Positions 1 through 64,000 of a stretch of DNA of 64,000 nt are shown here, one piece after another. Source of the DNA: Caproiciproducens galactitolivorans (GTDB lineage: Bacteria > Bacillota > Clostridia > Oscillospirales > Acutalibacteraceae). Position 1 is the stretch's first letter. The number at the start of each line of letters is the position of its first letter. The notes beneath the pieces were generated by a model. The model did no database searches. It worked only from the letters and a program-made list of their open reading frames with translations, and was not told where the DNA came from. The stretch is taken from the NCBI RefSeq assembly GCF_004768785.1, contig NZ_SRMQ01000009.1:58900-122899 (forward strand). The letters are read 5' to 3'. The translations under genes were made by a program, and so were the position numbers.

Positions 1-669
1 GTCCGTTTTTTGGAATTGGAATTAAATCACGAAGGATACATCGTGGAAAAGGAGTACGATGGTTTCAGCGGTCTTGAACGTGCCTTAACAGAAAAATTTG
101 ATATTATTCTGCTGGATATTATGCTTCCATCAATGGACGGAATGGAAGTTTTAAGAAGATTTCGGAACGCTTCAAAAACGCCGGTCATCATGCTTACGGC
201 GAAAGACGCGGTTGCAGACAAGGTTTCGGGTCTGGACGGCGGCGCAAACGATTATCTGACGAAGCCCTTTGCCATTGAAGAACTTCTCGCTCGTATGCGT
301 TTGGCGCTGAAAAAAGCGGAGCCCCCGGAACCGCCCCAAATCCTGATGGCAGGAAAGCTGGTCGTTGACGTAGCGAAACGCTCCGTTTCTTACGCCGGAG
401 AACCGATCTATTTAACAAAGCGGGAGTTCGACCTTTTGTTTTATCTTTTGAAAAATCACGACATGGTCTGTTCGCGCGATCGGCTGATGGAACAGGTGTG
501 GGGATACAATTTTAAGGGGAAAACCAATCTGGTGGATGTCTACATACGGTATCTTCGCAATAAGATCGATTACCGCTATCATGTGGAGCTGATCCGTACC
601 ATCCGCGGGGTAGGATACATCATTAACTTAAATGAAAAAAATGAACCTGTTAAAAAAATTCGCTGGTGA
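1..669 (+). CDS. OmpR/PhoB-family response regulator, 5' end outside window
   Basis: DNA-binding response regulator, cut by the left edge. The frame is open from base 2, and the visible protein starts inside the receiver domain (about the first 15-20 residues are missing), so the TTG at 10 is not the real start. The phospho-acceptor Asp lies in LLDIMLP and the conserved Lys in LTKPFA. A winged-helix Trans_reg_C domain follows and ends in the typical RTIRGVGY motif. The gene overlaps the next one, a histidine kinase, by 38 bp, so the two form a translationally coupled two-component pair. The downstream MacAB-like export module is the likely target, but this is inferred from position only. Confidence 0.93.
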   Translation, partial: VRFLELELNHEGYIVEKEYDGFSGLERALTEKFDIILLDIMLPSMDGMEVLRRFRNASKTPVIMLTAKDAVADKVSGLDGGANDYLTKPFAIEELLARMRLALKKAEPPEPPQILMAGKLVVDVAKRSVSYAGEPIYLTKREFDLLFYLLKNHDMVCSRDRLMEQVWGYNFKGKTNLVDVYIRYLRNKIDYRYHVELIRTIRGVGYIINLNEKNEPVKKIRW

Positions 670-1996
670 CAGAAAAAACATTAAATTCTCGATTGCTTTA
701 AAGGCAACCGCGATCTACACTTCAATGTTCGGACTGCTTCTTGCCGCCACGGTGGGATTCCTTTCATGGGCAATTACGATTCGGGCGGTTCACATGCGGC
801 ACCTGGACAGCGTCGCTTCGATGGTAGAGGAACGTCTGAAGCATGGGAGAGGACAAGATTTTGATTTTGATGCTTTTGCAAAGGCGAACAAAGTTTATAT
901 TGAAATCCGGTATGAGCATGAAGGTACGACCCTCACCTTTGGGAAGAAGCCGGGCGGGAAGGGAAATTATGCCAATACCGTAAGGAGTATAGACCGCCCC
1001 TGCAGAAAAGCTACTGTTACGGTCGTCGACTGCGAAAGCATTTCGATTGCGGGGAACATTTCCGCAACGGGTTTTTTAGTGATCTTATCTGCTCTACTTC
1101 TGGTTATTTCCATCAGCGGGGCACTCCTTATACGGAAGATGATGCGGCCGATTTACAATATGACCGCAGCGGCGCGATCAATTTCCGCGAAAGACCTCAG
1201 TAGGCGCATTGATACGGTTCACTCGAACGATGAACTGAAAGAATTGGCGGAAACGTTTAATGGTATGCTGGACCGGATTCAAGCCTCCTATGAGCAGCAG
1301 AAGCGGTTTGTTTCCGATGCTTCCCATGAGCTGCGCACGCCGCTTTCGGTTATTTCCGGCTATGCAAACCTTTTGCGCCGCTGGGGCAGCGAGGACCCGG
1401 AAGTAAGGGACGAGTCTGTTGAAAAAATCGTAGAAGAAACCGAAAATATGAAGCAGCTTGTAGAGCGCCTGCTGTTTCTGGCGCGGGCTGACCAGCAAAC
1501 CCAGCTAATCAGCTTTGAACGGTTTAACGTGAGCAACCTGATTGACAGCATTACCGAGGATACCAAGCTGATCAGCAGGGAGCATGCTGTCGTATCGGAG
1601 ATTGAACCGGGTGTTTTCCTCACAGCCGACCCGGCTTTGATAAAAGAGGCTGTCCGCGCGGTATTGGACAACAGTATGAAATATACTCCTCCGGGGGGCG
1701 AAATCCGTATTTCTTGCCGCCGGGGGCCGGGCTGTGTAGAGATTGAAATTGTGGATACGGGAATGGGAATTGCGGACAAAGACCTTCCGTATATTTTCGA
1801 TCGTTTTTACAAAGCCGACGCGGTGCGCTCACGCGGAACAAAAGGCTCGTCCGGCTTGGGTCTGTCCATTGTCAAATGGATTGTCGAACGCCACAGCGGA
1901 GAAATCCGGTTGGAAAGCAAGCTGGGCAGCGGAACAAGATTCACATTTATTTTCCCAGATACACGAAATACAGAAACGACGGAACGTCCGGCCTGA
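632..1996 (+). CDS. Sensor histidine kinase of a two-component system
   Basis: Membrane sensor kinase of 454 residues. TM1 is at about 25-50, a short extracytoplasmic loop of about 95 residues follows, TM2 is at about 146-168, then a HAMP domain to about 221. The HisKA domain has the phospho-acceptor His232 in SHELRTPLS. The HATPase_c domain shows the N box (DNSMKYTPPGGE), G1 (DTGMGI) and G2 (GLGLSIVKWIVE). The ATG at 632 lies within the end of the response-regulator gene. The stop codon is in the loop of a strong terminator, so the pair ends its own transcript here. The sensed signal is unknown. Confidence 0.95.
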   Translation: MKKMNLLKKFAGDRKNIKFSIALKATAIYTSMFGLLLAATVGFLSWAITIRAVHMRHLDSVASMVEERLKHGRGQDFDFDAFAKANKVYIEIRYEHEGTTLTFGKKPGGKGNYANTVRSIDRPCRKATVTVVDCESISIAGNISATGFLVILSALLLVISISGALLIRKMMRPIYNMTAAARSISAKDLSRRIDTVHSNDELKELAETFNGMLDRIQASYEQQKRFVSDASHELRTPLSVISGYANLLRRWGSEDPEVRDESVEKIVEETENMKQLVERLLFLARADQQTQLISFERFNVSNLIDSITEDTKLISREHAVVSEIEPGVFLTADPALIKEAVRAVLDNSMKYTPPGGEIRISCRRGPGCVEIEIVDTGMGIADKDLPYIFDRFYKADAVRSRGTKGSSGLGLSIVKWIVERHSGEIRLESKLGSGTRFTFIFPDTRNTETTERPA

Positions 1997-2016
1997 CATA
2001 GGCCGGACGTTTTTTT
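1984..2016 (+). terminator. Rho-independent terminator of the two-component operon
   Basis: A perfect 11-bp stem (1984-1994 pairs with 2000-2010) with a 5-base loop, followed by seven T. The TGA stop codon of the kinase is inside the hairpin. Confidence 0.9.
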
Positions 2017-2105
2017 CATCAAATTTTCATCCAGTTTTTTGCAATCCATCACATTCCATAATTATCCTTTAATAGTTAGCGAATATATGGAATCGGAGGT
2101 TTGCT

Positions 2106-3923
2106 ATGAAAGAAAAACTGGAAAGTATCCGGAATTTTACGCAACTGCATAAGAAAATAACGATTTTTGTTACGGCGGGGGTATTAGTGTCCGCCATTTC
2201 GGTTGCAGCAATTTTTGCTGTATTGAAACACAATGCACCCCAGAGCACAAAGACTTACCGTGAATACAGCGTCGCAAAAGGGGATGTGACGGTTGGCACA
2301 ACGGAATCCGGAACCGTGTCGCTGGATACGCAGAACATTACCTTTCCCATTGCGTGTACCATCAGCTCGGTATCGGTAAAATCCGGACAGACAGTAAAAA
2401 AAGGAGACGCGCTGCTGCGACTGAACCTAGACAGCGTAAACGATAACAGTTCCGAGACACGCCAGAAGCTTGAGACAGCGAAGGTTTCCCTTCAGCAGGC
2501 GCTAACCGACCAGAAAAGCAAGCTTGCCGCTGCGAAAATTACCTATGAATCGAGCAAAGCACTTGCGCAGACCGCGCCGGTTACAAGGGCATTAACAGAA
2601 GCGTCCATTCAGAACGATATTGCGGTGGCACAGGAAAATTTGGAAAAGGATCGGAAAGAGCTTGCAAAATATCAGGCGCTTCAGAAAACGTGGGCGTCCG
2701 ATTATGCGAAGCTTCAAAAGCTAAAGCAGTGGATGGATGACGCCAAGACAAACCAAACGAGCTATAGCAATCAGCTTTCCGTCTTTAAGACGGATAATAA
2801 CGCGATTATCAGCGCATATGAGAAACTAAAGGACGCTGTGGAAACAGCAAGGGCAAATTATATTTCGGCAAAATACGGCTCTGATTCGAACGGGGAAGAT
2901 GAGGATACGGCCAAACTCGAGTATGATTCCGCAAAGGATGCCTTGGATGCTTACTATAATAACGTAGCGGGCGATATCATCCAACAGCAAGAGAATTTGC
3001 AGGCAAAGCTTGACCAGGCTGAGGCGGAATATACGAACTATTCGAAGGCTTACAATGATTTTAAAGAAACTTATTCGGACAAATATCCCGTTGCGGGAAC
3101 GGATCTTGACGCAAAGGTAACGTCGCTTCAGCAAAGCGTTAAATCGGACGAATATGCCCTTTCAAAGGCGAAGAAGACTGCGCAGATTACCTCGAACGAA
3201 GCGAAAACAACCGAGGAAAAGGACTTGAATACCGCAGCGTACGCTGACGATACGTATAACCTTACGGTGAATCAGTTGGCTCTGGCAGTAAGCGAACAGC
3301 AGGAAAACTGTGACAAGCTGCAAAGGGAATTGGATGAAATCAACAATGCCCTGGACGGGAACGGTGTAATTACCAGCCCATGCGACGGGATTGTGGCGAC
3401 CGTTTCGTACAAGGCGGGCGACACCGTGCCGGCCTCGACGGCCATTATGGAGATTTCCAAGCCGGATTCCGTGTCGCTTTCCGTCTCGATTTCCGAAGAT
3501 GACATTACCGGTATCAGCATCGGGCAGGAAGCTTCCATTACCCTTTCCGCCTATGACAACCAGTCCTTTGACGCGATGGTGGAAAGCATTACGGCGGAAC
3601 CCGCCCGCAGCGGCTCCTCTTCCGTAACCTATACGGTGGTTGTAAAAATGACCGGAACCGACAACGACGTTGGCACCGTTTATACCGGAATGAGCGGGGA
3701 AGCAACCATCATTCAGAAGCGGGTGAAGAACGTGCTGTATGTAAACAATAAGGCAATCCGTTTTGATAACGGCGTTTCTACCGTTCTTGTGAAAAACCAA
3801 GACGGCAGCACTACGGAAAAAAACGTAAAGACCGGATTTTCCAACGGAACGAATGTAGAGGTTACCAGCGGCCTGGCAGAAGGAGATACCGTGCTGGCGG
3901 AAAGTACGGTGAGCGCAAAATGA
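2106..3923 (+). CDS. HlyD/MacA-type efflux adaptor (membrane fusion protein)
   Basis: 605-residue adaptor subunit of a tripartite-like ABC exporter. It has an N-terminal signal anchor at about 20-42, then a lipoyl/barrel hybrid segment (about 55-110). A long alpha-hairpin follows (about 115-400), rich in Lys, Ala, Gln and Asp. After that come the second lipoyl half (GVITSPCDGIVATVSYKAGD) and a C-terminal beta-barrel/membrane-proximal domain. The hairpin is longer than in YknX-type proteins. The ATG is preceded by GGAGG. The stop overlaps the next start (ATGA). With the following permease and ATPase it resembles YknX-YknZ-YknY/MacAB systems, which export peptides or give antimicrobial-peptide resistance. 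The actual substrate cannot be read from sequence. Confidence 0.88.
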   Translation: MKEKLESIRNFTQLHKKITIFVTAGVLVSAISVAAIFAVLKHNAPQSTKTYREYSVAKGDVTVGTTESGTVSLDTQNITFPIACTISSVSVKSGQTVKKGDALLRLNLDSVNDNSSETRQKLETAKVSLQQALTDQKSKLAAAKITYESSKALAQTAPVTRALTEASIQNDIAVAQENLEKDRKELAKYQALQKTWASDYAKLQKLKQWMDDAKTNQTSYSNQLSVFKTDNNAIISAYEKLKDAVETARANYISAKYGSDSNGEDEDTAKLEYDSAKDALDAYYNNVAGDIIQQQENLQAKLDQAEAEYTNYSKAYNDFKETYSDKYPVAGTDLDAKVTSLQQSVKSDEYALSKAKKTAQITSNEAKTTEEKDLNTAAYADDTYNLTVNQLALAVSEQQENCDKLQRELDEINNALDGNGVITSPCDGIVATVSYKAGDTVPASTAIMEISKPDSVSLSVSISEDDITGISIGQEASITLSAYDNQSFDAMVESITAEPARSGSSSVTYTVVVKMTGTDNDVGTVYTGMSGEATIIQKRVKNVLYVNNKAIRFDNGVSTVLVKNQDGSTTEKNVKTGFSNGTNVEVTSGLAEGDTVLAESTVSAK

Positions 3924-5296
3924 CGCAGGATACGGGTTTGTACGGCAAAATGCGTTTTACGGAAATTCTGCATCTTGTCTGGATCAATATAATGGAAAAT
4001 AAATTTAAAGTGATTCTGACTTCGCTTGGCATCATTGTCGGCTCTGCAACCATTGTCATGGTAATTGCCGTCGGGCATGGGGGAGAGGTGGATGTTCAGA
4101 AGCAGTTTAAAACCCTAAATGCCGGATCCATTAACATCTCCGTCAGTACGGAGGCGGAAATGCGCGATCAGATGATGCAGGGGAGCTTCGGCCCAGGAGG
4201 CGATATGCCAGGTGATATGCCCAGCGGCATGCAGGGAGGAATGCCTGGTGGAATGCCCGGCGGAACAGCAGGGAACCGATCCGGCAGCCGAAGCGGCTTT
4301 GGAGGAAATCTTGCGAAAAAACAATCCGTAGTCCTTTCCACCACCGATGTGGATACGATTTCTTCCCTCGTCACCGGGCTTTCCGACGTGTCCATCTATA
4401 CCAGCGCAACCGCGAAGGTGGAAGGCGGCGATTTAACTGAGGAAACGGAATACACCACGGTTGGCGTGCAAAGCAACTATCAGAGCATATGCAATCTGGA
4501 ACTGCTGCAGGGCGATTTTATCAGCGATGACGATCAGGACAGCAAGAATAAGGTGGCGGTTATCGGATACACGCTGGCGCAGGATATTTTCGGAAGCGCC
4601 TATTCTGCGGTGGGGGAAAGCCTTTCCATCGAAGGGAAAACGTACGAGATTGTCGGGGTGCTTTCCAAAATGGGGTCGGTTTCCTCCGGGATCAGCCCCG
4701 ACAATTCGATTTTTGTTCCTTATTCTACCGCCCTGAAATATGTGTTTGGCAACAACGCGGTGTCGCAGATTACGGCGATTGTGTCCGACGTAAATCAGGT
4801 CGCGGAGAAAATGGAGGAAATCAAATCAATCCTGATGGAAGACCATCCCAACGCGAACTTTACTGTTACGGACGCGGGCAGCAGTATGGAAGCTGCGACA
4901 TCTTCTGCAAAGACCCTTTCCCGGCTGTTGATAACGGTTGCCTGCATTGTCTTTATTGTAGGAGGAATCGGAATCATGAATGTGCTGTTCGTGTCCGTTA
5001 AGGAGCGCACGCAGGAAATAGGGATTCTGAAAGCGCTGGGCTGTTCGAAACGGGAAATTCTTCTGGAGTTTTTATCCGAAGCAAATTTTATCAGTATTTT
5101 TGGCGGGGTCATGGGCGTTGCAGCCGGGTTTGCGCTTGTTCCGGTTGTCCGGCTGAGCGGCATGACTGTTGCCCCGCTTGCCGTCAGCGGCATTTACGCC
5201 ATGCTTTTCGCGGTTTGCACGGGAACGCTGTTCGGCTTTTATCCTGCGTGGAAAGCAGCTTCCTTAATGCCGATTGAAGCGTTATCTCAGAAATAA
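3920..5296 (+). CDS. MacB/FtsX-type ABC exporter permease
   Basis: 458-residue permease of the type VII (MacB) fold: TM1 at about 30-55, a large extracytoplasmic MacB_PCD domain, then three TM helices at about 335-360, 385-410 and 425-445. There is no ATPase domain; the ATPase is encoded separately at 5983. The extracytoplasmic domain contains a Gly/Met/Pro-rich low-complexity run (about residues 93-118, repeated GGMPGGMP units) not usual in the family core. The ATG overlaps the adaptor stop codon by 4 bp, so translation is coupled. Confidence 0.9.
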   Translation: MTQDTGLYGKMRFTEILHLVWINIMENKFKVILTSLGIIVGSATIVMVIAVGHGGEVDVQKQFKTLNAGSINISVSTEAEMRDQMMQGSFGPGGDMPGDMPSGMQGGMPGGMPGGTAGNRSGSRSGFGGNLAKKQSVVLSTTDVDTISSLVTGLSDVSIYTSATAKVEGGDLTEETEYTTVGVQSNYQSICNLELLQGDFISDDDQDSKNKVAVIGYTLAQDIFGSAYSAVGESLSIEGKTYEIVGVLSKMGSVSSGISPDNSIFVPYSTALKYVFGNNAVSQITAIVSDVNQVAEKMEEIKSILMEDHPNANFTVTDAGSSMEAATSSAKTLSRLLITVACIVFIVGGIGIMNVLFVSVKERTQEIGILKALGCSKREILLEFLSEANFISIFGGVMGVAAGFALVPVVRLSGMTVAPLAVSGIYAMLFAVCTGTLFGFYPAWKAASLMPIEALSQK

Positions 5297-5311
5297 CGGG
5301 AGGTTGATATC

Positions 5312-5962
5312 ATGAGGAAAAAATTATTGCTGTTTACAGGGCTGGCCGTTTTGTTGGCTGCCGTTTTTGCGGTTGGCTGCTCGCAGCAGAATGGGAACAG
5401 CGGTTCGCAGGGCGACGGTTTCAAAAAATTCGGTGCCCAAAGCGGGCGTGAGGAAAAGGATACGTCCCAGATCCGAATCTACGGAAAAGTCAAGTCGGTA
5501 ACCGGCAACCAGGTAGTGCTTTCCATTGGAACGAGCAACAAAAGTGGACGCTTCGGATCGGGTTCCACGCAGGGACAGCAGGAAAGCTCGTCTTCTTCCG
5601 CGCAGGAAGCTTCCTCGGCAAAATCGTCGGCCTCCGGTTCCGATTCTTCCGATATCACCCTGACGGGGGAAACGCAAACCTTTTTGATTCCGGTCGGGCT
5701 GACCCTTTCCAATGCGGGGCAGGACGGCTCGAACGCATCGGGAAGCAGCAGGAGTGCGCCTAATGTGGGAGCAATGGGCGCTGGCGGAAATGCGGCCGCT
5801 TCCAAGGATGCAGGGCGTTCGTCCTCCGGCATGGGAACGGTTTCGACCAGACGGGCTAGCGATTTTTCCAGTATTAAGGTGGGTATGGTTCTTGTGATTA
5901 CGGAGCAGACGCAGAGCGACGGTACAAAACAGATTACGCGTGTAAGCGTGCTGTCCAAATAA
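5312..5962 (+). CDS. Ser-rich lipoprotein of the exporter operon
   Basis: 216-residue predicted lipoprotein. A hydrophobic signal peptide ends in a lipobox at VGC (Cys about 23). A low-complexity Ser/Gly/Ala-rich body follows, with two short beta-like blocks: IRIYGKVKSVTGNQVVLSIG near 50 and IKVGMVLVITEQ near 190. The blocks recall the small lipoproteins often found between MacB-like permeases and ATPases in clostridia. It has a good ribosome site (GGGAGGT) and lies 15 bp after the permease. Probably an extracytoplasmic accessory of the exporter; the exact role is unknown. Confidence 0.75.
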   Translation: MRKKLLLFTGLAVLLAAVFAVGCSQQNGNSGSQGDGFKKFGAQSGREEKDTSQIRIYGKVKSVTGNQVVLSIGTSNKSGRFGSGSTQGQQESSSSSAQEASSAKSSASGSDSSDITLTGETQTFLIPVGLTLSNAGQDGSNASGSSRSAPNVGAMGAGGNAAASKDAGRSSSGMGTVSTRRASDFSSIKVGMVLVITEQTQSDGTKQITRVSVLSK

Positions 5963-5982
5963 AGTGTCCTGAGGGGTTTGCT

Positions 5983-6681
5983 ATGGAACAAATTATCAAA
6001 ATTAAAAATTTGAGAAAATCCTACGGCCAAGGAGAGAACCGACAGGAAGTCCTGAAGGGGATATCCATTGAAGTTGGGGACGGCGAATTTCTTGCGATTC
6101 TCGGCCCGTCCGGTTCCGGAAAAAGCACGCTGATGAACGTCATCGGGTGTATGGATTGCTTCGACGAAGGCGAGTACTGGCTGACGGGGGAACCGGTTTA
6201 TAAAATGAACGACGCGGAGTTGACCCGCGTCCGCAACCGGAAAATCGGATTTATTTTCCAAAGATACCATCTGATTCAAAAATATACAGCTCTGCAGAAT
6301 ACCATGATGCCGCTTCTCATCCGCGGGGTATCCCGCCGGGAGGCGGCGGAGCAGTCTATGGAAAAGCTGAAGATGCTTGGAATCGGGGAACAGCGGATAA
6401 ACCACCGGCCGAACGAGCTTTCCGGCGGCCAGCAGCAGCGTATTGCAATCGCAAGGGCGCTGGTGGGTTCCCCAAAGCTTCTTTTGGCCGACGAGCCGAC
6501 CGGAGCGTTGGACCGGGAAACGGGGGAAGAGGTGCTGGCGCTGTTCCGGCAGTTGAACGAAATGGGAAATACCATCGTTATGATTACCCACGATCTGCAT
6601 GTGGCTAAGAGCGCGAAACGTATTGTAAAAATCATTGACGGCCAATTGTACGAAGGCAGCAAATCCGAACTTCTTGATTAA
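5983..6681 (+). CDS. MacB/LolD-type ABC transporter ATPase
   Basis: 232-residue nucleotide-binding subunit. Walker A is GPSGSGKST (about 45-53), the Q-loop is FQRYHLI, the signature is LSGGQQQR, Walker B is LLLADEPT and the switch His is in MITHDLHV. The sequence fits the MacB/LolD/YknY subfamily, matching the adjacent permease. Start preceded by GAGGGG. Unusual order: adaptor, permease, lipoprotein, ATPase. Confidence 0.95.
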   Translation: MEQIIKIKNLRKSYGQGENRQEVLKGISIEVGDGEFLAILGPSGSGKSTLMNVIGCMDCFDEGEYWLTGEPVYKMNDAELTRVRNRKIGFIFQRYHLIQKYTALQNTMMPLLIRGVSRREAAEQSMEKLKMLGIGEQRINHRPNELSGGQQQRIAIARALVGSPKLLLADEPTGALDRETGEEVLALFRQLNEMGNTIVMITHDLHVAKSAKRIVKIIDGQLYEGSKSELLD

Positions 6682-6703
6682 ATGCAATGAGAGGAGAAGC
6701 ATT

Positions 6704-7342
6704 ATGAAACGGTTATGGAATCAAAAAAGGATAGGAACCCTTCTGGCGTTGGCGGTGGGGATTTTTGCGGCTTTTCATTTTGCTGTTCCGGTTTCCGCCG
6801 GCGAAGAGATTGCCGCTTCCAACCTTATACTTGGGAGCATTACCTTAAAAGAAAACTCAAGCTATGTTTCGGAGGAGTATGCAGGCGTAATCAATCTTAA
6901 CGTTAAGAATACGGATATTGTCTGTGCCTCCATTGACAGCCAAAACCGCGTAGTGATTACTGCGGTGGGCTCTGGCAGCACCACGGTCAGTTACTGGTGC
7001 AGGCATTCGGTGTCGGAGGGATGGGTCAACACGATCGTACCGGTTACGGTTTCCGGGCAGTCCTCTTCGGCCGCCACGGTAAACGCCGATGAAGCGGGCG
7101 TTGTATTTGCGCAGCAGAATGTCAATGTGGGCCGCGGCGCTTCCTATACCGCAAATGATATCAAGGTAAATGGAATTTCTACCGGCGCGGCAAACCTTCT
7201 GTGGGTTTCTTCCTCGGATGCGGTTGCATCTGTGAACAAAACAACCGGGGAAATTCAGGGCGTATCAGCCGGTACCGCGACGGTTTACGCAATTGACCCC
7301 AATACCAAATATTGCGGGTATTTAAATGTTACGGTTTCTTGA
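6704..7342 (+). CDS. Secreted protein with bacterial Ig-like (BIG2) repeats
   Basis: 212 residues from the ATG at 6704, chosen because GAGGAG lies 8 bp upstream and a signal peptide (MKRLWNQKR followed by a hydrophobic stretch ending in PVSAGEE) starts there. Two Ig-like BIG2-type segments follow: one has SSYVSEEYAGVINL, the second ends in VASVNKTTGEIQGVSAGTAT, a typical BIG2 signature. Last gene of the exporter operon (22 bp after the ATPase). It is probably an extracellular or wall-associated protein; its link with export is inferred from position. Confidence 0.8.
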   Translation: MKRLWNQKRIGTLLALAVGIFAAFHFAVPVSAGEEIAASNLILGSITLKENSSYVSEEYAGVINLNVKNTDIVCASIDSQNRVVITAVGSGSTTVSYWCRHSVSEGWVNTIVPVTVSGQSSSAATVNADEAGVVFAQQNVNVGRGASYTANDIKVNGISTGAANLLWVSSSDAVASVNKTTGEIQGVSAGTATVYAIDPNTKYCGYLNVTVS

Positions 7343-7731
7343 TGCGCTTTTATTGTTATTTCAATGTCAATGTAGGTATAGAACATAAAAAGGAGATACC
7401 TATTATATTCTTCATCCGCTACAGGTTCGCGCCATTGTGTAAAGGAGTCTTCCGTTGGAACAGACAAAGACAGATGTGTAAATGTTTTATCCCGTGCCGC
7501 TCCCTGCCAATGTTTAATTTCCGGTGCTATATACACGATATCACCGCTTTTAAAAGGCGGTGCTTCTTTTCCGAACTCCTGATACCAGCCACGCCCTTTA
7601 ACACAGAACAATGTTTGCCCGCAGCCATGATGAATATGCCAATTGTTACGGCAACCCGGCTCAAAAGTAACATTAAATCCGATGAAATATGGAGGAAAAT
7701 CAGATATGTTTTCGAATTCCTTTCTTTCCAT
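7285..7731 (-). CDS. Cupin-domain protein with an odd C-terminal tail
   Basis: 148 residues. Residues about 10-110 form a cupin barrel with the metal-binding pattern WHIHHG (two His) and a later KHWQG (third His), as in cupins related to carboxymuconolactone decarboxylase-associated proteins. The family usually ends shortly after the EEYN motif. Here about 35 further residues (YLLFMFYTYID and on) run antisense over the last 58 bp of the Ig-like gene, which suggests loss of the original stop codon. Enzymatic role unknown. Confidence 0.8.
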   Translation of the reverse strand: MERKEFENISDFPPYFIGFNVTFEPGCRNNWHIHHGCGQTLFCVKGRGWYQEFGKEAPPFKSGDIVYIAPEIKHWQGAARDKTFTHLSLSVPTEDSFTQWREPVADEEYNRYLLFMFYTYIDIEITIKAHQETVTFKYPQYLVLGSIA

Positions 7732-7933
7732 GATAATGGCTCTCGCTCCCTTTTTTTAGCCTTCGAAAGGTGTGCGTTTTTCTGGAAGAAAATCACTACA
7801 TTTCCATTCTGAGTACGGTTGACGAGAGCAACGTCGAAGCACGCCCCGCCGACGCTGCATTTATTACCGAAATTAATAATACCGTTTAGGATGGACGATA
7901 CTAATGAAAATTAGCAATAAGGGGAATAATGCC

Positions 7934-9961
7934 ATGAACACAAATAGAGTACCCAACCGGTTGATAAATGAAAAATCTCCTTACCTGCTCCAGCATGCCT
8001 ATAATCCCGTGAACTGGTTCCCTTGGGGAAAGGAAGCTTTTGAAGTGGCAAAAAGGGAAAAGAAGCCGATTTTCCTTTCCAGCGGCTATTCAACCTGCCA
8101 TTGGTGCCATGTTATGGAACACGAGAGCTTTGAGGATGCGGAGGTCGCTGAAAGGCTGAACCGCGATTTCGTTTGCATTAAAGTGGACAGGGAAGAACGC
8201 CCCGACGTGGACGCGGTATATATGGAGGTATGCCAGGTTTTAACCGGCAGCGGCGGCTGGCCTTTGACAATCCTGATGACGCCGGAGCAGCAGCCCTTTT
8301 TTGCAGGCACCTATTTCCCGAAAAAGGGATGGTTTGGCACCGTGGGGCTGCTGGATCTGCTCGATTCGGCCGCGCAGCAGTGGCGTGAAAACCGTGAAAA
8401 GATTATCCGCTCTGGAAAGGAAATTACGGACGCAATCCGGGAGAGGGAGGAAAAGAAGGCGGGTCGGCCGTCCAAACAAATGATACACCTCGCAAAGCAA
8501 CAGCTTTCCCAAAGCTTCGACACCCGCAACGGCGGTTTCGGCAGAAGTCCCAAATTCCCCTCGCCGCAGAACCTTTTGTTTTTGCTTCGTTTTGCCGTGA
8601 TGGAAAGCGATGAGCAGGCGCTTTCCATGGTGGAAAAGACCTTGCGGCAAATGTACCGCGGCGGCATTTTCGATCATATCGGCTACGGCTTTTCGCGTTA
8701 TTCCACAGATGAAAAGTGGCTGGTTCCGCATTTTGAAAAAATGTTGTATGACAATGCCTTGCTGACGATGGCCTATCTTGAAACGTACCAGATTACCGGA
8801 ATCGGCTTTTATAAAATGGTCGCCATGAAAGTCATGGATTATGTCTTACGCGAAATGACCGACATCGGCGGAGGGTTCTATTCTGCGCAGGATGCGGACA
8901 GTGAAGGGAAAGAAGGAAAATACTATGTCTTTTCCCCTGGGGAGATTCTAACGCTTTTGGGGGAGGAAGACGGGCAAGCGTTTAACCGCACGTTCCATAT
9001 CACCGAAGAAGGGAATTTCGAAGGGAAAAGCATTCCGAATTTGCTTGGTCAGGAAGAGGCTCAGGCAACGGAGGAAAGAATCGCAAGCCTGATTCCGCGC
9101 GTTTATCAGTACCGAAAGGAACGTACTGAGCTGCGCGTAGACGACAAGATCCTTACCTCATGGAACGCGCTGATGATTGCCGCCTTTGCAAAAGCCTACC
9201 GTATTCTTGGCGATTCGCAGTATCTGGACGCGGCGGAAAAGGCCATGCGTTTTTTAACGGACCATCTGATGGATAAGAACGGTAATCTGCTGATCCGCTG
9301 GCGGGAGGGCGAAGCCGCTGGAACCGGCGGGCTGGATGATTACGCTTTTTCTATCTGGGCGCTGCTGAACCTGTACGAAGCTACATTTGACGTCCGTTAT
9401 CTCAAACTCGCCGTGGACCTGTATCAGAAAATGACCGAGCGCTTTTACGACCGGGAAAACGGCGGCTTTTTCCTTTCCTCGAACGAAGCTGAGCCGCTGA
9501 TTTACCGACCGAAGGAAACCTACGACGGCGCGATTCCTTCCGGAAATTCCGTTGCCGCGGCCGGGTTGCTGAAGCTGTTTGCGCTGACGGGCGACACAAA
9601 ACTGCGGGAAGCGGAGGAAGAACAGCTCCAGTTTTTAGCCGCCACCGCACAGGATTATCCCGCCGGATACTGTTTTGCCCTGCTTACGATGATGTCTGCG
9701 CTGTATCCTTCGAAGGAGATTGTCTGCATTATCCGGGACAAAGCGGAGATGGAACCACTAAAAGCCCTGCTCCGCAAAAAAATCCTGTTTAACACCACAG
9801 TAATCGTGAAGAATGCCGAAAACGCGGAGCAGCTTGAGCAGGTTGCACCGTTTACGAAAGCATACGCGCTGGATAGAGAAAAAAGCGCATACTTTGTTTG
9901 TGAAAACAATGTATGCGCTCCTCCCGTCTATACGCTTGAGGAATTGGAAAAATTACTCTGA
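7934..9961 (+). CDS. YyaL/DUF255 thioredoxin-domain protein
   Basis: 675 residues from the ATG at 7934, chosen because AAGGGG precedes it and the family begins with a motif like [19 protein letters not shown]; an in-frame ATG at 7904 is a possible alternative. The N-terminal thioredoxin-like domain has the STCHWCHVM motif and the DREERPDVD block. The rest is a six-hairpin (alpha/alpha toroid) glycosidase-like domain, as in bacterial YyaL and eukaryotic SPATA20. Widely conserved; biochemical activity not established. Its end overlaps the convergent HD-domain gene by 9 bp. Confidence 0.92.
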
Positions 9962-10534
9962 CACAGCGGCCTTCACGGCGTCTTCGCATGTCCGCATGGC
10001 CAGGATGGTATGCTCGATCAGCTCGTCCAGCTCCCAGCCGAGCATTTCCGCACCGTTTTGGATGACGTCCCGGGAACATCCGGCGGCAAAGCTCAGGGTT
10101 TTGAATTTTTTCTTAACGGATTTTAATTCCAGGTCCTGCACGCTTTTCGATGGGCGCATCAGGGCAACGGCGCCGATCAGCCCGGTCAGCTCGTCCACGG
10201 CGTAAAGCACCTTTTCCATGGTGTGCTCCGGCTCGATGTCCACCGTCAGGTTATACCCGTGGCTTGCCGTCGCGTGGATGATATCCTCGCTGATTCCTTT
10301 TTCCCGCATGATTTCCTGTCCGCGGATGCAATGCTCTTCCGGGTAACGTTCGAAGTCCAGATCGTGAAGCAGGCCGACAATCCCCCAGAAATCCCGGTCC
10401 TCCTGAAAGCCGAGTTTGTCCGCAAAGTACCGCATGGTGCCTTCTACGGTCAGGGCATGCTTCAAATGGAACGAATCCTGATTATATTTTGTGAGCAGGT
10501 TCCACGCCTGCTCACGGGTTATGTTCAGATCCAT
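9953..10534 (-). CDS. HD-domain metal-dependent hydrolase
   Basis: 193 residues. HD motif: His in [11 protein letters not shown] in GLLHDLDFE, a later conserved His in ASHGYN and an Asp in YAVDELTGL, the metal-binding set of the HD/HDIG superfamily of nucleotide or phosphate hydrolases. A family of this length is common in Firmicutes without an assigned substrate. Monocistronic, convergent with yyaL. Confidence 0.85.
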
Positions 10535-10744
10535 GTAAATCCTTCCCTTTCCTTTTTTACTGTTTTTTTATTATCATACTGTGGCGGAGGGGAAAAGTCA
10601 ATTTATTACTATCATGATAGGAAAAGTAATCTATTTTTAGGAGAACTATTGTAAACTCCTTCCCATTACGCTATAATTTAGAACGAAATAAACGGGGCTG
10701 TTGGGCGGGAGGCCGCCCATGCGGCGCATACGGGTGGGAATTTT

Positions 10745-11497
10745 ATGCTGAACGAATTTTCAAGGGCGGAGCTCCTGTTTGGAGCGGCCGCCATGCAAAA
10801 GCTTCACGAAGCGGCCGTCGCGGTTTTTGGGATCGGCGGGGTCGGCTCTTATACGGTGGAGGCGCTGGCGCGCGGCGGAGTTGGGCATATCGCGCTGATT
10901 GACGACGATAAGGTTTGCCTTACGAATATTAACCGCCAGCTGATTGCAACAAGAAAAACGATTGGAAAACTAAAGGTCGAGGTAATGCGCGACCGTATTC
11001 TGGATATTAATCCGAATGCGCAGGTCGAAATTTACCCGATATTTTATACGGCGGAAACCGCAGACGAGTTGGATCTGACCGGTTTTTCCTATATTGTGGA
11101 CGCCATTGATACGATTTCCTCCAAGCTGGTGCTGATTGAAAGGGCAAAGGCGGCCGGCGTGCCGATTATCAGCTGCATGGGGGCGGGCAATAAGCTTGAC
11201 CCGACGAAATTTGAGGTGGCGGATATCTACCAGACATCGGTCTGCCCCCTTGCCCGCGTAATGCGAACCGAGCTTCGCAAGCGTAAGGTGGAGTCGCTGA
11301 AGGTCGTGTATTCGAAAGAGCCGCCGCTGCCCCCAATCGAGAGTGAGTCAAGCAGCTGTAAAAATTACTGCGTCTGCCCGCCGGGAACAAAGCGCAAATG
11401 TTCCATCCGGCGCCAGGTTCCGGGAAGCAGTTCGTTTGTGCCGCCGGTTGCCGGAATGATTTTGGCGGGTGAAGTAATAAAGGATATTATAAAATAA
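10745..11497 (+). CDS. tcdA: tRNA threonylcarbamoyladenosine dehydratase TcdA
   Basis: 250-residue E1-like (ThiF/MoeB family) enzyme. The ATP-binding motif is FGIGGVGSYTVEALARGG (about 27-44), then DDDKVCLTNINRQ with the Arg and Asn typical of the family, and VVDAID-like VDAIDTISSKL. TcdA (CsdL/YgdL) dehydrates t6A37 of ANN-decoding tRNAs to the cyclic ct6A form using ATP. Length fits the family (about 250-270). The start has GGTGGG upstream. Single gene, no clear operon partner. Confidence 0.93.
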   Translation: MLNEFSRAELLFGAAAMQKLHEAAVAVFGIGGVGSYTVEALARGGVGHIALIDDDKVCLTNINRQLIATRKTIGKLKVEVMRDRILDINPNAQVEIYPIFYTAETADELDLTGFSYIVDAIDTISSKLVLIERAKAAGVPIISCMGAGNKLDPTKFEVADIYQTSVCPLARVMRTELRKRKVESLKVVYSKEPPLPPIESESSSCKNYCVCPPGTKRKCSIRRQVPGSSSFVPPVAGMILAGEVIKDIIK

Positions 11498-11820
11498 TCC
11501 GTTTTGTAAAAAACTCGATATTAGAACAGCTTTTTGCAAAATGATTTTATTATTTGAAAATTATGCAAATTTAGCTGCAGACTTTCTGCAAAATACAAAA
11601 ATTAATTAACATTTACAGGATATCTGCAACTTTCCTATTGCAAACTTGCAGATATAATAATAAAATAAAGACGTTTTTAAGCAAAGGCGCTTAACTTGAA
11701 TATGTTGGGCGTCTGTCTTTTTATCCTGGACGCTTTGTTGCGTTAAAGCGTTTTGGTGTTAACACGAAACATGGATAAAGAATTGAGTAAAAATATAGAA
11801 TAAAGAAGAGAGGGTTATCA
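11498..11820 (+). promoter_or_regulatory. Leader of the oligopeptide transporter operon; CodY-like box
   Basis: 323 bp, very A+T-rich, no gene. A 15-mer at 11548-11562 fits the CodY box consensus with three mismatches. CodY control of peptide transporters is common in Firmicutes. A TATAAT is at 11653-11658, but I see no convincing -35. A G:U-rich hairpin can form from CGCTTAAC with GTTGGGCG near 11690-11715. All weak by eye. Confidence 0.3.
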
Positions 11821-13407
11821 ATGAAAAAGAGAACAAGACTTCTGTCGTTTGTACTCGCGGCAGTAATCGCCTGTGCCGGCCTGACGGCCTGCTCCGGCAG
11901 CAAAGGCAGCACGGCATCCGGTTCCGCATTAGCCTCCGGGACCAAAAGCCGCGCGCAGGACACGCTGATTTACGCGCAGGGCGCGGACCCGAGAGGATTG
12001 GATCCGGCGTTGGTTGACGACGGCGAATCGGCAAAAATCATGGTAAATATTTACGAAGGCCTTTTAAAGTATGACAAGGATTCCACGAAAGTGGAACCGG
12101 GTTTGGCAGAAAGCTGGGACGTTAGCGACGACGGGCTCACCTATACCTTCCACCTGAGGAAAGGCGTGAAATTCCAGGATGGTACGGATTTCAACGCGGA
12201 CGCGGTCAAGTTCAACATTGAACGCCAGCTCCCGCCGAAGGTAACCGAGGACATGGGCTACGCCAGCTTTGTCTATGGTTCGGTAAAGAGCGTGGAAGTG
12301 GTTGACCAGTATACGGTAAAGATCAACATGAAAGCCGCCTGTACGCCGTTCCTCAATAACCTTGCCATGTGCCTCGGCGCGCCAATAGTCAGCCCAAAGG
12401 CGCTGCAGGACAATAACAACAACGTGAACGAGCATCCCTGCGGAACCGGCCCGTATAAATTTGTGAGCTGGACCAAGGGGCAGAACGTTGTTTTGACCCG
12501 TAATGATAATTACTGGGGGACCAAAGCGGTTACCAAAAACGTTATTTTCAAATTTATTAAGGACAATTCCGCACGCGTGGTCGCGCTGAATAACGGCGAA
12601 GCAGACATTATTGACGGAATCGACGCCACCGTTGTAAGCCAGATTGAGAGTGCTGGCAACAAAATTTACGAAGCGCCCGGCATGAATATCAATTATATGG
12701 CTTACAACACCACCAAAGCGCCCTTTGATGACGCAAAAGTACGTACCGCGATTTCGCAGGCGGTAAATGTTCCGGAGCTTGTAAAGAGTCTTTATCAGGG
12801 GTACGCTGACGCGGCGACTTCGATTCTGCCAACCTTCATGCCCGGCTACGACGCTGGAATCAAGCAGGCTGCTTATGACGTGGAAGCGGCGAAAAGCACT
12901 TTGGCCAAGGCTGGCGTGAAGTCGGTGCATATGATTACCTATTCCAATCCGAGACCGTACAATACAGCGAACGGGCAGGCGCTTGCCGAAGCGGTTCAGG
13001 GGTACCTGAGCAAGGTCGGCGTGAAAGCCACGATCGATGCGTACGACTGGACTACATACAAAGAGAAAGTAAAAGCAGGCGATTATGATATCTGCTTCTA
13101 CGGCTGGACGGGTGACAACGGCGACCCGGATAACTTTATGAATCTGTTGGCTGACAAGGATCCGACCATGAACGTCGCACGTTACAACAATCCGGATTTC
13201 AAGGCGCTGATCGACAAGGGTGTCGCTACGCCTGCCGGGGACGAGCGCAACAAGATTTATACCGAGCTTGAAAAAATAGCGGCGAAAGATGCCGTATGGC
13301 TCCCGATTTCCCATGGAAAGACCCTTTGCGGTTACAGAAGCAATGTGAAAGACTTCTACTACCACATGACCGGCGTTGTGTTCCTTTCCGGGGTTTCCAA
13401 AGGTTAA
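11821..13407 (+). CDS. Peptide ABC transporter substrate-binding lipoprotein (DppA/OppA type)
   Basis: 528 residues. The signal peptide ends in a lipobox (LTACSGS, Cys about 24), so it is anchored in the outer leaflet. The SBP_bac_5 fold is shown by GADPRGLDPALVDDGESAKI, YTFHLRKGVKFQDGT and the central domain around PYKFVSWTKGQNV. Captures di- or oligopeptides (perhaps glutathione-like or nickel-chelate ligands) for the two permeases downstream. First gene of a five-gene operon. A hairpin in the gap before the next gene may set its higher expression. Confidence 0.93.
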   Translation: MKKRTRLLSFVLAAVIACAGLTACSGSKGSTASGSALASGTKSRAQDTLIYAQGADPRGLDPALVDDGESAKIMVNIYEGLLKYDKDSTKVEPGLAESWDVSDDGLTYTFHLRKGVKFQDGTDFNADAVKFNIERQLPPKVTEDMGYASFVYGSVKSVEVVDQYTVKINMKAACTPFLNNLAMCLGAPIVSPKALQDNNNNVNEHPCGTGPYKFVSWTKGQNVVLTRNDNYWGTKAVTKNVIFKFIKDNSARVVALNNGEADIIDGIDATVVSQIESAGNKIYEAPGMNINYMAYNTTKAPFDDAKVRTAISQAVNVPELVKSLYQGYADAATSILPTFMPGYDAGIKQAAYDVEAAKSTLAKAGVKSVHMITYSNPRPYNTANGQALAEAVQGYLSKVGVKATIDAYDWTTYKEKVKAGDYDICFYGWTGDNGDPDNFMNLLADKDPTMNVARYNNPDFKALIDKGVATPAGDERNKIYTELEKIAAKDAVWLPISHGKTLCGYRSNVKDFYYHMTGVVFLSGVSKG

Positions 13408-13449
13408 CCGGTATTAGACAACGCAGAAATTTTCTGAATCGGTTCTGTA

Positions 13450-13484
13450 AATGCCGGAGGTTGTACAACACGACTTCCGGCATT
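13450..13484 (+). terminator. Intercistronic hairpin after the binding-protein gene
   Basis: Inverted repeat AATGCCGGA / TCCGGCATT (13450-13458 and 13476-13484) followed by only a weak T-rich stretch. Such hairpins between a binding-protein gene and its permease genes usually stabilise the upstream mRNA or partly terminate transcription. Confidence 0.55.
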
Positions 13485-13515
13485 TCTTGTTCGGATGAGC
13501 GAAAGGTTGTTAATC

Positions 13516-14532
13516 ATGTTCAAATATATTGTCAAGCGCATTTTGATGCTGATCCCTGTCTTGCTGGGTGTTTCTATTATTGTGTTCTTAATTATGCGGG
13601 TCTTTTCACCGGACCCGGCCCCGATTGTTCTGGGACAGCACGCAACAATAGAGGACGCCAACGCATGGCGGGCGGCAAACGGACTGGATAAACCGCTTTA
13701 TATCCAGTTTGTTGATTTTCTGAAGGGTGCCCTTACCGGCGACCTGGGGACTTCCTACTACACGAAAACACCGGTAACGCAGGAGATATTCTCAAGATTC
13801 CCGGCCACCATCGAGCTTGCGCTTGCCGCAATTATTTTGGCCTCGGTTTTTGGAATCTTCATCGGAATTATTTCCGCCGTGAAAAAGAATTCCATCATTG
13901 ACCACGCCGGGATGTTGCTCGCGCTGGTGGGCGTTTCCATGCCGATCTTCTGGCTGGGCATTTTGCTGATCATTCTGTTTGCCGGCGTCTGGCACATCCT
14001 GCCCTCCGGCGGAAGGATCGATCCGCTGCTGCAGCCCGTTGTGTCGAGCGGTTTTTATATTTACGACACGATTGTTTCCGGGGATACCGAAGCGCTGGCC
14101 GACGCGCTGCGGCACCTGATTCTTCCTGCGGCGGCACTTGGCATGTACTCGATGGCGATTATCACCCGCATGACGCGTTCCAGCATGCTGGAAACCATGA
14201 GTCAGGATTACATACGCACGGCGCGCGCAAAGGGTATTTCTGAAAACCGGGTGGTGACCCACCATGCCCTGCGCAACGCGATGATTCCGGTTACAACGGT
14301 CATCGGTCTGCAGCTCGGTTCCCTTTTGGGCGGCGCAGTATTGACGGAAACCGTGTTTTCTTGGCCGGGAATCGGCAATTATACGGTGGAATGCATCCTG
14401 AAATCTGACTTTCCGGTTGTTCAGGGTGTGGTTCTGCTGATTGCCTTTATTTTCGTACTGATCAACCTTGTGGTCGATATCGTTTACGCGCTGATCGATC
14501 CCCGCATTAAATTTTCAAAGAAGGAGGGCTAG
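13516..14532 (+). CDS. Peptide ABC transporter permease, DppB type
   Basis: 338 residues from the ATG at 13516 (MFKYIVKRIL), the usual N terminus of DppB/OppB. AAAGG precedes it; an in-frame ATG 21 bp upstream lacks a site. Six TM helices. The EAA loop is seen as DYIRTARAKGISENRVVTHHALRNA, and the end is the typical ALIDPRIKF. One half of the transmembrane channel. Confidence 0.95.
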   Translation: MFKYIVKRILMLIPVLLGVSIIVFLIMRVFSPDPAPIVLGQHATIEDANAWRAANGLDKPLYIQFVDFLKGALTGDLGTSYYTKTPVTQEIFSRFPATIELALAAIILASVFGIFIGIISAVKKNSIIDHAGMLLALVGVSMPIFWLGILLIILFAGVWHILPSGGRIDPLLQPVVSSGFYIYDTIVSGDTEALADALRHLILPAAALGMYSMAIITRMTRSSMLETMSQDYIRTARAKGISENRVVTHHALRNAMIPVTTVIGLQLGSLLGGAVLTETVFSWPGIGNYTVECILKSDFPVVQGVVLLIAFIFVLINLVVDIVYALIDPRIKFSKKEG

Positions 14533-14538
14533 CCGGTT

Positions 14539-15453
14539 ATGAGTATGCAACACGCGGAACTTCCAAAGTCTGAATTTCCGGAGCAGACCGCCGACCTCCT
14601 TGAAAAGCCGGAGTCCCGGCTGAAAGAGATGTGGGAGTCGCTTTGCGAGGATAAAGCCGCGCTTACTGGCCTTTTTGTCATCCTGTTCCTCGTTCTTGTC
14701 GCCCTGTTCGGACCGCTGATTATGCCCTATGATCCCAATCTTTCCAATATGACAAAAAGCTTTATTTGGCCGAATTCGGAGCACTGGTTCGGTACAGACC
14801 AGCTTGGCCGCGATATTTTCAGCCGAGTAATTGCCGGCACGCGCATTTCCCTTACCGTTGGGCTGAGCGCGGTTGCCATTTCCCTGACCATCGGCGTAGT
14901 GCTCGGTTCCATCGCTGGATACCGCGGAGGCAAGGTGGACACCGTAATCATGCGCTTTATGGACATGATGCTTGCGATTCCCTCCATTCTTTTGGCAATC
15001 GCCTTCATGGCGGCGCTTGGTAAGGGCCTCGACAAGGCGGTCATTGCCATCGGTTTTGTTTCCATTCCGGAATACGCGCGCATTGTGCGCGGATGCATCC
15101 TGTCCGTTAAGGAAAATGATTATGTACAGGCGGCGCGCGTAATCGGCAATAAAAGCAGCCGTATCATTTTTAAACATATCCTTCCCAACGTTCTTTCCTC
15201 CATTGTGGTCCGGGCGACGCTGGGTATCTCCACCGCCGTGCTCGACACCGCGGCGCTCGGCTTTCTGGGTCTTGGCGTACAGCCGCCGGCAGCCGAATGG
15301 GGCGATATGCTGGGCCGGGCTAGGGGCTTTGTTTTCACCGCGCCCTACACCCTGATTTTTCCTGGCATTGCCATTACTCTGACGGTTCTGGCGTTCAATC
15401 TGCTGGGTGACGGCCTGCGCGACGCGTTGGATCCGAAATTGAGAAAGAATTGA
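14539..15453 (+). CDS. Peptide ABC transporter permease, DppC type
   Basis: 304 residues. N-terminal OppC_N segment, then six TM helices. Family markers: HWFGTDQLGRDIFSRVIAGTR and the EAA loop with VQAARVIGNKSSRIIFKHILPN, and GDGLRDALDP near the C terminus. AAGGAGG precedes the start, which is 6 bp after the dppB-type stop. Pairs with the preceding permease. Confidence 0.95.
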   Translation: MSMQHAELPKSEFPEQTADLLEKPESRLKEMWESLCEDKAALTGLFVILFLVLVALFGPLIMPYDPNLSNMTKSFIWPNSEHWFGTDQLGRDIFSRVIAGTRISLTVGLSAVAISLTIGVVLGSIAGYRGGKVDTVIMRFMDMMLAIPSILLAIAFMAALGKGLDKAVIAIGFVSIPEYARIVRGCILSVKENDYVQAARVIGNKSSRIIFKHILPNVLSSIVVRATLGISTAVLDTAALGFLGLGVQPPAAEWGDMLGRARGFVFTAPYTLIFPGIAITLTVLAFNLLGDGLRDALDPKLRKN

Positions 15454-15468
15454 GGGCGGTGAGTTTTC

Positions 15469-16449
15469 ATGTTGCTTGAAGTAAACCATTTACAAACAGA
15501 ATTTCAATTAAAGCACGGCACCGTCAAGGCGGTGAACGATATCAGCTTTTCCATTGAGAAAGGCGAGATCCTAGCGATTGTTGGCGAATCCGGTTCCGGG
15601 AAAAGCGTTACCTCGCTTTCCGTGATGGGGCTGGTGCAGAACCCCGGGAAAGTGGTCGGCGGCGAAATCCTCTTTAAAGGGGAGGACCTTCTGAAAAAGA
15701 GCAAGGCGGAAATGCAGGCCATCCGGGGCGACCAGATTTCCATGATCTTTCAGGAGCCGATGACCTCGCTGAATCCGGTTTATCGGATTAAGGATCAGAT
15801 TATGGAAAGCATTATGACCCATATGAAGCTCTCGAAAAAAGAGGCTTGGGAAAGAGCGGTACATATGCTGGAGGTTGTTGGCATCCCTTCCCCGCGCGAG
15901 CGTGCGATGGATTACCCGCATCAGATGAGCGGCGGTATGCGGCAAAGGGTCATGATTGCCATGGCGCTTTCCTGCCGCCCCGAGCTTTTGATCGCCGACG
16001 AACCCACCACCGCTCTTGACGTGACGATTCAGGCGCAAATCCTTGACCTGCTGTACCATATGCGTGAAAAATTCAATATGGCGGTGCTGCTCATTACGCA
16101 CGACCTCGGTGTGGTTTCCGAAGCCGCCGACCGCGTAATCGTCATGTACTGCGGCCAGATTGTGGAGGAGGCGGACGTGCGTTCCTTGTTCGCAAACCCG
16201 ATGCATCCCTATACGCTGGGGCTTTTGAAATCCATTCCCCGGCTGGAGGATGAAAGCGACGGGCCGCTGTATATGATTAAGGGCATGGTTCCGAATCCGC
16301 TGAAAATGCCCGCGGGCTGTCCTTTTTCGGATCGCTGCGACCGGTGTATGGAGCGCTGCCGCAGGGAAGCGCCCGCGTTAAAGGAGATCGACGGCCATAA
16401 GGTTCGATGCTTCCTTTATGACTCGGAAACAGAGGAGGCGCAGGTATGA
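15469..16449 (+). CDS. Peptide ABC transporter ATPase, DppD type
   Basis: 326 residues. Walker [11 protein letters not shown]-loop [10 protein letters not shown], signature MSGGMRQRV, Walker [13 protein letters not shown], switch His in LITHDLGVV. The C-terminal oligopeptide/dipeptide domain carries Cys residues ([14 protein letters not shown]) that bind an Fe-S cluster in the family. Overlaps the next ATPase gene by 4 bp. Confidence 0.96.
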
Positions 16450-17441
16450 GCGAAGTTTTGGTTGAAGTCAAACATTTGAAGAAGTACTTTAATCTGGAAA
16501 ATGACTTTTTTGGTCGCCCGACCACCGTTTTAAAGGCGGTGGATGATGTTTCGTTTCAGATTCACAAGGGGGAAGCGTTCGGCCTTGTCGGGGAATCCGG
16601 TTGCGGAAAGACCACGATCGGCAAAATGCTGGTGAACCTGTATACGCCTACGGGCGGGGAAATCCTTTTTGAAGGCACCGATTTGACAAAGCTGTCCGCG
16701 GAAAAGCGCCGCGCTTACTGCAAGGATATCCAGCTGATCTTCCAGGATCCGTACGCTTCGCTGAATCCCCGCATGACCGTCGGCGACATTATCGCCGAGC
16801 CAATTAAAATCAATAAGCTGCTTCCGAGCAATGAAATTGAGAAAAGGGTTACTTATCTGCTGAACTGCGTCGGGCTTGCCAGTCATCAGCGCAACCGCTA
16901 TCCGCACGAATTTTCCGGCGGCCAGCGCCAGCGTGTTGGGATTGCGCGAGCGCTCGCGGTGCAACCTAAGCTGATTGTCTGCGACGAGCCGGTATCGGCG
17001 CTGGATGTTTCTATTCAGGCGCAGGTGCTGAATCTGTTGGACGAACTGAAAGAAGATTTCGGGCTTACCTATTTGTTCATCGCGCATGGCTTGAATGTTG
17101 TAAAGCATATTAGTGACCGTGTCGGCGTGATGTATCTTGGAAAGCTTGTGGAGATTGCCCCGAAAAAGGAACTGTACGCGAACCCGCTGCATCCTTACAC
17201 GCAGGCGCTCCTTTCCGCCATTCCGTCCATCGACCCCGCGAAATCGAAGCAACGGATCATCCTGACGGGTGACGTTCCAAGCCCGATCGATCCTCCCGAG
17301 GGCTGCCGCTTCTGCTCGCGCTGCTTTAAGAAAACGGATGGCTGTGAGGAATACGTGCCAGAGCTGCGCGAAGTGTCTCCCGGGCATTTTGTTTCCTGCT
17401 ATCTTTACAAAAAACAGAAACCGGATTTCCGTTCTATTTAG
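16446..17441 (+). CDS. Peptide ABC transporter ATPase, DppF type
   Basis: 331 residues. Walker [10 protein letters not shown], signature [15 protein letters not shown], Walker [13 protein letters not shown], switch His in FIAHGLNVV (Gly where Asp is usual). C-terminal domain with CRFCSRC. A longer N-terminal insert ([20 protein letters not shown]) is normal for DppF/OppF. Second ATPase of the heterodimer and last gene of the operon. Confidence 0.95.
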
Positions 17442-17543
17442 CAATTTCCAATCGAATCCGGAAGAATATGAAATTCATTTTTAGAAAGCGCTGTTTGGCT
17501 TGAAAACCGAACGGTGCTTTTTGCGTCTAATTTAAAATTTTTA

Positions 17544-17572
17544 TTGACAATATTTTCAGCAAATGGTATCCT
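17544..17572 (+). promoter_or_regulatory. Sigma-A promoter of the ytrA-like operon
   Basis: TTGACA (17544-17549), 17-bp spacer, TATCCT (17567-17572). It lies about 50 bp before the GTG start of the GntR regulator and directly upstream of the inverted repeat at 17577. Confidence 0.8.
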
Positions 17573-17576
17573 GTAT

Positions 17577-17599
17577 CTGTACTAACACACATAGTACAG
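17577..17599 (+). promoter_or_regulatory. Operator for the YtrA-type GntR regulator
   Basis: Perfect inverted repeat CTGTACTA-N7-TAGTACAG placed over the expected transcription start, just after the -10 box. YtrA-subfamily repressors autoregulate through such sites in front of their own gene; the assignment here is by position and symmetry. Confidence 0.75.
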
Positions 17600-17622
17600 T
17601 TTATACGGCAGGGGGGTTGTTG

Positions 17623-17994
17623 GTGTTTACGCTGGATTATAAAAGCAGGCTTCCGATTTATGAACAGCTTTATAAATCCATTACGAAAATGGCTGCGTTG
17701 GGTGCGGTTGATAAGGATGAGCCGCTGCCAAGCGTTCGTGTGCTGGCGCAGGAATTGGGGGTGAATCCCAATACGGTACAGAAAGCGTATCAGATGCTGG
17801 AACGGGACGGAATTATCTATTCTGTCCCGGGAAAAGGCTCGTTTGTTTCCGGCGGGGAGGCGGCCATCCTCCAGCAAAAGGAAATTGCGATGAAAAAGCT
17901 GGAGGAAGCCGTTCTGGCCGCTGCCGACTGCGGTGTAAAGGCATCCGAAATTCTTGATACGGTTCATGCGATTTATAACGGGAGGGAGGAATAG
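17623..17994 (+). CDS. YtrA-type GntR transcriptional regulator
   Basis: 123 residues from the GTG at 17623. It is chosen because GGGGGG lies 6 bp upstream and the family starts with a motif like FTLDYKSRLPIYEQLYKSI. The N-terminal winged helix contains LPSVRVLAQELGVNPNTVQKAYQMLERDGIIY, and the short C-terminal helical tail is the dimerisation part of the YtrA subfamily, with no ligand domain. Clustered 3 bp ahead of an ABC ATPase gene, as in ytrABC. Probable repressor relieved by envelope stress or antibiotics. Confidence 0.92.
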   Translation: MFTLDYKSRLPIYEQLYKSITKMAALGAVDKDEPLPSVRVLAQELGVNPNTVQKAYQMLERDGIIYSVPGKGSFVSGGEAAILQQKEIAMKKLEEAVLAAADCGVKASEILDTVHAIYNGREE

Positions 17995-17997
17995 AGA

Positions 17998-18897
17998 ATG
18001 ATAGAAGTAAAGAATCTTACGAAAAAATTCAATTCCGTCAAGGCGCTGGATGGTATTTCGTTTTCCATCGGCTCCGGTTCGCTGTTTGGCTTGGTCGGTT
18101 CCAACGGAGCGGGAAAATCGACCTTCCTGCGCACCCTTGCGGGGATATATGCGCCGGACGGGGGCGAAATCCTTATTGACGGAAAATCCCCTTTTGAAAA
18201 TTCCCAGGTAAAATCCAGATTGTATTTTATTTCAGACTATCCGTATTTTTTGCCGCAGAGCACCCTGAACGATATGGCGGATTTCTACAAGCGGATTTAT
18301 CCGAACTGGAGCAGAAAGCGCTATGAAGAGCTTTGCGGGCTGTTTCCTATTAACGCAAAGGATAAAATCGGCAATATGTCAAAAGGAATGCAGCGGCAGG
18401 CTGCGCTGATCTGCGCGCTCGCCGCACGGCCGGACTATTTGTTGCTTGACGAAATCTTTGACGGGCTTGACCCGGTTATGCGACAGCTTTTAAAGCGGAT
18501 TGTCTTCGACGAGGTTGCCCAGCGCGATATGACGGTGATTGTAGCCTCGCATAACCTGCGCGAGTTGGAGGACTTCTGTGACCATATCGGCCTGTTCCAC
18601 AAGGGCGGGGTGGTTTTTGAACGTGATCTGGACGAAATGAAACTGGGAATCAATAAGGTTCAGGCGGTGCTGAAGCCGACGCCGGATATCCGCGATTTTG
18701 CCCCGCTGGACATTGTAAAAATGGAAAAACACGGCTCGCTGGTCAGTCTTGTCGTGCGTGGCTCAAAGGAAGAGATTTTAGAGAAAATCAATTCGTTCAA
18801 TCCGATTTTTGTCGAAATATTGCCGCTTACGCTCGAGGAAGTATTTATTAGTGAAATGGAGGTGGCCGGCTATGACATCGACAATATTCTCAGCTGA
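17998..18897 (+). CDS. ABC transporter ATPase (YtrB-like)
   Basis: 299 residues. Walker A GSNGAGKST, signature MSKGMQRQA (Lys-Gly variant of LSGGQ), Walker B YLLLDEIFDGLD, switch His in ASHNLREL. C-terminal extension of about 80 residues as in YtrB/EcsA-like exporters. Overlaps the following permease by 26 bp. Confidence 0.93.
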   Translation: MIEVKNLTKKFNSVKALDGISFSIGSGSLFGLVGSNGAGKSTFLRTLAGIYAPDGGEILIDGKSPFENSQVKSRLYFISDYPYFLPQSTLNDMADFYKRIYPNWSRKRYEELCGLFPINAKDKIGNMSKGMQRQAALICALAARPDYLLLDEIFDGLDPVMRQLLKRIVFDEVAQRDMTVIVASHNLRELEDFCDHIGLFHKGGVVFERDLDEMKLGINKVQAVLKPTPDIRDFAPLDIVKMEKHGSLVSLVVRGSKEEILEKINSFNPIFVEILPLTLEEVFISEMEVAGYDIDNILS

Positions 18898-20797
18898 CAG
18901 TTGGAAAGAGTTTACCATAACCTTCCGGCTGGCGTTAAAAAAAGTCCGCGGCATGATGGGGTTGCTTGCGCTTCTCCTGTTTATCGTTTTCCCGATGGTT
19001 TTCATGGTCGCCATGTGGAACGTGCAGAACAATCATCAGGAGGCTTTTACCCAGGAAACGTTGGATAGCGCCTGTTTCGGTTACATTTCCTTTATCCTGA
19101 TATTTATTATACCGCTTATCCTGATTTTTACGGTGGTTGTAGCCGTTATGCTGTTCTCTTACCTGCACCGGAAGCGCAGCGTGGATTTGTTCCATTCCCT
19201 TCCGATTCGGCGTACTCCCATGTTGCTCGGACGGTACTGCGCGGGGTTGACGGCGCTTCTTGTGCCGGTTATTTTGAATTTTGTGCTTGTATTCGCTATT
19301 GGATTTTCCTACCATGTCAACTTGCAGTACAGCTTCCATTTTGTCTTTAACAGGATGTTCTGGACCTTGCTGATGACTGCGGCGGCTCTGACTTTTTCCG
19401 TATTTATGGCTGTGTGCAGCGGCACTTCTTTTGATATGGTGCTTTCGATTATCGGTGTGAACGCCGCATATCCGCTTCTGATTTACGTGTCCGATGTGCT
19501 GGCGTCCTGCATTCTTCCGGGGCTGCGGGTTACTGCGGCGCTGAAATCCACTATACTTACCGCGTTTTCTCCGTTTGCCGCGGCGTTTCTTCCGTTGTGC
19601 GCTTCCTATAGGAGCGAATGGAATCCGGCAGACGGCGTTTCCGCCGGCTTTTATATCTGGTGGATTTTGTGCACGCTGCTTCTGCTTGGCGCGTCCGTTC
19701 TTCTCTGCCGCAAGCGCAAAAGTGAGTGTGCGGAGAGCAATTTTGCTTTTCCAATTCCCAAAATTATCATTCGGTTCATGGTAACGGCGGTGGCCGGCAT
19801 TGGCTTTGGCCTGATGCTCATGTTCGCGACCGGTATGCAGGCCAGCTTCTTTATCGGCGTTGTTTCCGGTTCGCTGGCCGCGCACATTGTGGCGGAGGCG
19901 CTGTATTCGCGCGGTTTCCAGCATATGCGGAAAAGCTTTTCATGGTACGGCGTATTCGCGGCGTCTTTTGTGGTGTTCTATGCCGTGCTGGCAACCGGAT
20001 TTTTTGGATACGATACCCGCATTCCAAATGCTGTCGAGGTACAGAGTGTTAGTGTGGCTGATTCCGAGGATCACGATATTTATTTTTACACTACAAGCGG
20101 AAGCGAACATTTCCGAAAAATAGGCGAGCTTTCCCCGACCATTCAAGAAAGGAAGAACATTGAAAAGGTTTTGACGGCTCACCGTGCCTTTGTGGAAAAC
20201 AACCGGGAAACAAGATTTCCTTACTCCGTGAATGACATGGGATACAGCAGCTTTACCCTTACCTATCACTTGAAAAACGGCGGTGTGGTTGTTCGTTCTT
20301 ATCCTCGTTTTCATATCCAAGGCAAAAAGGATACGGATCAAAACCCGTGGGATAAGATGATAAAGCAGATTAACGGAATTCAGGAATATCAAGAGACCGC
20401 AAATATTTTGTTCTATCTTGAACCGGAATATTTTGAAAGTGTAAGTATTTCGTCGGTTGCAAAAGATGACAAGTCACTTGCAGAAGCATCTCCCCTCGTT
20501 TTAACCCGAAACGAAAAGAAGGAATTGCTGGAAGCATTACGGCAGGATTGCCTTAACGGAGCCGTCGATTACAAGTATAATCCATACCGCGATGAAACGA
20601 ACTATTTGCAAGTCAACTTCCGCTACGCGGATTCGATCACTTTGAAGGATGGGAAACTGAAAACGCTTCTCGGCGGATACAGCGGTAAAATCGATATTGC
20701 CGGAACGAGCAGCTTTGACCTTTATTCTAATGCAACCAATACAAGGGCCGTAATCGAAAAATACGGTTGGGATAAACCAACCTCTGCTGCAAAGTAA
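18872..20797 (+). CDS. ABC-2 type membrane permease of the YtrA-type operon
   Basis: 641 residues from the ATG at 18872 (MTSTIFSADSWKEF), with GGAGG 8 bp upstream inside the ATPase gene. About 8-10 TM helices up to residue 390, then an extracytoplasmic C-terminal region of about 240 residues containing many Tyr, Asn and Lys and no recognised enzyme motif. The block VDLFHSLPIRRTPML in the second cytoplasmic loop is typical of clostridial permeases of this group. Probably an exporter or detoxification transporter; substrate unknown. Confidence 0.85.
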   Translation: MTSTIFSADSWKEFTITFRLALKKVRGMMGLLALLLFIVFPMVFMVAMWNVQNNHQEAFTQETLDSACFGYISFILIFIIPLILIFTVVVAVMLFSYLHRKRSVDLFHSLPIRRTPMLLGRYCAGLTALLVPVILNFVLVFAIGFSYHVNLQYSFHFVFNRMFWTLLMTAAALTFSVFMAVCSGTSFDMVLSIIGVNAAYPLLIYVSDVLASCILPGLRVTAALKSTILTAFSPFAAAFLPLCASYRSEWNPADGVSAGFYIWWILCTLLLLGASVLLCRKRKSECAESNFAFPIPKIIIRFMVTAVAGIGFGLMLMFATGMQASFFIGVVSGSLAAHIVAEALYSRGFQHMRKSFSWYGVFAASFVVFYAVLATGFFGYDTRIPNAVEVQSVSVADSEDHDIYFYTTSGSEHFRKIGELSPTIQERKNIEKVLTAHRAFVENNRETRFPYSVNDMGYSSFTLTYHLKNGGVVVRSYPRFHIQGKKDTDQNPWDKMIKQINGIQEYQETANILFYLEPEYFESVSISSVAKDDKSLAEASPLVLTRNEKKELLEALRQDCLNGAVDYKYNPYRDETNYLQVNFRYADSITLKDGKLKTLLGGYSGKIDIAGTSSFDLYSNATNTRAVIEKYGWDKPTSAAK

Positions 20798-20902
20798 AGG
20801 CGGGCGCCAGATACAAAATGAAAATATAATGGAAACGAATAGAAAGGATAAAATCTCAAGGTATCTGCGTCCCGCTTTGCAGGATTTTAAAGTTGCATAA
20901 AG

Positions 20903-20934
20903 AAAAGGTGCGAATGAAAACTCGCACCTTTTTT
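20903..20934 (+). terminator. Terminator of the ytrA-like operon
   Basis: Perfect 11-bp stem AAAAGGTGCGA / TCGCACCTTTT (20903-20913, 20922-20932) with T-run. Also A-flanked on the left, so it may end the convergent MalT-like gene too. Confidence 0.88.
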
Positions 20935-20988
20935 ATATCATTTTGACTATGTGTCTTGTTACGGCCACTTCCGCACGCTTTTGCTAAT

Positions 20989-22299
20989 CTACAGACAGAT
21001 GGCGTGTTCAATCCGTTTCTGAAATTCGGAGCTGCCGGCGGATAAAACAGTATCCTGTGCGAAAATAAGCTCCGGACTGTTCAGGCAATGCTTTTCCTCC
21101 AGATAGTGCAGCCAGCGCTTCACCGTTTTTATTTTGCCCTGCGAAAGGACGGGGATGACCGCTTTTCGGGCCGCCTTTTCCATAAGATCCGGCCGATCCG
21201 CCGAATAATAAAACTGGACGGCCTGCTTTGGAGAATCGATTTCTTCAAAATAATTTCCGGCTTTTATAAAGATTTCGCGGGGGTTGTCCACCAAGGACAG
21301 CAAAAATTCGCGGAATACTGCATGCAGGCGATAGGAAACGCCGCCACGCCCATCGTTGAAAGCAATGAGAAGCTCCCTTCTGTGCAAATCCGAAAGGATG
21401 TCCGCGGCATCATTGGTTCCAAGCAGGAAATCGCAGGCTTTCGGCGTAAGATACTCCAGAACGGAGGTGTTTTTTAAAAAGTTCTGTATTTTTTGCGGCA
21501 GATTTTCATAAACATCTCGCAAGAAAGAATGAAACAGCGCAATGCGGCTTTTATAGAAGGTGTGCGGGAATTGCTGGGGGTGTGCATGTTCAAACGCAAG
21601 AAGGATGGCGAACAGCCCTAAAGGCCATCCCTTGATGCTCCGGTCAATATTTTTCAGGATGCTGTCTGTGCAGGAAAGGCCTTTTCCGGTACAAAGCAAA
21701 GCCTTCGTTTCTTCCAAGCTGAATGCCAGCTCATCGCGGCTGATGTCAAGAATTCTGTCTTGTTCGCGAAGACGGCTGAGCGGCAGATCCGGCAGGTACC
21801 GGCAGATAAGGACGGTATGGCAGCCGGACGGCAGGCCTTTCAGAAAGGCTTCCATAAAATTCAGAATTTCGGGTTCGTTAATAAAATGGAAGTCGTCGAA
21901 AACAAGGATGAAACCATCCTTGGCTTTTTGTTCCAGTTCGTGGATAAACTGGGGAAACAGACGGTCACAGCGATTTCCCGATATTGCTTCCTCCAGACGG
22001 AAGCGCGGAATCTCTATCTGGGATCCTGGGATAGCGAGTGCGAAGCCGCTCGTTAAGTATTGAAAAAACTGCCCGGAATCATTATCGGTGGAATCCAACT
22101 GGTACCATAGGCAAGGGAGACCGGTATTGCGGACAAATTGCTGGGCCAATACGGTTTTTCCGTATCCCGCCGGCGCAACGATACAGGTTGCCGTTTTTTC
22201 ATGGTATGACAGCATCTTTTGCAATAACCTGTTTCTCTGTATAATCCGCTCACCGAACCGTGGGATTTGGAGTTTCTCCAGCATTACATCGTTTTCCAT
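20989..22299 (-). CDS. MalT-like STAND ATPase lacking the LuxR DNA-binding domain
   Basis: 436 residues from the ATG at 22299 (MENDVMLEKLQIP), with GGGAG upstream. N-terminal NTPase resembling MalT/LuxR-type regulators: Walker A APAGYGKT (about 42-49), Walker B LVFDDFHF, a winged-helix segment around LEYLTPKACDFLLG, and the RELLIAFNDG...YRLHAVFREFL block. MalT-type proteins are about 850-900 residues and end in a LuxR helix-turn-helix; this one stops after the start of the helical-repeat region. No HTH is encoded in the 90 bp before the terminator, so it is either a relic or a shortened signal-binding ATPase. Confidence 0.75.
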   Translation of the reverse strand: MENDVMLEKLQIPRFGERIIQRNRLLQKMLSYHEKTATCIVAPAGYGKTVLAQQFVRNTGLPCLWYQLDSTDNDSGQFFQYLTSGFALAIPGSQIEIPRFRLEEAISGNRCDRLFPQFIHELEQKAKDGFILVFDDFHFINEPEILNFMEAFLKGLPSGCHTVLICRYLPDLPLSRLREQDRILDISRDELAFSLEETKALLCTGKGLSCTDSILKNIDRSIKGWPLGLFAILLAFEHAHPQQFPHTFYKSRIALFHSFLRDVYENLPQKIQNFLKNTSVLEYLTPKACDFLLGTNDAADILSDLHRRELLIAFNDGRGGVSYRLHAVFREFLLSLVDNPREIFIKAGNYFEEIDSPKQAVQFYYSADRPDLMEKAARKAVIPVLSQGKIKTVKRWLHYLEEKHCLNSPELIFAQDTVLSAGSSEFQKRIEHAICL

Positions 22300-22467
22300 T
22301 ACAAACACTCCCTACAAAGATTCGAAACAGGTGGAACTCCTTTATATCAAGGATATTCTATACATAATATTATCCCAAACATATCCAAAATACAAGTTTA
22401 TTTGACAAAAATATGGTGCGTGCCTTTTATTTTCCATATAATATGTATAAAAACAATGAAAGAAACA

Positions 22468-22493
22468 AAGCTCCCCCGAAACAGGGGGAGCTT
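22468..22493 (-). terminator. Terminator of the amino-acid permease gene
   Basis: Perfect 10-bp stem AAGCTCCCCC / GGGGGAGCTT with a 6-base loop, 6 bp after the stop codon. It is followed on the minus strand by a T-rich run. Confidence 0.88.
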
Positions 22494-22498
22494 GCAAA

Positions 22499-23923
22499 CT
22501 ACTTCTTTTTCCTTTTATCCTGTACCAGTTCGTCGGAAGATTCCATAGAAAGCCTGGAAAGGCCGGATGGAAAATCCTGCGCTTTCACGGGCTCGTTTTT
22601 TCGGCTGTAATGCCGCACGGCAAGGTAGCACAACGTATAAAAGGCGACCATAACCAGCCCGGCAATCAGCCCGGTTTCCTGTCCGGATACAAAGGGCATA
22701 CTGAGAATGGCGATAATCAAAACGATTAGTACGAGCAGGGACGTAAACGGAAAGCCCCACAACTGGCATTTCCCGTTCGGGGGGCAGCCGTATTTCCTTC
22801 GTAGCCGGAGGTGGGTGGCCATAATCACGGCGTATGTGAAAAGAAGGGCAAAACCGCCGGAACTGATTAAAAACAGGTAGACGCGGGGAAATAAAAGGCC
22901 GAGCCCCAGTCCCAGCAGCATGGAGAAGCCCGAAAAAAGAATCCCGCGGTACGGAACGTCGCGGTTGTCTTTCAGCCATATGGGAGCGAGGCCGTCTTCG
23001 ACAAGCGACCGCATCATCCTGCCCAGTCCGAACATCGCCGCCAGCATAGTGGATAAAATCGCGGTGATCAATACAAGATTCATAACCGCGCCCGCCCATC
23101 TGATTCCACGCCGGTTCAAAGCGGCCACCAGCGGGCTGATGCTGTCGTTGACCTGTGCAGTAGGGATGAGCGGCAGCAGTACCGCAATGGCAAGGATATA
23201 TAAGCCCAGCAGGGAGGAAACCGTGTAACGAATCGCCTTCGGGACGGTTACAATGGGGTTGTCCGCCTCCGAAGCGGCTAATCCGATTACTTCGAAACCG
23301 GCATAGGAGAACATAACGATCAGCATGCTTCCTGCGATGTTTTTAATGCCGCCTGCCATAAAGGGCTCGCGGGTTACCTCCCCGGAGCCTACGGCGGCTT
23401 TACCCGGAAAGAACCCCAAAATCAGCAGCGCCGCAATTCCAATAAAGGACAGGATGGCCAGGAGCTTTACGGCGGCAAGCCCGCTTTCCAGCTTGCTGAG
23501 GCGATCTGCCCCCAGAAGGTTTAGTAGTGTGACCCCGATGATAATGGCACTTCCCAGAACAGGCAGGGAAAGGCCGGGGAACCATTCCCGTATGAGAATG
23601 GATGCTGCGGTAGCTTCGCTGGACATGGCAAGAACCATGCCTGTCCAGTAAACCCATCCCACAACAAAACCGGTTCCCTGCCCGAAAGCCTTTGCCGCAA
23701 AGCTTCGGAAGGAACCGGCTCCGGGATTGGCAACGGTCAGCTCCGACAAAGCGAACAGGATAAAATACGTCAGTACGCCCGCGATGATATAGGTAAGGAT
23801 AATCGACGGTCCGGCGGCGTGTATGGCGACGGCGGAACCGAGGAAAAAAGAACCCCCGATTACTGTTCCCAGAGCCATCATGGTTAGCTGCCAGGCCGAC
23901 AGCCCTTTTTCGTTCTTGTTCAT
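22499..23923 (-). CDS. APC-family amino-acid permease
   Basis: 474 residues, about 12 TM helices. The first helix has the family motif MMALGTVIGGSFFLGSA and helix 2-3 has GPSIILTYIIAG, as in AAT/GABA-permease-like APC transporters. Conserved FSYAGFEVIGLAASEADNP marks the substrate/sodium site region in TM6. Substrate not determinable. Start with GGAGAG upstream. Monocistronic. Confidence 0.9.
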   Translation of the reverse strand: MNKNEKGLSAWQLTMMALGTVIGGSFFLGSAVAIHAAGPSIILTYIIAGVLTYFILFALSELTVANPGAGSFRSFAAKAFGQGTGFVVGWVYWTGMVLAMSSEATAASILIREWFPGLSLPVLGSAIIIGVTLLNLLGADRLSKLESGLAAVKLLAILSFIGIAALLILGFFPGKAAVGSGEVTREPFMAGGIKNIAGSMLIVMFSYAGFEVIGLAASEADNPIVTVPKAIRYTVSSLLGLYILAIAVLLPLIPTAQVNDSISPLVAALNRRGIRWAGAVMNLVLITAILSTMLAAMFGLGRMMRSLVEDGLAPIWLKDNRDVPYRGILFSGFSMLLGLGLGLLFPRVYLFLISSGGFALLFTYAVIMATHLRLRRKYGCPPNGKCQLWGFPFTSLLVLIVLIIAILSMPFVSGQETGLIAGLVMVAFYTLCYLAVRHYSRKNEPVKAQDFPSGLSRLSMESSDELVQDKRKKK

Positions 23924-23992
23924 CTTCTTCTCTCCAAGCGTTCATTTGCGTATTTTTAGTATGCCGCGAACGGTACGGAAAATTCTTTTATA

Positions 23993-24035
23993 TCCGCCGG
24001 CGGAGAAATCTTGTTTTTTTCCTTAAAAAAACAAG
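23993..24035 (-). repeat. Two tight palindromes upstream of the permease
   Basis: TCCGCCGGCGGA (23993-24004) is a perfect 12-bp palindrome. CTTGTTTTTTT-CCTT-AAAAAAACAAG (24010-24035) is a perfect 11-bp inverted repeat. Both lie between the divergent permease and secreted-protein genes and could be an operator and a hairpin; no protein is assigned. Confidence 0.5.
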
Positions 24036-24127
24036 AGAACGGACGATATATAAAATGAGATGAAAACTGGGATATGGTGAATCCGGCCCTTTTGCCGGAA
24101 AAACGGAATATAGGAAAGGGGATTAAC

Positions 24128-25972
24128 ATGAAAAAATTTCTTTCGATGCTTCTGTCGGTGGCGCTGATTGCCGTTTCGATACCGGTGGCGGCCTATGCGG
24201 CGGATAGCGACGGAATTGTGGATAAGCATGGCGCCAAAACGTACCTGGGGCCTTCTTCGGCCTGGGGGGCTGAATGGAACGAGGCCAGTTTTAGGGAAGT
24301 AACCAATAAAAAAGTTTCCTTCACAGGGAACCTGACGATAAAAGCGGGGGATATTAAAGACGTTGAAGTGATGGGAAGCGGCTCAAAGCTGACGGTTTCC
24401 GGCGGTACGATGGGGAAAATCGACTGCGACGGTACCGCGGAAATCAAGGGCGGAACAATGAGCGGCGTGAATGCCTCAAACGGATTGACGTTAACTTCAG
24501 GCACGATCAAAGGGGATGTTGAGACCGGCCAAAAGGTGACCGTGAACGGGAAAATTACGATCTACGGTTCCGTAACTGCGCAGGATATTGAAGTGACTTC
24601 CAGCAGCGGGGCTTATATTTCCGGCGCCCTGAAAGCGGGCAATTCCGTAAGCTTGAACAATCAAAATGCAAAAATAAAGGAAATCGACGGGCAGAATATG
24701 GCGGAACTGAATTTAAAAAGCTATAAGGGTTCGCTGCCGACGATTTCCAATATGCTGACGATTAATGTTGATGGTAGCAGCGCGGTTACCGCCAGCGGGA
24801 AAATAAAAGCGGGAAAACTGGTGATCGCGCAAAAGGGAGAATTTACAACCAATTATCCTCTGGAGATTGATACGCTCACCGGGCCGGGTACGCTTTCCTA
24901 TACAGCAGGAAAGTTGACGATTCACAACGCAATAACCGATAAGCCTCTTTTTTCTTTTATCAACCCGGTTCGCAGTGGGATAACGGCTTTTAAGGCGGAC
25001 CGCGGAGTGCTTACGGGGGACGAGCCCATGATTTACGATTACGAACTGGAAAAGAAGGCTTCCGGTGACTATGAAGATTTTGTCCTGACAAGCACCTTAA
25101 AGGAAGGCGTTACGCTGAGTAATTCCTCCTTGTACCTTGAAAAAGGCAAATCCGCTACGATACAGACAACCATAAAGCCTGCGTTTTCTGAGTTTGCGGA
25201 CGGCACCAAATTGGTGTGGGAACTGCACGGAGATACCTCCGCGTTTACCATTAGCCCCAATAACGAGAAACGCAGTTGCACCGTAACAGCCTCGGGAAAC
25301 GGGACCGGCAAGGCCACGCTTGTGGCGTATCTGGTAGACAGCCGGGGAACCAGGCTGGCTGATTATAAATCCGATTACTGTATCCTTACAACCGGCTCCG
25401 CTTCGCAGAGTTTTGGGGGAAGCCTTTCCCTTGATACCAGTGCGGTGACGGTCGGCAAGGGGAATGTCTATTACGTTTTGGCTATGACGGATTCCACAAG
25501 CGCTCCGTCTGCTATGTCCTACAATTCAGAGATTGCCGTGGTTGGGAAACCCTCCGCATACAATAAGGACGGGAAAAAAGGGTGGCTGTATCCGGTCACC
25601 GGCGTTTCCAAAGGGCAGGTCACCATTGACATCGGCGGTCAGAAGATGATTGTAACGGTTGCGGCGGGATGCATTGTGGTGGATACTTCTTTCTACACTA
25701 TGGGGCCCGGCGGCAAGTATTATATCGGAGTGAAATTTTACGGTTTGGATCGGAAAGGCCTGAATGTACATTCCGCAAACAGCTGTACCACGGTGAATTA
25801 CGCCGGAAAGGACCAGAAGGGTACCGACCTGTATTTGGTTGAGGCGGGTGCCGAGGGAACCGGATATGTAATTTTTGAAACCAGTAGTGGTCAGTCCGTG
25901 CAAACGCAGGTCGTTGTGGCAAGTGGGGTTGTGCCTCACGGTGTGAGCGGCAGGATGGTTGCAATAACATAA
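24128..25972 (+). CDS. Large secreted protein with beta-helix-like repeats
   Basis: 614 residues from the ATG at 24128 (AGGAAAGGGG upstream; Lys-rich signal peptide ending at AYAADSD). Residues about 55-260 hold short repeated beta units around Gly-Thr turns (LTVSGGTMGKIDCDGTAEIK, LTLTSGTIKGDVETGQKVTV), the pattern of a polymer-forming or right-handed beta-helix segment. The C-terminal half has Ig-like blocks. No catalytic motif or sorting signal seen. Probably a surface or matrix protein; function not recognised. Confidence 0.8.
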   Translation: MKKFLSMLLSVALIAVSIPVAAYAADSDGIVDKHGAKTYLGPSSAWGAEWNEASFREVTNKKVSFTGNLTIKAGDIKDVEVMGSGSKLTVSGGTMGKIDCDGTAEIKGGTMSGVNASNGLTLTSGTIKGDVETGQKVTVNGKITIYGSVTAQDIEVTSSSGAYISGALKAGNSVSLNNQNAKIKEIDGQNMAELNLKSYKGSLPTISNMLTINVDGSSAVTASGKIKAGKLVIAQKGEFTTNYPLEIDTLTGPGTLSYTAGKLTIHNAITDKPLFSFINPVRSGITAFKADRGVLTGDEPMIYDYELEKKASGDYEDFVLTSTLKEGVTLSNSSLYLEKGKSATIQTTIKPAFSEFADGTKLVWELHGDTSAFTISPNNEKRSCTVTASGNGTGKATLVAYLVDSRGTRLADYKSDYCILTTGSASQSFGGSLSLDTSAVTVGKGNVYYVLAMTDSTSAPSAMSYNSEIAVVGKPSAYNKDGKKGWLYPVTGVSKGQVTIDIGGQKMIVTVAAGCIVVDTSFYTMGPGGKYYIGVKFYGLDRKGLNVHSANSCTTVNYAGKDQKGTDLYLVEAGAEGTGYVIFETSSGQSVQTQVVVASGVVPHGVSGRMVAIT

Positions 25973-25984
25973 CGGATTTAAGAA

Positions 25985-26030
25985 AGGGCATATCGGAAAA
26001 CCGCAAAAGGCTTTTCGTATATGCTCTTTT
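25985..26030 (+). terminator. Terminator of the secreted-protein gene
   Basis: Long imperfect stem (AGGGCATA ... TATGCTCTTTT with an inner CGGAAAA / TTTTCG arm) ending in T4. Confidence 0.65.
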
Positions 26031-26097
26031 GTGTATCTGTCAGAATTTTTTGTGCTATAATAAAAGAAGTTAAATTTTAAGTTTTTAAGGAGTTTTT

Positions 26098-27003
26098 ATG
26101 CTGGCATTTCAACCGATTGAAGCAGATAATGTTTCCGAATTTTCCAGATATTTTCAATGCCAAAAGTTCAGAACCTGTGACTATACACTCGCCGGTATAT
26201 TTATGTGGAGAAAATTTTTCTACAGCGAATACGCAGTTAATCGTGATAAGCTGTTTTTTAAGGTGAGGTATGTAAACGGAAAGACCGCTTTTACATTGCC
26301 GACTGGATGCGGTTCCACAGAAGACGCGCTGGAAACGCTGGAGCACTATGCCCGTCGAAATAAAATGCATCTTGCGTTTTGTGCTGTGCCGGAGGAAGGG
26401 CTCGCCATCCTGAAGAATCGCTATGGCGATGCAGTTGCCTATACCCAAAATCGCGATAGTTTTGATTACCTTTATATTGCGGAGGATATGCGCAGCTTTG
26501 CCGGCAGAAGATTCAGCGGGCAGAGGAATCATGTGAATAAGTTCCAAAAGCTTTATCCGGATTTCCGTTATGTCACTATGAATAAGGACAATATCGGGCG
26601 GGTAATCGAATTTTTTGACCGTTATGCCCCAGAGCATGTCAAAGACAATCCCATTGCAAGGGAAGAAACCCTGCGCGCAAAAGAAATCTTGACGCATTTT
26701 GTACGCTTCGGATTGCTTGGCGGTTTTCTGGAAGTGGACGGGCAGATCATTGCGTTTTCCATTGGTGAAATTGTCGGGGATACGCTTTTTGTCCATATCG
26801 AAAAGGCGTTGAAGGAATACCAGGGCTCTTACCAAATGATGGTGAAGCAATTCGCCCTTCACGAAGTGACGGAGAATGTCCGCTATATTAACCGCGAGGA
26901 TGATGCCGGCGATCCCGGCCTACGAAAATCAAAACTATCGTACCACCCGGTTCGTTTGTTGGAAAAATATTTTGTAACCGTTGAGGATTCCGCATGGCAA
27001 TAA
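26098..27003 (+). CDS. DUF2156 (LPG-synthase C-domain-like) acyltransferase-fold protein
   Basis: 301 residues. GNAT-like DUF2156 protein with the family blocks FSGQRNHVNKFQKLYPDF, GGFLEVDGQIIAFSIGE and a closing segment with YINREDDAGDPGLRKSKLSYHP. The fold is related to the catalytic domain of lysylphosphatidylglycerol synthase and FemX-like aminoacyl transferases. Stand-alone clostridial members have no established substrate. AAGGAG lies 6 bp before the ATG. Confidence 0.88.
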   Translation: MLAFQPIEADNVSEFSRYFQCQKFRTCDYTLAGIFMWRKFFYSEYAVNRDKLFFKVRYVNGKTAFTLPTGCGSTEDALETLEHYARRNKMHLAFCAVPEEGLAILKNRYGDAVAYTQNRDSFDYLYIAEDMRSFAGRRFSGQRNHVNKFQKLYPDFRYVTMNKDNIGRVIEFFDRYAPEHVKDNPIAREETLRAKEILTHFVRFGLLGGFLEVDGQIIAFSIGEIVGDTLFVHIEKALKEYQGSYQMMVKQFALHEVTENVRYINREDDAGDPGLRKSKLSYHPVRLLEKYFVTVEDSAWQ

Positions 27004-27142
27004 AATCGTTTGTTCCTAATAGAATGATACTAGGATAATTTTAATCTGCGAAATTTTCAGCGAAAAGCGAAAATAGGTTTCATATCCTATGCAGCCGGGC
27101 GGACGGCTGGCGGTAAGAGTACAGGAAAAGGCGGGATGATGA

Positions 27143-27664
27143 ATGGAAGCCACGCAAAGACGTGAAGAAATACTCGACATTTTACGGGGGAGTACGCAGC
27201 CGGTCAGCGCAAGTACGATTGCGGGCCGGTTTAATGTCAGCCGTCAAATCATAGTGGGCGATATCGCTCTGCTCAGAGCAGCAAATCATGCCATAGCAGC
27301 GACGCCACGGGGGTATATTCTGGCGGATGCCACCGCGCAGGCCGGGCGTCTTATAAAGACCGTTGCGTGCCGGCACGGACGGGACGACCTGCTCCGGGAG
27401 CTTTATGTAATTGTGGACAACGGCTGCGGCATTATCGACGTCATCGTGGAGCATGTGGTTTACGGGCAGATTTCGGGTCAGCTCCACCTGTTCTCCCGGT
27501 ACGACGCAGATTGTTTTATGGAAAAACTGGAAAAGGAGAAAGCGCTTCCTCTGTGCGACCTGACGGGAGGGGTCCATCTTCACACGCTTTCCTGCCCTTC
27601 CGAGGAAGCATACGAGCGCGTTCTCAGCGCGCTTCGAAAAGACGGAATCCTGTTTGAACGGTAA
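27143..27664 (+). CDS. niaR: Niacin-responsive repressor NiaR
   Basis: 173 residues, the family length. N-terminal HTH_11 winged helix (QPVSASTIAGRFNVSRQIIV, about 19-38), then the 3H domain. The metal-site set His78, Glu86, His145 and His147 matches the residues known in the NiaR structure from Thermotoga. NiaR represses niacin uptake or NAD synthesis genes with nicotinic acid as co-repressor. The next gene is the niacin transporter, with an operator candidate between them, so the pairing is strong. Confidence 0.92.
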   Translation: MEATQRREEILDILRGSTQPVSASTIAGRFNVSRQIIVGDIALLRAANHAIAATPRGYILADATAQAGRLIKTVACRHGRDDLLRELYVIVDNGCGIIDVIVEHVVYGQISGQLHLFSRYDADCFMEKLEKEKALPLCDLTGGVHLHTLSCPSEEAYERVLSALRKDGILFER

Positions 27665-27669
27665 ATACC

Positions 27670-27698
27670 TTGACAAACGGCATTTTATCCTTTACAAT
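27670..27698 (+). promoter_or_regulatory. Sigma-A promoter of niaX
   Basis: TTGACA (27670-27675), 17-bp spacer, TACAAT (27693-27698). It begins 6 bp after the niaR stop codon, so niaX has its own promoter. Confidence 0.8.
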
Positions 27699-27699
27699 A

Positions 27700-27745
27700 C
27701 AAACAGCAAGTGTCAAGACACATGTAAATATTTGCTTGCTGTTTG
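27700..27745 (+). promoter_or_regulatory. NiaR operator nested in a leader inverted repeat
   Basis: The inner symmetric site GTGTC-AA-GACAC (27710-27721) lies at the expected start of transcription and is the probable NiaR box. It is enclosed by an 11-bp perfect inverted repeat (27700-27710 with 27735-27745), which could fold into a stem-loop in the niaX leader, 15 bp before the ATG. No T-run follows, so it is not an intrinsic terminator. Confidence 0.65.
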
Positions 27746-27760
27746 AATTGAGGGACGGAT

Positions 27761-28351
27761 ATGAGAGAAAAGGAAACAAAATTGATCAGCATGGTTATTG
27801 CGGCGCTGCTTTGTGCAATCGGGATTGTGATTCCCATGTTCGCACCGAAAATTGTTTTGGAACCGGCTTCGTTTACTTTGGCGAGCCACGTGCCGACTTT
27901 TATCGCTCTTTTTATTTCTCCGCCTGTTGCGCTGGCGGTGTCGGTCGGGACAACGCTCGGGTTTTTCTTCGCCGGTTTTCCGATTGTGATTGTGCTTCGC
28001 GCTTTCAGCCATGTGCTGTTCGCAATGGTCGGGGCGTTGCTTTTAAAGAAGAATACAAGCCTGCTTTCTTCCTTTGCAAAAACCGCGGGCTTCGGGTTGC
28101 TGCTTGCGGTGATCCATGCCGTAAGTGAGATTACCGTGGTTACCCTATTCTATTTTGGCAACCGTATGCCGACAGATTATTATGCGCATGGCTATTTTAC
28201 CAGCGTCCTGCTGCTTGTTGGTGTAGGAACCATTATTCACAGCATGGTTGATTTTGGAATTTCCATTTTTGTTTGGAAACCGTTGAGCCGGGTGATTCAG
28301 ATTCCGGTAAATGCAAGGGAAGTCCTGAATAAGAAGGCCGCCGTTAAGTAA
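27761..28351 (+). CDS. niaX: Niacin transporter NiaX (ECF S-component type)
   Basis: 196 residues, about six TM helices. The sequence (IGIVIPMFAPKIVLEPASFT, ASHVPTFIALFISP) fits the NiaX niacin-specific S-component family of energy-coupling-factor transporters. Such S components use a shared EcfAAT module, not encoded here (the cbiQ/cbiO pair at 54-55.5 kb belongs to a metal system). Regulated by the adjacent NiaR. Confidence 0.9.
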   Translation: MREKETKLISMVIAALLCAIGIVIPMFAPKIVLEPASFTLASHVPTFIALFISPPVALAVSVGTTLGFFFAGFPIVIVLRAFSHVLFAMVGALLLKKNTSLLSSFAKTAGFGLLLAVIHAVSEITVVTLFYFGNRMPTDYYAHGYFTSVLLLVGVGTIIHSMVDFGISIFVWKPLSRVIQIPVNAREVLNKKAAVK

Positions 28352-28362
28352 ATCATTTTGCG

Positions 28363-28408
28363 AAAGCCCCTTTGCTTCGATTATACCGAGGCGTAGGGGC
28401 TTTTCTTT
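28363..28408 (+). terminator. Shared terminator between niaX and the germination operon
   Basis: AAAGCCCC (28363-28370) pairs with GGGGCTTT (28396-28403), with an inner arm, followed by TTCTTTT. It overlaps the last codons of the convergent gerAB-type gene, so it probably serves both directions. Confidence 0.7.
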
Positions 28409-29571
28409 TGGTGCTTCGGTTCGGGTATTTTTTCGTCCACGGGGTTTTGCGCCTGGTTTCCGGATTCCGTCGCTTGGCCGCCGGAACCGCCGTTTTTGGA
28501 TGTCCTAGTCCGGATTTCCGCACCGATCAGAATGATAATGGGCAAAATGATTTCAAATGGGAAGGCATAAATCGGATAGACGCTGAGGAACCGAAACAGT
28601 TCCTGCACATTCGACTGTGCCATCAGCGAAAAGGTGATTGTGATCAGCGCCAAAGGAATTATGAGCGGCTTGTGATCCTCCAGATTTATGACTTTTGCTA
28701 AACCCGAGGAAGCGGTATACAAGCAAACGCAGATTTTTATAAGTCCCGCCAATACCAGGTTCAGACCGATAATTACTTCGAACCGAGTGAAAAACTCTCC
28801 GACGGAAAGCAGGCTTACGGACGCATAAGACGGAAAGAAAAGCATGTTGGAGCAAGGAAACCCGATAACGGCGGTATTCCGGATATTTGCCAGCGTAGTA
28901 AGAAAAATAAAAAGGGAAGAACCTTTTATAAAGATTTTTTTAAAATTCGCGCTGCTGTCCATACACGAGAAAAACGGGAGGCAGAGTGGAATTTCAGCGA
29001 GAGGAAGCAGGCAAAAAGTGACCGCTCCACCGAGTATGGTTTTTAAGTCCACGCCCAAAATCGGTTTTAAGTTGTTAAAATCCATCTTTCTTAACCCGAT
29101 AACAAATGTTAAAGAGATGGCTACGAAGATGAATTCCCAGACAACCTTCGACATTCTTGCAATATTCTCCGGGCCTTGTTTAACGCACATGATCGCAACA
29201 AGGGAGATGAGCGCAACTGTTGCAATTTCCGGTGTTTCAGGCATGTTCAGCATGCGGATAAACGAGGAAAAAATATACATTAAAATCGCAGCGATTTGAA
29301 TCGTGAAAAGGACATATACAAAGCATATGATTTTTCCAATAACCTTGCCGAATACCATGCTCAGTATATCAAAAAAGTTTTTATTGGGATAAAGGGTAAA
29401 AATTCGTGTATAGATCAGGAAAAGCGGGATGATCAGCACGCTCGCAATCAGCATGGAAATCCAGAAATCCTGTTTCACATCTGAACTGGAGGTGGTTACC
29501 ATCAGGCTTCCGCCCCAAAATACGCACAGGAGGCTCCGAAGCTGTTTTTCTGTAATTGTTTGTTTTGTCAT
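28381..29571 (-). CDS. GerAB-family germinant receptor permease subunit
   Basis: 396 residues, about 10 TM helices, APC-superfamily fold. Markers: LLCVFWGGSLMVT near the N terminus and the conserved PETPEIATVALISLVAIMC region. B subunit of a GerA-type receptor in the spore inner membrane, the site of small-molecule germinant binding. Last gene of the four-gene operon. A Lys-, Pro- and Gly-rich C-terminal tail (RTSKNGGSGGQATESG) is longer than usual. Confidence 0.93.
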   Translation of the reverse strand: MTKQTITEKQLRSLLCVFWGGSLMVTTSSSDVKQDFWISMLIASVLIIPLFLIYTRIFTLYPNKNFFDILSMVFGKVIGKIICFVYVLFTIQIAAILMYIFSSFIRMLNMPETPEIATVALISLVAIMCVKQGPENIARMSKVVWEFIFVAISLTFVIGLRKMDFNNLKPILGVDLKTILGGAVTFCLLPLAEIPLCLPFFSCMDSSANFKKIFIKGSSLFIFLTTLANIRNTAVIGFPCSNMLFFPSYASVSLLSVGEFFTRFEVIIGLNLVLAGLIKICVCLYTASSGLAKVINLEDHKPLIIPLALITITFSLMAQSNVQELFRFLSVYPIYAFPFEIILPIIILIGAEIRTRTSKNGGSGGQATESGNQAQNPVDEKIPEPKHQKKSPYASV

Positions 29572-29580
29572 GGCGATACC

Positions 29581-29799
29581 TCATGAAATATGAAAAACAG
29601 AAGAAATAAAATCCGTGATAGCCTGATTTGGATTTACCAGGTTTGAACCAAAGCTGAACATCGTATCCAGCATAAATGTCAGGATGTAAACGGGAATTGA
29701 AAAAAAAAGGACTTTTTTTTCTTCTTTTTTAAAGCTGGGAACCAGGTCAAAGATGATAAAGAGGGTATATAAGATTAAAAAAACAATAAAAGAATCCAT
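29581..29799 (-). CDS. Small two-TM protein of the germination operon (D-subunit-like)
   Basis: 72 residues with two hydrophobic helices (about 4-18 and 28-47). It starts 1 bp after the GerAC-type stop codon and lies 9 bp before the GerAB-type start. Small two-TM 'D' proteins are encoded in several gerA-type operons of Bacillus and modulate germination; this gene fits by size, topology and position. No sequence signature beyond that. Confidence 0.7.
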   Translation of the reverse strand: MDSFIVFLILYTLFIIFDLVPSFKKEEKKVLFFSIPVYILTFMLDTMFSFGSNLVNPNQAITDFISSVFHIS

Positions 29800-30936
29800 T
29801 TAACCACCAACTTTAATTTTTTCTTTTAAAAGCTCTGTGTTCTCAATTTTCACTGATGCACTTACTGTACATTTTAATTTCGGAAACTGCTCCTTCCATT
29901 TTAGCTTTTCTTTTTTCCAATATTCCGGATAGTTCTGGTAGAACAGGGAACCAAATCCAAAAATGTCGCTGCCGGTTTGGCTTTGAACCGATGTGATCAG
30001 ATCGGAAATATTATTTGTCAACGTTTTCTCTGCGTCCAATTGGACTTTTTTAATACCATCGGAGGTGTTATGATCTGTTGAAGACTGATCTTCCGACAGC
30101 ATGGCGCGCATTTTGATTTTGATATCTACCGAAGGCTCGTTATTCTCGATTTTTGGCGTCAGTTTTGTGACGTTTTCCACGATTTCAAGGGTGAGTTTTC
30201 CGGAATCCGTATCCACCAGTAGGAGCCCCCCGTCAATCTGATTTTTAATAAACAGCAGATATTTGGTCTTTTCACTATCAATATAACCAAAGAGCTTTTC
30301 GCCTTCAAAAAGCGCGGTGCCGTCCAGAACCAATGCTGTGGAGGTAGGAAGCTTTTCAATCCTAATTGTTGGAAGGATGAGCGAGATCCCGTTATCGGAA
30401 AGCATGTTAATGGCCTGATATAATTCCACACAGGGCACTTTCCCCAGGGTGGTGACATTCCTATTTAATGCTTTCCAGATTTCCAAAGAAATCAACTCGT
30501 CCGTTATCGGCTTTTCCTGTAAAATTTCATTTGCTGTTTTTTCTTTTGAGATTATTAAATTTAAGTTCATTCTGGGCTCATGGTCGCGGATATACCAGTC
30601 CAGAATAGGGGATATCCCCTGGGCGGCCAAATCCTGGCTGATTATGATTACTTTACATTCGGTGAAATTTAGCTTTTTTTCTCCTTTACCGGTAACATTC
30701 CGGATGCAGTCATAAATCGTATTTCCGTCGGATTCAACGAGCTTGGACTTTATTTGATCGCCGGTCAGATCGACAAACTCAAAGGTGAGGTGATAGGTAT
30801 CTCCGTTTATTCCCTTATCAATGGCAACTCCGGTCACAAGGGACATATCCTCCAGCTCATGGTAATTCCAGCAGCCGCTTAGAAGCATCATATTCATGAC
30901 CAGTATGAGGATACAAAGACGTTTTGCTGTTTTCAT
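29800..30936 (-). CDS. GerAC-family germination lipoprotein
   Basis: 378 residues. Signal peptide with lipobox LSGCWN (Cys about 22), followed by the family start YHELEDMSLVTGVAIDKG. Ger(x)C domains follow: GKGEKKLNFTECKVIIIS and RDHEPRMNLNLIIS are characteristic. C subunit of the GerA-type receptor, membrane-anchored outside the inner membrane. Overlaps the GerAA-type gene by 4 bp. Confidence 0.94.
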   Translation of the reverse strand: MKTAKRLCILILVMNMMLLSGCWNYHELEDMSLVTGVAIDKGINGDTYHLTFEFVDLTGDQIKSKLVESDGNTIYDCIRNVTGKGEKKLNFTECKVIIISQDLAAQGISPILDWYIRDHEPRMNLNLIISKEKTANEILQEKPITDELISLEIWKALNRNVTTLGKVPCVELYQAINMLSDNGISLILPTIRIEKLPTSTALVLDGTALFEGEKLFGYIDSEKTKYLLFIKNQIDGGLLLVDTDSGKLTLEIVENVTKLTPKIENNEPSVDIKIKMRAMLSEDQSSTDHNTSDGIKKVQLDAEKTLTNNISDLITSVQSQTGSDIFGFGSLFYQNYPEYWKKEKLKWKEQFPKLKCTVSASVKIENTELLKEKIKVGG

Positions 30937-32435
30937 TTAGTGCTCCTTGTAGATTTTTGTCTTACGGCGTTTTCAGAAAGATACTTTGGCCTTTTTTTCA
31001 TAAACCACCATGGGGCTCTGACCATAATGTCCTTTTTGTCCTGAAGCGTGTTTGTGTAGCTGCTGTTCATAATCGGTACTCCGAAAGAGCTTATGCTGTA
31101 AAGATGAATCATCAAAGCAAGTACCGCAAACATAAATCCATATAAGCCGAAAAAAGAGGCCATTACCAGAAATATAAAACGGAGAAGGATTGTGGCGCCT
31201 TTTATACGAGGCGACATAACGCCGCATATTCCGGCGACTGCAACAATAATGATCATTGGCGCGCTGACGATTTTTGCGGAAACGGCCGCCTGTCCCATTA
31301 CCAGCGCGCCCACAATACTCAGCGCCTGCCCCATGGAACCCGGCATTCTTGCACCGGATTCCCGCAGCATTTCAAATACGACCAGCATGATAGTCATTTC
31401 GATCGCCGTTGGGAACGGCACTCCCTGACGGGCCTTTGAGATACTCATTGTTAAAGCAAGGGGAAGCATTTCGTGATGGAAGGTGGTAAGGGCTATATAA
31501 ACTGCGGGAATGCTGATTGCCATGATAAAGGCCATGTAGCGAAGCAGACGGTTTATAGAAGTGAAATAATAGTTCAGATAATAATCCTCGTCACTTTGAA
31601 AGTTCTCTGTGAACAAATACGGAACCGTAATTGCGCTGGGGGATCCGTCGATCAACAGGGCAACCCTGCCCTCCAAAAGCTTCGCTGCGATAGCGTCTGG
31701 TTTTTCGGAGGTGCCGATTGTTTTAAATGGGGAGTATGGCGAATCCTTTATAAACTCATTGATGTAATTTGAATCCAGAGCACCGTCAATTGAAAACATA
31801 TGGATTCTTTTTTTTAGCTCGGCCAGCACATCTTTATTTACAATGGAGTCCAAATAGCAAATACAGGCTTTTGTATTGGTCCTTGTACCAAATGTTTCGA
31901 ATTCCATTTTTAGGTCGGATGTAAGGATCCTGCGCCGGATCAGCGAAAGATTGGTAATGATTGATTCTGTAAAGCCCTCGCGGGGGCCGCGTAAAACCTT
32001 TTCGTTTTCCGGTTCTGAGATAGAACGGCTCGTCCAGCCCTTCGTGTTAAGTATTAATGCATCTTCAATGCCGTCTATTAGCAAAAGAGTATCCCCGTAA
32101 ACAATTGCTTGAATCAATTTGTCATGATCGGAAGTCCGTTCCACGCTGTTGGACAGCATTACCTGATCCTGGATCACGTCGAGCGTTACGGTCTCATGCG
32201 ACTCTGGATGGAATTCCAGAAATGGCCGGATAACGTCCTGGTTTATTAATCGATTATTTACCATGCCGTCGATATAGACAATGTAGCTCTCGCCAACGTC
32301 GGGATTTTCCAGCTTTCGCAAAACCAGCGTTTCATCCTTTGCAAATTCGTTTTTTATTTGTCTGATATTTTCCTGAATCTGTTTGGTGAATTTGATCTTT
32401 CCCTGTGCTTCGTTTGTGTTTTCGCTGTTTCCCAT
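30933..32435 (-). CDS. GerAA-family germinant receptor subunit
   Basis: 500 residues from the ATG at 32435 (MGNSENTNEAQ), with GAGGGTGA upstream; an in-frame ATG 111 bp further up has no ribosome site. Large cytoplasmic N-terminal domain (family blocks YIDGMVNNRLINQDVIRP, DGIEDALILNTKGW, EPENEKVLRGPREGFTE), then about five TM helices from about 290. The PFPTAIEM and VGALVMGQAAV motifs are classic. First gene of the operon A-C-D-B. Confidence 0.95.
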   Translation of the reverse strand: MGNSENTNEAQGKIKFTKQIQENIRQIKNEFAKDETLVLRKLENPDVGESYIVYIDGMVNNRLINQDVIRPFLEFHPESHETVTLDVIQDQVMLSNSVERTSDHDKLIQAIVYGDTLLLIDGIEDALILNTKGWTSRSISEPENEKVLRGPREGFTESIITNLSLIRRRILTSDLKMEFETFGTRTNTKACICYLDSIVNKDVLAELKKRIHMFSIDGALDSNYINEFIKDSPYSPFKTIGTSEKPDAIAAKLLEGRVALLIDGSPSAITVPYLFTENFQSDEDYYLNYYFTSINRLLRYMAFIMAISIPAVYIALTTFHHEMLPLALTMSISKARQGVPFPTAIEMTIMLVVFEMLRESGARMPGSMGQALSIVGALVMGQAAVSAKIVSAPMIIIVAVAGICGVMSPRIKGATILLRFIFLVMASFFGLYGFMFAVLALMIHLYSISSFGVPIMNSSYTNTLQDKKDIMVRAPWWFMKKRPKYLSENAVRQKSTRSTK

Positions 32436-32467
32436 GATTTCACCCTCTGAAGATAAATTATCACATC

Positions 32468-32496
32468 TAATATTTGACAAGATTGTGAAATTATGC
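32468..32496 (-). promoter_or_regulatory. Sigma-G-like promoter of the germination operon
   Basis: On the minus strand: GCATA (-35, 32496-32492), 17-bp spacer, AATATTA (-10, 32474-32468). This fits the forespore sigma-G pattern (GNATR / CATNNTA) with one mismatch. Position is about 33 bp before the start codon. Germinant-receptor operons are normally sigma-G dependent. Confidence 0.45.
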
Positions 32497-32752
32497 GTTT
32501 TTGCCTGCAGAAAATGTACCATGCAGGTCTTGCAGGAAATTTGCAAACCTGTCCGTTCCGGGATACTCGGTTCGCCATTGTGGATATGCCTTTGTTCCTG
32601 TTTTCAAAAGCCGTATTAAGCATCGTTCAGGAAATATATCCCTTTTTTCTTCACTGTTAATACGTATTTAACAGAATCCGGCAAATATTGTATTATAATA
32701 TTTTCAGTCAGAACAATTGGAATCATATTACTTGGAGGGATCAGGAGATTTT

Positions 32753-34036
32753 ATGAAAAAAGAAACATGGTGTAAAATGAAGAAGACCATTTTCTGTGCG
32801 GCTGCCGCTTGCCTGGCGGCAGTGCAGATTACGGCTGCCGTTCCCGTGAAAGCCCTTGGTGCGCCAGATATATCCACGTCAATGGCGGCTTCCGTGGTCA
32901 ATGAAGTGAAAACAACGATTGTTCCGGGGCTTACGCAAAAGGAATTCTCTTATAAAAGCAGCGACGGGAACCGGCAGGCATGCTTTGCTCTGGAATTTAA
33001 GCCTAGTGAGCTTGATATATCTCTTGCGGTGGGAACGCCGAACGACGGCGGCAAGATAGGTCTTGCGACGGTAAAAGAACAGGCAAACGCCGCGATCAGC
33101 AACGGCAAACGCGTTGTTGCGGCAGTTAACGGCGATATGTATAATATGCGGACGGGCGACCCCTGGGGTGTCGTCGTTAAGGATGGGAAAGAAATCCATA
33201 AATATGCTCCCATCCGGACATGGTGGAAATTTTTCGGCATAAAAAAGGACGGCACGCCGATTTACGGCGACCGTCAAACCTATGAAACCAATAAGGGTCA
33301 AATTCAGCAGGCTCTGGGAATTCACAGCATTCTTGTAGAGAACGGAAAAATCGTAAATCCGGACAAAAGCGATACGCGTGCCCCCCGGTTGGCGGTGGGC
33401 GTCCGCGAGGATCAGTCGGTTTTCTTTGTCATGAACGACGGCCGGAAGGATCCCTATTCCCACGGCATGACGCTGGAACAGATTGCACAGATGATGAAGG
33501 ATATGGGCGCAGTCTGGGCAGGAAATCTGGATGGCGGAGGTTCCGCAACGTTCCTGACAAGAACCCCCGGAGATACCAGCATGACGATAAAAAACCATCC
33601 TTCGGACGGACGGGAGCGCCGTGTTGCAAATAGTTGGCTTTTCCTTTCCAATGCAAAGCCGGACGGGAATTTTGCGGCGGCTTATATAACGCCCTACGAT
33701 AAATCTTATCTCCCTAGATCCGTTGTACAGATGAGCGCAAAAGGGCTGGATCGCTCGGGCGCTCCAGCAAAATTGCCGGAAAGCGGCCTTTCATGGGCAC
33801 TTTCCGATGAAAGCCTTGGCACGATTGATCAAACCGGTTTGTTTACCTCCAACGGGAATGTGGGGCAAGTTCAGGTTCAGCTCTTGTACAACGGCTCGGT
33901 GGTTGGCTCTACGTATATTGAGATTGCGGAACCGGATGATTTTGTGAAAGCGAGCACATTTACGCCTTCCTCCCCGGCGGAGGGTTTAACGGCGACGTAT
34001 CAGGGCAGGGAAGTTATTCTTACAATGCGCAGATAA
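32753..34036 (+). CDS. Secreted phosphodiester glycosidase family protein (NAGPA domain)
   Basis: 427 residues from the ATG at 32753 (CAGGAG 7 bp upstream; signal peptide through about residue 36). NAGPA/DUF2233 domain: VAAVNGDMYNMRTGDPWGVV, the RLAVGVRED and GNLDGGGSATF blocks are diagnostic. Relatives remove alpha-GlcNAc-1-phosphate caps or act on wall and capsule polymers. The C-terminal region of about 100 residues is an Ig-like module. Convergent with spoIIID and shares its terminator. Confidence 0.9.
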   Translation: MKKETWCKMKKTIFCAAAACLAAVQITAAVPVKALGAPDISTSMAASVVNEVKTTIVPGLTQKEFSYKSSDGNRQACFALEFKPSELDISLAVGTPNDGGKIGLATVKEQANAAISNGKRVVAAVNGDMYNMRTGDPWGVVVKDGKEIHKYAPIRTWWKFFGIKKDGTPIYGDRQTYETNKGQIQQALGIHSILVENGKIVNPDKSDTRAPRLAVGVREDQSVFFVMNDGRKDPYSHGMTLEQIAQMMKDMGAVWAGNLDGGGSATFLTRTPGDTSMTIKNHPSDGRERRVANSWLFLSNAKPDGNFAAAYITPYDKSYLPRSVVQMSAKGLDRSGAPAKLPESGLSWALSDESLGTIDQTGLFTSNGNVGQVQVQLLYNGSVVGSTYIEIAEPDDFVKASTFTPSSPAEGLTATYQGREVILTMRR

Positions 34037-34074
34037 CGAACTCGCTGCTTCACGGCCGGTTTTCATGTTTACGA

Positions 34075-34109
34075 AAAAGGTGCTTTACAGAAAGTGTAAA
34101 GCACCTTTT
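34075..34109. terminator. Bidirectional terminator (glycosidase / spoIIID)
   Basis: Perfect 15-bp stem (34075-34089 with 34095-34109), A-run on one side and T-run on the other. It lies between two convergent genes, 27 bp beyond the spoIIID stop codon. Confidence 0.9.
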
Positions 34110-34135
34110 CTTCGAAGTCTTGAAATATCAGCAGT

Positions 34136-34279
34136 TTATTCACCCTTTTTGTATTTTAGCCTGGTCGCCATTCCGCCCCTTATATGGCGCTGTGCTTTAT
34201 TAATATCAAGCACCTGCTTTACCTGCCTGTATAGCTGCGGGTCGACATATTTTAAACGCTGCGCCACATCTTTATGTAC
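34136..34279 (-). CDS. spoIIID: SpoIIID, C-terminal part of an interrupted gene
   Basis: Open frame on the minus strand with no start of its own. From the junction it reads KDVAQRLKYVDPQLYRQVKQ... and ends in HIRGGMATRLKYKKGE, the conserved C terminus of SpoIIID (Bacillus SpoIIID has STVHKDLTERLPEINP and HLRGGEATKLKYKKDE). SpoIIID is the mother-cell regulator between sigma-E and sigma-K. Codons 39-83 are here; codons 1-38 lie 14.5 kb away at 48856-48743. The join falls inside the recognition helix of the HTH. The sequence is intact, not decayed, which supports a functional gene restored by excision. Confidence 0.93.
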   Translation of the reverse strand, partial: VHKDVAQRLKYVDPQLYRQVKQVLDINKAQRHIRGGMATRLKYKKGE

Positions 34280-35804
34280 GGTTGTCGCTTAAATGGACGG
34301 ATTCCGGCAGGCCGGCCTCGCGCAGCACCTTGAGGTAAATATCCACGTTCCCGCTTTCGTCAACCCGAATGCAGTCCAGTACGCGGTGGAGCAGATTGTT
34401 TGTGGTGGTGTCCGCTTTGAGAATGGCGTCAATGTCGCGGAAGGTCTCGTTCAGTCCGTTTTCCAGCAGGTCGCTTTTGCTGATGTGGTTCCTTACCAGT
34501 TTCAGTTCCTTTTCCAGACTGGAAATGGAGTCGTTGAGCTCTTTTGTCTTATTACGCAACTCTTCCATCGTTATAATCTCGTTCTCATACATTTCCAGAT
34601 ACTTCTTTTTAGAACGCCTTTCTTTGTTCAGCCGGGCGGTAAGTTCCCGCTCGGATACCTGGTTCTGGTCTTTGGTACGATACTGGCGATTAAATTCGGC
34701 CACAATGCCGCGAATTACGTTGGGCTTGTCCGACAGGATTTTACGGAAATACGAGCGGATGGAATCCAACAGTTCCTGTTCGTCCAGGATTGTGCGGTTC
34801 GGACAGGTATCCACTCCGTTCGCGCTGCGCCCGGCGCATGACCATTTGATATAGGTATTTTTAAAGGTACGGACGGAGCGCCGGAACGAGTTGCCGCAGC
34901 AGGTGCATTTAATCAGTTTGCTGAAAATGTTTTTTTGGCTGTTGCGCCTCCCGCTGTTCTTGAAAGTCTCCCGTTTCTGTGCGATTAGAGCTTGTGCGCG
35001 CCGGAACGTAGCGTCATCGATGATCCGTAGCTCTGGGCATTCCGTGACCAGCCATTTGCTTTCGTCCTGCCGCCGGCGCTTTCCGGTTAAGAAATCTGAT
35101 ACTTCCTGTTTCCCGTTGACGATTTTTCCAATATAGATTTCATTGCTCAGGATGCGGGCGACCGCGTTTTGGCTCCAGTTGCAATTGCGCTTGGTTTTCA
35201 GCCCACGCCGGTTCAGCTCGACCGCGATGACCGTCTCCCCGTTTCCTTCCAGATAGAGATTGAAAATTTCACGAACGACTTTTGCTTCCTGCTCGTTAAT
35301 ATTCAGGTTGAAATAGTCTCCCGGAATCTTGTCATAGCCGTAAACAAGGTTGGGCACCCGGCCTTTCTCCGCATTCTGTTTTTTGCCGAATTTCACACGC
35401 TTTGAAGTATTGGAGCTTTCTTCCTGGGCAATGGCGGAAAGCATAGTAAGCATGAATTCGGAACTGTCGGAGGAGGTCTGATCGTAATTTACGAAAATGA
35501 CTTTGATGCCAAGCGCTTTCATTTTACGGATGCTGGTCAGAAAGTCTACGGTGTTACGGGCTAGGCGGGAAACGTCCTTGATTAGTACAACATCGAATTG
35601 ATGGGCTTGCGCGTCTGCGAGCAGACGGAGCAATTGGGTGCGGTTTTTCATTTTTGTTCCGCTTTTGCCTTCATCGGCGTAGATTTTTACGAGATTGTAT
35701 TGATTGTGCTTTGCGTATTCCAGAAAGAATTGCTGCTGGCTTTCCAGACTGTCGAGCTGCTCCTCTTTGTTGGTGGATACCCGGCAGTAGGCAACTGCTT
35801 TCAT
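34272..35804 (-). CDS. Large serine recombinase (SpoIVCA-like) of the spoIIID element
   Basis: 510 residues from the ATG at 35804 (MKAVAYCRVSTNKEEQ; AGGTGAT upstream). Resolvase domain with catalytic Ser10 in YCRVS and the Arg-rich motif DVSRLARNTVDF. Recombinase domain around VPNLVYGYDKI. Zinc ribbon with CTCCGNSF...CAGRS...CPN (about 305-350). A coiled-coil segment at about 400-470, then a C-terminal tail. Same architecture and size as SpoIVCA, which excises skin from sigK. The stop codon TAA lies at the crossover core, so the last codons cross the attachment site; excision would extend the protein. Confidence 0.93.
   Translation of the reverse strand: MKAVAYCRVSTNKEEQLDSLESQQQFFLEYAKHNQYNLVKIYADEGKSGTKMKNRTQLLRLLADAQAHQFDVVLIKDVSRLARNTVDFLTSIRKMKALGIKVIFVNYDQTSSDSSEFMLTMLSAIAQEESSNTSKRVKFGKKQNAEKGRVPNLVYGYDKIPGDYFNLNINEQEAKVVREIFNLYLEGNGETVIAVELNRRGLKTKRNCNWSQNAVARILSNEIYIGKIVNGKQEVSDFLTGKRRRQDESKWLVTECPELRIIDDATFRRAQALIAQKRETFKNSGRRNSQKNIFSKLIKCTCCGNSFRRSVRTFKNTYIKWSCAGRSANGVDTCPNRTILDEQELLDSIRSYFRKILSDKPNVIRGIVAEFNRQYRTKDQNQVSERELTARLNKERRSKKKYLEMYENEIITMEELRNKTKELNDSISSLEKELKLVRNHISKSDLLENGLNETFRDIDAILKADTTTNNLLHRVLDCIRVDESGNVDIYLKVLREAGLPESVHLSDNRT
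34273..34295 (+). repeat. Left attachment site of the spoIIID element
   Basis: The core TATGTAC (34273-34279) is shared with the right end. The adjoining 16-bp arm (34280-34295) is the inverse of the right arm, with 15 of 16 matches. To the left of the core lies spoIIID codon 39 onward. Confidence 0.85.
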
Positions 35805-35856
35805 ACGATCACCTTTCCTAATAAAATGCAAAACGTTTTTTGGCTTTAAAACGAAA

Positions 35857-35880
35857 GCAGAACGAAGTCGTTCGTTCTGC
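35857..35880 (-). terminator. Hairpin between the 60-codon gene and the recombinase
   Basis: Perfect 10-bp stem GCAGAACGAA / TTCGTTCTGC with a 4-base loop, followed on the minus strand by TTTCGTTTT. It probably stops read-through into the recombinase gene, leaving it under its own (unseen) promoter or under attenuation. Confidence 0.6.
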
Positions 35881-35939
35881 CCTTGTGCTATCATTCAATT
35901 TTAATCAAGACGCACGATACGTCCATAGCTTAATATTGA

Positions 35940-36122
35940 TTACATTGTCAGGCTGACCGGGGAGGAGGGTAAGCTGGAATCGGCTGCGTATTGCCGGCTT
36001 GCCTGTTTCTGAATGATCTTTTCCGCAATATTTTCCGCGATCAGCTTTGTCAGGTATTTGGCGGTTTCTTCGTCGGTATTCGGGTTATGGAACGTAATAT
36101 GTAGAACCTGTCCCTGTTTCAA
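35940..36122 (-). CDS. Small protein next to the recombinase
   Basis: 60 residues with a TTG start preceded by GGGGGGAG at 5 bp. The sequence begins MKQGQVLHITFHNPNTDEET, followed by an Ala/Ile/Lys helix (TKLIAENIAEKIIQKQ) and a Ser/Pro-rich end. The HNPN motif recurs in small proteins next to serine recombinases in Firmicutes as I remember them. It could be a recombination directionality factor or another accessory, but nothing in the sequence proves this. Confidence 0.6.
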   Translation of the reverse strand: MKQGQVLHITFHNPNTDEETAKYLTKLIAENIAEKIIQKQASRQYAADSSLPSSPVSLTM

Positions 36123-36672
36123 ATTTACTCCCCCCTCTTTGTTGGACTGGTAAATTCTATGAGGGGAATGAATCGAATATGTTTACAATCGTGGGACAGG
36201 TTTCGTCGCGTTGCCGGAATTTGTGCCCTGCTTACCGATTTTAAGTATGTTTTCTTATCGAAAACGGCAGGAGAATATATCTGTGGCGGGCTTTGGGGAA
36301 TGGTTTCTATAATAAGTGAAGGAGAACGTACTATAAACATTGAAATTCTACCAGACTGCAGGAATGAAATATTGAGATAGATCATTAGCCAAAATTAAAG
36401 AGTATGTCATCATATCTAGCCTTTCAAAAGTAAATGTATGACCGGATCTTATTGTATTTCCGACTGGAGTGCAAGCTTGTCCGCATAGTAAATTAGTGTT
36501 GCTTATACTTCATGTCTTGTGTTACACTGTTCATGCAGGAATGGCACGTCCTTTCGATGAATTTTGTGTGGTAACTCAATTTTAACCGATGGATCCATTC
36601 CTGTCTTTATTTTTAACTGTCCAATATCTATTGTAGTCCTACACAAATACACTTCCCAAAATAGAATTCAAC
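36123..36672. other. 550-bp gene-free stretch inside the element
   Basis: A+T-rich, with no open frame that has both a ribosome site and protein-like composition. Separates the leftward recombinase unit from the rightward polysaccharide operon. I see no clear operator or RNA structure in it. Confidence 0.6.
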
Positions 36673-36701
36673 TTGCTATTTTATGGGTAATGAGATAGAA
36701 T
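36673..36701 (+). promoter_or_regulatory. Sigma-A-type promoter of the polysaccharide operon
   Basis: TTGCTA (36673-36678), 17-bp spacer, TAGAAT (36696-36701), 28 bp before the first start codon. A housekeeping promoter implies vegetative expression of the cargo. Confidence 0.6.
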
Positions 36702-36729
36702 AAAAAATATATAAAAGTGGGTGGAGTAC

Positions 36730-37857
36730 TTGAAAAAAATTCTTTATTGTGCTTCGACAATTGAACATATTAGAAATTTTCATATTCCGTATTTAAAAGT
36801 TTTTTATGATAAAGGATATGAAGTATGGGTTCTTGCAAATAAAACTGAACCCATGCCATACACAGAACATGTGGTTGCATTTCCATTTCATAAGAGCTTT
36901 ATTAGTATTACAAACATCAAAACAATATTTACTGTTAGAAAACTAATAAAAGAACACGATTTTGATATTGTAAGTACGCATACCACTCTGGCCAGTACAA
37001 TCGTTCGGGTGGGTATTAAGCTATTAAGAAGAAGACCAGAAGTCTTTCATACATGTCATGGCTATCTTTTCCACGAAAAGGATGGTCTAAGAAAATGGCT
37101 CTATCTTCTACCTGAAAAAATTTGTGCTTCAGTTACAAATAATGTAATGGTTATGAATCATGAAGATTATGAGATTGCAACAAAACATAAGCTTTATAAA
37201 GGCAACCTATATTATATTAATGGAATGGGGATTGACTTATCAAAATTCTATCCGGCATCACAAAATGAAAAAAAGTTACAACGCATGACATATGGTTATT
37301 CTGAAAACGATTTCTTACTTGTTTATGCAGCTGAGTTTTCAAAACGTAAAAATCAGGAGCTACTGATAAGAGCTTTTGCGAATGTGTGCGGAAAGATGCC
37401 CAATGCCAAACTCTTACTAGCCGGAAGTGGGACACTTTTTGAAAATTGCAAAAAACTTGCTCATAAATTACATATAAGCAAGCAGACACACTTTTTGGGA
37501 TATGTAGAAGATATGCGGCGCTTATATATTATGTGTGATGTTTCTGTAACAACTTCACGAATTGAAGGTTTACCTTTCAATGTTATGGAGTCGATGGCCT
37601 GCGGACTACCCGTAATAGCAAGTGATATTAAAGGACATAGAGAGCTTGTGGAGAGTGGAAAGACAGGCATTTTATTTAATAGCCAGGATGGCGATACAAC
37701 CGAATTAGAAAATGCACTATTAATGTTGTATTCATATCAAAACAAGCGCGAAACATTTTGTAAGGAAGGAATTGAAAAAGTTAAAGCATATGCATTGCAA
37801 AATGTAAAAGGTCAAATTGAACAAATTTATGCAATAAATGATAGAGGGAACCTATGA
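36730..37857 (+). CDS. Glycosyltransferase family 4 (GT-B fold)
   Basis: 375 residues from the TTG at 36730 (KKILYCASTIEHIRNFHIPY is the usual N terminus; GGTGG upstream), or 378 from the GTG at 36721. N-terminal acceptor domain with STHTTLASTIVRVG and HTCHGYLFH. C-terminal donor domain with YAAEFSKRKNQELLIRAF and the nucleotide-sugar motif IEGLPFNVMESMACGLPV (Glu...Glu). Similar to EpsD/CapM-like enzymes that add early sugars to surface polysaccharides on the cytoplasmic face. Overlaps the next gene by 4 bp. Confidence 0.9.
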   Translation: MKKILYCASTIEHIRNFHIPYLKVFYDKGYEVWVLANKTEPMPYTEHVVAFPFHKSFISITNIKTIFTVRKLIKEHDFDIVSTHTTLASTIVRVGIKLLRRRPEVFHTCHGYLFHEKDGLRKWLYLLPEKICASVTNNVMVMNHEDYEIATKHKLYKGNLYYINGMGIDLSKFYPASQNEKKLQRMTYGYSENDFLLVYAAEFSKRKNQELLIRAFANVCGKMPNAKLLLAGSGTLFENCKKLAHKLHISKQTHFLGYVEDMRRLYIMCDVSVTTSRIEGLPFNVMESMACGLPVIASDIKGHRELVESGKTGILFNSQDGDTTELENALLMLYSYQNKRETFCKEGIEKVKAYALQNVKGQIEQIYAINDRGNL

Positions 37858-39350
37858 GAAAGCTTCTAAAAAGGGGAAAATATAATTCGATTTCAGATGG
37901 TAAGCAAGCCGTTTCAGATCAAATTAATCTAAAAAAAGTTTGCGCCGTTATTTTATTAGGATATATTATTTTAGCATTCCTTTTTTATATTTTGGCTGGA
38001 GAGCAGTTGCATTTTCGCAGTTCCAGAGGAAATGTAAAAATGCCGGTTCCAAATTTCGGCACCGTAGAAATGGTAGCAGGGGCTAAAGTTGAACAGACTT
38101 TTATTCCGACCATACAACGCTTTAAACAGGTTTCTGTTACGTGGGGTACCTATGGCCGTCATAATAAAGGGACGGTTTTGATTGAATTATATAATTTGAA
38201 GGATAACAGCAGAATTTTATCGCAAACGGTGGATGTTTCTAAGTTGACCGAAGGAGCTATTACTACGGTGGCTTCTGAGAAGTATCTGGAAAACCTGTAC
38301 GGAGTTCCTCTACTACTGCGGATCACTTCCCCAGATTCTGTTGCTGGCAGTGCCGTTTCTCCAATGATGAAAACAGATGCGGAGCCCAAGGCGGGGCAAC
38401 AGCTGTATTTGAACGGCAAGGCAGTCAATGGTGTGTTGGCCTTTTCTGCAGAAGGGCAGGATTATATTTGGCTTGGATTACACTACTGGAAATTTATAGC
38501 TGCCGGTGGTATTTTGCTGGCGGCCTATCTGCTATATATCTTGATGCGGACAAAGAGAAAGAAGAAAAGCGTTCTTCTGAACGCTCTTGTTGCCATGAAA
38601 AAATATCGCTTTTTGATTTATCAACTGGTTTCCAGAGATTTCAAAACCAAGTATAAGCGTTCTATTCTTGGTGTGTTTTGGAGTTTCTTAAATCCACTGC
38701 TGATGATGACCGTACAGTACTATGTTTTTTCAACGATTTTTAAAACTGATATTGCTTTCTACCCAGTATATCTGCTTACAGGCATCATTATGTTTAATTT
38801 TTTTTCAGAAGCGTGCGGGATGGCTCTCACTTCTATTTTGGGGAATGCCAGCCTAATTACGAAGGTGTATGTGCCCAAATACATTTACCCGTTGACGCGC
38901 ATCCTGTCTTCGTTGGTTAATCTTGCAATTTCCCTAATTCCGCTGTTTGTGGTAGGATGCTTTTCTAATGTGCCGTTTACAAAATCTTTTTTATTGTTTC
39001 CTTTCTTTTTGCTGTGCCTAGCTGTTTTTAGCTTGGGGTTGGGAATGTTGCTAGCGGCCGGTATGGTGTTTTTTAGGGACGTACAGTTCCTATGGAGCGT
39101 TTTCAGCATGATGTGGATGTACGCCACTCCTATTTTCTATCCGGAAAGCATATTGCCGGATCAATTCAAGTTTGTGTTGCAGATTAATCCGCTTTATTAT
39201 TTTATAACCTTTGCCCGTACCTGCATTATCAGCGGTATTTCGCCGGAACCGATTGCGTATATTCAGTCGTTTCTGCTTGCGTTGGGGATGTTGCTTGTGG
39301 GGGCTTTTGTTTTTAAAAAGACGCAGGATAAGTTTATCCTGTATATTTGA
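37854..39350 (+). CDS. Polysaccharide ABC exporter permease (Wzm/TagG type) with extra N-terminal domain
   Basis: 498 residues, almost twice the usual 260. The C-terminal half (about 240-498) is a standard six-TM ABC-2 O-antigen/teichoic-acid exporter: SRDFKTKYKRSILGVFWSFLNPLL and MWMYATPIFYPESILP are diagnostic. The N-terminal half has a TM helix (about 30-50), an extracytoplasmic beta-rich domain of about 150 residues and a second TM (about 212-230). It may sense or hold the exported glycan. Works with the ATPase that follows 15 bp later. Confidence 0.9.
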   Translation: MRKLLKRGKYNSISDGKQAVSDQINLKKVCAVILLGYIILAFLFYILAGEQLHFRSSRGNVKMPVPNFGTVEMVAGAKVEQTFIPTIQRFKQVSVTWGTYGRHNKGTVLIELYNLKDNSRILSQTVDVSKLTEGAITTVASEKYLENLYGVPLLLRITSPDSVAGSAVSPMMKTDAEPKAGQQLYLNGKAVNGVLAFSAEGQDYIWLGLHYWKFIAAGGILLAAYLLYILMRTKRKKKSVLLNALVAMKKYRFLIYQLVSRDFKTKYKRSILGVFWSFLNPLLMMTVQYYVFSTIFKTDIAFYPVYLLTGIIMFNFFSEACGMALTSILGNASLITKVYVPKYIYPLTRILSSLVNLAISLIPLFVVGCFSNVPFTKSFLLFPFFLLCLAVFSLGLGMLLAAGMVFFRDVQFLWSVFSMMWMYATPIFYPESILPDQFKFVLQINPLYYFITFARTCIISGISPEPIAYIQSFLLALGMLLVGAFVFKKTQDKFILYI

Positions 39351-39365
39351 TTTAGGAGCAGAGCC

Positions 39366-40094
39366 ATGTCTGAAAATATGATTGAAATACAAAATGTATC
39401 TATGCGGTTTCGATTTGCTAATGACAGGATTTTATCTCTGAAAGAATTTGTTACGGCAAAACTGCGCGGAAAGTTAACTTACCAAGACTTTTGGGCACTA
39501 AAAAATGTTTCTTTTAATGTTAAGAAAGGCGAAGTGGTGGGAATTATTGGCGGCAACGGCGCAGGAAAAAGCACACTCCTGAAGATCATCTCACGCATTA
39601 TGAAACCAACAGAAGGAGCTGTTATTTGCCATGGAAATATCGTCCCTATGCTGGAGCTTGGTTCTGGATTTGATGCCGATTTGACGGGTCGCGAAAATAT
39701 TTTTTTGAATGGTGCTATTCTGGGATATACGAAAGAATTTCTGGAAAGCAAGTATCAGGAAATTTTAGATTTTTCACAATTAGGACAGTTTATTGATATG
39801 CCGATTCGTAATTATTCTTCCGGAATGATGATGCGCCTTGCGTTTTCTATTGCTACGTTAGTTAATCCGGAGATTTTAATTGTAGATGAAATTCTTGCCG
39901 TTGGAGACGAGGCGTTTCAGAAAAAAAGTTATGCCCGTATGATGGAACTAATGAGTGGCGGTACAACAGTCCTTTTAGTTTCTCATAATTTGGAGCAAAT
40001 TCGGAATATGTGCAGTCGCGTTGTTTGGCTGGAGCATGGTAATGTACGTATGTTTGGTGACGTTCAGGAGGTCTGTGATGCCTACTCGCTTTAA
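39366..40094 (+). CDS. Polysaccharide ABC exporter ATPase (Wzt/TagH type)
   Basis: 242 residues. Walker A GGNGAGKST, the family block MLELGSGFDADLTGRENIFLNGA, signature YSSGMMMRLAFSIA, Walker B ILIVDEILAVGD, switch His in LVSHNLEQI. It lacks the C-terminal carbohydrate-binding domain of long Wzt proteins, so glycan recognition may lie in the unusual permease domain. Overlaps the next start by 17 bp. Confidence 0.94.
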   Translation: MSENMIEIQNVSMRFRFANDRILSLKEFVTAKLRGKLTYQDFWALKNVSFNVKKGEVVGIIGGNGAGKSTLLKIISRIMKPTEGAVICHGNIVPMLELGSGFDADLTGRENIFLNGAILGYTKEFLESKYQEILDFSQLGQFIDMPIRNYSSGMMMRLAFSIATLVNPEILIVDEILAVGDEAFQKKSYARMMELMSGGTTVLLVSHNLEQIRNMCSRVVWLEHGNVRMFGDVQEVCDAYSL

Positions 40095-40935
40095 GGACTT
40101 TCCGGATGTCCGGCTGTATGTGGTATATCATAAAAACCTGATTTTGCCGGAAATTCCCACGCTAACTTTTTTGCGTTCTGATTTGTATGGGAAGAACCAT
40201 ATTGCAGACAAAGAGGATTACTGCGAGCTGCGGGCTCAATATTATGTCTGGAAGAATCAAAAATCTGATTATGCCGGGTTCTTCCATTATCGTCGGTATC
40301 TGGAATTAACAGAAGACAAGCTGGTTCAGTTGCCGAATGGGAAAAGGCCTGTCCCCTATCGAATTCAGCGCTTCCCTCAGCAAAAGCAGTACATAGAAGA
40401 GAAGATTAGATCCATAATACCCAGGTTTGATGCGATTGCCCCGGTCAGGGAATACACGGGAGTATCTGTATGGAAACGCTATGCAGCTTCTTTGGGACAG
40501 CGTGGGGATGACTTGAAGCTGGTATATGATATTATCCGTGAGAAATACCCGGATTATCTATCTGCCGCAGATGAGTATCTGAATGGAAAGGGAGAATATT
40601 ACGGTAATATTTTTATTATGAAATGGCGATGTTTTGATGATTATTGTCAATGGCTTTTTAGTATCCTAGAGGAATTTGATAACAGAGTCCAGAACCCCTT
40701 GCCCAGAACAGACGGATATCTGGGGGAGCGGCTTTTTGGCATCTATTTTACATGGCTTTGTCGTCAACCTGGAATACGGTGTGCGGAACTGCCGAGGATT
40801 CATTTTTATGGGTATGATGATACGAATCATGCTTTTTTACGTGCGAAGTTTGTCAATTTTTTTCTCCCACCCGGCAGTCAAGGGCGTGCAATGCTGCGGA
40901 GTTTTACTATAAAACATTTGGAGGATAACACATGA
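40078..40935 (+). CDS. DUF4422 glycosyltransferase-like protein (first copy)
   Basis: 285 residues from the ATG at 40078 (AGGAGG upstream, inside the ATPase gene). DUF4422 domain: YCELRAQYYVWKNQKSDYAG and FFHYRRYLE are the family core, and GEYYGNIFIMKWRCFDDY the later block. Members occur in capsule and O-antigen clusters and are taken as galactosyl- or galactofuranosyl-transferases. The C-terminal motif LPPGSQGRAMLR resembles the tails of the next two genes. Confidence 0.88.
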   Translation: MPTRFKDFPDVRLYVVYHKNLILPEIPTLTFLRSDLYGKNHIADKEDYCELRAQYYVWKNQKSDYAGFFHYRRYLELTEDKLVQLPNGKRPVPYRIQRFPQQKQYIEEKIRSIIPRFDAIAPVREYTGVSVWKRYAASLGQRGDDLKLVYDIIREKYPDYLSAADEYLNGKGEYYGNIFIMKWRCFDDYCQWLFSILEEFDNRVQNPLPRTDGYLGERLFGIYFTWLCRQPGIRCAELPRIHFYGYDDTNHAFLRAKFVNFFLPPGSQGRAMLRSFTIKHLEDNT

Positions 40936-42872
40936 GCGATATTAAAATTTTTGTATCACACCGGATTGATCAGGAAAGCGAGACCATTGATAATCCCTTA
41001 TACGTTAATGTGCGTTGTGGCGCTGTTTATGACAAGCGTTCTCCTGAAGAGATCGGCGGCATGCTGGGGGATAATACGGGGGACAATATCTCAGAAAAAA
41101 GAATGTCGTTTTGTGAACTAACTGTACAGTATTGGGCTTGGAAAAATATTCAGGCTGATTATTATGGCCTTTGTCATTACAGGAGATATTTAAGTTTTTC
41201 TGATATACAATTTAAGAAAACAAATGTATATAAACACGTTGTTGAGAATATTATTGATGAAAATTTTATAAAAAAATTTAAATTAACAGAAGATCATATG
41301 CGTCAAAAGATAGAACAGTATGATGCAATTTCTTTAATTCCTATGCGTTTGGATAAGATTAAAAATGAACCTAAACGTACAGTACTTGAGTCTTTGAAAA
41401 AAAATAATACAGTATTCCCTTTTGAAGTTGTAGAGAGATTTATTAAAATTACTAAATTGAAATATCCATTTCTTGAGGAAGATATAGATGCTTATTTTAA
41501 TGGTTATACTTGGAGGGGATTTAATTGCTATATTATGAAGAAAAATATTTTCTTCGAGTATAATGAAATGCTTTTTGATATACTTTTTGCTTTAGAAAAA
41601 GAATTTGATTCTACTTATTATAGTCAAGAGCAGTTACGTGTGCTGGGATATATGGGAGAGGCCTTTTGGGGAATATACTTTCATTACTTGGAACGTCAGA
41701 AAACTTTTCGCTTAAAAGAAATGCAGCTCGTATTAATTCAGAATCCACAACGCCATGTGGAGTTAGAACCTGCTTTTTCTGATATAAATATTCCTGTAGT
41801 TATGGCTTCTAGTAATGAATATGTACCTTTTCTTGCTGTGTTATTAACATCAATTAGACAAAATTCATCTCCACAGTACAATTATGATATCATAATTATA
41901 AGCAGTCATATTAGAAAACACAATCAAAAATTGATTAGGCAAATATTTGAGGGAAACCCCAATTTTTCAATTCGCTTTGTTGACGCAGATAGATATTTGA
42001 GTGGACGTACATTTCATACGAGTATGCATGTCACAGCGATGACATATTTAAGACTGGCTATGCTGGATTTGCTGAAGAAATATGATAAAGCAATATATTT
42101 GGACTGCGACATGGTTGTGAATGTAGATATTGCGAAATTGTACTATATAGATATTGAAAACTATATGATAGCAGCTGCCCGGGATTCAGTAATGGCAGGT
42201 TGGTGCAACGTAAAAAATAATTTACAAGGGGAATATAATAAGAAAGTAATTGGTTTAAAGCGCGATTTTGAATACTTCAATGCTGGTGTAATTATATTAA
42301 ATTTGAAGGAATTCAGAAAAAAATTTACGACAGAAGAACTGATGAATATTGCAACTTCGCGCAAATGGAAGTGGTTTGATCAAGATGTACTTAATAAAGT
42401 ATGTGAAGGCCATGTAAAACTTCTTGATAATAGATGGAATGTAATGAGTCATTTGCACGACTTTGATTATCAGCTTGCTGAATTTTTCGCACCACAGTCA
42501 ATTTATCAAAATTATTTAGATGCATTGGAAGACCCTTGGATTATTCATTACGCAGGACGTTGTATTCCTTGTTTTGTACCACAAGTTGACCTTGCAGAAT
42601 ATTTCTGGAAATATGCAAGGATGACTCCATACTATGAATTGATTCTTTCAGCTATGTGCAGTAATCAGTATGGTGCGTTAGTTGATCATCGTACAGGCGC
42701 TCGGAAACTTGCGGATAAGCTCTTACCTAAAGGAAGCCGTCGCAGGGAATTTGCAAAAAAGCTATTGCCAAAAGGTTCCCGTCGTTGGAATTTCTGTAAA
42801 CAGATTTATTACATTTTTTGTCCTAAGTACAGACCCCCAAAAATAAGTAGTTGCATTTCAGAAGATGATTAA
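40932..42872 (+). CDS. DUF4422 - GT8 fusion glycosyltransferase (second copy)
   Basis: 646 residues in two enzymes fused. N-terminal DUF4422 at about 1-270 (FCELTVQYWAWKNIQADYYG, LCHYRRYLSFS). GT8 domain at about 288-570 (IPVVMASSNEYVPFLAVLLTS, the DXD motif in YLDCDMVVNVD, FNAGVIILNLKEFR, and WIIHYAGRCIP). C-terminal tail with a tandem LLPKGSRRREFAKK / LLPKGSRRWNFCKQ repeat. Visibly more A+T-rich than its neighbours. Probably adds two sugars in sequence. Overlaps both flanking genes by 4-8 bp. Confidence 0.9.
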   Translation: MSDIKIFVSHRIDQESETIDNPLYVNVRCGAVYDKRSPEEIGGMLGDNTGDNISEKRMSFCELTVQYWAWKNIQADYYGLCHYRRYLSFSDIQFKKTNVYKHVVENIIDENFIKKFKLTEDHMRQKIEQYDAISLIPMRLDKIKNEPKRTVLESLKKNNTVFPFEVVERFIKITKLKYPFLEEDIDAYFNGYTWRGFNCYIMKKNIFFEYNEMLFDILFALEKEFDSTYYSQEQLRVLGYMGEAFWGIYFHYLERQKTFRLKEMQLVLIQNPQRHVELEPAFSDINIPVVMASSNEYVPFLAVLLTSIRQNSSPQYNYDIIIISSHIRKHNQKLIRQIFEGNPNFSIRFVDADRYLSGRTFHTSMHVTAMTYLRLAMLDLLKKYDKAIYLDCDMVVNVDIAKLYYIDIENYMIAAARDSVMAGWCNVKNNLQGEYNKKVIGLKRDFEYFNAGVIILNLKEFRKKFTTEELMNIATSRKWKWFDQDVLNKVCEGHVKLLDNRWNVMSHLHDFDYQLAEFFAPQSIYQNYLDALEDPWIIHYAGRCIPCFVPQVDLAEYFWKYARMTPYYELILSAMCSNQYGALVDHRTGARKLADKLLPKGSRRREFAKKLLPKGSRRWNFCKQIYYIFCPKYRPPKISSCISEDD

Positions 42873-43833
42873 TATTAAAATTTTTGTTTCGCGCCGGTTG
42901 GATCTTGATAGTGTGGAAATTCCTAACCCATTATATGTTCCTATGCTGTGCGGTGCTTTTCGAAAACACCCACCATTACCTTTTATCGGAGACAATACCG
43001 GTGACAATATTTCGGAGAAACAGCCTTTTTATTCGGAACTGACGGTACAGTACTGGGCGTGGGGAAATGCAAACGCGGATTATTATGGACTGTGCCACTA
43101 CCGCCGTTACTTATCTTTTTCGGACAAACGATACCGTACCAACGAGCAAAATATGGTTGTAGAACCTATATTATCGCCGGGAGCGATTCGGCGGCACAGA
43201 CTGATGGATAGTAGCAAAATGCAGAGTGTTATCAGCCAATATGATGCTATCGTATCAGAATGTGCAGATGTAAGGCATATCCCTGTTCCGAATGGCGGGT
43301 TGCCCAAAACTGTCCGGGAGCTGTGGGAAGGACATGACGGAGTCTTTATTTATAAAAAAGATTTAGATATTCTTTTGCAGGTCATACGCGATTTGCATCC
43401 GGAATATATGGATTCTGCGCAGAAATATCTTTCAGGTTCGGCTCATAGGGGCTATAATTGCTATGTTCTGCGGCGTGATTTGTTTTTCAGGATGTGCCAA
43501 TTCCAATTTGATGTTTTAGATGAATTGGAGCGCCTTATAGATATAAGCGCATACCAAGGAAATTTGAAGCGGGTTTTCGGATATATGGGCGAAATTATGT
43601 ATGGCATTTTTATTTATGATTTGGAACAGCAGGATATATACAAAATAAAGGAGCTTCAGCTGGTTTATTTTGAGGAAACACGGCAACCAAAGAACTTTAT
43701 ACACAGAGCTTGGTTGTTTGGGTTAGCTTACCTGACATCTGCATTAAGGCATAGTTCTGAGGCCTTTTTACCAAAGGGTTCGGTAAGACGCGAGAATGTA
43801 AAAAAAATCTTAAGGCGTTTACGCAATATTTAA
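42865..43833 (+). CDS. DUF4422 glycosyltransferase-like protein (third copy)
   Basis: 322 residues. DUF4422 with YSELTVQYWAWGNANADYYG, LCHYRRYLSFSDKR and AHRGYNCYVLRRDLFF. Closest in the window to the N-terminal half of the preceding fusion, so the pair probably arose by duplication. Ends in LPKGSVRRENVKKILRRL, the same type of basic tail. Overlaps the upstream gene by 8 bp. Confidence 0.88.
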   Translation: MINIKIFVSRRLDLDSVEIPNPLYVPMLCGAFRKHPPLPFIGDNTGDNISEKQPFYSELTVQYWAWGNANADYYGLCHYRRYLSFSDKRYRTNEQNMVVEPILSPGAIRRHRLMDSSKMQSVISQYDAIVSECADVRHIPVPNGGLPKTVRELWEGHDGVFIYKKDLDILLQVIRDLHPEYMDSAQKYLSGSAHRGYNCYVLRRDLFFRMCQFQFDVLDELERLIDISAYQGNLKRVFGYMGEIMYGIFIYDLEQQDIYKIKELQLVYFEETRQPKNFIHRAWLFGLAYLTSALRHSSEAFLPKGSVRRENVKKILRRLRNI

Positions 43834-43852
43834 GAAGAAAGTGAGTGGTTTA

Positions 43853-44626
43853 ATGAAGGCAGTAATTTTAGCGGGCGGTTTTGGTACGCGCATCAGTGAG
43901 GAAAGCCATTTAAAGCCCAAACCGATGATTGAAATTGGAGATCAACCTATTCTTTGGCATATTATGAAATATTATTCCTATTACGGAGTAAACGATTTTA
44001 TTATTTGTGCGGGCTATAAACAGCATATTATCAAGGAGTATTTTGCGAATTATTATCTTCACCGCTCTGATATAACTTTTGATTTTACGGCGAATAATCA
44101 TATTACCGTACATAACAATGTTGCTGAGCCATGGAAGGTGACCGTTGTAGATACCGGTTTAAACACGATGACTGGCGGACGAATTAAACGTGTTAAAAAT
44201 TATATAGGTAATGAGACTTTCATGATGACTTACGGAGATGGCGTTTGTGACGTGGATTTGAACAAGTTACTGGCTTTTCATAAGCAACACGGGAAATTGG
44301 CAACAATGACAGCCATTCAGCCTGGCGGGCGTTTTGGAACCTTGGAAATCCAGAATGATTTTACTATTTCCAGATTTGCGGAAAAGAGAAAAGAAGACGG
44401 CGGCTGGATTAACGGCGGATTTATGGTGCTTGATCCAAAGGTAATCGATTATATTGAAGATGATAGCACTACCTTTGAAAGAGAACCGCTTGAAAGGCTT
44501 TCCTCTGAGGGACAACTGGTTGCCTATCAGCATGATGGTTTCTGGCAATGTATGGATACGCTTCGCGACAAAGAAAAATTAGAGTCTTTGTGGATGTCCG
44601 GGAAAGCACCTTGGATGAAGTGGTAA
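43853..44626 (+). CDS. rfbF: Glucose-1-phosphate cytidylyltransferase
   Basis: 257 residues from the ATG at 43853 (MKAVILAGGFGTRISEESHLKPKPM), the normal start; an in-frame GTG 12 bp upstream is less likely. Nucleotidyltransferase motif GGFGTRI and the RfbF/DdhA-specific block LKPKPMIEIGDQPILWHIMK. The DYGDGVCD-type metal site appears as TYGDGVCDVD. Makes CDP-glucose from CTP and glucose-1-phosphate, the first step to CDP-deoxyhexoses. Confidence 0.95.
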   Translation: MKAVILAGGFGTRISEESHLKPKPMIEIGDQPILWHIMKYYSYYGVNDFIICAGYKQHIIKEYFANYYLHRSDITFDFTANNHITVHNNVAEPWKVTVVDTGLNTMTGGRIKRVKNYIGNETFMMTYGDGVCDVDLNKLLAFHKQHGKLATMTAIQPGGRFGTLEIQNDFTISRFAEKRKEDGGWINGGFMVLDPKVIDYIEDDSTTFEREPLERLSSEGQLVAYQHDGFWQCMDTLRDKEKLESLWMSGKAPWMKW

Positions 44627-44636
44627 GGAGAATACG

Positions 44637-45695
44637 ATGATAGATTTAGAATTTTTTTATGGCAAAAAGGTGTTAGTAACAGGTCATACCGGCTTTAAAG
44701 GATCCTGGCTTTGCCGTATTCTTTTAAACGCAGGTGCCGAAGTTACCGGATATTCTTTACCGGCACCTACCAAACCAAATTTATTTTCTATGGCGGATTT
44801 GGGAAAAAATATGGATTCCATTATTGGAGATATTCGTGATGTGGAACATTTAAAGAAGTCTTTTGACACGGCACGTCCGGAAATCGTTTTACATCTGGCT
44901 GCTCAGCCTATTGTGAGAGAAAGCTATCAAACACCTGCCTACACATACGAAACAAATGTAATGGGTACGGTTAATATTTTGGAATGTGTTCGGCAAAACA
45001 CTTGTGTGAAAAGCTTTTTAAACGTAACCACCGATAAAGTATATCAAAACAATGAATGGCATTGGGGCTATCGTGAAAACGAGCCTTTGGACGGATTTGA
45101 TCCGTATTCTAATTCAAAAAGCTGTTCCGAACTGGTAACACACAGCTACAAAAATAGCTTTTTTTCGGATGGTTCCGTGGCTATCAGTACCGCACGTGCC
45201 GGAAATGTTATTGGCGGTGGAGATTTTGCCAAAGATCGTATTATACCGGATTGTGTGCGCGCGGTTCAGAAAAAAGAAACCATTATCGTAAGAAATCCTC
45301 ATTCTACCAGGCCATATCAGCATGTGCTTGAACCGTTATTTGCGTATCTCATGATTGTTCAAAAACAGTACCAAGATGGGAGATATGCAGATTGGTACAA
45401 TGTTGGTCCTGACGAATGCGATTGTGTAACAACAGGAAAACTGGTTGATCTGTTTTGCAAAACATGGGGCGAAGGAGCATCATGGGAGAATCGGTGGACA
45501 GGCGGCCCGCACGAAGCTAATTTCTTAAAACTGGATTGTTCTAAGATTAAAGCTACTTTCGGCTGGAAGCCTACTTGGCATATTACAGACGCCATTGAGA
45601 ACACCTGTAAATGGACAAGAGTATGGCTTTCCGGACAGGATATCCCGGCTGAAATGGATCGGCAAATTAAAGATTATAGGGAGAAAATGCAATGA
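44637..45695 (+). CDS. rfbG: CDP-glucose 4,6-dehydratase
   Basis: 352-residue short-chain dehydrogenase-fold enzyme. NAD motif GHTGFKGSWL, catalytic TTDKVYQN (Thr-Asp-Lys) and YSNSKS (Tyr-x3-Lys) as in RfbG/DdhB. Converts CDP-glucose to CDP-4-keto-6-deoxyglucose. Follows rfbF by 10 bp and overlaps the next gene by 4 bp. Confidence 0.94.
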   Translation: MIDLEFFYGKKVLVTGHTGFKGSWLCRILLNAGAEVTGYSLPAPTKPNLFSMADLGKNMDSIIGDIRDVEHLKKSFDTARPEIVLHLAAQPIVRESYQTPAYTYETNVMGTVNILECVRQNTCVKSFLNVTTDKVYQNNEWHWGYRENEPLDGFDPYSNSKSCSELVTHSYKNSFFSDGSVAISTARAGNVIGGGDFAKDRIIPDCVRAVQKKETIIVRNPHSTRPYQHVLEPLFAYLMIVQKQYQDGRYADWYNVGPDECDCVTTGKLVDLFCKTWGEGASWENRWTGGPHEANFLKLDCSKIKATFGWKPTWHITDAIENTCKWTRVWLSGQDIPAEMDRQIKDYREKMQ

Positions 45696-46609
45696 AAAAA
45701 GTTATTGTGTCTGGGGCGAATGGCTTTGTCGGTGGAGCCGTAACCCGCGAATTAATTACCCATGGCATTGAAGTCATAGCATTGGATATGGAAGGTTGCA
45801 ATGGAAATCTGCCAGAATCTCCACTAGTTACTTTTATCCCCATGTCTTTGGAAAATCTCACTTCACTAAAGGATAAAATACAAATTGGCTGTTGTGATAC
45901 GTTTTTCCACTTTGCTTGGGCCGGTTCTGCCGGACCCGCCCGTGCAGATACAGCCCTTCAATTAAAAAATGCTCAATGGACAGTAGACTGCTTACGTTTC
46001 GCTAAGGAACTTGGATGTAAGAGGTTTGTGTGTGCTGGCAGCATTATGGAACATGAAACCATTGCTGCTGCTTTTTCGGCTGGCAATAAACCTGGTCTGG
46101 GATATATCTATGGAAGCGGCAAACTGGTAGCACATACTATGTGTAAATCAGTAGCTGCTGACATTGGTATCGATTTAGTATGGGTGCAGATCACAAACGC
46201 CTACGGAGTCGGGGAACGCTCTCCTCGCTTTGTGAATACTACTTTGCGTAAGATCATTCATGGAGAACCATTGCAATTTACTTCCGGCACGCAGAACTAT
46301 GATTTTGTTTATATCGATGATGTGGCACGTGCATTTCACTTAATTGGAGAAAATGGAAAACCATTTTGTGAATATATAATTGGCAGCTCTAATGCAAAGC
46401 CACTTAGAGAATTTGTGCTGGAAATGAAATCAGCCGTTGCACCGGAGAAAGAGTTTACGTTCGGAGATGTCCGATTTACGGGGATTAACCTACCCCTTCC
46501 TGTTTTTGACTGTTCAAAAACGGAAGAAGATACCGGATTTAAATCTCAAGTAAGTTTTGCAGAAGGGTGTAAGCGTACTTTAGAGTGGTTGAAAGAGGTG
46601 GAAAAATAA
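45692..46609 (+). CDS. NAD-dependent epimerase/reductase for a CDP-deoxy sugar
   Basis: 305 residues. Rossmann motif SGANGFVGGAV, catalytic Tyr-x3-Lys in YGSGKLVAH. Extended SDR of the type that reduces the 4-keto group of CDP- or dTDP-deoxyhexoses (CDP-abequose synthase/AltB-like position in the operon). Exact stereochemistry cannot be read from sequence. Confidence 0.83.
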   Translation: MKKVIVSGANGFVGGAVTRELITHGIEVIALDMEGCNGNLPESPLVTFIPMSLENLTSLKDKIQIGCCDTFFHFAWAGSAGPARADTALQLKNAQWTVDCLRFAKELGCKRFVCAGSIMEHETIAAAFSAGNKPGLGYIYGSGKLVAHTMCKSVAADIGIDLVWVQITNAYGVGERSPRFVNTTLRKIIHGEPLQFTSGTQNYDFVYIDDVARAFHLIGENGKPFCEYIIGSSNAKPLREFVLEMKSAVAPEKEFTFGDVRFTGINLPLPVFDCSKTEEDTGFKSQVSFAEGCKRTLEWLKEVEK

Positions 46610-47176
46610 ATGCAAAAGTTTTCTTTTCAGGAAACTGAAATTAATGGTTTGATTTTAGTTAAACCTTTTTTAGCAGAAGATGTTCGTGGTTATTTCATTA
46701 AAGACTATTCTCAGGAAGTGTTTGAGCAAAATGGGATAACACATGATTTAAAAGAAGTGTTTTATACGAATTCGCATAAAGGGGTAATTCGTGCATTGCA
46801 TTTTCAACGTGAAAAACAGCAGCCTAAATTGGTTCGTTGTGTATGGGGGCATGTCTATGATGTAGTTGTTGACTTGCGCAAAAACTCGCCTACCTTTAAA
46901 AAATGGCTTGGCTTTGAACTTTCGGAAGAAAACAAAGATGAGTTGTTGGTCCCTGCCGGTTGTGCCCATGGATATTTAGTATTGGAGCATTCGGTGGTTT
47001 CTTATAAATGTGCAGAAAAGTTTTATGGAGAGTACGATGATGGTATTATGTGGAATGACCCAGACATCGATGTAAAGTGGCCGCTGGAACGTGTAGATAA
47101 TCAAATTATCCTATCCGATAAAGATAAGAACCTTCAAACTTTTTCACAGTTCATGGAAAAGTATGGTGGCTTTTAA
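46610..47176 (+). CDS. RmlC-like sugar epimerase
   Basis: 188 residues, the RmlC family length. Cupin-fold motifs: IRALHFQREKQQPKLVRCVWG, VYDVVVDLRKNSPTFKKW and VPAGCAHGYLVLEHS. In a CDP pathway with RfbF/RfbG this would be a 3- or 3,5-epimerase acting on CDP-4-keto-6-deoxyglucose (AltA-like). The start codon follows the upstream stop directly. Confidence 0.88.
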   Translation: MQKFSFQETEINGLILVKPFLAEDVRGYFIKDYSQEVFEQNGITHDLKEVFYTNSHKGVIRALHFQREKQQPKLVRCVWGHVYDVVVDLRKNSPTFKKWLGFELSEENKDELLVPAGCAHGYLVLEHSVVSYKCAEKFYGEYDDGIMWNDPDIDVKWPLERVDNQIILSDKDKNLQTFSQFMEKYGGF

Positions 47177-48340
47177 ATGGATTTTTTAGTAGTAGGTTGT
47201 GGTTTGTCGGGTTGTGTTGTAGCACGTAATCTGGCAGAACGGGGTTATAAAGTTACGATATGGGAACGCAGGGATCATATTGCAGGGAATATGTATGATT
47301 ACGTGGATTCATATGGTGTTTTGGTACACAAATATGGTCCACACACCTTTCATACTAAGAAGAAAGAATTGTACGATTATATATGTCGCTTTGCTAGCTG
47401 GGTGGATTATAAACTTACCTGCATGACTGAAATTGATGGCATTGCAACGCCGACTCCGTTCAATTTTCAAACGATTGATGATTTTTATGCTCCTAAGCAA
47501 GCCATAGAACTGAAAGCACATATCAAAGCGGCTTTTGGGGATAGGCAGACAGCGACTGTGGTGGAAGTGATACAGCACGATGACCCATTAATTCGGGCTT
47601 ATGGCCAATTCTTGTTTGACAAAGATTACAGCTTGTATACCGCAAAACAGTGGGGAGTATCGCCTAATGAAATTGATGTGAGTATTCTACAGCGTGTCCC
47701 TTTACGCTTTTCATATGATACGGGCTATTTTGATGATGAATATCAGGTTATACCCCGGCCTAGTTATACGGATTTTTTCAAGAATCTGATAAACCACCCT
47801 AATATTACAGTCAAATTTAACATTGATGCGCTTACGCGTCTTTCGGTAAAAGATTCCAAACTGTTTCTTGATGATAGAATCTGTCCTTGTACGGTCGTTT
47901 ATACAGGAGCCCTTGATGAACTTTTTGGCTGTATAGAGGGATCACTACCTTATCGTTCTCTACACTTTGAATGGGTGCACGAAGACATTGAAAGCAAGCA
48001 GAAAGCACCTGTAGTTGCTTATCCACAGGCAGCAGGCTATACTCGCATCACCGAATATAAAAAGTTGCCTGTACAAAATGTAAAGGGGACTACTTATGCG
48101 GTAGAGTATCCCCTGACTTATTGCGATAATAGTAAATCAGAACCATACTATCCGGTTTTAACTGAAGAAAGTAAACGAAAATATGACAGATACAAGGAAC
48201 TGGCCGATAAGGTGGAGAACCTTTATTATTGTGGACGTTTAGCGGACTTTAAGTATTACAATATGGATCAGGCGCTAGAGCGGGCTTTGGAATTATGTAA
48301 AATTGTAATGGTCAAGCAATTTTGTAACACCACTGTCTAA
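47177..48340 (+). CDS. glf: UDP-galactopyranose mutase
   Basis: 387 residues. FAD motif VVGCGLSGCVVARNLAERG, then WERRDHIAGNMYDYVDSYGVLVHKYGPHTFHT, KQWGVSPNEID and the C-terminal CGRLADFKYYNMDQAL with flavin-binding Arg/Asp. Interconverts UDP-galactopyranose and UDP-galactofuranose, so the exported glycan probably contains galactofuranose. The last residues (VMVKQFCNTTV) differ from the usual end and overlap an IS relic, whose arrival may have replaced the original C terminus. Confidence 0.95.
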   Translation: MDFLVVGCGLSGCVVARNLAERGYKVTIWERRDHIAGNMYDYVDSYGVLVHKYGPHTFHTKKKELYDYICRFASWVDYKLTCMTEIDGIATPTPFNFQTIDDFYAPKQAIELKAHIKAAFGDRQTATVVEVIQHDDPLIRAYGQFLFDKDYSLYTAKQWGVSPNEIDVSILQRVPLRFSYDTGYFDDEYQVIPRPSYTDFFKNLINHPNITVKFNIDALTRLSVKDSKLFLDDRICPCTVVYTGALDELFGCIEGSLPYRSLHFEWVHEDIESKQKAPVVAYPQAAGYTRITEYKKLPVQNVKGTTYAVEYPLTYCDNSKSEPYYPVLTEESKRKYDRYKELADKVENLYYCGRLADFKYYNMDQALERALELCKIVMVKQFCNTTV

Positions 48341-48571
48341 ATTAAGCCAATCCATACCTTGCTTCATATGGCGTTCGATAATCGTTGTATGAGTGTGTGG
48401 ACGAACCTGATTGTACCAAACATATGCATATTCTGAAATAGCATGTGTCAATTCTTCATCGGTTCGAAAGTTGAATCGATTTATCAATTTCGCCTTAAAA
48501 GTATTGTAATCATGCTCTTTTAGAATCCTGATGATCTGTTCCTCGCTGAACCGTTTCTTCATGTTAATCAC
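48293..48571 (-). pseudogene. IS3-family transposase relic with internal deletion
   Basis: 92-codon frame. It starts MKKRFSEEQIIRILKE, the N terminus of an IS3-type OrfA, and then jumps to the C terminus of OrfB (AISEYAYVWYNQVRPHTHT). The DDE core in between is missing. Lies at the right end of the element and overlaps the end of glf. Confidence 0.75.
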
Positions 48572-48642
48572 TCCATCTGCATTTTATAATATCTGATTTC
48601 CCTTTCCGGTTAGAAAAATTTGTTGAGCAACATTCGAAATAC

Positions 48643-48696
48643 AAAAGCCAAGGATTCCCTTCTCATAATCAAAGATCCGGAATCCCTGGCTTTTTT
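48643..48696 (+). terminator. Terminator closing the polysaccharide operon at the element end
   Basis: Arms of 16 bp with one mismatch (48643-48658 with 48679-48694), then T6. It stops rightward transcription 46 bp before the attachment core and may also stop leftward transcripts from the N-terminal half of spoIIID (TTTTGTATTT on the other strand). Confidence 0.82.
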
Positions 48697-48724
48697 CTCT
48701 GTCCTACCAAAATGTAAAATCGTT

Positions 48725-48748
48725 CATTTAAGCTACAACCATATGTAC
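48725..48748 (+). repeat. Right attachment site of the spoIIID element
   Basis: Arm CATTTAAGCTACAACC (48725-48740), one spacer base, then the core TATGTAC (48742-48748). The left arm reads CATTTAAGCGACAACC on the opposite strand. To the right lie spoIIID codons 1-38. Beyond the core the two ends also share GT after one mismatch. Confidence 0.85.
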
Positions 48749-48856
48749 AGTACTTTTGCTCACACCAAACTTTTTGGCTGCGCCGCGCACGGTGGTTTTA
48801 TTTTTGATTATGTACTCGCCGAGCTCCACGGCGCGCTCTTCAACAATGCCTTTCAC
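48728..48856 (-). CDS. spoIIID: SpoIIID, N-terminal part of an interrupted gene
   Basis: GTG start at 48856 with GGGAGG 7 bp upstream. Reads MKGIVEERAVELGEYIIKNK, then TTVRGAAKKFGVSKSTVH up to the attachment core, and then four foreign residues (MVVA) and a stop inside the element. The first 38 residues match the SpoIIID N terminus and the first part of its HTH. In the present arrangement it makes a 42-residue product cut inside the recognition helix, without the DNA-binding C-terminal part. Confidence 0.93.
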   Translation of the reverse strand: MKGIVEERAVELGEYIIKNKTTVRGAAKKFGVSKSTVHMVVA

Positions 48857-48885
48857 GTTTCTTCCTCCCAACTTCCAATTGGTAA

Positions 48886-48915
48886 TAGTTATGCATGGAG
48901 GGGGAGAAATAGTAC
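48886..48915 (-). promoter_or_regulatory. Sigma-E-like promoter of spoIIID
   Basis: On the minus strand: GTACTATT (-35, 48915-48908), 14-bp spacer, CATAACTA (-10, 48893-48886), about 30 bp before the GTG. It resembles the mother-cell sigma-E pattern (KMATATT / CATACANT) with several mismatches. spoIIID is a known sigma-E target. Confidence 0.4.
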
Positions 48916-48963
48916 AGATTCCGTAGGATGTGGGCAAAATTGCACCGGACAACAAGTCTTTTC

Positions 48964-48993
48964 AAAAAAGGCACTTCTTTAAGTGCCTTTTTT
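48964..48993. terminator. Terminator upstream of spoIIID
   Basis: Perfect 13-bp stem AAAAAAGGCACTT / AAGTGCCTTTTTT with a CTTT loop, A-run and T-run on either side. No intact gene ends here, so it insulates the spoIIID promoter from the decayed region. Confidence 0.82.
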
Positions 48994-49202
48994 ATTTTAA
49001 ACAAAAATCCATATTTTTCTATATAAAAAAGTGATATAATGTCACCATGAAAAAATGGAAGCTTCCCTGTATTTTTTTTAAGATAGGCGCATTCCTGTAA
49101 GGGGTAAAAATGAGATTTGAAAAAAAGACAGCCTCACGTAAAATTTGAGCGGATGAAACCTAGCCGGGTGGAATCCAACTCAAAATAACGAGGGGCATCA
49201 AT

Positions 49203-49673
49203 ATGAATTTTACCCAGAATGAGAAGTTAAATCAAGTCACAATCGAAACAATCGTCATCGGAGTAGACATTGGTAGTGAAACGCATTACGCCAGAACGTT
49301 TGACTGGCGGGGCATTGACTTAGGAAAGGTATACCGCTTCTCCAATAACGGAGAAGGATTCGCGGGCTTCTTTGCCGAGGTCGGAGATTTGGGACGCTTC
49401 CGATCCCCCAAACAGATTCAGAAGTTGGCGGGCTTGGCTATCCGTGAAAACAGTTCCGGTAAATACCACGGACAAAGCGGAATCAGCAAACAAGGAAGGC
49501 GGTGTCTTCGGGCGTTACTGTTCCGAGCCGTTCTTCCGCTGGTAGCAACAAACAGAGAATTCGCCGAAATCCATAACTATTACACCAGTCGCAAGGGTAA
49601 TCCGCTGAAGAAAAAACAATCCCTCATTGCTTCGCCATCCAGTAGTAGTGGCAGTGTAAAAAAGCACCATTGA
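49203..49673 (+). pseudogene. IS110-family transposase relic with internal deletion
   Basis: 156-codon frame. The N-terminal DEDD/RuvC start (ETIVIGVDIGSETHYARTFD) is joined directly to the C-terminal Transposase_20 region (FRSPKQIQKLAGLAIRENSS, SKQGRRCLRALLFRAV). IS110 transposases are about 330-430 residues, so more than half is missing. The non-coding flanks, about 49100-49202 and 49674-49960, are probably the remaining IS ends. Confidence 0.82.
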
Positions 49674-50045
49674 TTGGCCCTTTCGGAAGCGTCACAACCG
49701 GGCTGAAGCAATGCAAGTCAATAAAAAAGAGCAGGTAGTCAGTCGGATATTAACCATCAGAGCAATGACGGTTTAGGAGCATTACTGATACCCATCTGCG
49801 GGTAGGCAGAACGAAGGAATTTAGGGCAATGACCCTGTTAGACATGGGAGGTTTGCTGCCGCAGGAAGAATGGGTTACCATGGCCCCCAAATCGTGAAAC
49901 TGGCGACGCTTTGGTTCTTATACCCATTTTTCCATGGCCTACCGGATGCGGTGCTGCTTCGCAATTGCTCTTTTTGATTTGATGTAATCCTATGAAAACA
50001 CGAGATAATCGAAGAAAATCGTTAGTTGTTATAGGGAGTGATAAT
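49674..50045. other. Gene-free flank of the IS110 relic
   Basis: 372 bp without a credible gene. The left part is likely the former 3' non-coding end of the IS110 element; the last part carries the ribosome site AGGGAG for the sigma-factor gene. Confidence 0.5.
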
Positions 50046-50612
50046 ATGTTCCTGTTGATGCTTGCCGCTATGGATGACAGCGATGACAAATTGTTTATGA
50101 TGGAGTTATATAAGGAATATTACCCGCTTGTGCGCAAAACCATTTATCGTATTCTGCTGGACGGCAGGGATATTGACGATCTTGTAAATGATGTTTTTAT
50201 TAAATTAATTGAAAAAATTCCGTTAATTCGCTCTTTAGACTGTTGCAAAACGGCCGCCTATGTTGTCTATACATCTAAAAGCGTAACAATCAATTACATA
50301 AAGCATCGGGATGTGCAGAGGAAACATGGTTTTTACGGGGGCGAATCCGATATGCAAGATGAAATAGCCGGAGCGGATAGTGTTGAAGATTTTATTATTC
50401 GTCACGAGACAATGAATTCCCTGTCAAATGCTGTTTTAAAGCTGCCTGAACGGCAAAGGGATTTATTGTACTTTAAGTATGTGTTGGGGAAAACGGATAT
50501 GGAAATTGCCCAAGATCTTTCCATCAGTCCGGACAGCGTACGCGAATATTTAACTAGGGCCAGAAGGGCCGCGAAAAAATTAATAGAGAGCGGGGGTTCA
50601 TCGGAATGCTAG
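50046..50612 (+). CDS. ECF-type RNA polymerase sigma factor
   Basis: 188 residues from the ATG at 50046, chosen for AGGGAG 7 bp upstream. Sigma-70 region 2: LYKEYYPLVRKTIYRILLDG, DIDDLVNDVFIKLIEKI. Region 4: LPERQRDLLYFKYVLGKTDMEIAQDL, SISPDSVREYLTRARRAAKKL. Overlaps the next gene by 7 bp, the usual sigma/anti-sigma coupling. The regulon may include the secreted protein at 51440. Confidence 0.88.
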   Translation: MFLLMLAAMDDSDDKLFMMELYKEYYPLVRKTIYRILLDGRDIDDLVNDVFIKLIEKIPLIRSLDCCKTAAYVVYTSKSVTINYIKHRDVQRKHGFYGGESDMQDEIAGADSVEDFIIRHETMNSLSNAVLKLPERQRDLLYFKYVLGKTDMEIAQDLSISPDSVREYLTRARRAAKKLIESGGSSEC

Positions 50613-51373
50613 ACAGGGGCAAAGACCAGCTTCGGAATAAGCTTTACGAAGATTACGAAAACAGCCTGTTTAAACTCATCATGTTTGAGGCGGCGGAAAA
50701 AGAAGGAAGGGTATTCCTGGAAGAAAATGAGCAGTTAAAAAAAGATCCGGCGTATCTTCCGTCTGCAGATGAAGAAAATCGGTTCCGGAAACAGTTGAAT
50801 CGCAATATTCGGAAAAGGACATATCCCTCCGGCGGAAAGCTGCTGTGCAGCTTTGCCAATAAGGTTGCCGTTGCCATGCTGGTCGTTGTTTTTGCGTTTA
50901 CGGGAGCCGTTTTTACGGTTCAAGCTTTCCGCGCAGACGTATTGAATTTTTTAATCCGTATCGAGCCGGAATATACTTCCATTCAGCTTGACGGGAGTGA
51001 AAATAATAAGGAGCAAAACCTGGCGGTAAACTGGAAAAATGCATATGTGCCTGCGTACATCCCCGATGACTTTAAGGCCGACAGTCTTTACTATTCAGAC
51101 CCTTTGAAAACCATCACTTACCATAAAAAGGGGAACAATAAAGAATTTATCGTTTATTCGGAATACGACGCTTCAAACGATGTGGAGCTTGATACCGAAA
51201 ATGCGTCGCTGATTAAAATTATTCTGGTTCACGGGCATAAGGGGACTCTCGTTATAAAAAATTCCATAGTATCCGTTACATGGGAAATGGATGGGCACAT
51301 TTTTACTGTAAAAGCAAAGCAAAACGAGGATGAAGTTATTAAAATTGCCCAAAATGTAAATTTTGTAAAATAA
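50606..51373 (+). CDS. Probable anti-sigma factor with DUF4367-like domain
   Basis: 255 residues. Cytoplasmic N-terminal helical part (about 1-85), one TM helix at about 90-112 (VAVAMLVVVFAFTGAVFTVQ), extracytoplasmic C-terminal domain resembling DUF4367 (AYVPAYIPDDFKADSLYYSD, SVTWEMDGHIFTV). Overlap with the sigma gene and the topology suggest a membrane anti-sigma factor. No zinc-binding HxxxCxxC motif seen. Confidence 0.75.
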   Translation: MLDRGKDQLRNKLYEDYENSLFKLIMFEAAEKEGRVFLEENEQLKKDPAYLPSADEENRFRKQLNRNIRKRTYPSGGKLLCSFANKVAVAMLVVVFAFTGAVFTVQAFRADVLNFLIRIEPEYTSIQLDGSENNKEQNLAVNWKNAYVPAYIPDDFKADSLYYSDPLKTITYHKKGNNKEFIVYSEYDASNDVELDTENASLIKIILVHGHKGTLVIKNSIVSVTWEMDGHIFTVKAKQNEDEVIKIAQNVNFVK

Positions 51374-51439
51374 TTTGTTGCAAAAATCCAACTAGGTTGT
51401 CTTATCAATATAAAAAATAAAAGAAAAGGAGTGTCCAGT

Positions 51440-51871
51440 ATGAAAAAGTTGGTCAGCGTAATTCTTTTGGTTCTTGTAGTTGCTTTTTCATCCCTGCCCG
51501 CTTACGCGGCGGAGAAGAAAGCCGATGGTCAGTCGGGTGTGGTTCGTCCCAGCTTTGTGAACATTATGTCCTTAAGCGCGGGTCTTTCCATTAACGCGGC
51601 CGGTAAAGCCACCTGCACGGGTTCGGTTGATCTCTATGACAATTCCTATACAGTCAAGATGACTGTTACGCTTCAGAAGTACAATGGAAACGGCTGGTCC
51701 GGTGTGAAATCCTGGAGCAAGAACGGAAAGGGAAACGCCGGTGCCCAGTTGTCCGAAAGCTACTACGTTACCAGCGGTAAATACAGAGTTTGCACTACGG
51801 CAAGGGTTTACAACACGGCCGGGAAGCTGGTGGAAACGGAATCGGCGTATTCTGCTGAAAGGACTTATTAA
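51440..51871 (+). CDS. Small secreted protein (DUF6147-like)
   Basis: 143 residues from the ATG at 51440 (AGGAG 8 bp upstream; the GTG at 51431 overlaps the site). Signal peptide ends at AYAAEKK. The mature part is a small beta-rich domain (AAGKATCTGSVDLYDN, SESYYVTSGKYRV). I associate the pattern with the clostridial DUF6147 family from memory. Follows the sigma/anti-sigma pair by 66 bp, so it may be its target. Function unknown. Confidence 0.75.
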   Translation: MKKLVSVILLVLVVAFSSLPAYAAEKKADGQSGVVRPSFVNIMSLSAGLSINAAGKATCTGSVDLYDNSYTVKMTVTLQKYNGNGWSGVKSWSKNGKGNAGAQLSESYYVTSGKYRVCTTARVYNTAGKLVETESAYSAERTY

Positions 51872-52493
51872 TCCGTCTAATCTACATACGGCCCTTAAAA
51901 TGAGGGCGACTTCGTCCATTATGGAATGAAAAAACCTTAATATTTCGCGTATGGAATTTTGATTATTTTAATCTAATTTTATGAATTTAATCCACTTCCC
52001 GAGGCAGTCTCCCCGAATTCGGACGCCTTCCCGCATAGCGCCCCCGAGAAGGATTCGGATTTTCGCGCTGATATAAAGGCGCAACCGGTTCTTGCGGGGG
52101 CGCTAGTAAAATAGCTTCCGTGCCCCACACTAAGGTATGATTTCGGAAGAGAAGTAATGGACGGAAAAAATAATATTTTTGGAAAACGCAACGTATGAAT
52201 ACTGTCAACAGAAGTGTAGACAGATCCGGTAAATGGAAACGACGAACAGCAATGCTGGGAGCGAGAAATAATTTTTAACAGCAGTATTAAACGGTGAAAT
52301 CTACACCAATTGGCGGTAAGGGCAACCAATCGCTTCGGGAATGCTATTCCCTAAAATTGCGCGCAATTAAAACATCTGAGAGCGGAGAAAGCTGGTCGTG
52401 GGTAAGAAAAGTCGACGTATCCTCTTGATTCAAACCATGAACTTGCATTCTTTTTTTACAACGCGGAAGCGTTAATAAGAATACTTCAAAGGC
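51872..52493. other. Gene-free stretch, content unknown
   Basis: About 620 bp with no credible gene. Short minus-strand frames at 51979-52329 lack ribosome sites and look like decayed sequence. No tRNA, IS end or array seen. Confidence 0.5.
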
Positions 52494-52532
52494 AAAAAAG
52501 GAGCGGCGGGGCATTCCCGCCGCTCCTTTTTT
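52494..52532 (-). terminator. Strong terminator downstream of the holin gene
   Basis: Perfect 17-bp stem (52494-52510 with 52516-52532), GC-rich centre, A- and T-runs outside. Works on both strands; the nearest gene to end here is the holin, about 175 bp upstream on the minus strand. Confidence 0.88.
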
Positions 52533-52707
52533 GGATTTCACCTCCTTAATTGACTTGTTCAGGGTATTGCTCCATTAAGTGCAGCCGCTCAAAGCTCGAT
52601 CGACCTTCGCGTAGAAGAATTTTTACCGTTCAGCATCCTGCTCGTTTTGCCCGGCGCAAAGCCCAGAATTCTGGGTATGAGCAGGTAGTTTAACAGGAAT
52701 GAGAACT

Positions 52708-53115
52708 TTATTTTTTGTTGTCGCTCACGTTTAATTGATGAATGGCTTCTTTTAGCTTATCCGGTAGAGGAAGTCCCATTTTGCCTGCGTTTCCAATGAT
52801 ATTGATTCCCTCGTTAGATAGGTAGAAAAGAATGATCATTGTGCGAAGAGAGCTGCCATAGCCTATTACATGCTGGTCAATGATATTCCCCAGAGAGGCT
52901 AGAACAAACATCATCATTTTTTTGGAAATACTTTTTATTCCGATCTTTTTTGTCACTCGTTTGTCGGTTACACCGAGCAAGACGACCGAGAGGGTATCCA
53001 TAGCCGTAAACGCAATTAGTGCAAAAATGAGTGAGTCAAAACCACCGAGCAGCCAGTTTATGAGGCTGCCTGAGAAAATTAGAATTCGATTTAAGCTTTC
53101 GAAAAACGGATTCAT
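52708..53115 (-). CDS. Holin family 4 (phi-C31/TcdE-like) membrane protein
   Basis: 135 residues from the ATG at 53115 (AAGGGG upstream). Three to four TM helices. Family motifs: DSLIFALIAFTAMDTLSVVLLG and the block IGYGSSLRTMIILFYLSNEGINIIGN. Phage_holin_4_1 proteins make membrane pores for endolysin or, as TcdE, for toxin release. No endolysin, phage or toxin gene is near, so it is a lone holin. Confidence 0.87.
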   Translation of the reverse strand: MNPFFESLNRILIFSGSLINWLLGGFDSLIFALIAFTAMDTLSVVLLGVTDKRVTKKIGIKSISKKMMMFVLASLGNIIDQHVIGYGSSLRTMIILFYLSNEGINIIGNAGKMGLPLPDKLKEAIHQLNVSDNKK

Positions 53116-53434
53116 ATTGACCCCTTCTGTTTCCTGCGGCATGTCCGAAGCATTGGATTCCGCGTTTTATTAAGCGGGATTTTACTTTGGTTCTGACCTG
53201 CTGCAACCCAAAAACTCACGCAACTTTTCTGTTCATAAGCCTGTCCCATACTCTTTCCAAAAATGATGCTTCCGGCTTACTCCATGGAGATCAATACCCA
53301 TTGCCTAAATTACTAAAAATACCATTGTTTACATTTATTTCCTCTCTGTTATGTAAGGACAACCATTCATATATTTTGCAACAGGAAAAAATGAAAAACC
53401 GCAAATTTTTTTTGTGAATTGCTTTTGTAAAAAC
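53116..53434. other. Gene-free stretch upstream of the holin gene
   Basis: About 320 bp. No credible gene; a plus-strand frame at 53187-53417 has no ribosome site or protein-like composition. Confidence 0.5.
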
Positions 53435-53468
53435 AAAACTGACGCCGTGAAAAAACGGCGCCAGTTTT
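53435..53468 (-). terminator. Terminator of the DUF1540 gene
   Basis: 14-bp stem with one mismatch (AAAACTGACGCCGT with ACGGCGCCAGTTTT), followed on the minus strand by TTTTGTTTTT. Confidence 0.75.
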
Positions 53469-53517
53469 GCTAACCTCATATTTTTTGCCTGTTTGCTTAT
53501 GACAAAAATTTTTTGAT

Positions 53518-53694
53518 TTAATAAGATTTTTTTAATTCAAAAGACTCGCAGTCTGTACAGCTTTTCTGTGTCGGGTTTTGCTCATGCGTGCCGACTCTAA
53601 TGCTGTCCAGCGAGCAGTATTGTTGATCTTGGCAGTGATATTCGCACTCAGTTACTGTGCATTCAATGCTTGGGTTCGCATTTGATTTTTCCAT
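53518..53694 (-). CDS. DUF1540 small Cys-rich protein
   Basis: 58 residues from the ATG at 53694 (AAGGAG 9 bp upstream; the ATG at 53700 is too close to it). Single DUF1540 motif: IECTVTECEYHCQDQQYC, then a Thr/Gly stretch and CTDCESF, with six Cys in total. These small proteins are common in clostridia, often in spore-forming species. The Cys pattern suggests metal binding; role unknown. Confidence 0.85.
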   Translation of the reverse strand: MEKSNANPSIECTVTECEYHCQDQQYCSLDSIRVGTHEQNPTQKSCTDCESFELKKSY

Positions 53695-53910
53695 TTTCAT
53701 ACACTCCTTTCCATGGATTAGTTTGTCCACGAAGGGAGAAAATATAGCAAGAAAATAGAAGCAAAAGAACTTACCTGCAAAACGGAAGTATCTGTCGTGC
53801 TCTATATAAACAAAAACTGAGATTAGTACAAATTTAATTTTGCAAAGCTTTTTGATTTCATATACATTGAGAGCATCTAGAAGAAGGTAAAATTATATAC
53901 AGACAGTATT

Positions 53911-53947
53911 AAAGCCTATTGGGATACAATTCGTATTCCAATAGGCT
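53911..53947 (-). terminator. Terminator of the cobalt/nickel importer operon
   Basis: 16-bp stem with one G:U pair (53911-53926 with 53932-53947) and a 5-base loop, 25 bp after the ATPase stop codon. The T-run on the minus strand is weak. Confidence 0.65.
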
Positions 53948-53971
53948 TGGCTTTATGCTTTCTCAGACTTT

Positions 53972-54766
53972 TTAAAAAGGATGAATATGAAAATGTTGGT
54001 GCCCCGCGCCTGGGTGGTGGTGATAATATTCGTCGACCAGATTTGTCCTGATCAGCAGGTCGACGTCCTTCAAAAGCTCTCCGGCGGGGCGGTCCGCGGC
54101 GATCGTATGGCTTTCGTCAAAGAGGACGGCGCGTTCCGCCATTTCCTGCACCATTTCCAGATTATGTGTAGAAACAAGCAGCGTCTTTCCGGCTTCATGC
54201 AGCTTCATAAGAAAAGAGACAAACCATCTCTGCGTGCGGGGGTCAAGCCCCAACAGCGGTTCATCAAAGACGAGCACCTCCGGGTTAAGCGACAGAACGC
54301 TGGCAATGGCGACTTTCCGTTTTTCACCGCCGCTTAAATGGTAGGGCTGGCGGTGCCGCAGGGCTTCAATGCTCAGAAGCGACAGGCAGTCCTCCACCCG
54401 TTTTTCCGTTTCGTCCTCATCCAGTCCCATCTGGCGCGGACCGAAGGCGATTTCATCGTATACGTCGGCACAGAACAGCTGGGTATCTGCGTTCTGAAAG
54501 ACAAACCCGATTTTCTGATGAAAGCGTTTTGAAAACAGGGGATCCTGCATTTTTTTGTGCGTAATTTTCTCCCCCGCGAAACGGTATGTGCCGCTGTCGG
54601 GGAAGAGGATACCGTTGATCAGCTTTAGCAGGGTAGACTTACCGCTCCCGTTCATGCCCATCAGCGCGACGGATTCTCCCTTTTCAATGCGTAGTGTGAT
54701 GTTTTTCAGCGCCGGCGTGCCTTCATAGGAATACGACACATCCGATAATTCGATCATGTTATTCAT
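53972..54766 (-). CDS. cbiO: ECF transporter ATPase CbiO/EcfA type
   Basis: 264 residues from the ATG at 54766, which overlaps the cbiQ stop as ATGA. Walker A GMNGSGKST, Q-loop with FQNADTQLF (the ECF A-component signature), signature LSGGEKRKVAIASVL, Walker B VLVFDEPLLGLD, switch His in STHNLEMV. The C-terminal tail is His-rich (YYHHHPGAGHQHFHIHPF), which fits a metal-transport role. Powers import with CbiM and CbiQ. Confidence 0.94.
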   Translation of the reverse strand: MNNMIELSDVSYSYEGTPALKNITLRIEKGESVALMGMNGSGKSTLLKLINGILFPDSGTYRFAGEKITHKKMQDPLFSKRFHQKIGFVFQNADTQLFCADVYDEIAFGPRQMGLDEDETEKRVEDCLSLLSIEALRHRQPYHLSGGEKRKVAIASVLSLNPEVLVFDEPLLGLDPRTQRWFVSFLMKLHEAGKTLLVSTHNLEMVQEMAERAVLFDESHTIAADRPAGELLKDVDLLIRTNLVDEYYHHHPGAGHQHFHIHPF

Positions 54767-55551
54767 CCCAAATATAAGAATATCAGCAGAGCAAGAATAT
54801 GGACCAGCAGGTACCCGGCATCCGCCCAATTCATGCGGATGCGGCCGCTTTTACGGTATTCGCCTGTAAAGCCCCGGCATTCCATGGCGGCGTTCATTTC
54901 CTCCGCCATTTCCTTCGATTTTATAAACATAGTGCCTGTAATGCCCGAAAGAGAAGCGTATTTCCGGTTGTTTTTTCCAACGGATCGGAGTTTCAGCGCG
55001 TAGAGCATGGGGAGCGAAAATTCCCCAAGCATAAAAATATACCGGATGGTAATATCGAGCACGAAGATAAAAATATCCGGAAGAAAAAAGGTTTTCAAAG
55101 CCCCAGTTATATGCCGCCATTGCGTTGTCCGCGAAAGGATATTCACGGCGGTTACGGCGGCGAATACCTTAAGCGGGAGCATGACGATGCCATACCGGTT
55201 CCCCCAGAAGGCAGACGGAAGAAGGATGACCAGCGTGAAAAGCGCGGCCGCAAATCCCGCTTTCAAGATATGGAAAATTTTATCGGCAGGCAAAAGGCTT
55301 GTCGCCGCCAAAAGGGCAACGTTGATTGTCAGGATAAAAAAGAGGCTTTTCGAAAGGGAAAGCAGGATAACGAGCAGAAAAGTGCATGCGACCTTGAAGG
55401 GCGCATGCACAAAATGTTTTCCCGACGGAATACCGCTCTGCGCCCGGATGCGCGACAGAATCCCCAGCAGGGACAGGATGCTTTTATCGATAAAGGAATC
55501 CCTGTCCGGTATGGGTTCGTACTGTTCTTCTTTCAGTAGCCATTCGGGCAT
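54763..55551 (-). CDS. cbiQ: ECF transporter T component CbiQ
   Basis: 262 residues, about five to six TM helices. The coupling motifs are ALKLRSVGKNN and AMECRGFTGEYRKSGR (the Ala-x-x-x-Arg-Gly type helices that touch the ATPase). Start with a Glu/Pro/Asp-rich cytoplasmic head (KEEQYEPIPDRDSFIDKS). Lies 20 bp after cbiM. Confidence 0.93.
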   Translation of the reverse strand: MPEWLLKEEQYEPIPDRDSFIDKSILSLLGILSRIRAQSGIPSGKHFVHAPFKVACTFLLVILLSLSKSLFFILTINVALLAATSLLPADKIFHILKAGFAAALFTLVILLPSAFWGNRYGIVMLPLKVFAAVTAVNILSRTTQWRHITGALKTFFLPDIFIFVLDITIRYIFMLGEFSLPMLYALKLRSVGKNNRKYASLSGITGTMFIKSKEMAEEMNAAMECRGFTGEYRKSGRIRMNWADAGYLLVHILALLIFLYLG

Positions 55552-55571
55552 TGCGGTTTCCTCCAGCTGGA

Positions 55572-56573
55572 TTATTGTATTTCCTTATTATTTTTGGATT
55601 TTACGTTTTGGATAATTTTAAATACTATCATAAGGATAGCAACCCCCGCTACGGCAGACAGGATATACCCCGCGTACGGTGGAAGCCCGGCGATGGAATA
55701 ATCGGGCATGGCGGCTTCAAAATTTATTCCGTTGAGCATACCTTCCGGAATAAAACCAAGGGGCTGGCCGCTGCTTGCGGGGACGGCCTGAATTTCTTCC
55801 GCGCTCCATTCGCCCCATGCGGTTCCGGTGGCGAGAAGCCCAAGGGGGGTAAGGCAGATAAGTGCTGCGAGCAGGCCGTAAACGGCCTTGTTCTTTTCTT
55901 TCTTTCCTTCATATATGGTTCCCGGGGATACTTTCTTTATAAAAGTGAAGATGGCAACCGTAAACAGCGCTTCCACGATCCCGGCAACCACAAGGTGGGG
56001 GATCATCATAGCGGGGATGGATACGGACAGGGGATACGGGCAGTAAAGCGCCTGCCCCGCCGCGTTTTTAAAAAGAAGGGGTTGAATACCGAATTCAATT
56101 GCCGTGCACAGGGCGGCCGCATTGAGTCCGGCGTAGGAACCGATAATGATACCGATGTATTCTCCCTTTTTACCTTCTGTGTGATCTTTGATGAATTTGT
56201 AGAGGAAATAACCGACAAAGGGGAGGACAAACGCCATGTTGAAGCAGTTTGCGCCGAAGGACAAAAGCCCTCCGTCCCCGAAAAACAGCGCTTGAATCAG
56301 TAGTGCCACCGAAACGGAAATACACGCCGCATACGGCCCCAAAAGGATTGCCAGCAGCGTTCCGCCAACGGCGTGGCCGGTTGTCCCGCCCGGAAGGGGA
56401 ACGTTAAACATCATCATCAGAAATGAGAACGAAGCACCGATGCCAAGAAGGGGCATTTTTGCACGCGATACTTCTTTTTTCAGCTTGTTTATGGAAACTG
56501 TCCATGCGGGCAGCATGGCCGCGCCCATAACAGCGCAGGTAGCCGGGCTTAAATAATTGTCCGGAATATGCAT
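55572..56573 (-). CDS. cbiM: ECF cobalt/nickel permease CbiM with fused CbiN-like domain
   Basis: 333 residues from the ATG at 56573 (MHIPDNYLSPATC; the N-terminal Met-His amino group and His2 bind metal in this family). N-terminal CbiM of about 220 residues with GGTTGHAVGGTLLAILLGP. The C-terminal part (about 240-333) has a two-TM CbiN/PDGLE-like arrangement (GLLATGTAWGEWSAEEIQ), so CbiN is fused. MHIPDN instead of MHIPDG is unusual. An ATG 6 bp upstream is possible. Whether cobalt or nickel is preferred cannot be decided. Confidence 0.92.
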   Translation of the reverse strand: MHIPDNYLSPATCAVMGAAMLPAWTVSINKLKKEVSRAKMPLLGIGASFSFLMMMFNVPLPGGTTGHAVGGTLLAILLGPYAACISVSVALLIQALFFGDGGLLSFGANCFNMAFVLPFVGYFLYKFIKDHTEGKKGEYIGIIIGSYAGLNAAALCTAIEFGIQPLLFKNAAGQALYCPYPLSVSIPAMMIPHLVVAGIVEALFTVAIFTFIKKVSPGTIYEGKKEKNKAVYGLLAALICLTPLGLLATGTAWGEWSAEEIQAVPASSGQPLGFIPEGMLNGINFEAAMPDYSIAGLPPYAGYILSAVAGVAILMIVFKIIQNVKSKNNKEIQ

Positions 56574-56593
56574 TTTCATCTTCCTTTCACTGC

Positions 56594-56639
56594 AAAAAAA
56601 TAACCCAAAAGAAACTACTTCTGTAGTGCCCTTTTGAGT
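56594..56639 (-). promoter_or_regulatory. Leader terminator (attenuator) before cbiM
   Basis: On the minus strand: ACTCAAAAG (56639-56631) pairs with CTTTTGGGT (56611-56603), inner arm ACTAC / GTAGT, then seven T (56600-56594). An intrinsic terminator 20 bp before the start codon implies conditional read-through, for example by a metal-responsive leader. I do not recognise a known riboswitch core. Confidence 0.65.
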
Positions 56640-56699
56640 CCATCCAAATTCCACATGTGAAATAAATTCCTTTAAAAAGCCTTCATGGCTTATTTTTAT

Positions 56700-56728
56700 A
56701 TCATAGCATGGCTTTCGTGTTTTGTCAA
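56700..56728 (-). promoter_or_regulatory. Sigma-A promoter of the cbiMQO operon
   Basis: On the minus strand: TTGACA (56728-56723), 17-bp spacer, TATGAT (56705-56700). A near-consensus promoter. Confidence 0.82.
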
Positions 56729-56743
56729 ACAGGAAAGCCATGC
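56706..56743 (-). promoter_or_regulatory. Palindromic operator over the cbiM promoter
   Basis: Perfect 11-bp inverted repeat GCATGGCTTTC / GAAAGCCATGC with a 16-bp spacer. One arm fills the -35/-10 spacer, the other lies just upstream of the -35, so a bound protein would block the promoter. There is no T-run after it, so it is not a terminator of tgl. Confidence 0.65.
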
Positions 56744-56750
56744 TTTTCGA

Positions 56751-57515
56751 TCAGGCGTATCCCCGCAGAGAAATGTTTGCTAGTTTGTTGAAATCCGGTC
56801 GCCCGGCGGCGTCCAGCAATACAGCGGATTCGTCCGCGTTCTCCATCCGGTACCGGTTCAGCGCCTGGATAATTGTTTCCGGTTTTTGGATCCCAACCCC
56901 GTGCCCATAGAACATGCCGTTGCCCAGTTGGATGGCGTTTTCTCCCTGCCATTCCGGGGCGAGTGGATCCACGTCGGGGTTGTCGAAATACCGGCGGTCG
57001 CCCGGCAGGTATACTTCGCGCTTGCGAATATTGCCGACTTCCCACAGGAGCTTATCAATACGGTGCCAGTTCATCAGCTCGATTTTTAGGAAAGTTTTGT
57101 TAAAAAGTGTTTCGCCGTAGGTATTTAACAGTGCGCCGTAGTATACAATCATTATTGCGGTTGCACATTCGGTCTCGTATTTGGAGCCGTTGCGAAAGAT
57201 GTCCGCGACGGCATCGGAAGCCTTTACGCCGTCCTTCAGCACGAAGCCGCCGTCCCGGGCCCTGTTCCAATAGGCCGGGTTACAGCGGGTTTCGCGGAAA
57301 ACCGCAAACCCCATGCCGCTCCGGTTTAACGCGTAGGAGGCGGAAACAATTTCCTTACGCAGGCGCAGCTCGAATTTCAGGTGGTTCATCGTGGGGAAGG
57401 AGAAACGCGCACCGCTTTCGGCAAGCTTGCCGAGCACGATTTGCTCCACGCTTCCTTCCGGATATTCCGTTTGGAAAGCTTCCGGGGATACGGCGGTTCC
57501 GTTTACGTATATCAT
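56751..57515 (-). CDS. tgl: Spore-coat protein-glutamine gamma-glutamyltransferase Tgl
   Basis: 254 residues (Bacillus Tgl is 245). The catalytic Cys is 117 in YETECATAIMIVYY, matching Cys116 of the Bacillus enzyme with the preceding Glu conserved. FELRLRKEIVSAS, NPAYW and EWQGENAIQLG...FYGHGVGI (His) also align. Cross-links coat proteins by Gln-Lys isopeptide bonds late in sporulation, in the mother cell. Overlaps the upstream gene by 4 bp. Confidence 0.93.
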   Translation of the reverse strand: MIYVNGTAVSPEAFQTEYPEGSVEQIVLGKLAESGARFSFPTMNHLKFELRLRKEIVSASYALNRSGMGFAVFRETRCNPAYWNRARDGGFVLKDGVKASDAVADIFRNGSKYETECATAIMIVYYGALLNTYGETLFNKTFLKIELMNWHRIDKLLWEVGNIRKREVYLPGDRRYFDNPDVDPLAPEWQGENAIQLGNGMFYGHGVGIQKPETIIQALNRYRMENADESAVLLDAAGRPDFNKLANISLRGYA

Positions 57516-58507
57516 GTGAATTCCCTCCTGCCCAGTTTGGCAATTTCAAGCTGTTTTTCAAGGGGGTACCGCACCCATTTGTTCCAATTGGCAGGATTTC
57601 TCGCATGAAGATGGTGTGAATAGTTTGCAAGCACCGCTTTTTCTGCTTCACCTATGTCTTTGAATGGTTTGAGCACGGCCTGTTCCGGTTCCGACAAGGC
57701 AGACAGCGGCTCCTTTTTGCGGGTAGGAATTTGTTTACATAAATATTTTGCTTCCAAATTAACGTTACAGGGCGATGGACAGTTGGTTTGCATCAGGCTT
57801 TCCCCTGTAAAACAGAGATAGTGTTGATTTTCGTTCAGCCACGAGAGGTAACGGGCATATTGCTTCTGCCTATCCTCCCTAGTTTCAAGCGGCGTGTCGT
57901 GCGGAAGGTTGAGCAGCTGGCACGCAAGCGCTGCATCTTTCGGGTTGTTGGAACGAAGCCGTTCGGCAACCAGGCGCAAAGCGTAAACATCGCGAGAACT
58001 GAAAAATGCCCATACCAAATCATGGTAATAGCTCCCTTTTTGATTGCGTTTGAATATCAGCTCCGCGGCAATTGGGAGCACCAGCTTTTCACAGCATTTT
58101 TTAATAAGGATTGCCGCGGAGGCATCCAGAATGCGGTCAAACGCTTCGCTCAGCCCGTCGTCGGGGGCGCCGGTGCGTAAAATCCAGAGCAGAGAGGCAT
58201 GGAAGGCTTCGTTGTTAATGGCCAGCGGAATTCCCGGAACGTCGGAAAGTGTTTTTTCAGGAAGAATTTTATCGCAAAAGCGTAGCGCGATCCGGTTGCG
58301 CTCATTAAGATCGTGAAACAGATTCTGCTCAAGAATCTCCGGGCGCAGGATGAACAAGGTTGCAAAATGCAGCCCGGCGTCATTCAAAATCCGGATGGTG
58401 CTTTTGGACTTCTTTTTTTCCATTATCCGAAATTGGTTTTTGCAGGCGTCGATTCCCCGTATCTGACGGATTCTATCCAACTGGTTTAATGAATTTCCTG
58501 CGTACAT
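57512..58507 (-). CDS. Uncharacterised protein co-transcribed with tgl
   Basis: 331 residues, soluble, no signal peptide or TM helix, no motif I recognise. Helical composition in the first 230 residues, then a Cys/Pro/Asn-rich stretch with NCPSPCNVNLEAKYLCKQ and a C-terminal basic helix. AGGCGGGG precedes the ATG. The 4-bp overlap with tgl suggests a shared role in coat assembly or sporulation. A possible sigma-E-like site (GCAATATT ... CATTCACT) lies upstream but with a short spacer. Confidence 0.8.
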   Translation of the reverse strand: MYAGNSLNQLDRIRQIRGIDACKNQFRIMEKKKSKSTIRILNDAGLHFATLFILRPEILEQNLFHDLNERNRIALRFCDKILPEKTLSDVPGIPLAINNEAFHASLLWILRTGAPDDGLSEAFDRILDASAAILIKKCCEKLVLPIAAELIFKRNQKGSYYHDLVWAFFSSRDVYALRLVAERLRSNNPKDAALACQLLNLPHDTPLETREDRQKQYARYLSWLNENQHYLCFTGESLMQTNCPSPCNVNLEAKYLCKQIPTRKKEPLSALSEPEQAVLKPFKDIGEAEKAVLANYSHHLHARNPANWNKWVRYPLEKQLEIAKLGRREFT

Positions 58508-58796
58508 TTTACCCCGCCTCTTTCAGTGAATGTTCTTAATCCATAATATTGCAGAATGGAGGTTTTGTTCCGCATTTTCATGAAAGCGAACGGGAGAGAA
58601 AGATTGTCCACAGCATAAGCGGAAAGCGGGTGGGCGGATTTTGTATGTGCTTGCGTGGATGTTTCATAAATTTTGGGGATGAAAAGCAGCATGGGAACTG
58701 GATTTGGTAAATATTGGGTTATATATGATGCACAAATCGAAATAAAAAAAATAACGTTTTTTTTCCTTATTGCCCGCTGATTTATTCAGATTATTG

Positions 58797-58823
58797 TAAA
58801 ATTTTTTAAATTTTTGTCGATAT
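58797..58823 (+). promoter_or_regulatory. Sigma-D (flagellar) promoter of the chemoreceptor gene
   Basis: TAAA (58797-58800), 15-bp spacer, GTCGATAT (58816-58823): one mismatch from the sigma-D/FliA pattern TAAA-N15-GCCGATAT. 42 bp before the ATG. The rest of the 358-bp gap 58508-58865 holds no gene. Confidence 0.75.
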
Positions 58824-58865
58824 TATAAAAGAAATGGAAATATTAGAAATAGAAGGTGTATATGC

Positions 58866-60950
58866 ATGATTTTCAAACGTAACCTAGCAGCCAAAATTTT
58901 ATTATTTATCGGCCTGCCTGTAATCATTATTTTTCTTCTGCTGTCTTTCATGATTCTCCAGCCGGTAAAACAGTCGGTTTCTCAACTGACGACAGATGAA
59001 TTGACGACGAAGTCGCAGTATGCTTCCAATCAGATTGAGAGCTTTTTTGCCAAATATACGGGCATTACGGAACAGCTCGAAATGGATGTTACTTTTCAGA
59101 ATTTCTTTCTGAATACGGCTTCCAAACCAAATTTGAAGGAGGTTCCCAATTTTAACGCGGTTGACCAGACTCTCCGAAATATAACGGAGTCCGATAAGGA
59201 GAATATCGCCAACACTTGGATTGCGGATATGGCGACTAAGCAGCTGATCGATCAGACGGATGGCGTTACGGGGTTAGATATACCCTCCAGACCATGGTAC
59301 AAAAAGCTATCGGAGAATAAAAAGACCATTATAACGGATCCTTATGAGGATTCAACGTCAAAAGATCTGACCGTCAGCATCATCACTCCGGTTTATAAAA
59401 GTGATGGAACAACGCTGATCGGCGTGACGGGAATTGACATTAAGCTGGATCGCCTTTACCAGATGATCAGCGGCTATAAGCTGGGAAACACCGGGTTTTA
59501 TATCCTCACCAGCGCGAACGGGCAGATTATTTATCATCCCGATCAAACGCTTAAAAGCAAAAACATAGCGGATTCGAAAATGTCCCAGAATATTATCGAT
59601 GGCATGCAGGGGAAAAACTCCGGCTTCCTTACCTATACCGCAATGGGAGGTACGAATTACGGATTTGTTTCTCCGGTTGGCTCCACCGGTTGGAGAGTGG
59701 CCACCGGTTTGCCGGAAACGGAATTCAACAGATCCTATAATTCCGTACAAACTTCCCTGATGGTCGATTTGTTGATTGCCCTTCTGATTATTTGTGTGGT
59801 TACGATTTTGATCGCGAAAGGGATTGTCAATCCCCTCAGAAAGCTCGAAACCGCCGCAAATCAGATTGCGGAAGGCAACCTCGACGTAATAATCGACGTG
59901 AAAACGCAGGACGAAGTTGGCAAGGTTGGCACAGCTTTCTCCAGAACAGTAGATAGGCTGAAAAAGTATATTGAGTACATAAATGAAATCTCCCATGTTT
60001 TGGATGAAATAGCCACCGGCAATCTGGTCTTTGAACTGCATTGCGACTACATCGGCGAATTTTCAAAGATTAAAGTCGCGTTGGAAAATATTAAAACCAC
60101 GCTTATTAAGACGTTTACCGAAATTAATAATTCCGCCGACCAGGTTGCCAGCAGCGCCGAGCAGGTGGCGAGCGCGTCGCAGTCGCTGGCGCAGGGCGCA
60201 ACCGAGCAGGCGAGCTCCATTGAGGAGCTTTCCGCTTCCATCTCGGATATCGCTGTACAGGTAAAACAAAACGCGGAAAACGCGCAAAAGGTAAATGATC
60301 TGTCCGAAGCATCTTCAACCGAAATTGCGCATGGAAGCAGGCTGATGCAGGAAATGACGGAGGCCATGGTGGAAATCAGCACTTCGTCCAATAAAATCCG
60401 TGATATTATCAAAACGATTGACGATATTGCGTTCCAGACCAATATTCTTGCGCTGAATGCGGCTGTAGAGGCTGCGCGCGCCGGCGCGGCGGGCAAGGGC
60501 TTTGCCGTCGTAGCGGATGAGGTTCGGAATCTTGCCAGCAAGAGCGCACAGGCTGCAAAGGATACGACCGGATTAATTGAAAACGCAATCCAGTCGGTTG
60601 AAAAAGGGCAGAAAATAGCGGACGATACGGCACAGTCCCTGCAGCAGATTGTTGAAGGAACCAATAGTACTTCCAGCCTAATTAAAGAAATCTCAAGGGC
60701 CTCCAATGACCAGGCGACGGCCATTGAACAGATTACGCAGGGCGTTGACCAGATTTCCGGCGTTGTACAGACGAATTCCGCCACAAGCGAGGAAAGCGCA
60801 GCGTCCAGCGAGGAACTCAGCGGACAAGCACAGACTTTGAAGGCGTTGGTAAGCCAGTTTAAAACAGGAAATACCGCTGAATCTGATTTGATAAATACAA
60901 CCAGCAATCAAATTCCTACCGTTCCATCCCAAGCGAACGGGAAGTATTAA
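58866..60950 (+). CDS. Methyl-accepting chemotaxis protein (dCache type)
   Basis: 694 residues. TM1 at about 10-32, extracytoplasmic double-Cache domain (about 35-295, with [11 protein letters not shown] and [15 protein letters not shown]), TM2 at about 298-320, HAMP (about 321-375), then a methyl-accepting signalling domain. Its hairpin tip is [32 protein letters not shown]. Methylation helices flank it ([15 protein letters not shown] and [16 protein letters not shown]). Dual-Cache receptors often sense amino acids or organic acids. The upstream sigma-D promoter implies flagellar motility. Confidence 0.95.
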
Positions 60951-60964
60951 TCTTTTTAAAACGG

Positions 60965-60991
60965 ACCGGCTGAATTTTTGATTCAGCCGGT
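60965..60991 (+). terminator. Hairpin after the chemoreceptor gene
   Basis: Perfect 11-bp stem ACCGGCTGAAT / ATTCAGCCGGT with a 5-base loop, 14 bp after the stop codon. No T-run, so termination may be partial. Confidence 0.6.
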
Positions 60992-61089
60992 TCGCCGCAT
61001 AAAGGGGGGAACGCCTTTGTTGCGAATTAATTCAAAAAATTGTAATATTCGGCTTGCGCGGCGGGCAAGCTATAACGGAGGTGAGTGAT

Positions 61090-61518
61090 TTGAAAGTAAA
61101 AGAGATTATGTCCAAAAAAGTTGCAAGCTTAAATTCAGAGGATTCCGTTGAAAGAGCCGCGCAGTTGATGAAGCAGTATGATGTGGGTTCCATCCCGGTA
61201 TGCAGCCGGAATCAGGTTGTCGGCATTGTAACGGACAGGGATATCGCGGTCCGCACGATTGCTGAGGGGAAGGATTCCAAGCAGGAAAAAGTCAGCGCGA
61301 TTATGAGCTCCAATCCTGTTGTTGGAAATCCGGATATGGATGTTCATGACGCCGCCAAAATTATGAGCACAAATCAAATCCGCCGGCTTCCCATCGTTGA
61401 AAATAACAACCTGGTTGGAATCCTTGCTTTGGGGGACATTTCCGTCGAGCCGGAGCTGCAGGACAACGCGGAGCAGACTCTTAGAAATATCTCGCAGCCC
61501 TGCGAAAGCAAAATGTAA
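61090..61518 (+). CDS. Tandem CBS-domain protein
   Basis: 142 residues from the TTG at 61090, chosen because a near-perfect GGAGGTGA lies 5 bp upstream and CBS proteins of this group start with a motif like KVKEIMSKKV. Two CBS domains (about 5-60 and 72-130): SVERAAQLMKQYDVGSIPVC, VVGIVTDRDIAVR, and DVHDAAKIMSTNQIRRLPIV. Such stand-alone pairs bind adenine nucleotides and act as energy sensors. No partner gene is visible. Confidence 0.9.
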   Translation: MKVKEIMSKKVASLNSEDSVERAAQLMKQYDVGSIPVCSRNQVVGIVTDRDIAVRTIAEGKDSKQEKVSAIMSSNPVVGNPDMDVHDAAKIMSTNQIRRLPIVENNNLVGILALGDISVEPELQDNAEQTLRNISQPCESKM

Positions 61519-61534
61519 ATTTTTATATTTATTG

Positions 61535-61572
61535 AAAAACAGCAGTACGTTTTCCGTACTGCTGTTTTTTAT
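61535..61572 (+). terminator. Terminator of the CBS-protein gene
   Basis: Perfect 15-bp stem AAAAACAGCAGTACG / CGTACTGCTGTTTTT with a 5-base loop and T-run; usable from both strands. Confidence 0.9.
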
Positions 61573-61590
61573 GGGAGGCAGCCCGTTTGC

Positions 61591-61791
61591 TTATTCATGC
61601 TGCAGGCCGTTGGGGATATTGTTCACCGGTTTCGGAATATCGTAGATGTCGGTATACGCCTCCGCTTCATCGTTATTTGCCGGCGGCGTTTGGATCAGCC
61701 CAGTGCAGTCCATTGAGGATACCACGCACTCCGAATCAAAGAAAGAGTCTTCGTCCTGCAGTTTCAGTTTACGCTTATCTTCATCGCTCAT
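61591..61791 (-). CDS. Small acidic protein of unknown function
   Basis: 66 residues with an excellent ribosome site (AGGAGGAAACAATATG). The sequence is acidic (MSDEDKRKLKLQDEDSFFD), with two Cys and a Pro/Asn-rich C terminus (IPKPVNNIPNGLQ). No TM helix or motif. I do not recognise a family; the site and composition support a real gene. Confidence 0.7.
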   Translation of the reverse strand: MSDEDKRKLKLQDEDSFFDSECVVSSMDCTGLIQTPPANNDEAEAYTDIYDIPKPVNNIPNGLQHE

Positions 61792-61874
61792 ATTGTTTCC
61801 TCCTGTTTTTTGATAAAATTAGTTTGTCCCAAAACAGGATAGATAAGCGTATAAAAGTCCGATAAAAATCAAAG

Positions 61875-61898
61875 AGCCGCTCTTTTTACAGAGCGGCT
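61875..61898 (-). terminator. Hairpin AGCCGCTC / GAGCGGCT
   Basis: 8-bp stem followed on the minus strand by CTTTGATTTTT. Upstream on that strand is a gene-free stretch (61899-62038), so the transcript it ends is unclear. Confidence 0.5.
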
Positions 61899-62038
61899 AT
61901 AGGGAGAATTTTTCACTTGAAGGACTGGTAACTTGGCATCACCCCCCATAGTTACAAATTCTCATAGCACGATTCTATACTACAAAATTTAGAAAAATTT
62001 TGCAAATGTAAATGATGGTAAAAGTCCTAAATAATGGA

Positions 62039-62070
62039 GAATCCCTGTCTACTGTGTTCGGCAGGGATTC
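62039..62070 (-). terminator. Hairpin after the small lipoprotein gene
   Basis: GAATCCCTG (62039-62047) pairs with CAGGGATTC (62062-62070), just after the stop codon of the minus-strand gene. T-run weak. Confidence 0.55.
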
Positions 62071-62078
62071 CGTTCATT

Positions 62079-62315
62079 TTATTTTGAAGAAACGGTGCCG
62101 GGCTGGCTTCCGGGTACTGTGCCGGCTTGGCTGCCTGGCTGGCTGTTTGGTTTTAAACCGGAAATAACGCCGGAAACCTGGCCGCCGAGATCCTTACCCT
62201 CGGATGTTACTTTGGATACTGCGCCGGAAACCGTGTTACCCATATTTTGACAGCCTGTAAAAGAAAAAAGAATCAAAGTGCAGATCGATATCATAATAAT
62301 AAGTTTCTTTTTCAT
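62079..62315 (-). CDS. Small lipoprotein with Pro-Gly-Ser-Gln repeats
   Basis: 78 residues from the ATG at 62315 (AAAGGAGGGTG upstream; the ATG 21 bp earlier has no site). Signal peptide with lipobox FTGCQ, then a low-complexity C-terminal half of PGSQ(A/P)GTV units (about 55-76). No recognised domain. Probably a surface lipoprotein; function unknown. Confidence 0.75.
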   Translation of the reverse strand: MKKKLIIMISICTLILFSFTGCQNMGNTVSGAVSKVTSEGKDLGGQVSGVISGLKPNSQPGSQAGTVPGSQPGTVSSK

Positions 62316-62372
62316 GTTCACCCTCCTTTCGTTCATATCGTTCCACTATTAAGGGCAAATATAGGATAGAGC

Positions 62373-62555
62373 TTAAAGATTGTTCCGGATATCTTTGGAT
62401 TCGGAATCCTTTCGTTCAATGTTTAACCAGTGCGCATGCAGGGCAGCCTCTTCCGCATTGATGCATTGACTTTCCGAAATCCAATCCCCGGATTCCGAAT
62501 AATAGCCGACGGACCATACGCCCGGCTCTGTTTTATGATACATATATAGAGGCAA
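62373..62555 (-). CDS. Small protein of unknown function
   Basis: 60 residues with a TTG start and a modest ribosome site (AGAGTGAT). Aromatic-rich N terminus (PLYMYHKTEPGVWSVGYYSE), then SGDWISESQCINAEEAALHAHWLN, a pattern like small proteins that pair a WxVGYY motif with a helical tail. No assignment; moderately likely to be real. Confidence 0.55.
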   Translation of the reverse strand: MPLYMYHKTEPGVWSVGYYSESGDWISESQCINAEEAALHAHWLNIERKDSESKDIRNNL

Positions 62556-62664
62556 TAGGGATCACTCTTTCTGCCGCGTATCGGCTTTGGTTTTCTTATT
62601 TAACTTCTCCGTTTTTTAAATTTTTAGCCTCTAAAATCTTATCCAAAAAAGAAAAAATTTTACA

Positions 62665-62708
62665 AAAAAACAGGAGCTTGAACGAATTTGTTCGTGCTCC
62701 TGTTTTTT
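62665..62708 (-). terminator. Terminator of the DeoR regulator gene
   Basis: 13-bp stem AAAAAACAGGAGC / GCTCCTGTTTTTT with an inner AACGAA / TTCGT arm; overlaps the stop codon. Usable from both strands. Confidence 0.88.
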
Positions 62709-63486
62709 AAACAATAAAAAGTTTAATGCCGACTTGCTCGATTATATTTTTCCATTCCGGCGGTAGAGCGGAATCAGTAATAATGATATCCATTTCGTTT
62801 AACTGGGCATAGTACGCCGGACTTACTTTCCCAAATTTGCTGGCGTCTGTAATTAAAATTTTCGTCTGCGCGGATTGAAGTGCGGTGCGCTTTGTCAGCA
62901 CCTCATAGTTGTTCGCGCAGGTTATTCCCAGCTTTTCGTGAACACCGGTAGCTGAAATAAACACTTTTGTCGCCCGGATTTCGCTGATCAGGTCTATTCC
63001 CTGCGGCGACTCAAAGAACTGTCCGTTGGGATGGAAATACCCGCCGGGGAAAATCAGCTTAATGAGCGGCTTGTTGATGAGATAGGAAAGGACATTGTAA
63101 TTGTAGCAAAGCACAGTTATATCCATATCTTCCGGCATGTACCTTGCCAGCTTGTCCGCGGTGGAACCGGAGTCAATAATGACAACGTCGCCCGGCTCAA
63201 TTAACGTTGCCGCGAACCTCCCGATGCGGTCTTTTTCTTCGTTCATTTGTATTTTTGCGGAGTACAGCTCGTAATTGGAAAAACTGTTTTCCACAACAGT
63301 ATTGGAACGGTAGGTAGCTTTTCCGTAGCTGCGGTCCACAATGGCGTCGCTTTTTAAAGTGTCGAGATCCCGGCGGATTGTCATTTCCGAAACACCCAAC
63401 ATTTCAGAAAGCCGCCGAACAGTCAATGTTTTATTTTCCTTTAAAAGGGCGACAAGTTTATTTAATCGCTCGCTTCGATTGCTCAT
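62707..63486 (-). CDS. DeoR-family transcriptional regulator
   Basis: 259 residues, the family length. N-terminal DeoR winged helix: ERLNKLVALLKENKTLTVRRLSEMLGVSEMTIRRDLDTLK. C-terminal DeoRC sugar-phosphate-binding domain (DVVIIDSGSTADKLARYM, KVFISATGVHEKLGI, LITDASKFGK). Represses sugar-metabolism genes until a phosphorylated sugar binds. Divergent from the transketolase gene, its probable target. Confidence 0.93.
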   Translation of the reverse strand: MSNRSERLNKLVALLKENKTLTVRRLSEMLGVSEMTIRRDLDTLKSDAIVDRSYGKATYRSNTVVENSFSNYELYSAKIQMNEEKDRIGRFAATLIEPGDVVIIDSGSTADKLARYMPEDMDITVLCYNYNVLSYLINKPLIKLIFPGGYFHPNGQFFESPQGIDLISEIRATKVFISATGVHEKLGITCANNYEVLTKRTALQSAQTKILITDASKFGKVSPAYYAQLNEMDIIITDSALPPEWKNIIEQVGIKLFIV

Positions 63487-63722
63487 GGTTTACACGTCCA
63501 AACTATTCTGTATCAATCATATTTTCTAATATTATACCAAATTCTATGCAAAAATCAACTGATTTTGAAATATAAATTTAATAATGAACACATATGTGTT
63601 CGGTTTTATACAATATATGTTATAAAAATGATTGGTTACTTTAAATTTGTTCGATTTTGTTGTTAAATGAACTAGATAACACAGAAATAGTTCATACAAA
63701 GCAACGAAAATCAATATTTGTG
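63487..63722. promoter_or_regulatory. DeoR / transketolase divergent regulatory region
   Basis: Very A+T-rich intergenic sequence. GAACACATATGTGTTC (63586-63601) is a perfect 16-bp palindrome about 100 bp upstream of deoR and suits a DeoR-type operator. Confidence 0.6.
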
Positions 63723-63751
63723 TTGACATTTTGTGCTATTGACATCATAAT
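63723..63751 (+). promoter_or_regulatory. Sigma-A promoter of the transketolase gene
   Basis: TTGACA (63723-63728), 17-bp spacer, CATAAT (63746-63751), leaving a leader of about 115 bp. Confidence 0.65.
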
Positions 63752-63873
63752 AATGGTCGAACAAGCTGAATATTAAACATTTTATATATTTTTTGTGTTT
63801 CAAAAGAGCTTTGTGACAAAAAATGTGTGCGAAACAAATGGTTTAAGCTGTGGATTGGGAAAGGATGGATGAA

Positions 63874-64000
63874 ATGAACAACATGGAAAAGAAGGAACTG
63901 CGAATACTGGCCTGTAAAGTAAGGCGTGGCGTGGTTGAAGGTGTGTACCACGCAAAGTCAGGACACCCGGGCGGGAGCCTGTCGGCGGCCGACATTTTCA
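63874..64000 (+). CDS. Transketolase N-terminal subunit, 3' end outside window
   Basis: 42 codons visible from the ATG at 63874 (AAGGA 8 bp upstream; the in-frame ATG at 63865 is within the ribosome site). [20 protein letters not shown] is the thiamine-diphosphate transketolase start, with the conserved His in SGHPGG. In clostridia transketolase is often split into N and C subunits, and this start fits the N subunit. Pentose-phosphate pathway enzyme, probably under the adjacent DeoR regulator. Confidence 0.9.

Follow-up and report, generated by a model that had tools for sequence, protein, structure and literature searches.

The sporulation gene spoIIID lies in two pieces in the 64,000-nucleotide stretch of Caproiciproducens galactitolivorans DNA analysed here (the window), both on the minus strand, with 14,469 bp, measured from crossover to crossover, between codons 1-38 and codons 39-83. 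This arrangement is read directly from the sequence, and we consider it likely that the intervening segment is an integrative element that entered through its own serine recombinase at the CA of the His38 codon, and that its excision in the mother cell, as we predict, rejoins SpoIIID. Elements interrupting sigK (skin), spsM and spoVFB are excised in the mother cell by a serine recombinase, and SpoIIID acts earlier than sigma-K. An earlier note on this DNA had proposed a single new switch of this type; the recombinase-bearing, skin-like element in spoIIID stands, but it belongs to a family present in dozens of species. The recurrence of the identical split in many genomes places it beyond chance, and our literature searches turned up no account of spoIIID as a host gene interrupted in this way.

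The halves of spoIIID and the attachment sites

The 5′ half (48743..48856, minus strand) begins with GTG at 48856 and ends with codon 38 at 48743, encoding VKGIVEERAVELGEYIIKNKTTVRGAAKKFGVSKSTVH, and matches PF12116 positions 2-40 with 52.6 bits; unexcised, the reading continues past codon 38 as MVVA and then stops. The 3′ half (34136..34273, minus strand) encodes KDVAQRLKYVDPQLYRQVKQVLDINKAQRHIRGGMATRLKYKKGE from 34273 to 34139, followed by a stop codon at 34138-34136, and matches the same model with 83.9 bits. As the earlier note described, the halves lie on one strand 14.5 kb apart and each ends at TATGTAC, which on the minus strand is GTACATA at 48748-48742 and 34279-34273. The frame stays open when the halves are joined at GTACATA, giving the proposed SpoIIID of 83 uninterrupted residues. 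The absence of a second intact spoIIID was borne out by a Pfam SpoIIID model search of the whole genome, which returned the two halves and one partial match. The latter is a 301-aa frame elsewhere that matches model positions 5-48 (33 bits), corresponding to the DNA-binding part only. In this genome sigK is a single uninterrupted 232-aa frame, so the element is not skin proper, and SpoIVA is present.

Two expression signals had been assigned to the 5′ half. For the ribosome site, GGGAGG lies at 48869-48864 (minus strand) ahead of the gene. Evidence for the sigma-E-like promoter is weak: a possible -10 element, CATAACT, lies at 48887..48893 (minus strand), and CATANN(N)T is found upstream of 13 of 20 split spoIIID genes, 19 of 26 intact ones, and in 24% of shuffles.

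As in skin-like elements, recognisable att sites are accompanied by an element-encoded large serine recombinase. The GTACATA cores of attL (48742..48748, minus strand) and attR (34273..34279, minus strand) have inferred crossovers at the CA dinucleotides 48745-48744, in the His38 codon, and 34276-34275. The CA of the His codon is invariant at all sites compared (76/76 attR, 20/20 attL), and the joined element ends form a palindromic attP that keeps one register in 17 of 18 cases, pointing to crossover at the CA of His38. In genome G106 a TKHKD junction that first looked like decay proved to belong to the element, lying to the left of the CA crossover. Viral contigs carry recombinases of the same family adjoining an intact attP; the 21-base joined end of the window's element had no match in IMG/VR, nor did exact and degenerate attP patterns, and neither a circle nor an excised junction was observed for that element.

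The recombinase gene and the cargo

The large serine recombinase (510 aa; 34272..35804, minus strand) contains Resolvase, Recombinase and Zn_ribbon_recom domains, and its TAA stop (34274-34272) takes its T from the core and its AA from the start of the spoIIID Lys39 codon. At the far element end (48669..48743, minus strand) the recombinase frame encodes YGCSLNERFYILVGQRKKPGIPDL and a stop, a C-terminal tail that is conserved and in frame, and which circularisation would add to the recombinase. Judged from the sequence, integration splits the recombinase gene too, replacing its 3′ end, with spoIIID supplying its stop codon. Of 76 loci, 54 have the recombinase stop at the junction (frames being called by short motifs), and in the viral contig L277 the recombinase frame runs uninterrupted through attP. 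In a phylogenetic tree all 95 of 95 spoIIID-linked recombinases fall in one clade (support 0.82), with four others inside it. A sigma-E-like box before the recombinase operons was not above shuffles (5/75 versus 3.9 expected).

Directly upstream of the recombinase is a 60-aa open reading frame (35940..36122, minus strand) of what we call the FHNPN family, a candidate recombination directionality factor. It has no Pfam, NCBIfam or PHROG match, and none of its six database matches, of which the first is apparently the window's own protein, has a named function. Scanning 76 loci with a model built partly from the same loci found a small FHNPN ORF in 42. This set, also used for the promoter scan, comprised five additional loci and 71 of the 80 best, the other nine having too little sequence upstream.

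Domain searches identify most of the remaining element as a surface polysaccharide cluster (36721..48340, plus strand) encoding a glycosyltransferase, an ABC-2 exporter with its ATPase, three DUF4422 proteins (one with a GT8 domain), glucose-1-P cytidylyltransferase, CDP-glucose 4,6-dehydratase, RmlC, UDP-galactopyranose mutase and an NAD-sugar epimerase-like protein whose match is below all cut-offs. Just inside the attL end, an ORF at 48293..48571 (minus strand) carries an integrase-core fragment (rve_2, 4e-5) that is IS3-type by eye. No phage structural or replication genes were found in the window's element. Across the family the cargo varies, including polysaccharide clusters, AbiL-type defence and, in one free viral contig of the wider family (L132), phage genes. 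A prophage origin considered for the 65-kb element of G253 was set aside, as 0 of 10 proteins tested gave a PHROG match.

Recurrence of the split in other genomes

Among the best 80 of 557 GTDB relatives of the recombinase, 76 are followed on their own strand by the spoIIID C half, 0 to 2.4 kb downstream, a proportion that describes the recombinases closest to the window's, whose own genome may be left out; two more of the 80 have only the N half, upstream. The family is found across Clostridia and also in two records that bear the labels Pelosinus and Selenomonadales; the same codon is split around unrelated cargo. Cultured species with a split spoIIID include Schaedlerella arabinosiphila DSM 106076 and Ruminiclostridium sufflavum DSM 19573. 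Family recombinases also occur without a spoIIID half (L068 and L104), and no half was present at 80 IMG/VR recombinase loci.

We also drew 392 genomes of the class, of which 272 matched SpoIIID, and rechecked entries by best E-value among the matches listed. Apart from G107, the 18 weakest comprised 17 with a half only and one divergent intact gene (G244) that had been a candidate split; the next-weakest 15 included none split by an element, 14 being contiguous and G493 contiguous but frame-broken, and entries whose E-values were better than these were counted as intact. Three further candidates for odd splits (G081, G008 and G099) were either contiguous genes cut by contig edges or accompanied by a complete copy. 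In the 18 half-only genomes (the 17 and G107), the recombinase adjoins a half in 11, six (G443, G385, G484, G411, G413 and G425) have only an element-type arm beside the half, and in G107 the N half is followed by a sugar-transferase gene. In the fragmented assembly of G009 the recombinase was not found, and only ∼17 bp of element sequence precedes its C half.

The claim that the halves are undamaged extends to relatives, with 30 of the 32 genomes with both halves known having open frames when joined (18/18, 9/9 and 3/4, with G333 unjoined); G525, G443 and G411 are among those with open joined frames. The exceptions, G333 and G385, are of one genus and have internal stops or a frame break in the N half, as decay would give, and G493, a third genome of that genus, has the unsplit, frame-broken spoIIID noted above. 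In G253, probably a Ruminiclostridium, only a split spoIIID was found, and one study reports 35.7% heat survival for wild-type C. cellulolyticum when sporulation was assayed (PMC3936895).

Selection, rival explanations and known systems

Two pairs share an element by descent, L093/L094 (90% nucleotide identity) and G017/L128 (76-77%), and in both the flanks have diverged. The spoIIID halves of these pairs differ by 27 synonymous and no nonsynonymous changes, supporting purifying selection on the halves in those cases that a shared element makes testable; the split gene would therefore still work and, by implication, be rejoined. In other split pairs, for which a shared split is unproven, dN/dS reaches 0.44. 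Selection in the window's own lineage is barely testable because insertion is patchy in its genus, in which G001-G004, G006, G007 and G010 have intact genes; the C halves of G000 and G009 differ by two synonymous changes and one nonsynonymous change.

An unlikely alternative is that excision is low-level and unregulated in growing cells, with only cured cells sporulating and the element surviving by re-infection. Patchy presence within genera, viral contigs with attP and a recombinase without a sigma-E signal are all in keeping with this, as is the yin element, of which both forms are described as coexisting in one culture (PMC10747680). However, the shared elements, 90% and 76% identical between diverged flanks, indicate long vertical persistence, and a model in which every spore is cured is therefore hard to keep. 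Less probable still is that spoIIID was inactivated by an ordinary genomic island and the strain no longer sporulates: the gene is physically broken, excision is a prediction only and the N half is frame-broken in G333 and G385, but intact halves in 30/32 genomes, the 27:0 ratio and the intact sigK and spoIVA all argue against it. Assembly error or a chimeric contig, conceivable for a draft of 33 contigs, is refuted for the family, since many assemblies made independently show this arrangement, among them the single-contig chromosomes of G017, G097 and G253.

In our preferred explanation, the large serine recombinase would insert the element at the CA of the His38 codon, and excision in the mother cell during sporulation would rejoin the 83-residue SpoIIID. 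We infer the mother-cell restriction from the long persistence of the element, as excision there would leave the spore copy intact. Because skin excision depends on SpoIIID in B. subtilis and C. difficile, excision here would have to be SpoIIID-independent; the trigger would most simply be sigma-E or something earlier, and the recombinase promoter shows no sigma-E signal. As a second step, excision would give the circle back its longer recombinase, a change that could contribute to setting direction, and the late mother-cell programme may be gated by excision. More tentatively, spoIIID could serve a Clostridia-wide family of mobile elements as its dedicated attachment gene, and the His38 crossover could act as a two-gene switch, with integration cutting spoIIID and trimming the recombinase via a stop borrowed from spoIIID, mother-cell excision restoring both chromosomal SpoIIID and a long-tailed recombinase on the circle, and the recombinase C-terminus reporting the state and setting direction.

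SpoIIID is a hinge of mother-cell expression, and if this explanation is correct an irreversible DNA step is placed earlier in the cascade and these bacteria need a SpoIIID-independent excision trigger. A split spoIIID would also mislead gene-based calls of sporulation ability, and in a 2012 survey spoIIID is one of the genes marked as 'missing in one or two genomes because of a frameshift or a possible sequencing error' (PMC3533761). The split gene marks a site at which islands carrying polysaccharide or defence genes attach repeatedly.

The arrangement resembles skin (sigK; B. subtilis and C. difficile) in that a large serine recombinase element splits the gene for a mother-cell transcription regulator, but the host gene here acts earlier in the cascade and is one on which skin excision itself depends in both species, and the element in the window, a polysaccharide island, is not prophage-like. 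In C. difficile, CD1231 is also placed directly upstream of the sigK 3′ part (PMC5025042). Like the gin element (gerE, B. cereus ATCC10987), as described in PMC5595907, a non-prophage island splits a very small mother-cell regulator gene; that account of gin, however, concerns one strain and gives the element three recombinases together with a known accessory factor, whereas the family here has one recombinase clade, many species and varied cargo. The yin (yabG), vfbin (spoVFB), vrin (spoVR) and SPbeta (spsM) elements are likewise recombinase elements inside mother-cell sporulation genes, but they use other host genes and are phage or phage-like, and excision is reported for them and predicted here. 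The int gene of phage Mx8 resembles the recombinase in that attP lies within the integrase gene and integration changes its 3′ end; no split developmental gene is described for it there (PMC6070905), and here it is the host gene that gives the stop codon.

The split spoIIID gene and its element

Direct reading of the sequence bears out the earlier note's description of a spoIIID gene in two parts: codons 1-38 end at 48743 and codons 39-83 start at 34273, both on the minus strand, with GTACATA present at each junction. The check for other copies has been run as a PF12116 search of the whole 2.58-Mb genome, in which this model matches only the two halves and the DNA-binding part in a 301-aa frame, with no second intact spoIIID. 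The sigK gene is unbroken, a frame of 232 aa scoring 298.7 bits against a cut-off of 298.65, and the genome also encodes SpoIVA. A GerXA-like spore germination protein lies near the 3′ half (30933-32546; NCBIfam NF052514, below its cut-off), and an ORF just upstream of the 5′ half (49203-49673) resembles, by eye, an IS110-type transposase remnant.

Adjoining the 3′ half is the gene for a large serine recombinase of 510 aa, in which Resolvase, Recombinase and zinc-ribbon domains are recognised; its nearest solved structures are domains of phage and transposon recombinases. Upstream of it sits a 60-aa ORF (35940..36122, minus strand; the FHNPN ORF), whose nearest named relative is a Caproiciproducens sp. 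protein (80% identity). Most of what remains of the element is a polysaccharide operon, carried on the opposite strand to the recombinase, that encodes a glycosyltransferase, an ABC-2 exporter and ATPase, three DUF4422 proteins, glucose-1-phosphate cytidylyltransferase, CDP-glucose 4,6-dehydratase, RmlC and UDP-galactopyranose mutase. When chosen proteins from 13 elements were compared with Pfam or PADLOC, polysaccharide clusters were found in four (the element described here, G000, and those of G044, G022 and G103), AbiL pairs in three (L065, L087, L090), a match to a NERD-helicase defence model in L113 and a TIR domain in G373; the rest have NlpC/P60, GH43 or AlbA matches, or none. The viral contig L132 encodes phage DNA polymerase, ligase and tail-type proteins. 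At 3.0 kb the G017 element is the smallest; its ORFs of at least 60 aa encode a glycosyltransferase and the recombinase, and it also has the shorter FHNPN ORF.

Recurrence of the split and the crossover site

Of 148 relatives, 118 have a SpoIIID match; six carry separated N and C halves (G017, G022, G044, G055, G097, G103), and four more a single half, which is the N half alone in G077 and G107, a C half preceded by element sequence in G009, and a C half adjoining a recombinase in G106. Among 392 genomes sampled from the class, 272 have a match and 18 have halves only, these being 17 of the 18 weakest matches rechecked plus G107, which belongs to both samples. G244 was rejected as a split case, its gene proving intact on recheck. 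Eleven of the 18 have a recombinase next to a half, and another six show an element-type arm there; no element-split gene was seen in the 15 next-weakest matches rechecked.

A recombinase profile found 557 relatives in GTDB genomes, of which the best 80 were scanned with HMMs for each half of the gene, derived from 26 intact copies of spoIIID. The C half lies downstream of the recombinase on the same strand at 76 of these 80 loci; only the N half is found at L116 and L125, no half at L068 and L104, and both halves fall inside the fetched stretch at 12. Among the names in the record titles are Lachnospiraceae, Oscillospiraceae, Clostridium, Ruminiclostridium, Pelosinus and Selenomonadales. A tree of 153 recombinases places all 95 sequences labelled as spoIIID-linked in one clade, which contains four others (support 0.82); the label covers two viral contigs, L132 and L277, on the strength of their attP, and G044 is present under two handles, L034 and L053. 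At L104 (11485-11815) the left att arm of a family recombinase enters a collagen-like GPxGPx coding region, possibly a retargeting of the family away from spoIIID. At L125 an attP-type junction (11524-11664), not a C half, follows the recombinase, with an N half 10 kb upstream; either elements in tandem or a circle captured by the assembly would give this arrangement.

The CA of the His38 codon is invariant in 76 attR (C-half) sites, while the bases to its left vary as element sequence (GTA, ATA, AAA, GCA, TTA); in 20 attL (N-half) sites GTACA is invariant at the left and element sequence follows. The joined element ends are palindromic about this CA in 17 of 18 cases (best in G017, 22/26 positions), which is how the attP of a serine recombinase whose overlap is CA looks, judging by known serine integrases. 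Three viral contigs of 50-119 kb (L277, L278, L279) have an intact attP and recombinase regions identical across the 2.8 kb compared, and are predicted to integrate into spoIIID.

Maintenance of the split gene

The joined frame is open in 18/18, 9/9 and 3/4 genomes in three sets, and in 30 of 32 overall, so that the decay of both halves in relatives that the earlier note named as a refuting outcome is not what is seen. The exceptions are G385, with stops in the N half and its SKSTVH end in a different frame, and G333 of the same genus, whose N half has stops as in G385 and which was counted without joining. A third genome of this genus, G493, has an unsplit, frame-broken spoIIID; the first part is thus broken in all three (L241, L212 and G493:C8:71918-72161), through either decay or a lineage habit.

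Two pairs share an element: L093/L094 nearly its full length (90% nucleotide identity), and G017/L128 the recombinase and glycosyltransferase (76-77%). Within each pair the spoIIID halves show synonymous differences only, 13 and 14 in the two pairs, a result near 1e-18 under neutrality (a rough figure, with about 21% synonymous sites assumed). Because nonsynonymous changes are absent where the element is shared, the halves appear to have stayed functional while split. The G000/G009 comparison (two synonymous, one nonsynonymous; C half only) is uninformative, and other split pairs, with no sign of a common insertion, reach dN/dS of 0.44.

In G253, a single 4,068,724-bp contig of the same genus as G193, spoIIID exists only as two halves separated by 65 kb; this genome is probably a Ruminiclostridium and may be R. 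cellulolyticum H10. When wild-type C. cellulolyticum was assayed for sporulation, heat survival was 35.7% (PMC3936895). Should this identification be right, spoIIID would be present only in split form in a strain that sporulates. The literature passages available name sigK, spoVFB, spoVR, spsM, gerE and yabG as interrupted genes; in agreement with the earlier note, no mention of spoIIID in this role was found in accessible text of the open-access literature (without bioRxiv, and the target tables of the PMC10083194 survey aside). Anaerostipes hadrus strains of differing sporulation are reported to have spoIIID differences, with no detail given (PMC12888040).

Control of excision

Excision of the C. 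difficile skin element requires SpoIIID, and the B. subtilis skin recombinase gene is under sigma-E and SpoIIID control (PMC5025042). Because skin excision in these models depends on SpoIIID, elements that split spoIIID itself must, by analogy, have another, SpoIIID-independent trigger. A sigma-E-type box is not enriched upstream of the recombinase operons (5/75, versus 3.9 expected). The spoIIID elements could follow the C. difficile scheme, in which the recombinase is constitutive and a directionality factor is regulated, and since the G017 element holds little beyond a glycosyltransferase, the recombinase and the FHNPN ORF, the FHNPN protein would be the best candidate for such a factor.

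The split also touches the recombinase. In 54 of 76 loci the recombinase frame terminates at the junction, ACA TAA, where the TAA is built from a T of the core and the lysine codon of spoIIID; in 11 further loci the frame reads on beyond the crossover without a change of phase, and in 11 it stops short of the junction. The far element end, read in the recombinase frame, encodes a tail with two preferred lengths, 15 residues (TYGSNKIERFIWxIx type) in 13 and nine in eight of 33 ends (31 integrated, two free), which are related by descent so that the counts are not independent; the window's tail has 25 residues. The tail directly continues the recombinase in two viral contigs, L132 and L277. We hypothesize that this C-terminal tail would control the direction of recombination. 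Phage Mx8 offers a precedent for an integrase changed by integration (PMC6070905), and the likeness is that in both systems integration changes the 3′ end of the element's own integrase or recombinase gene.
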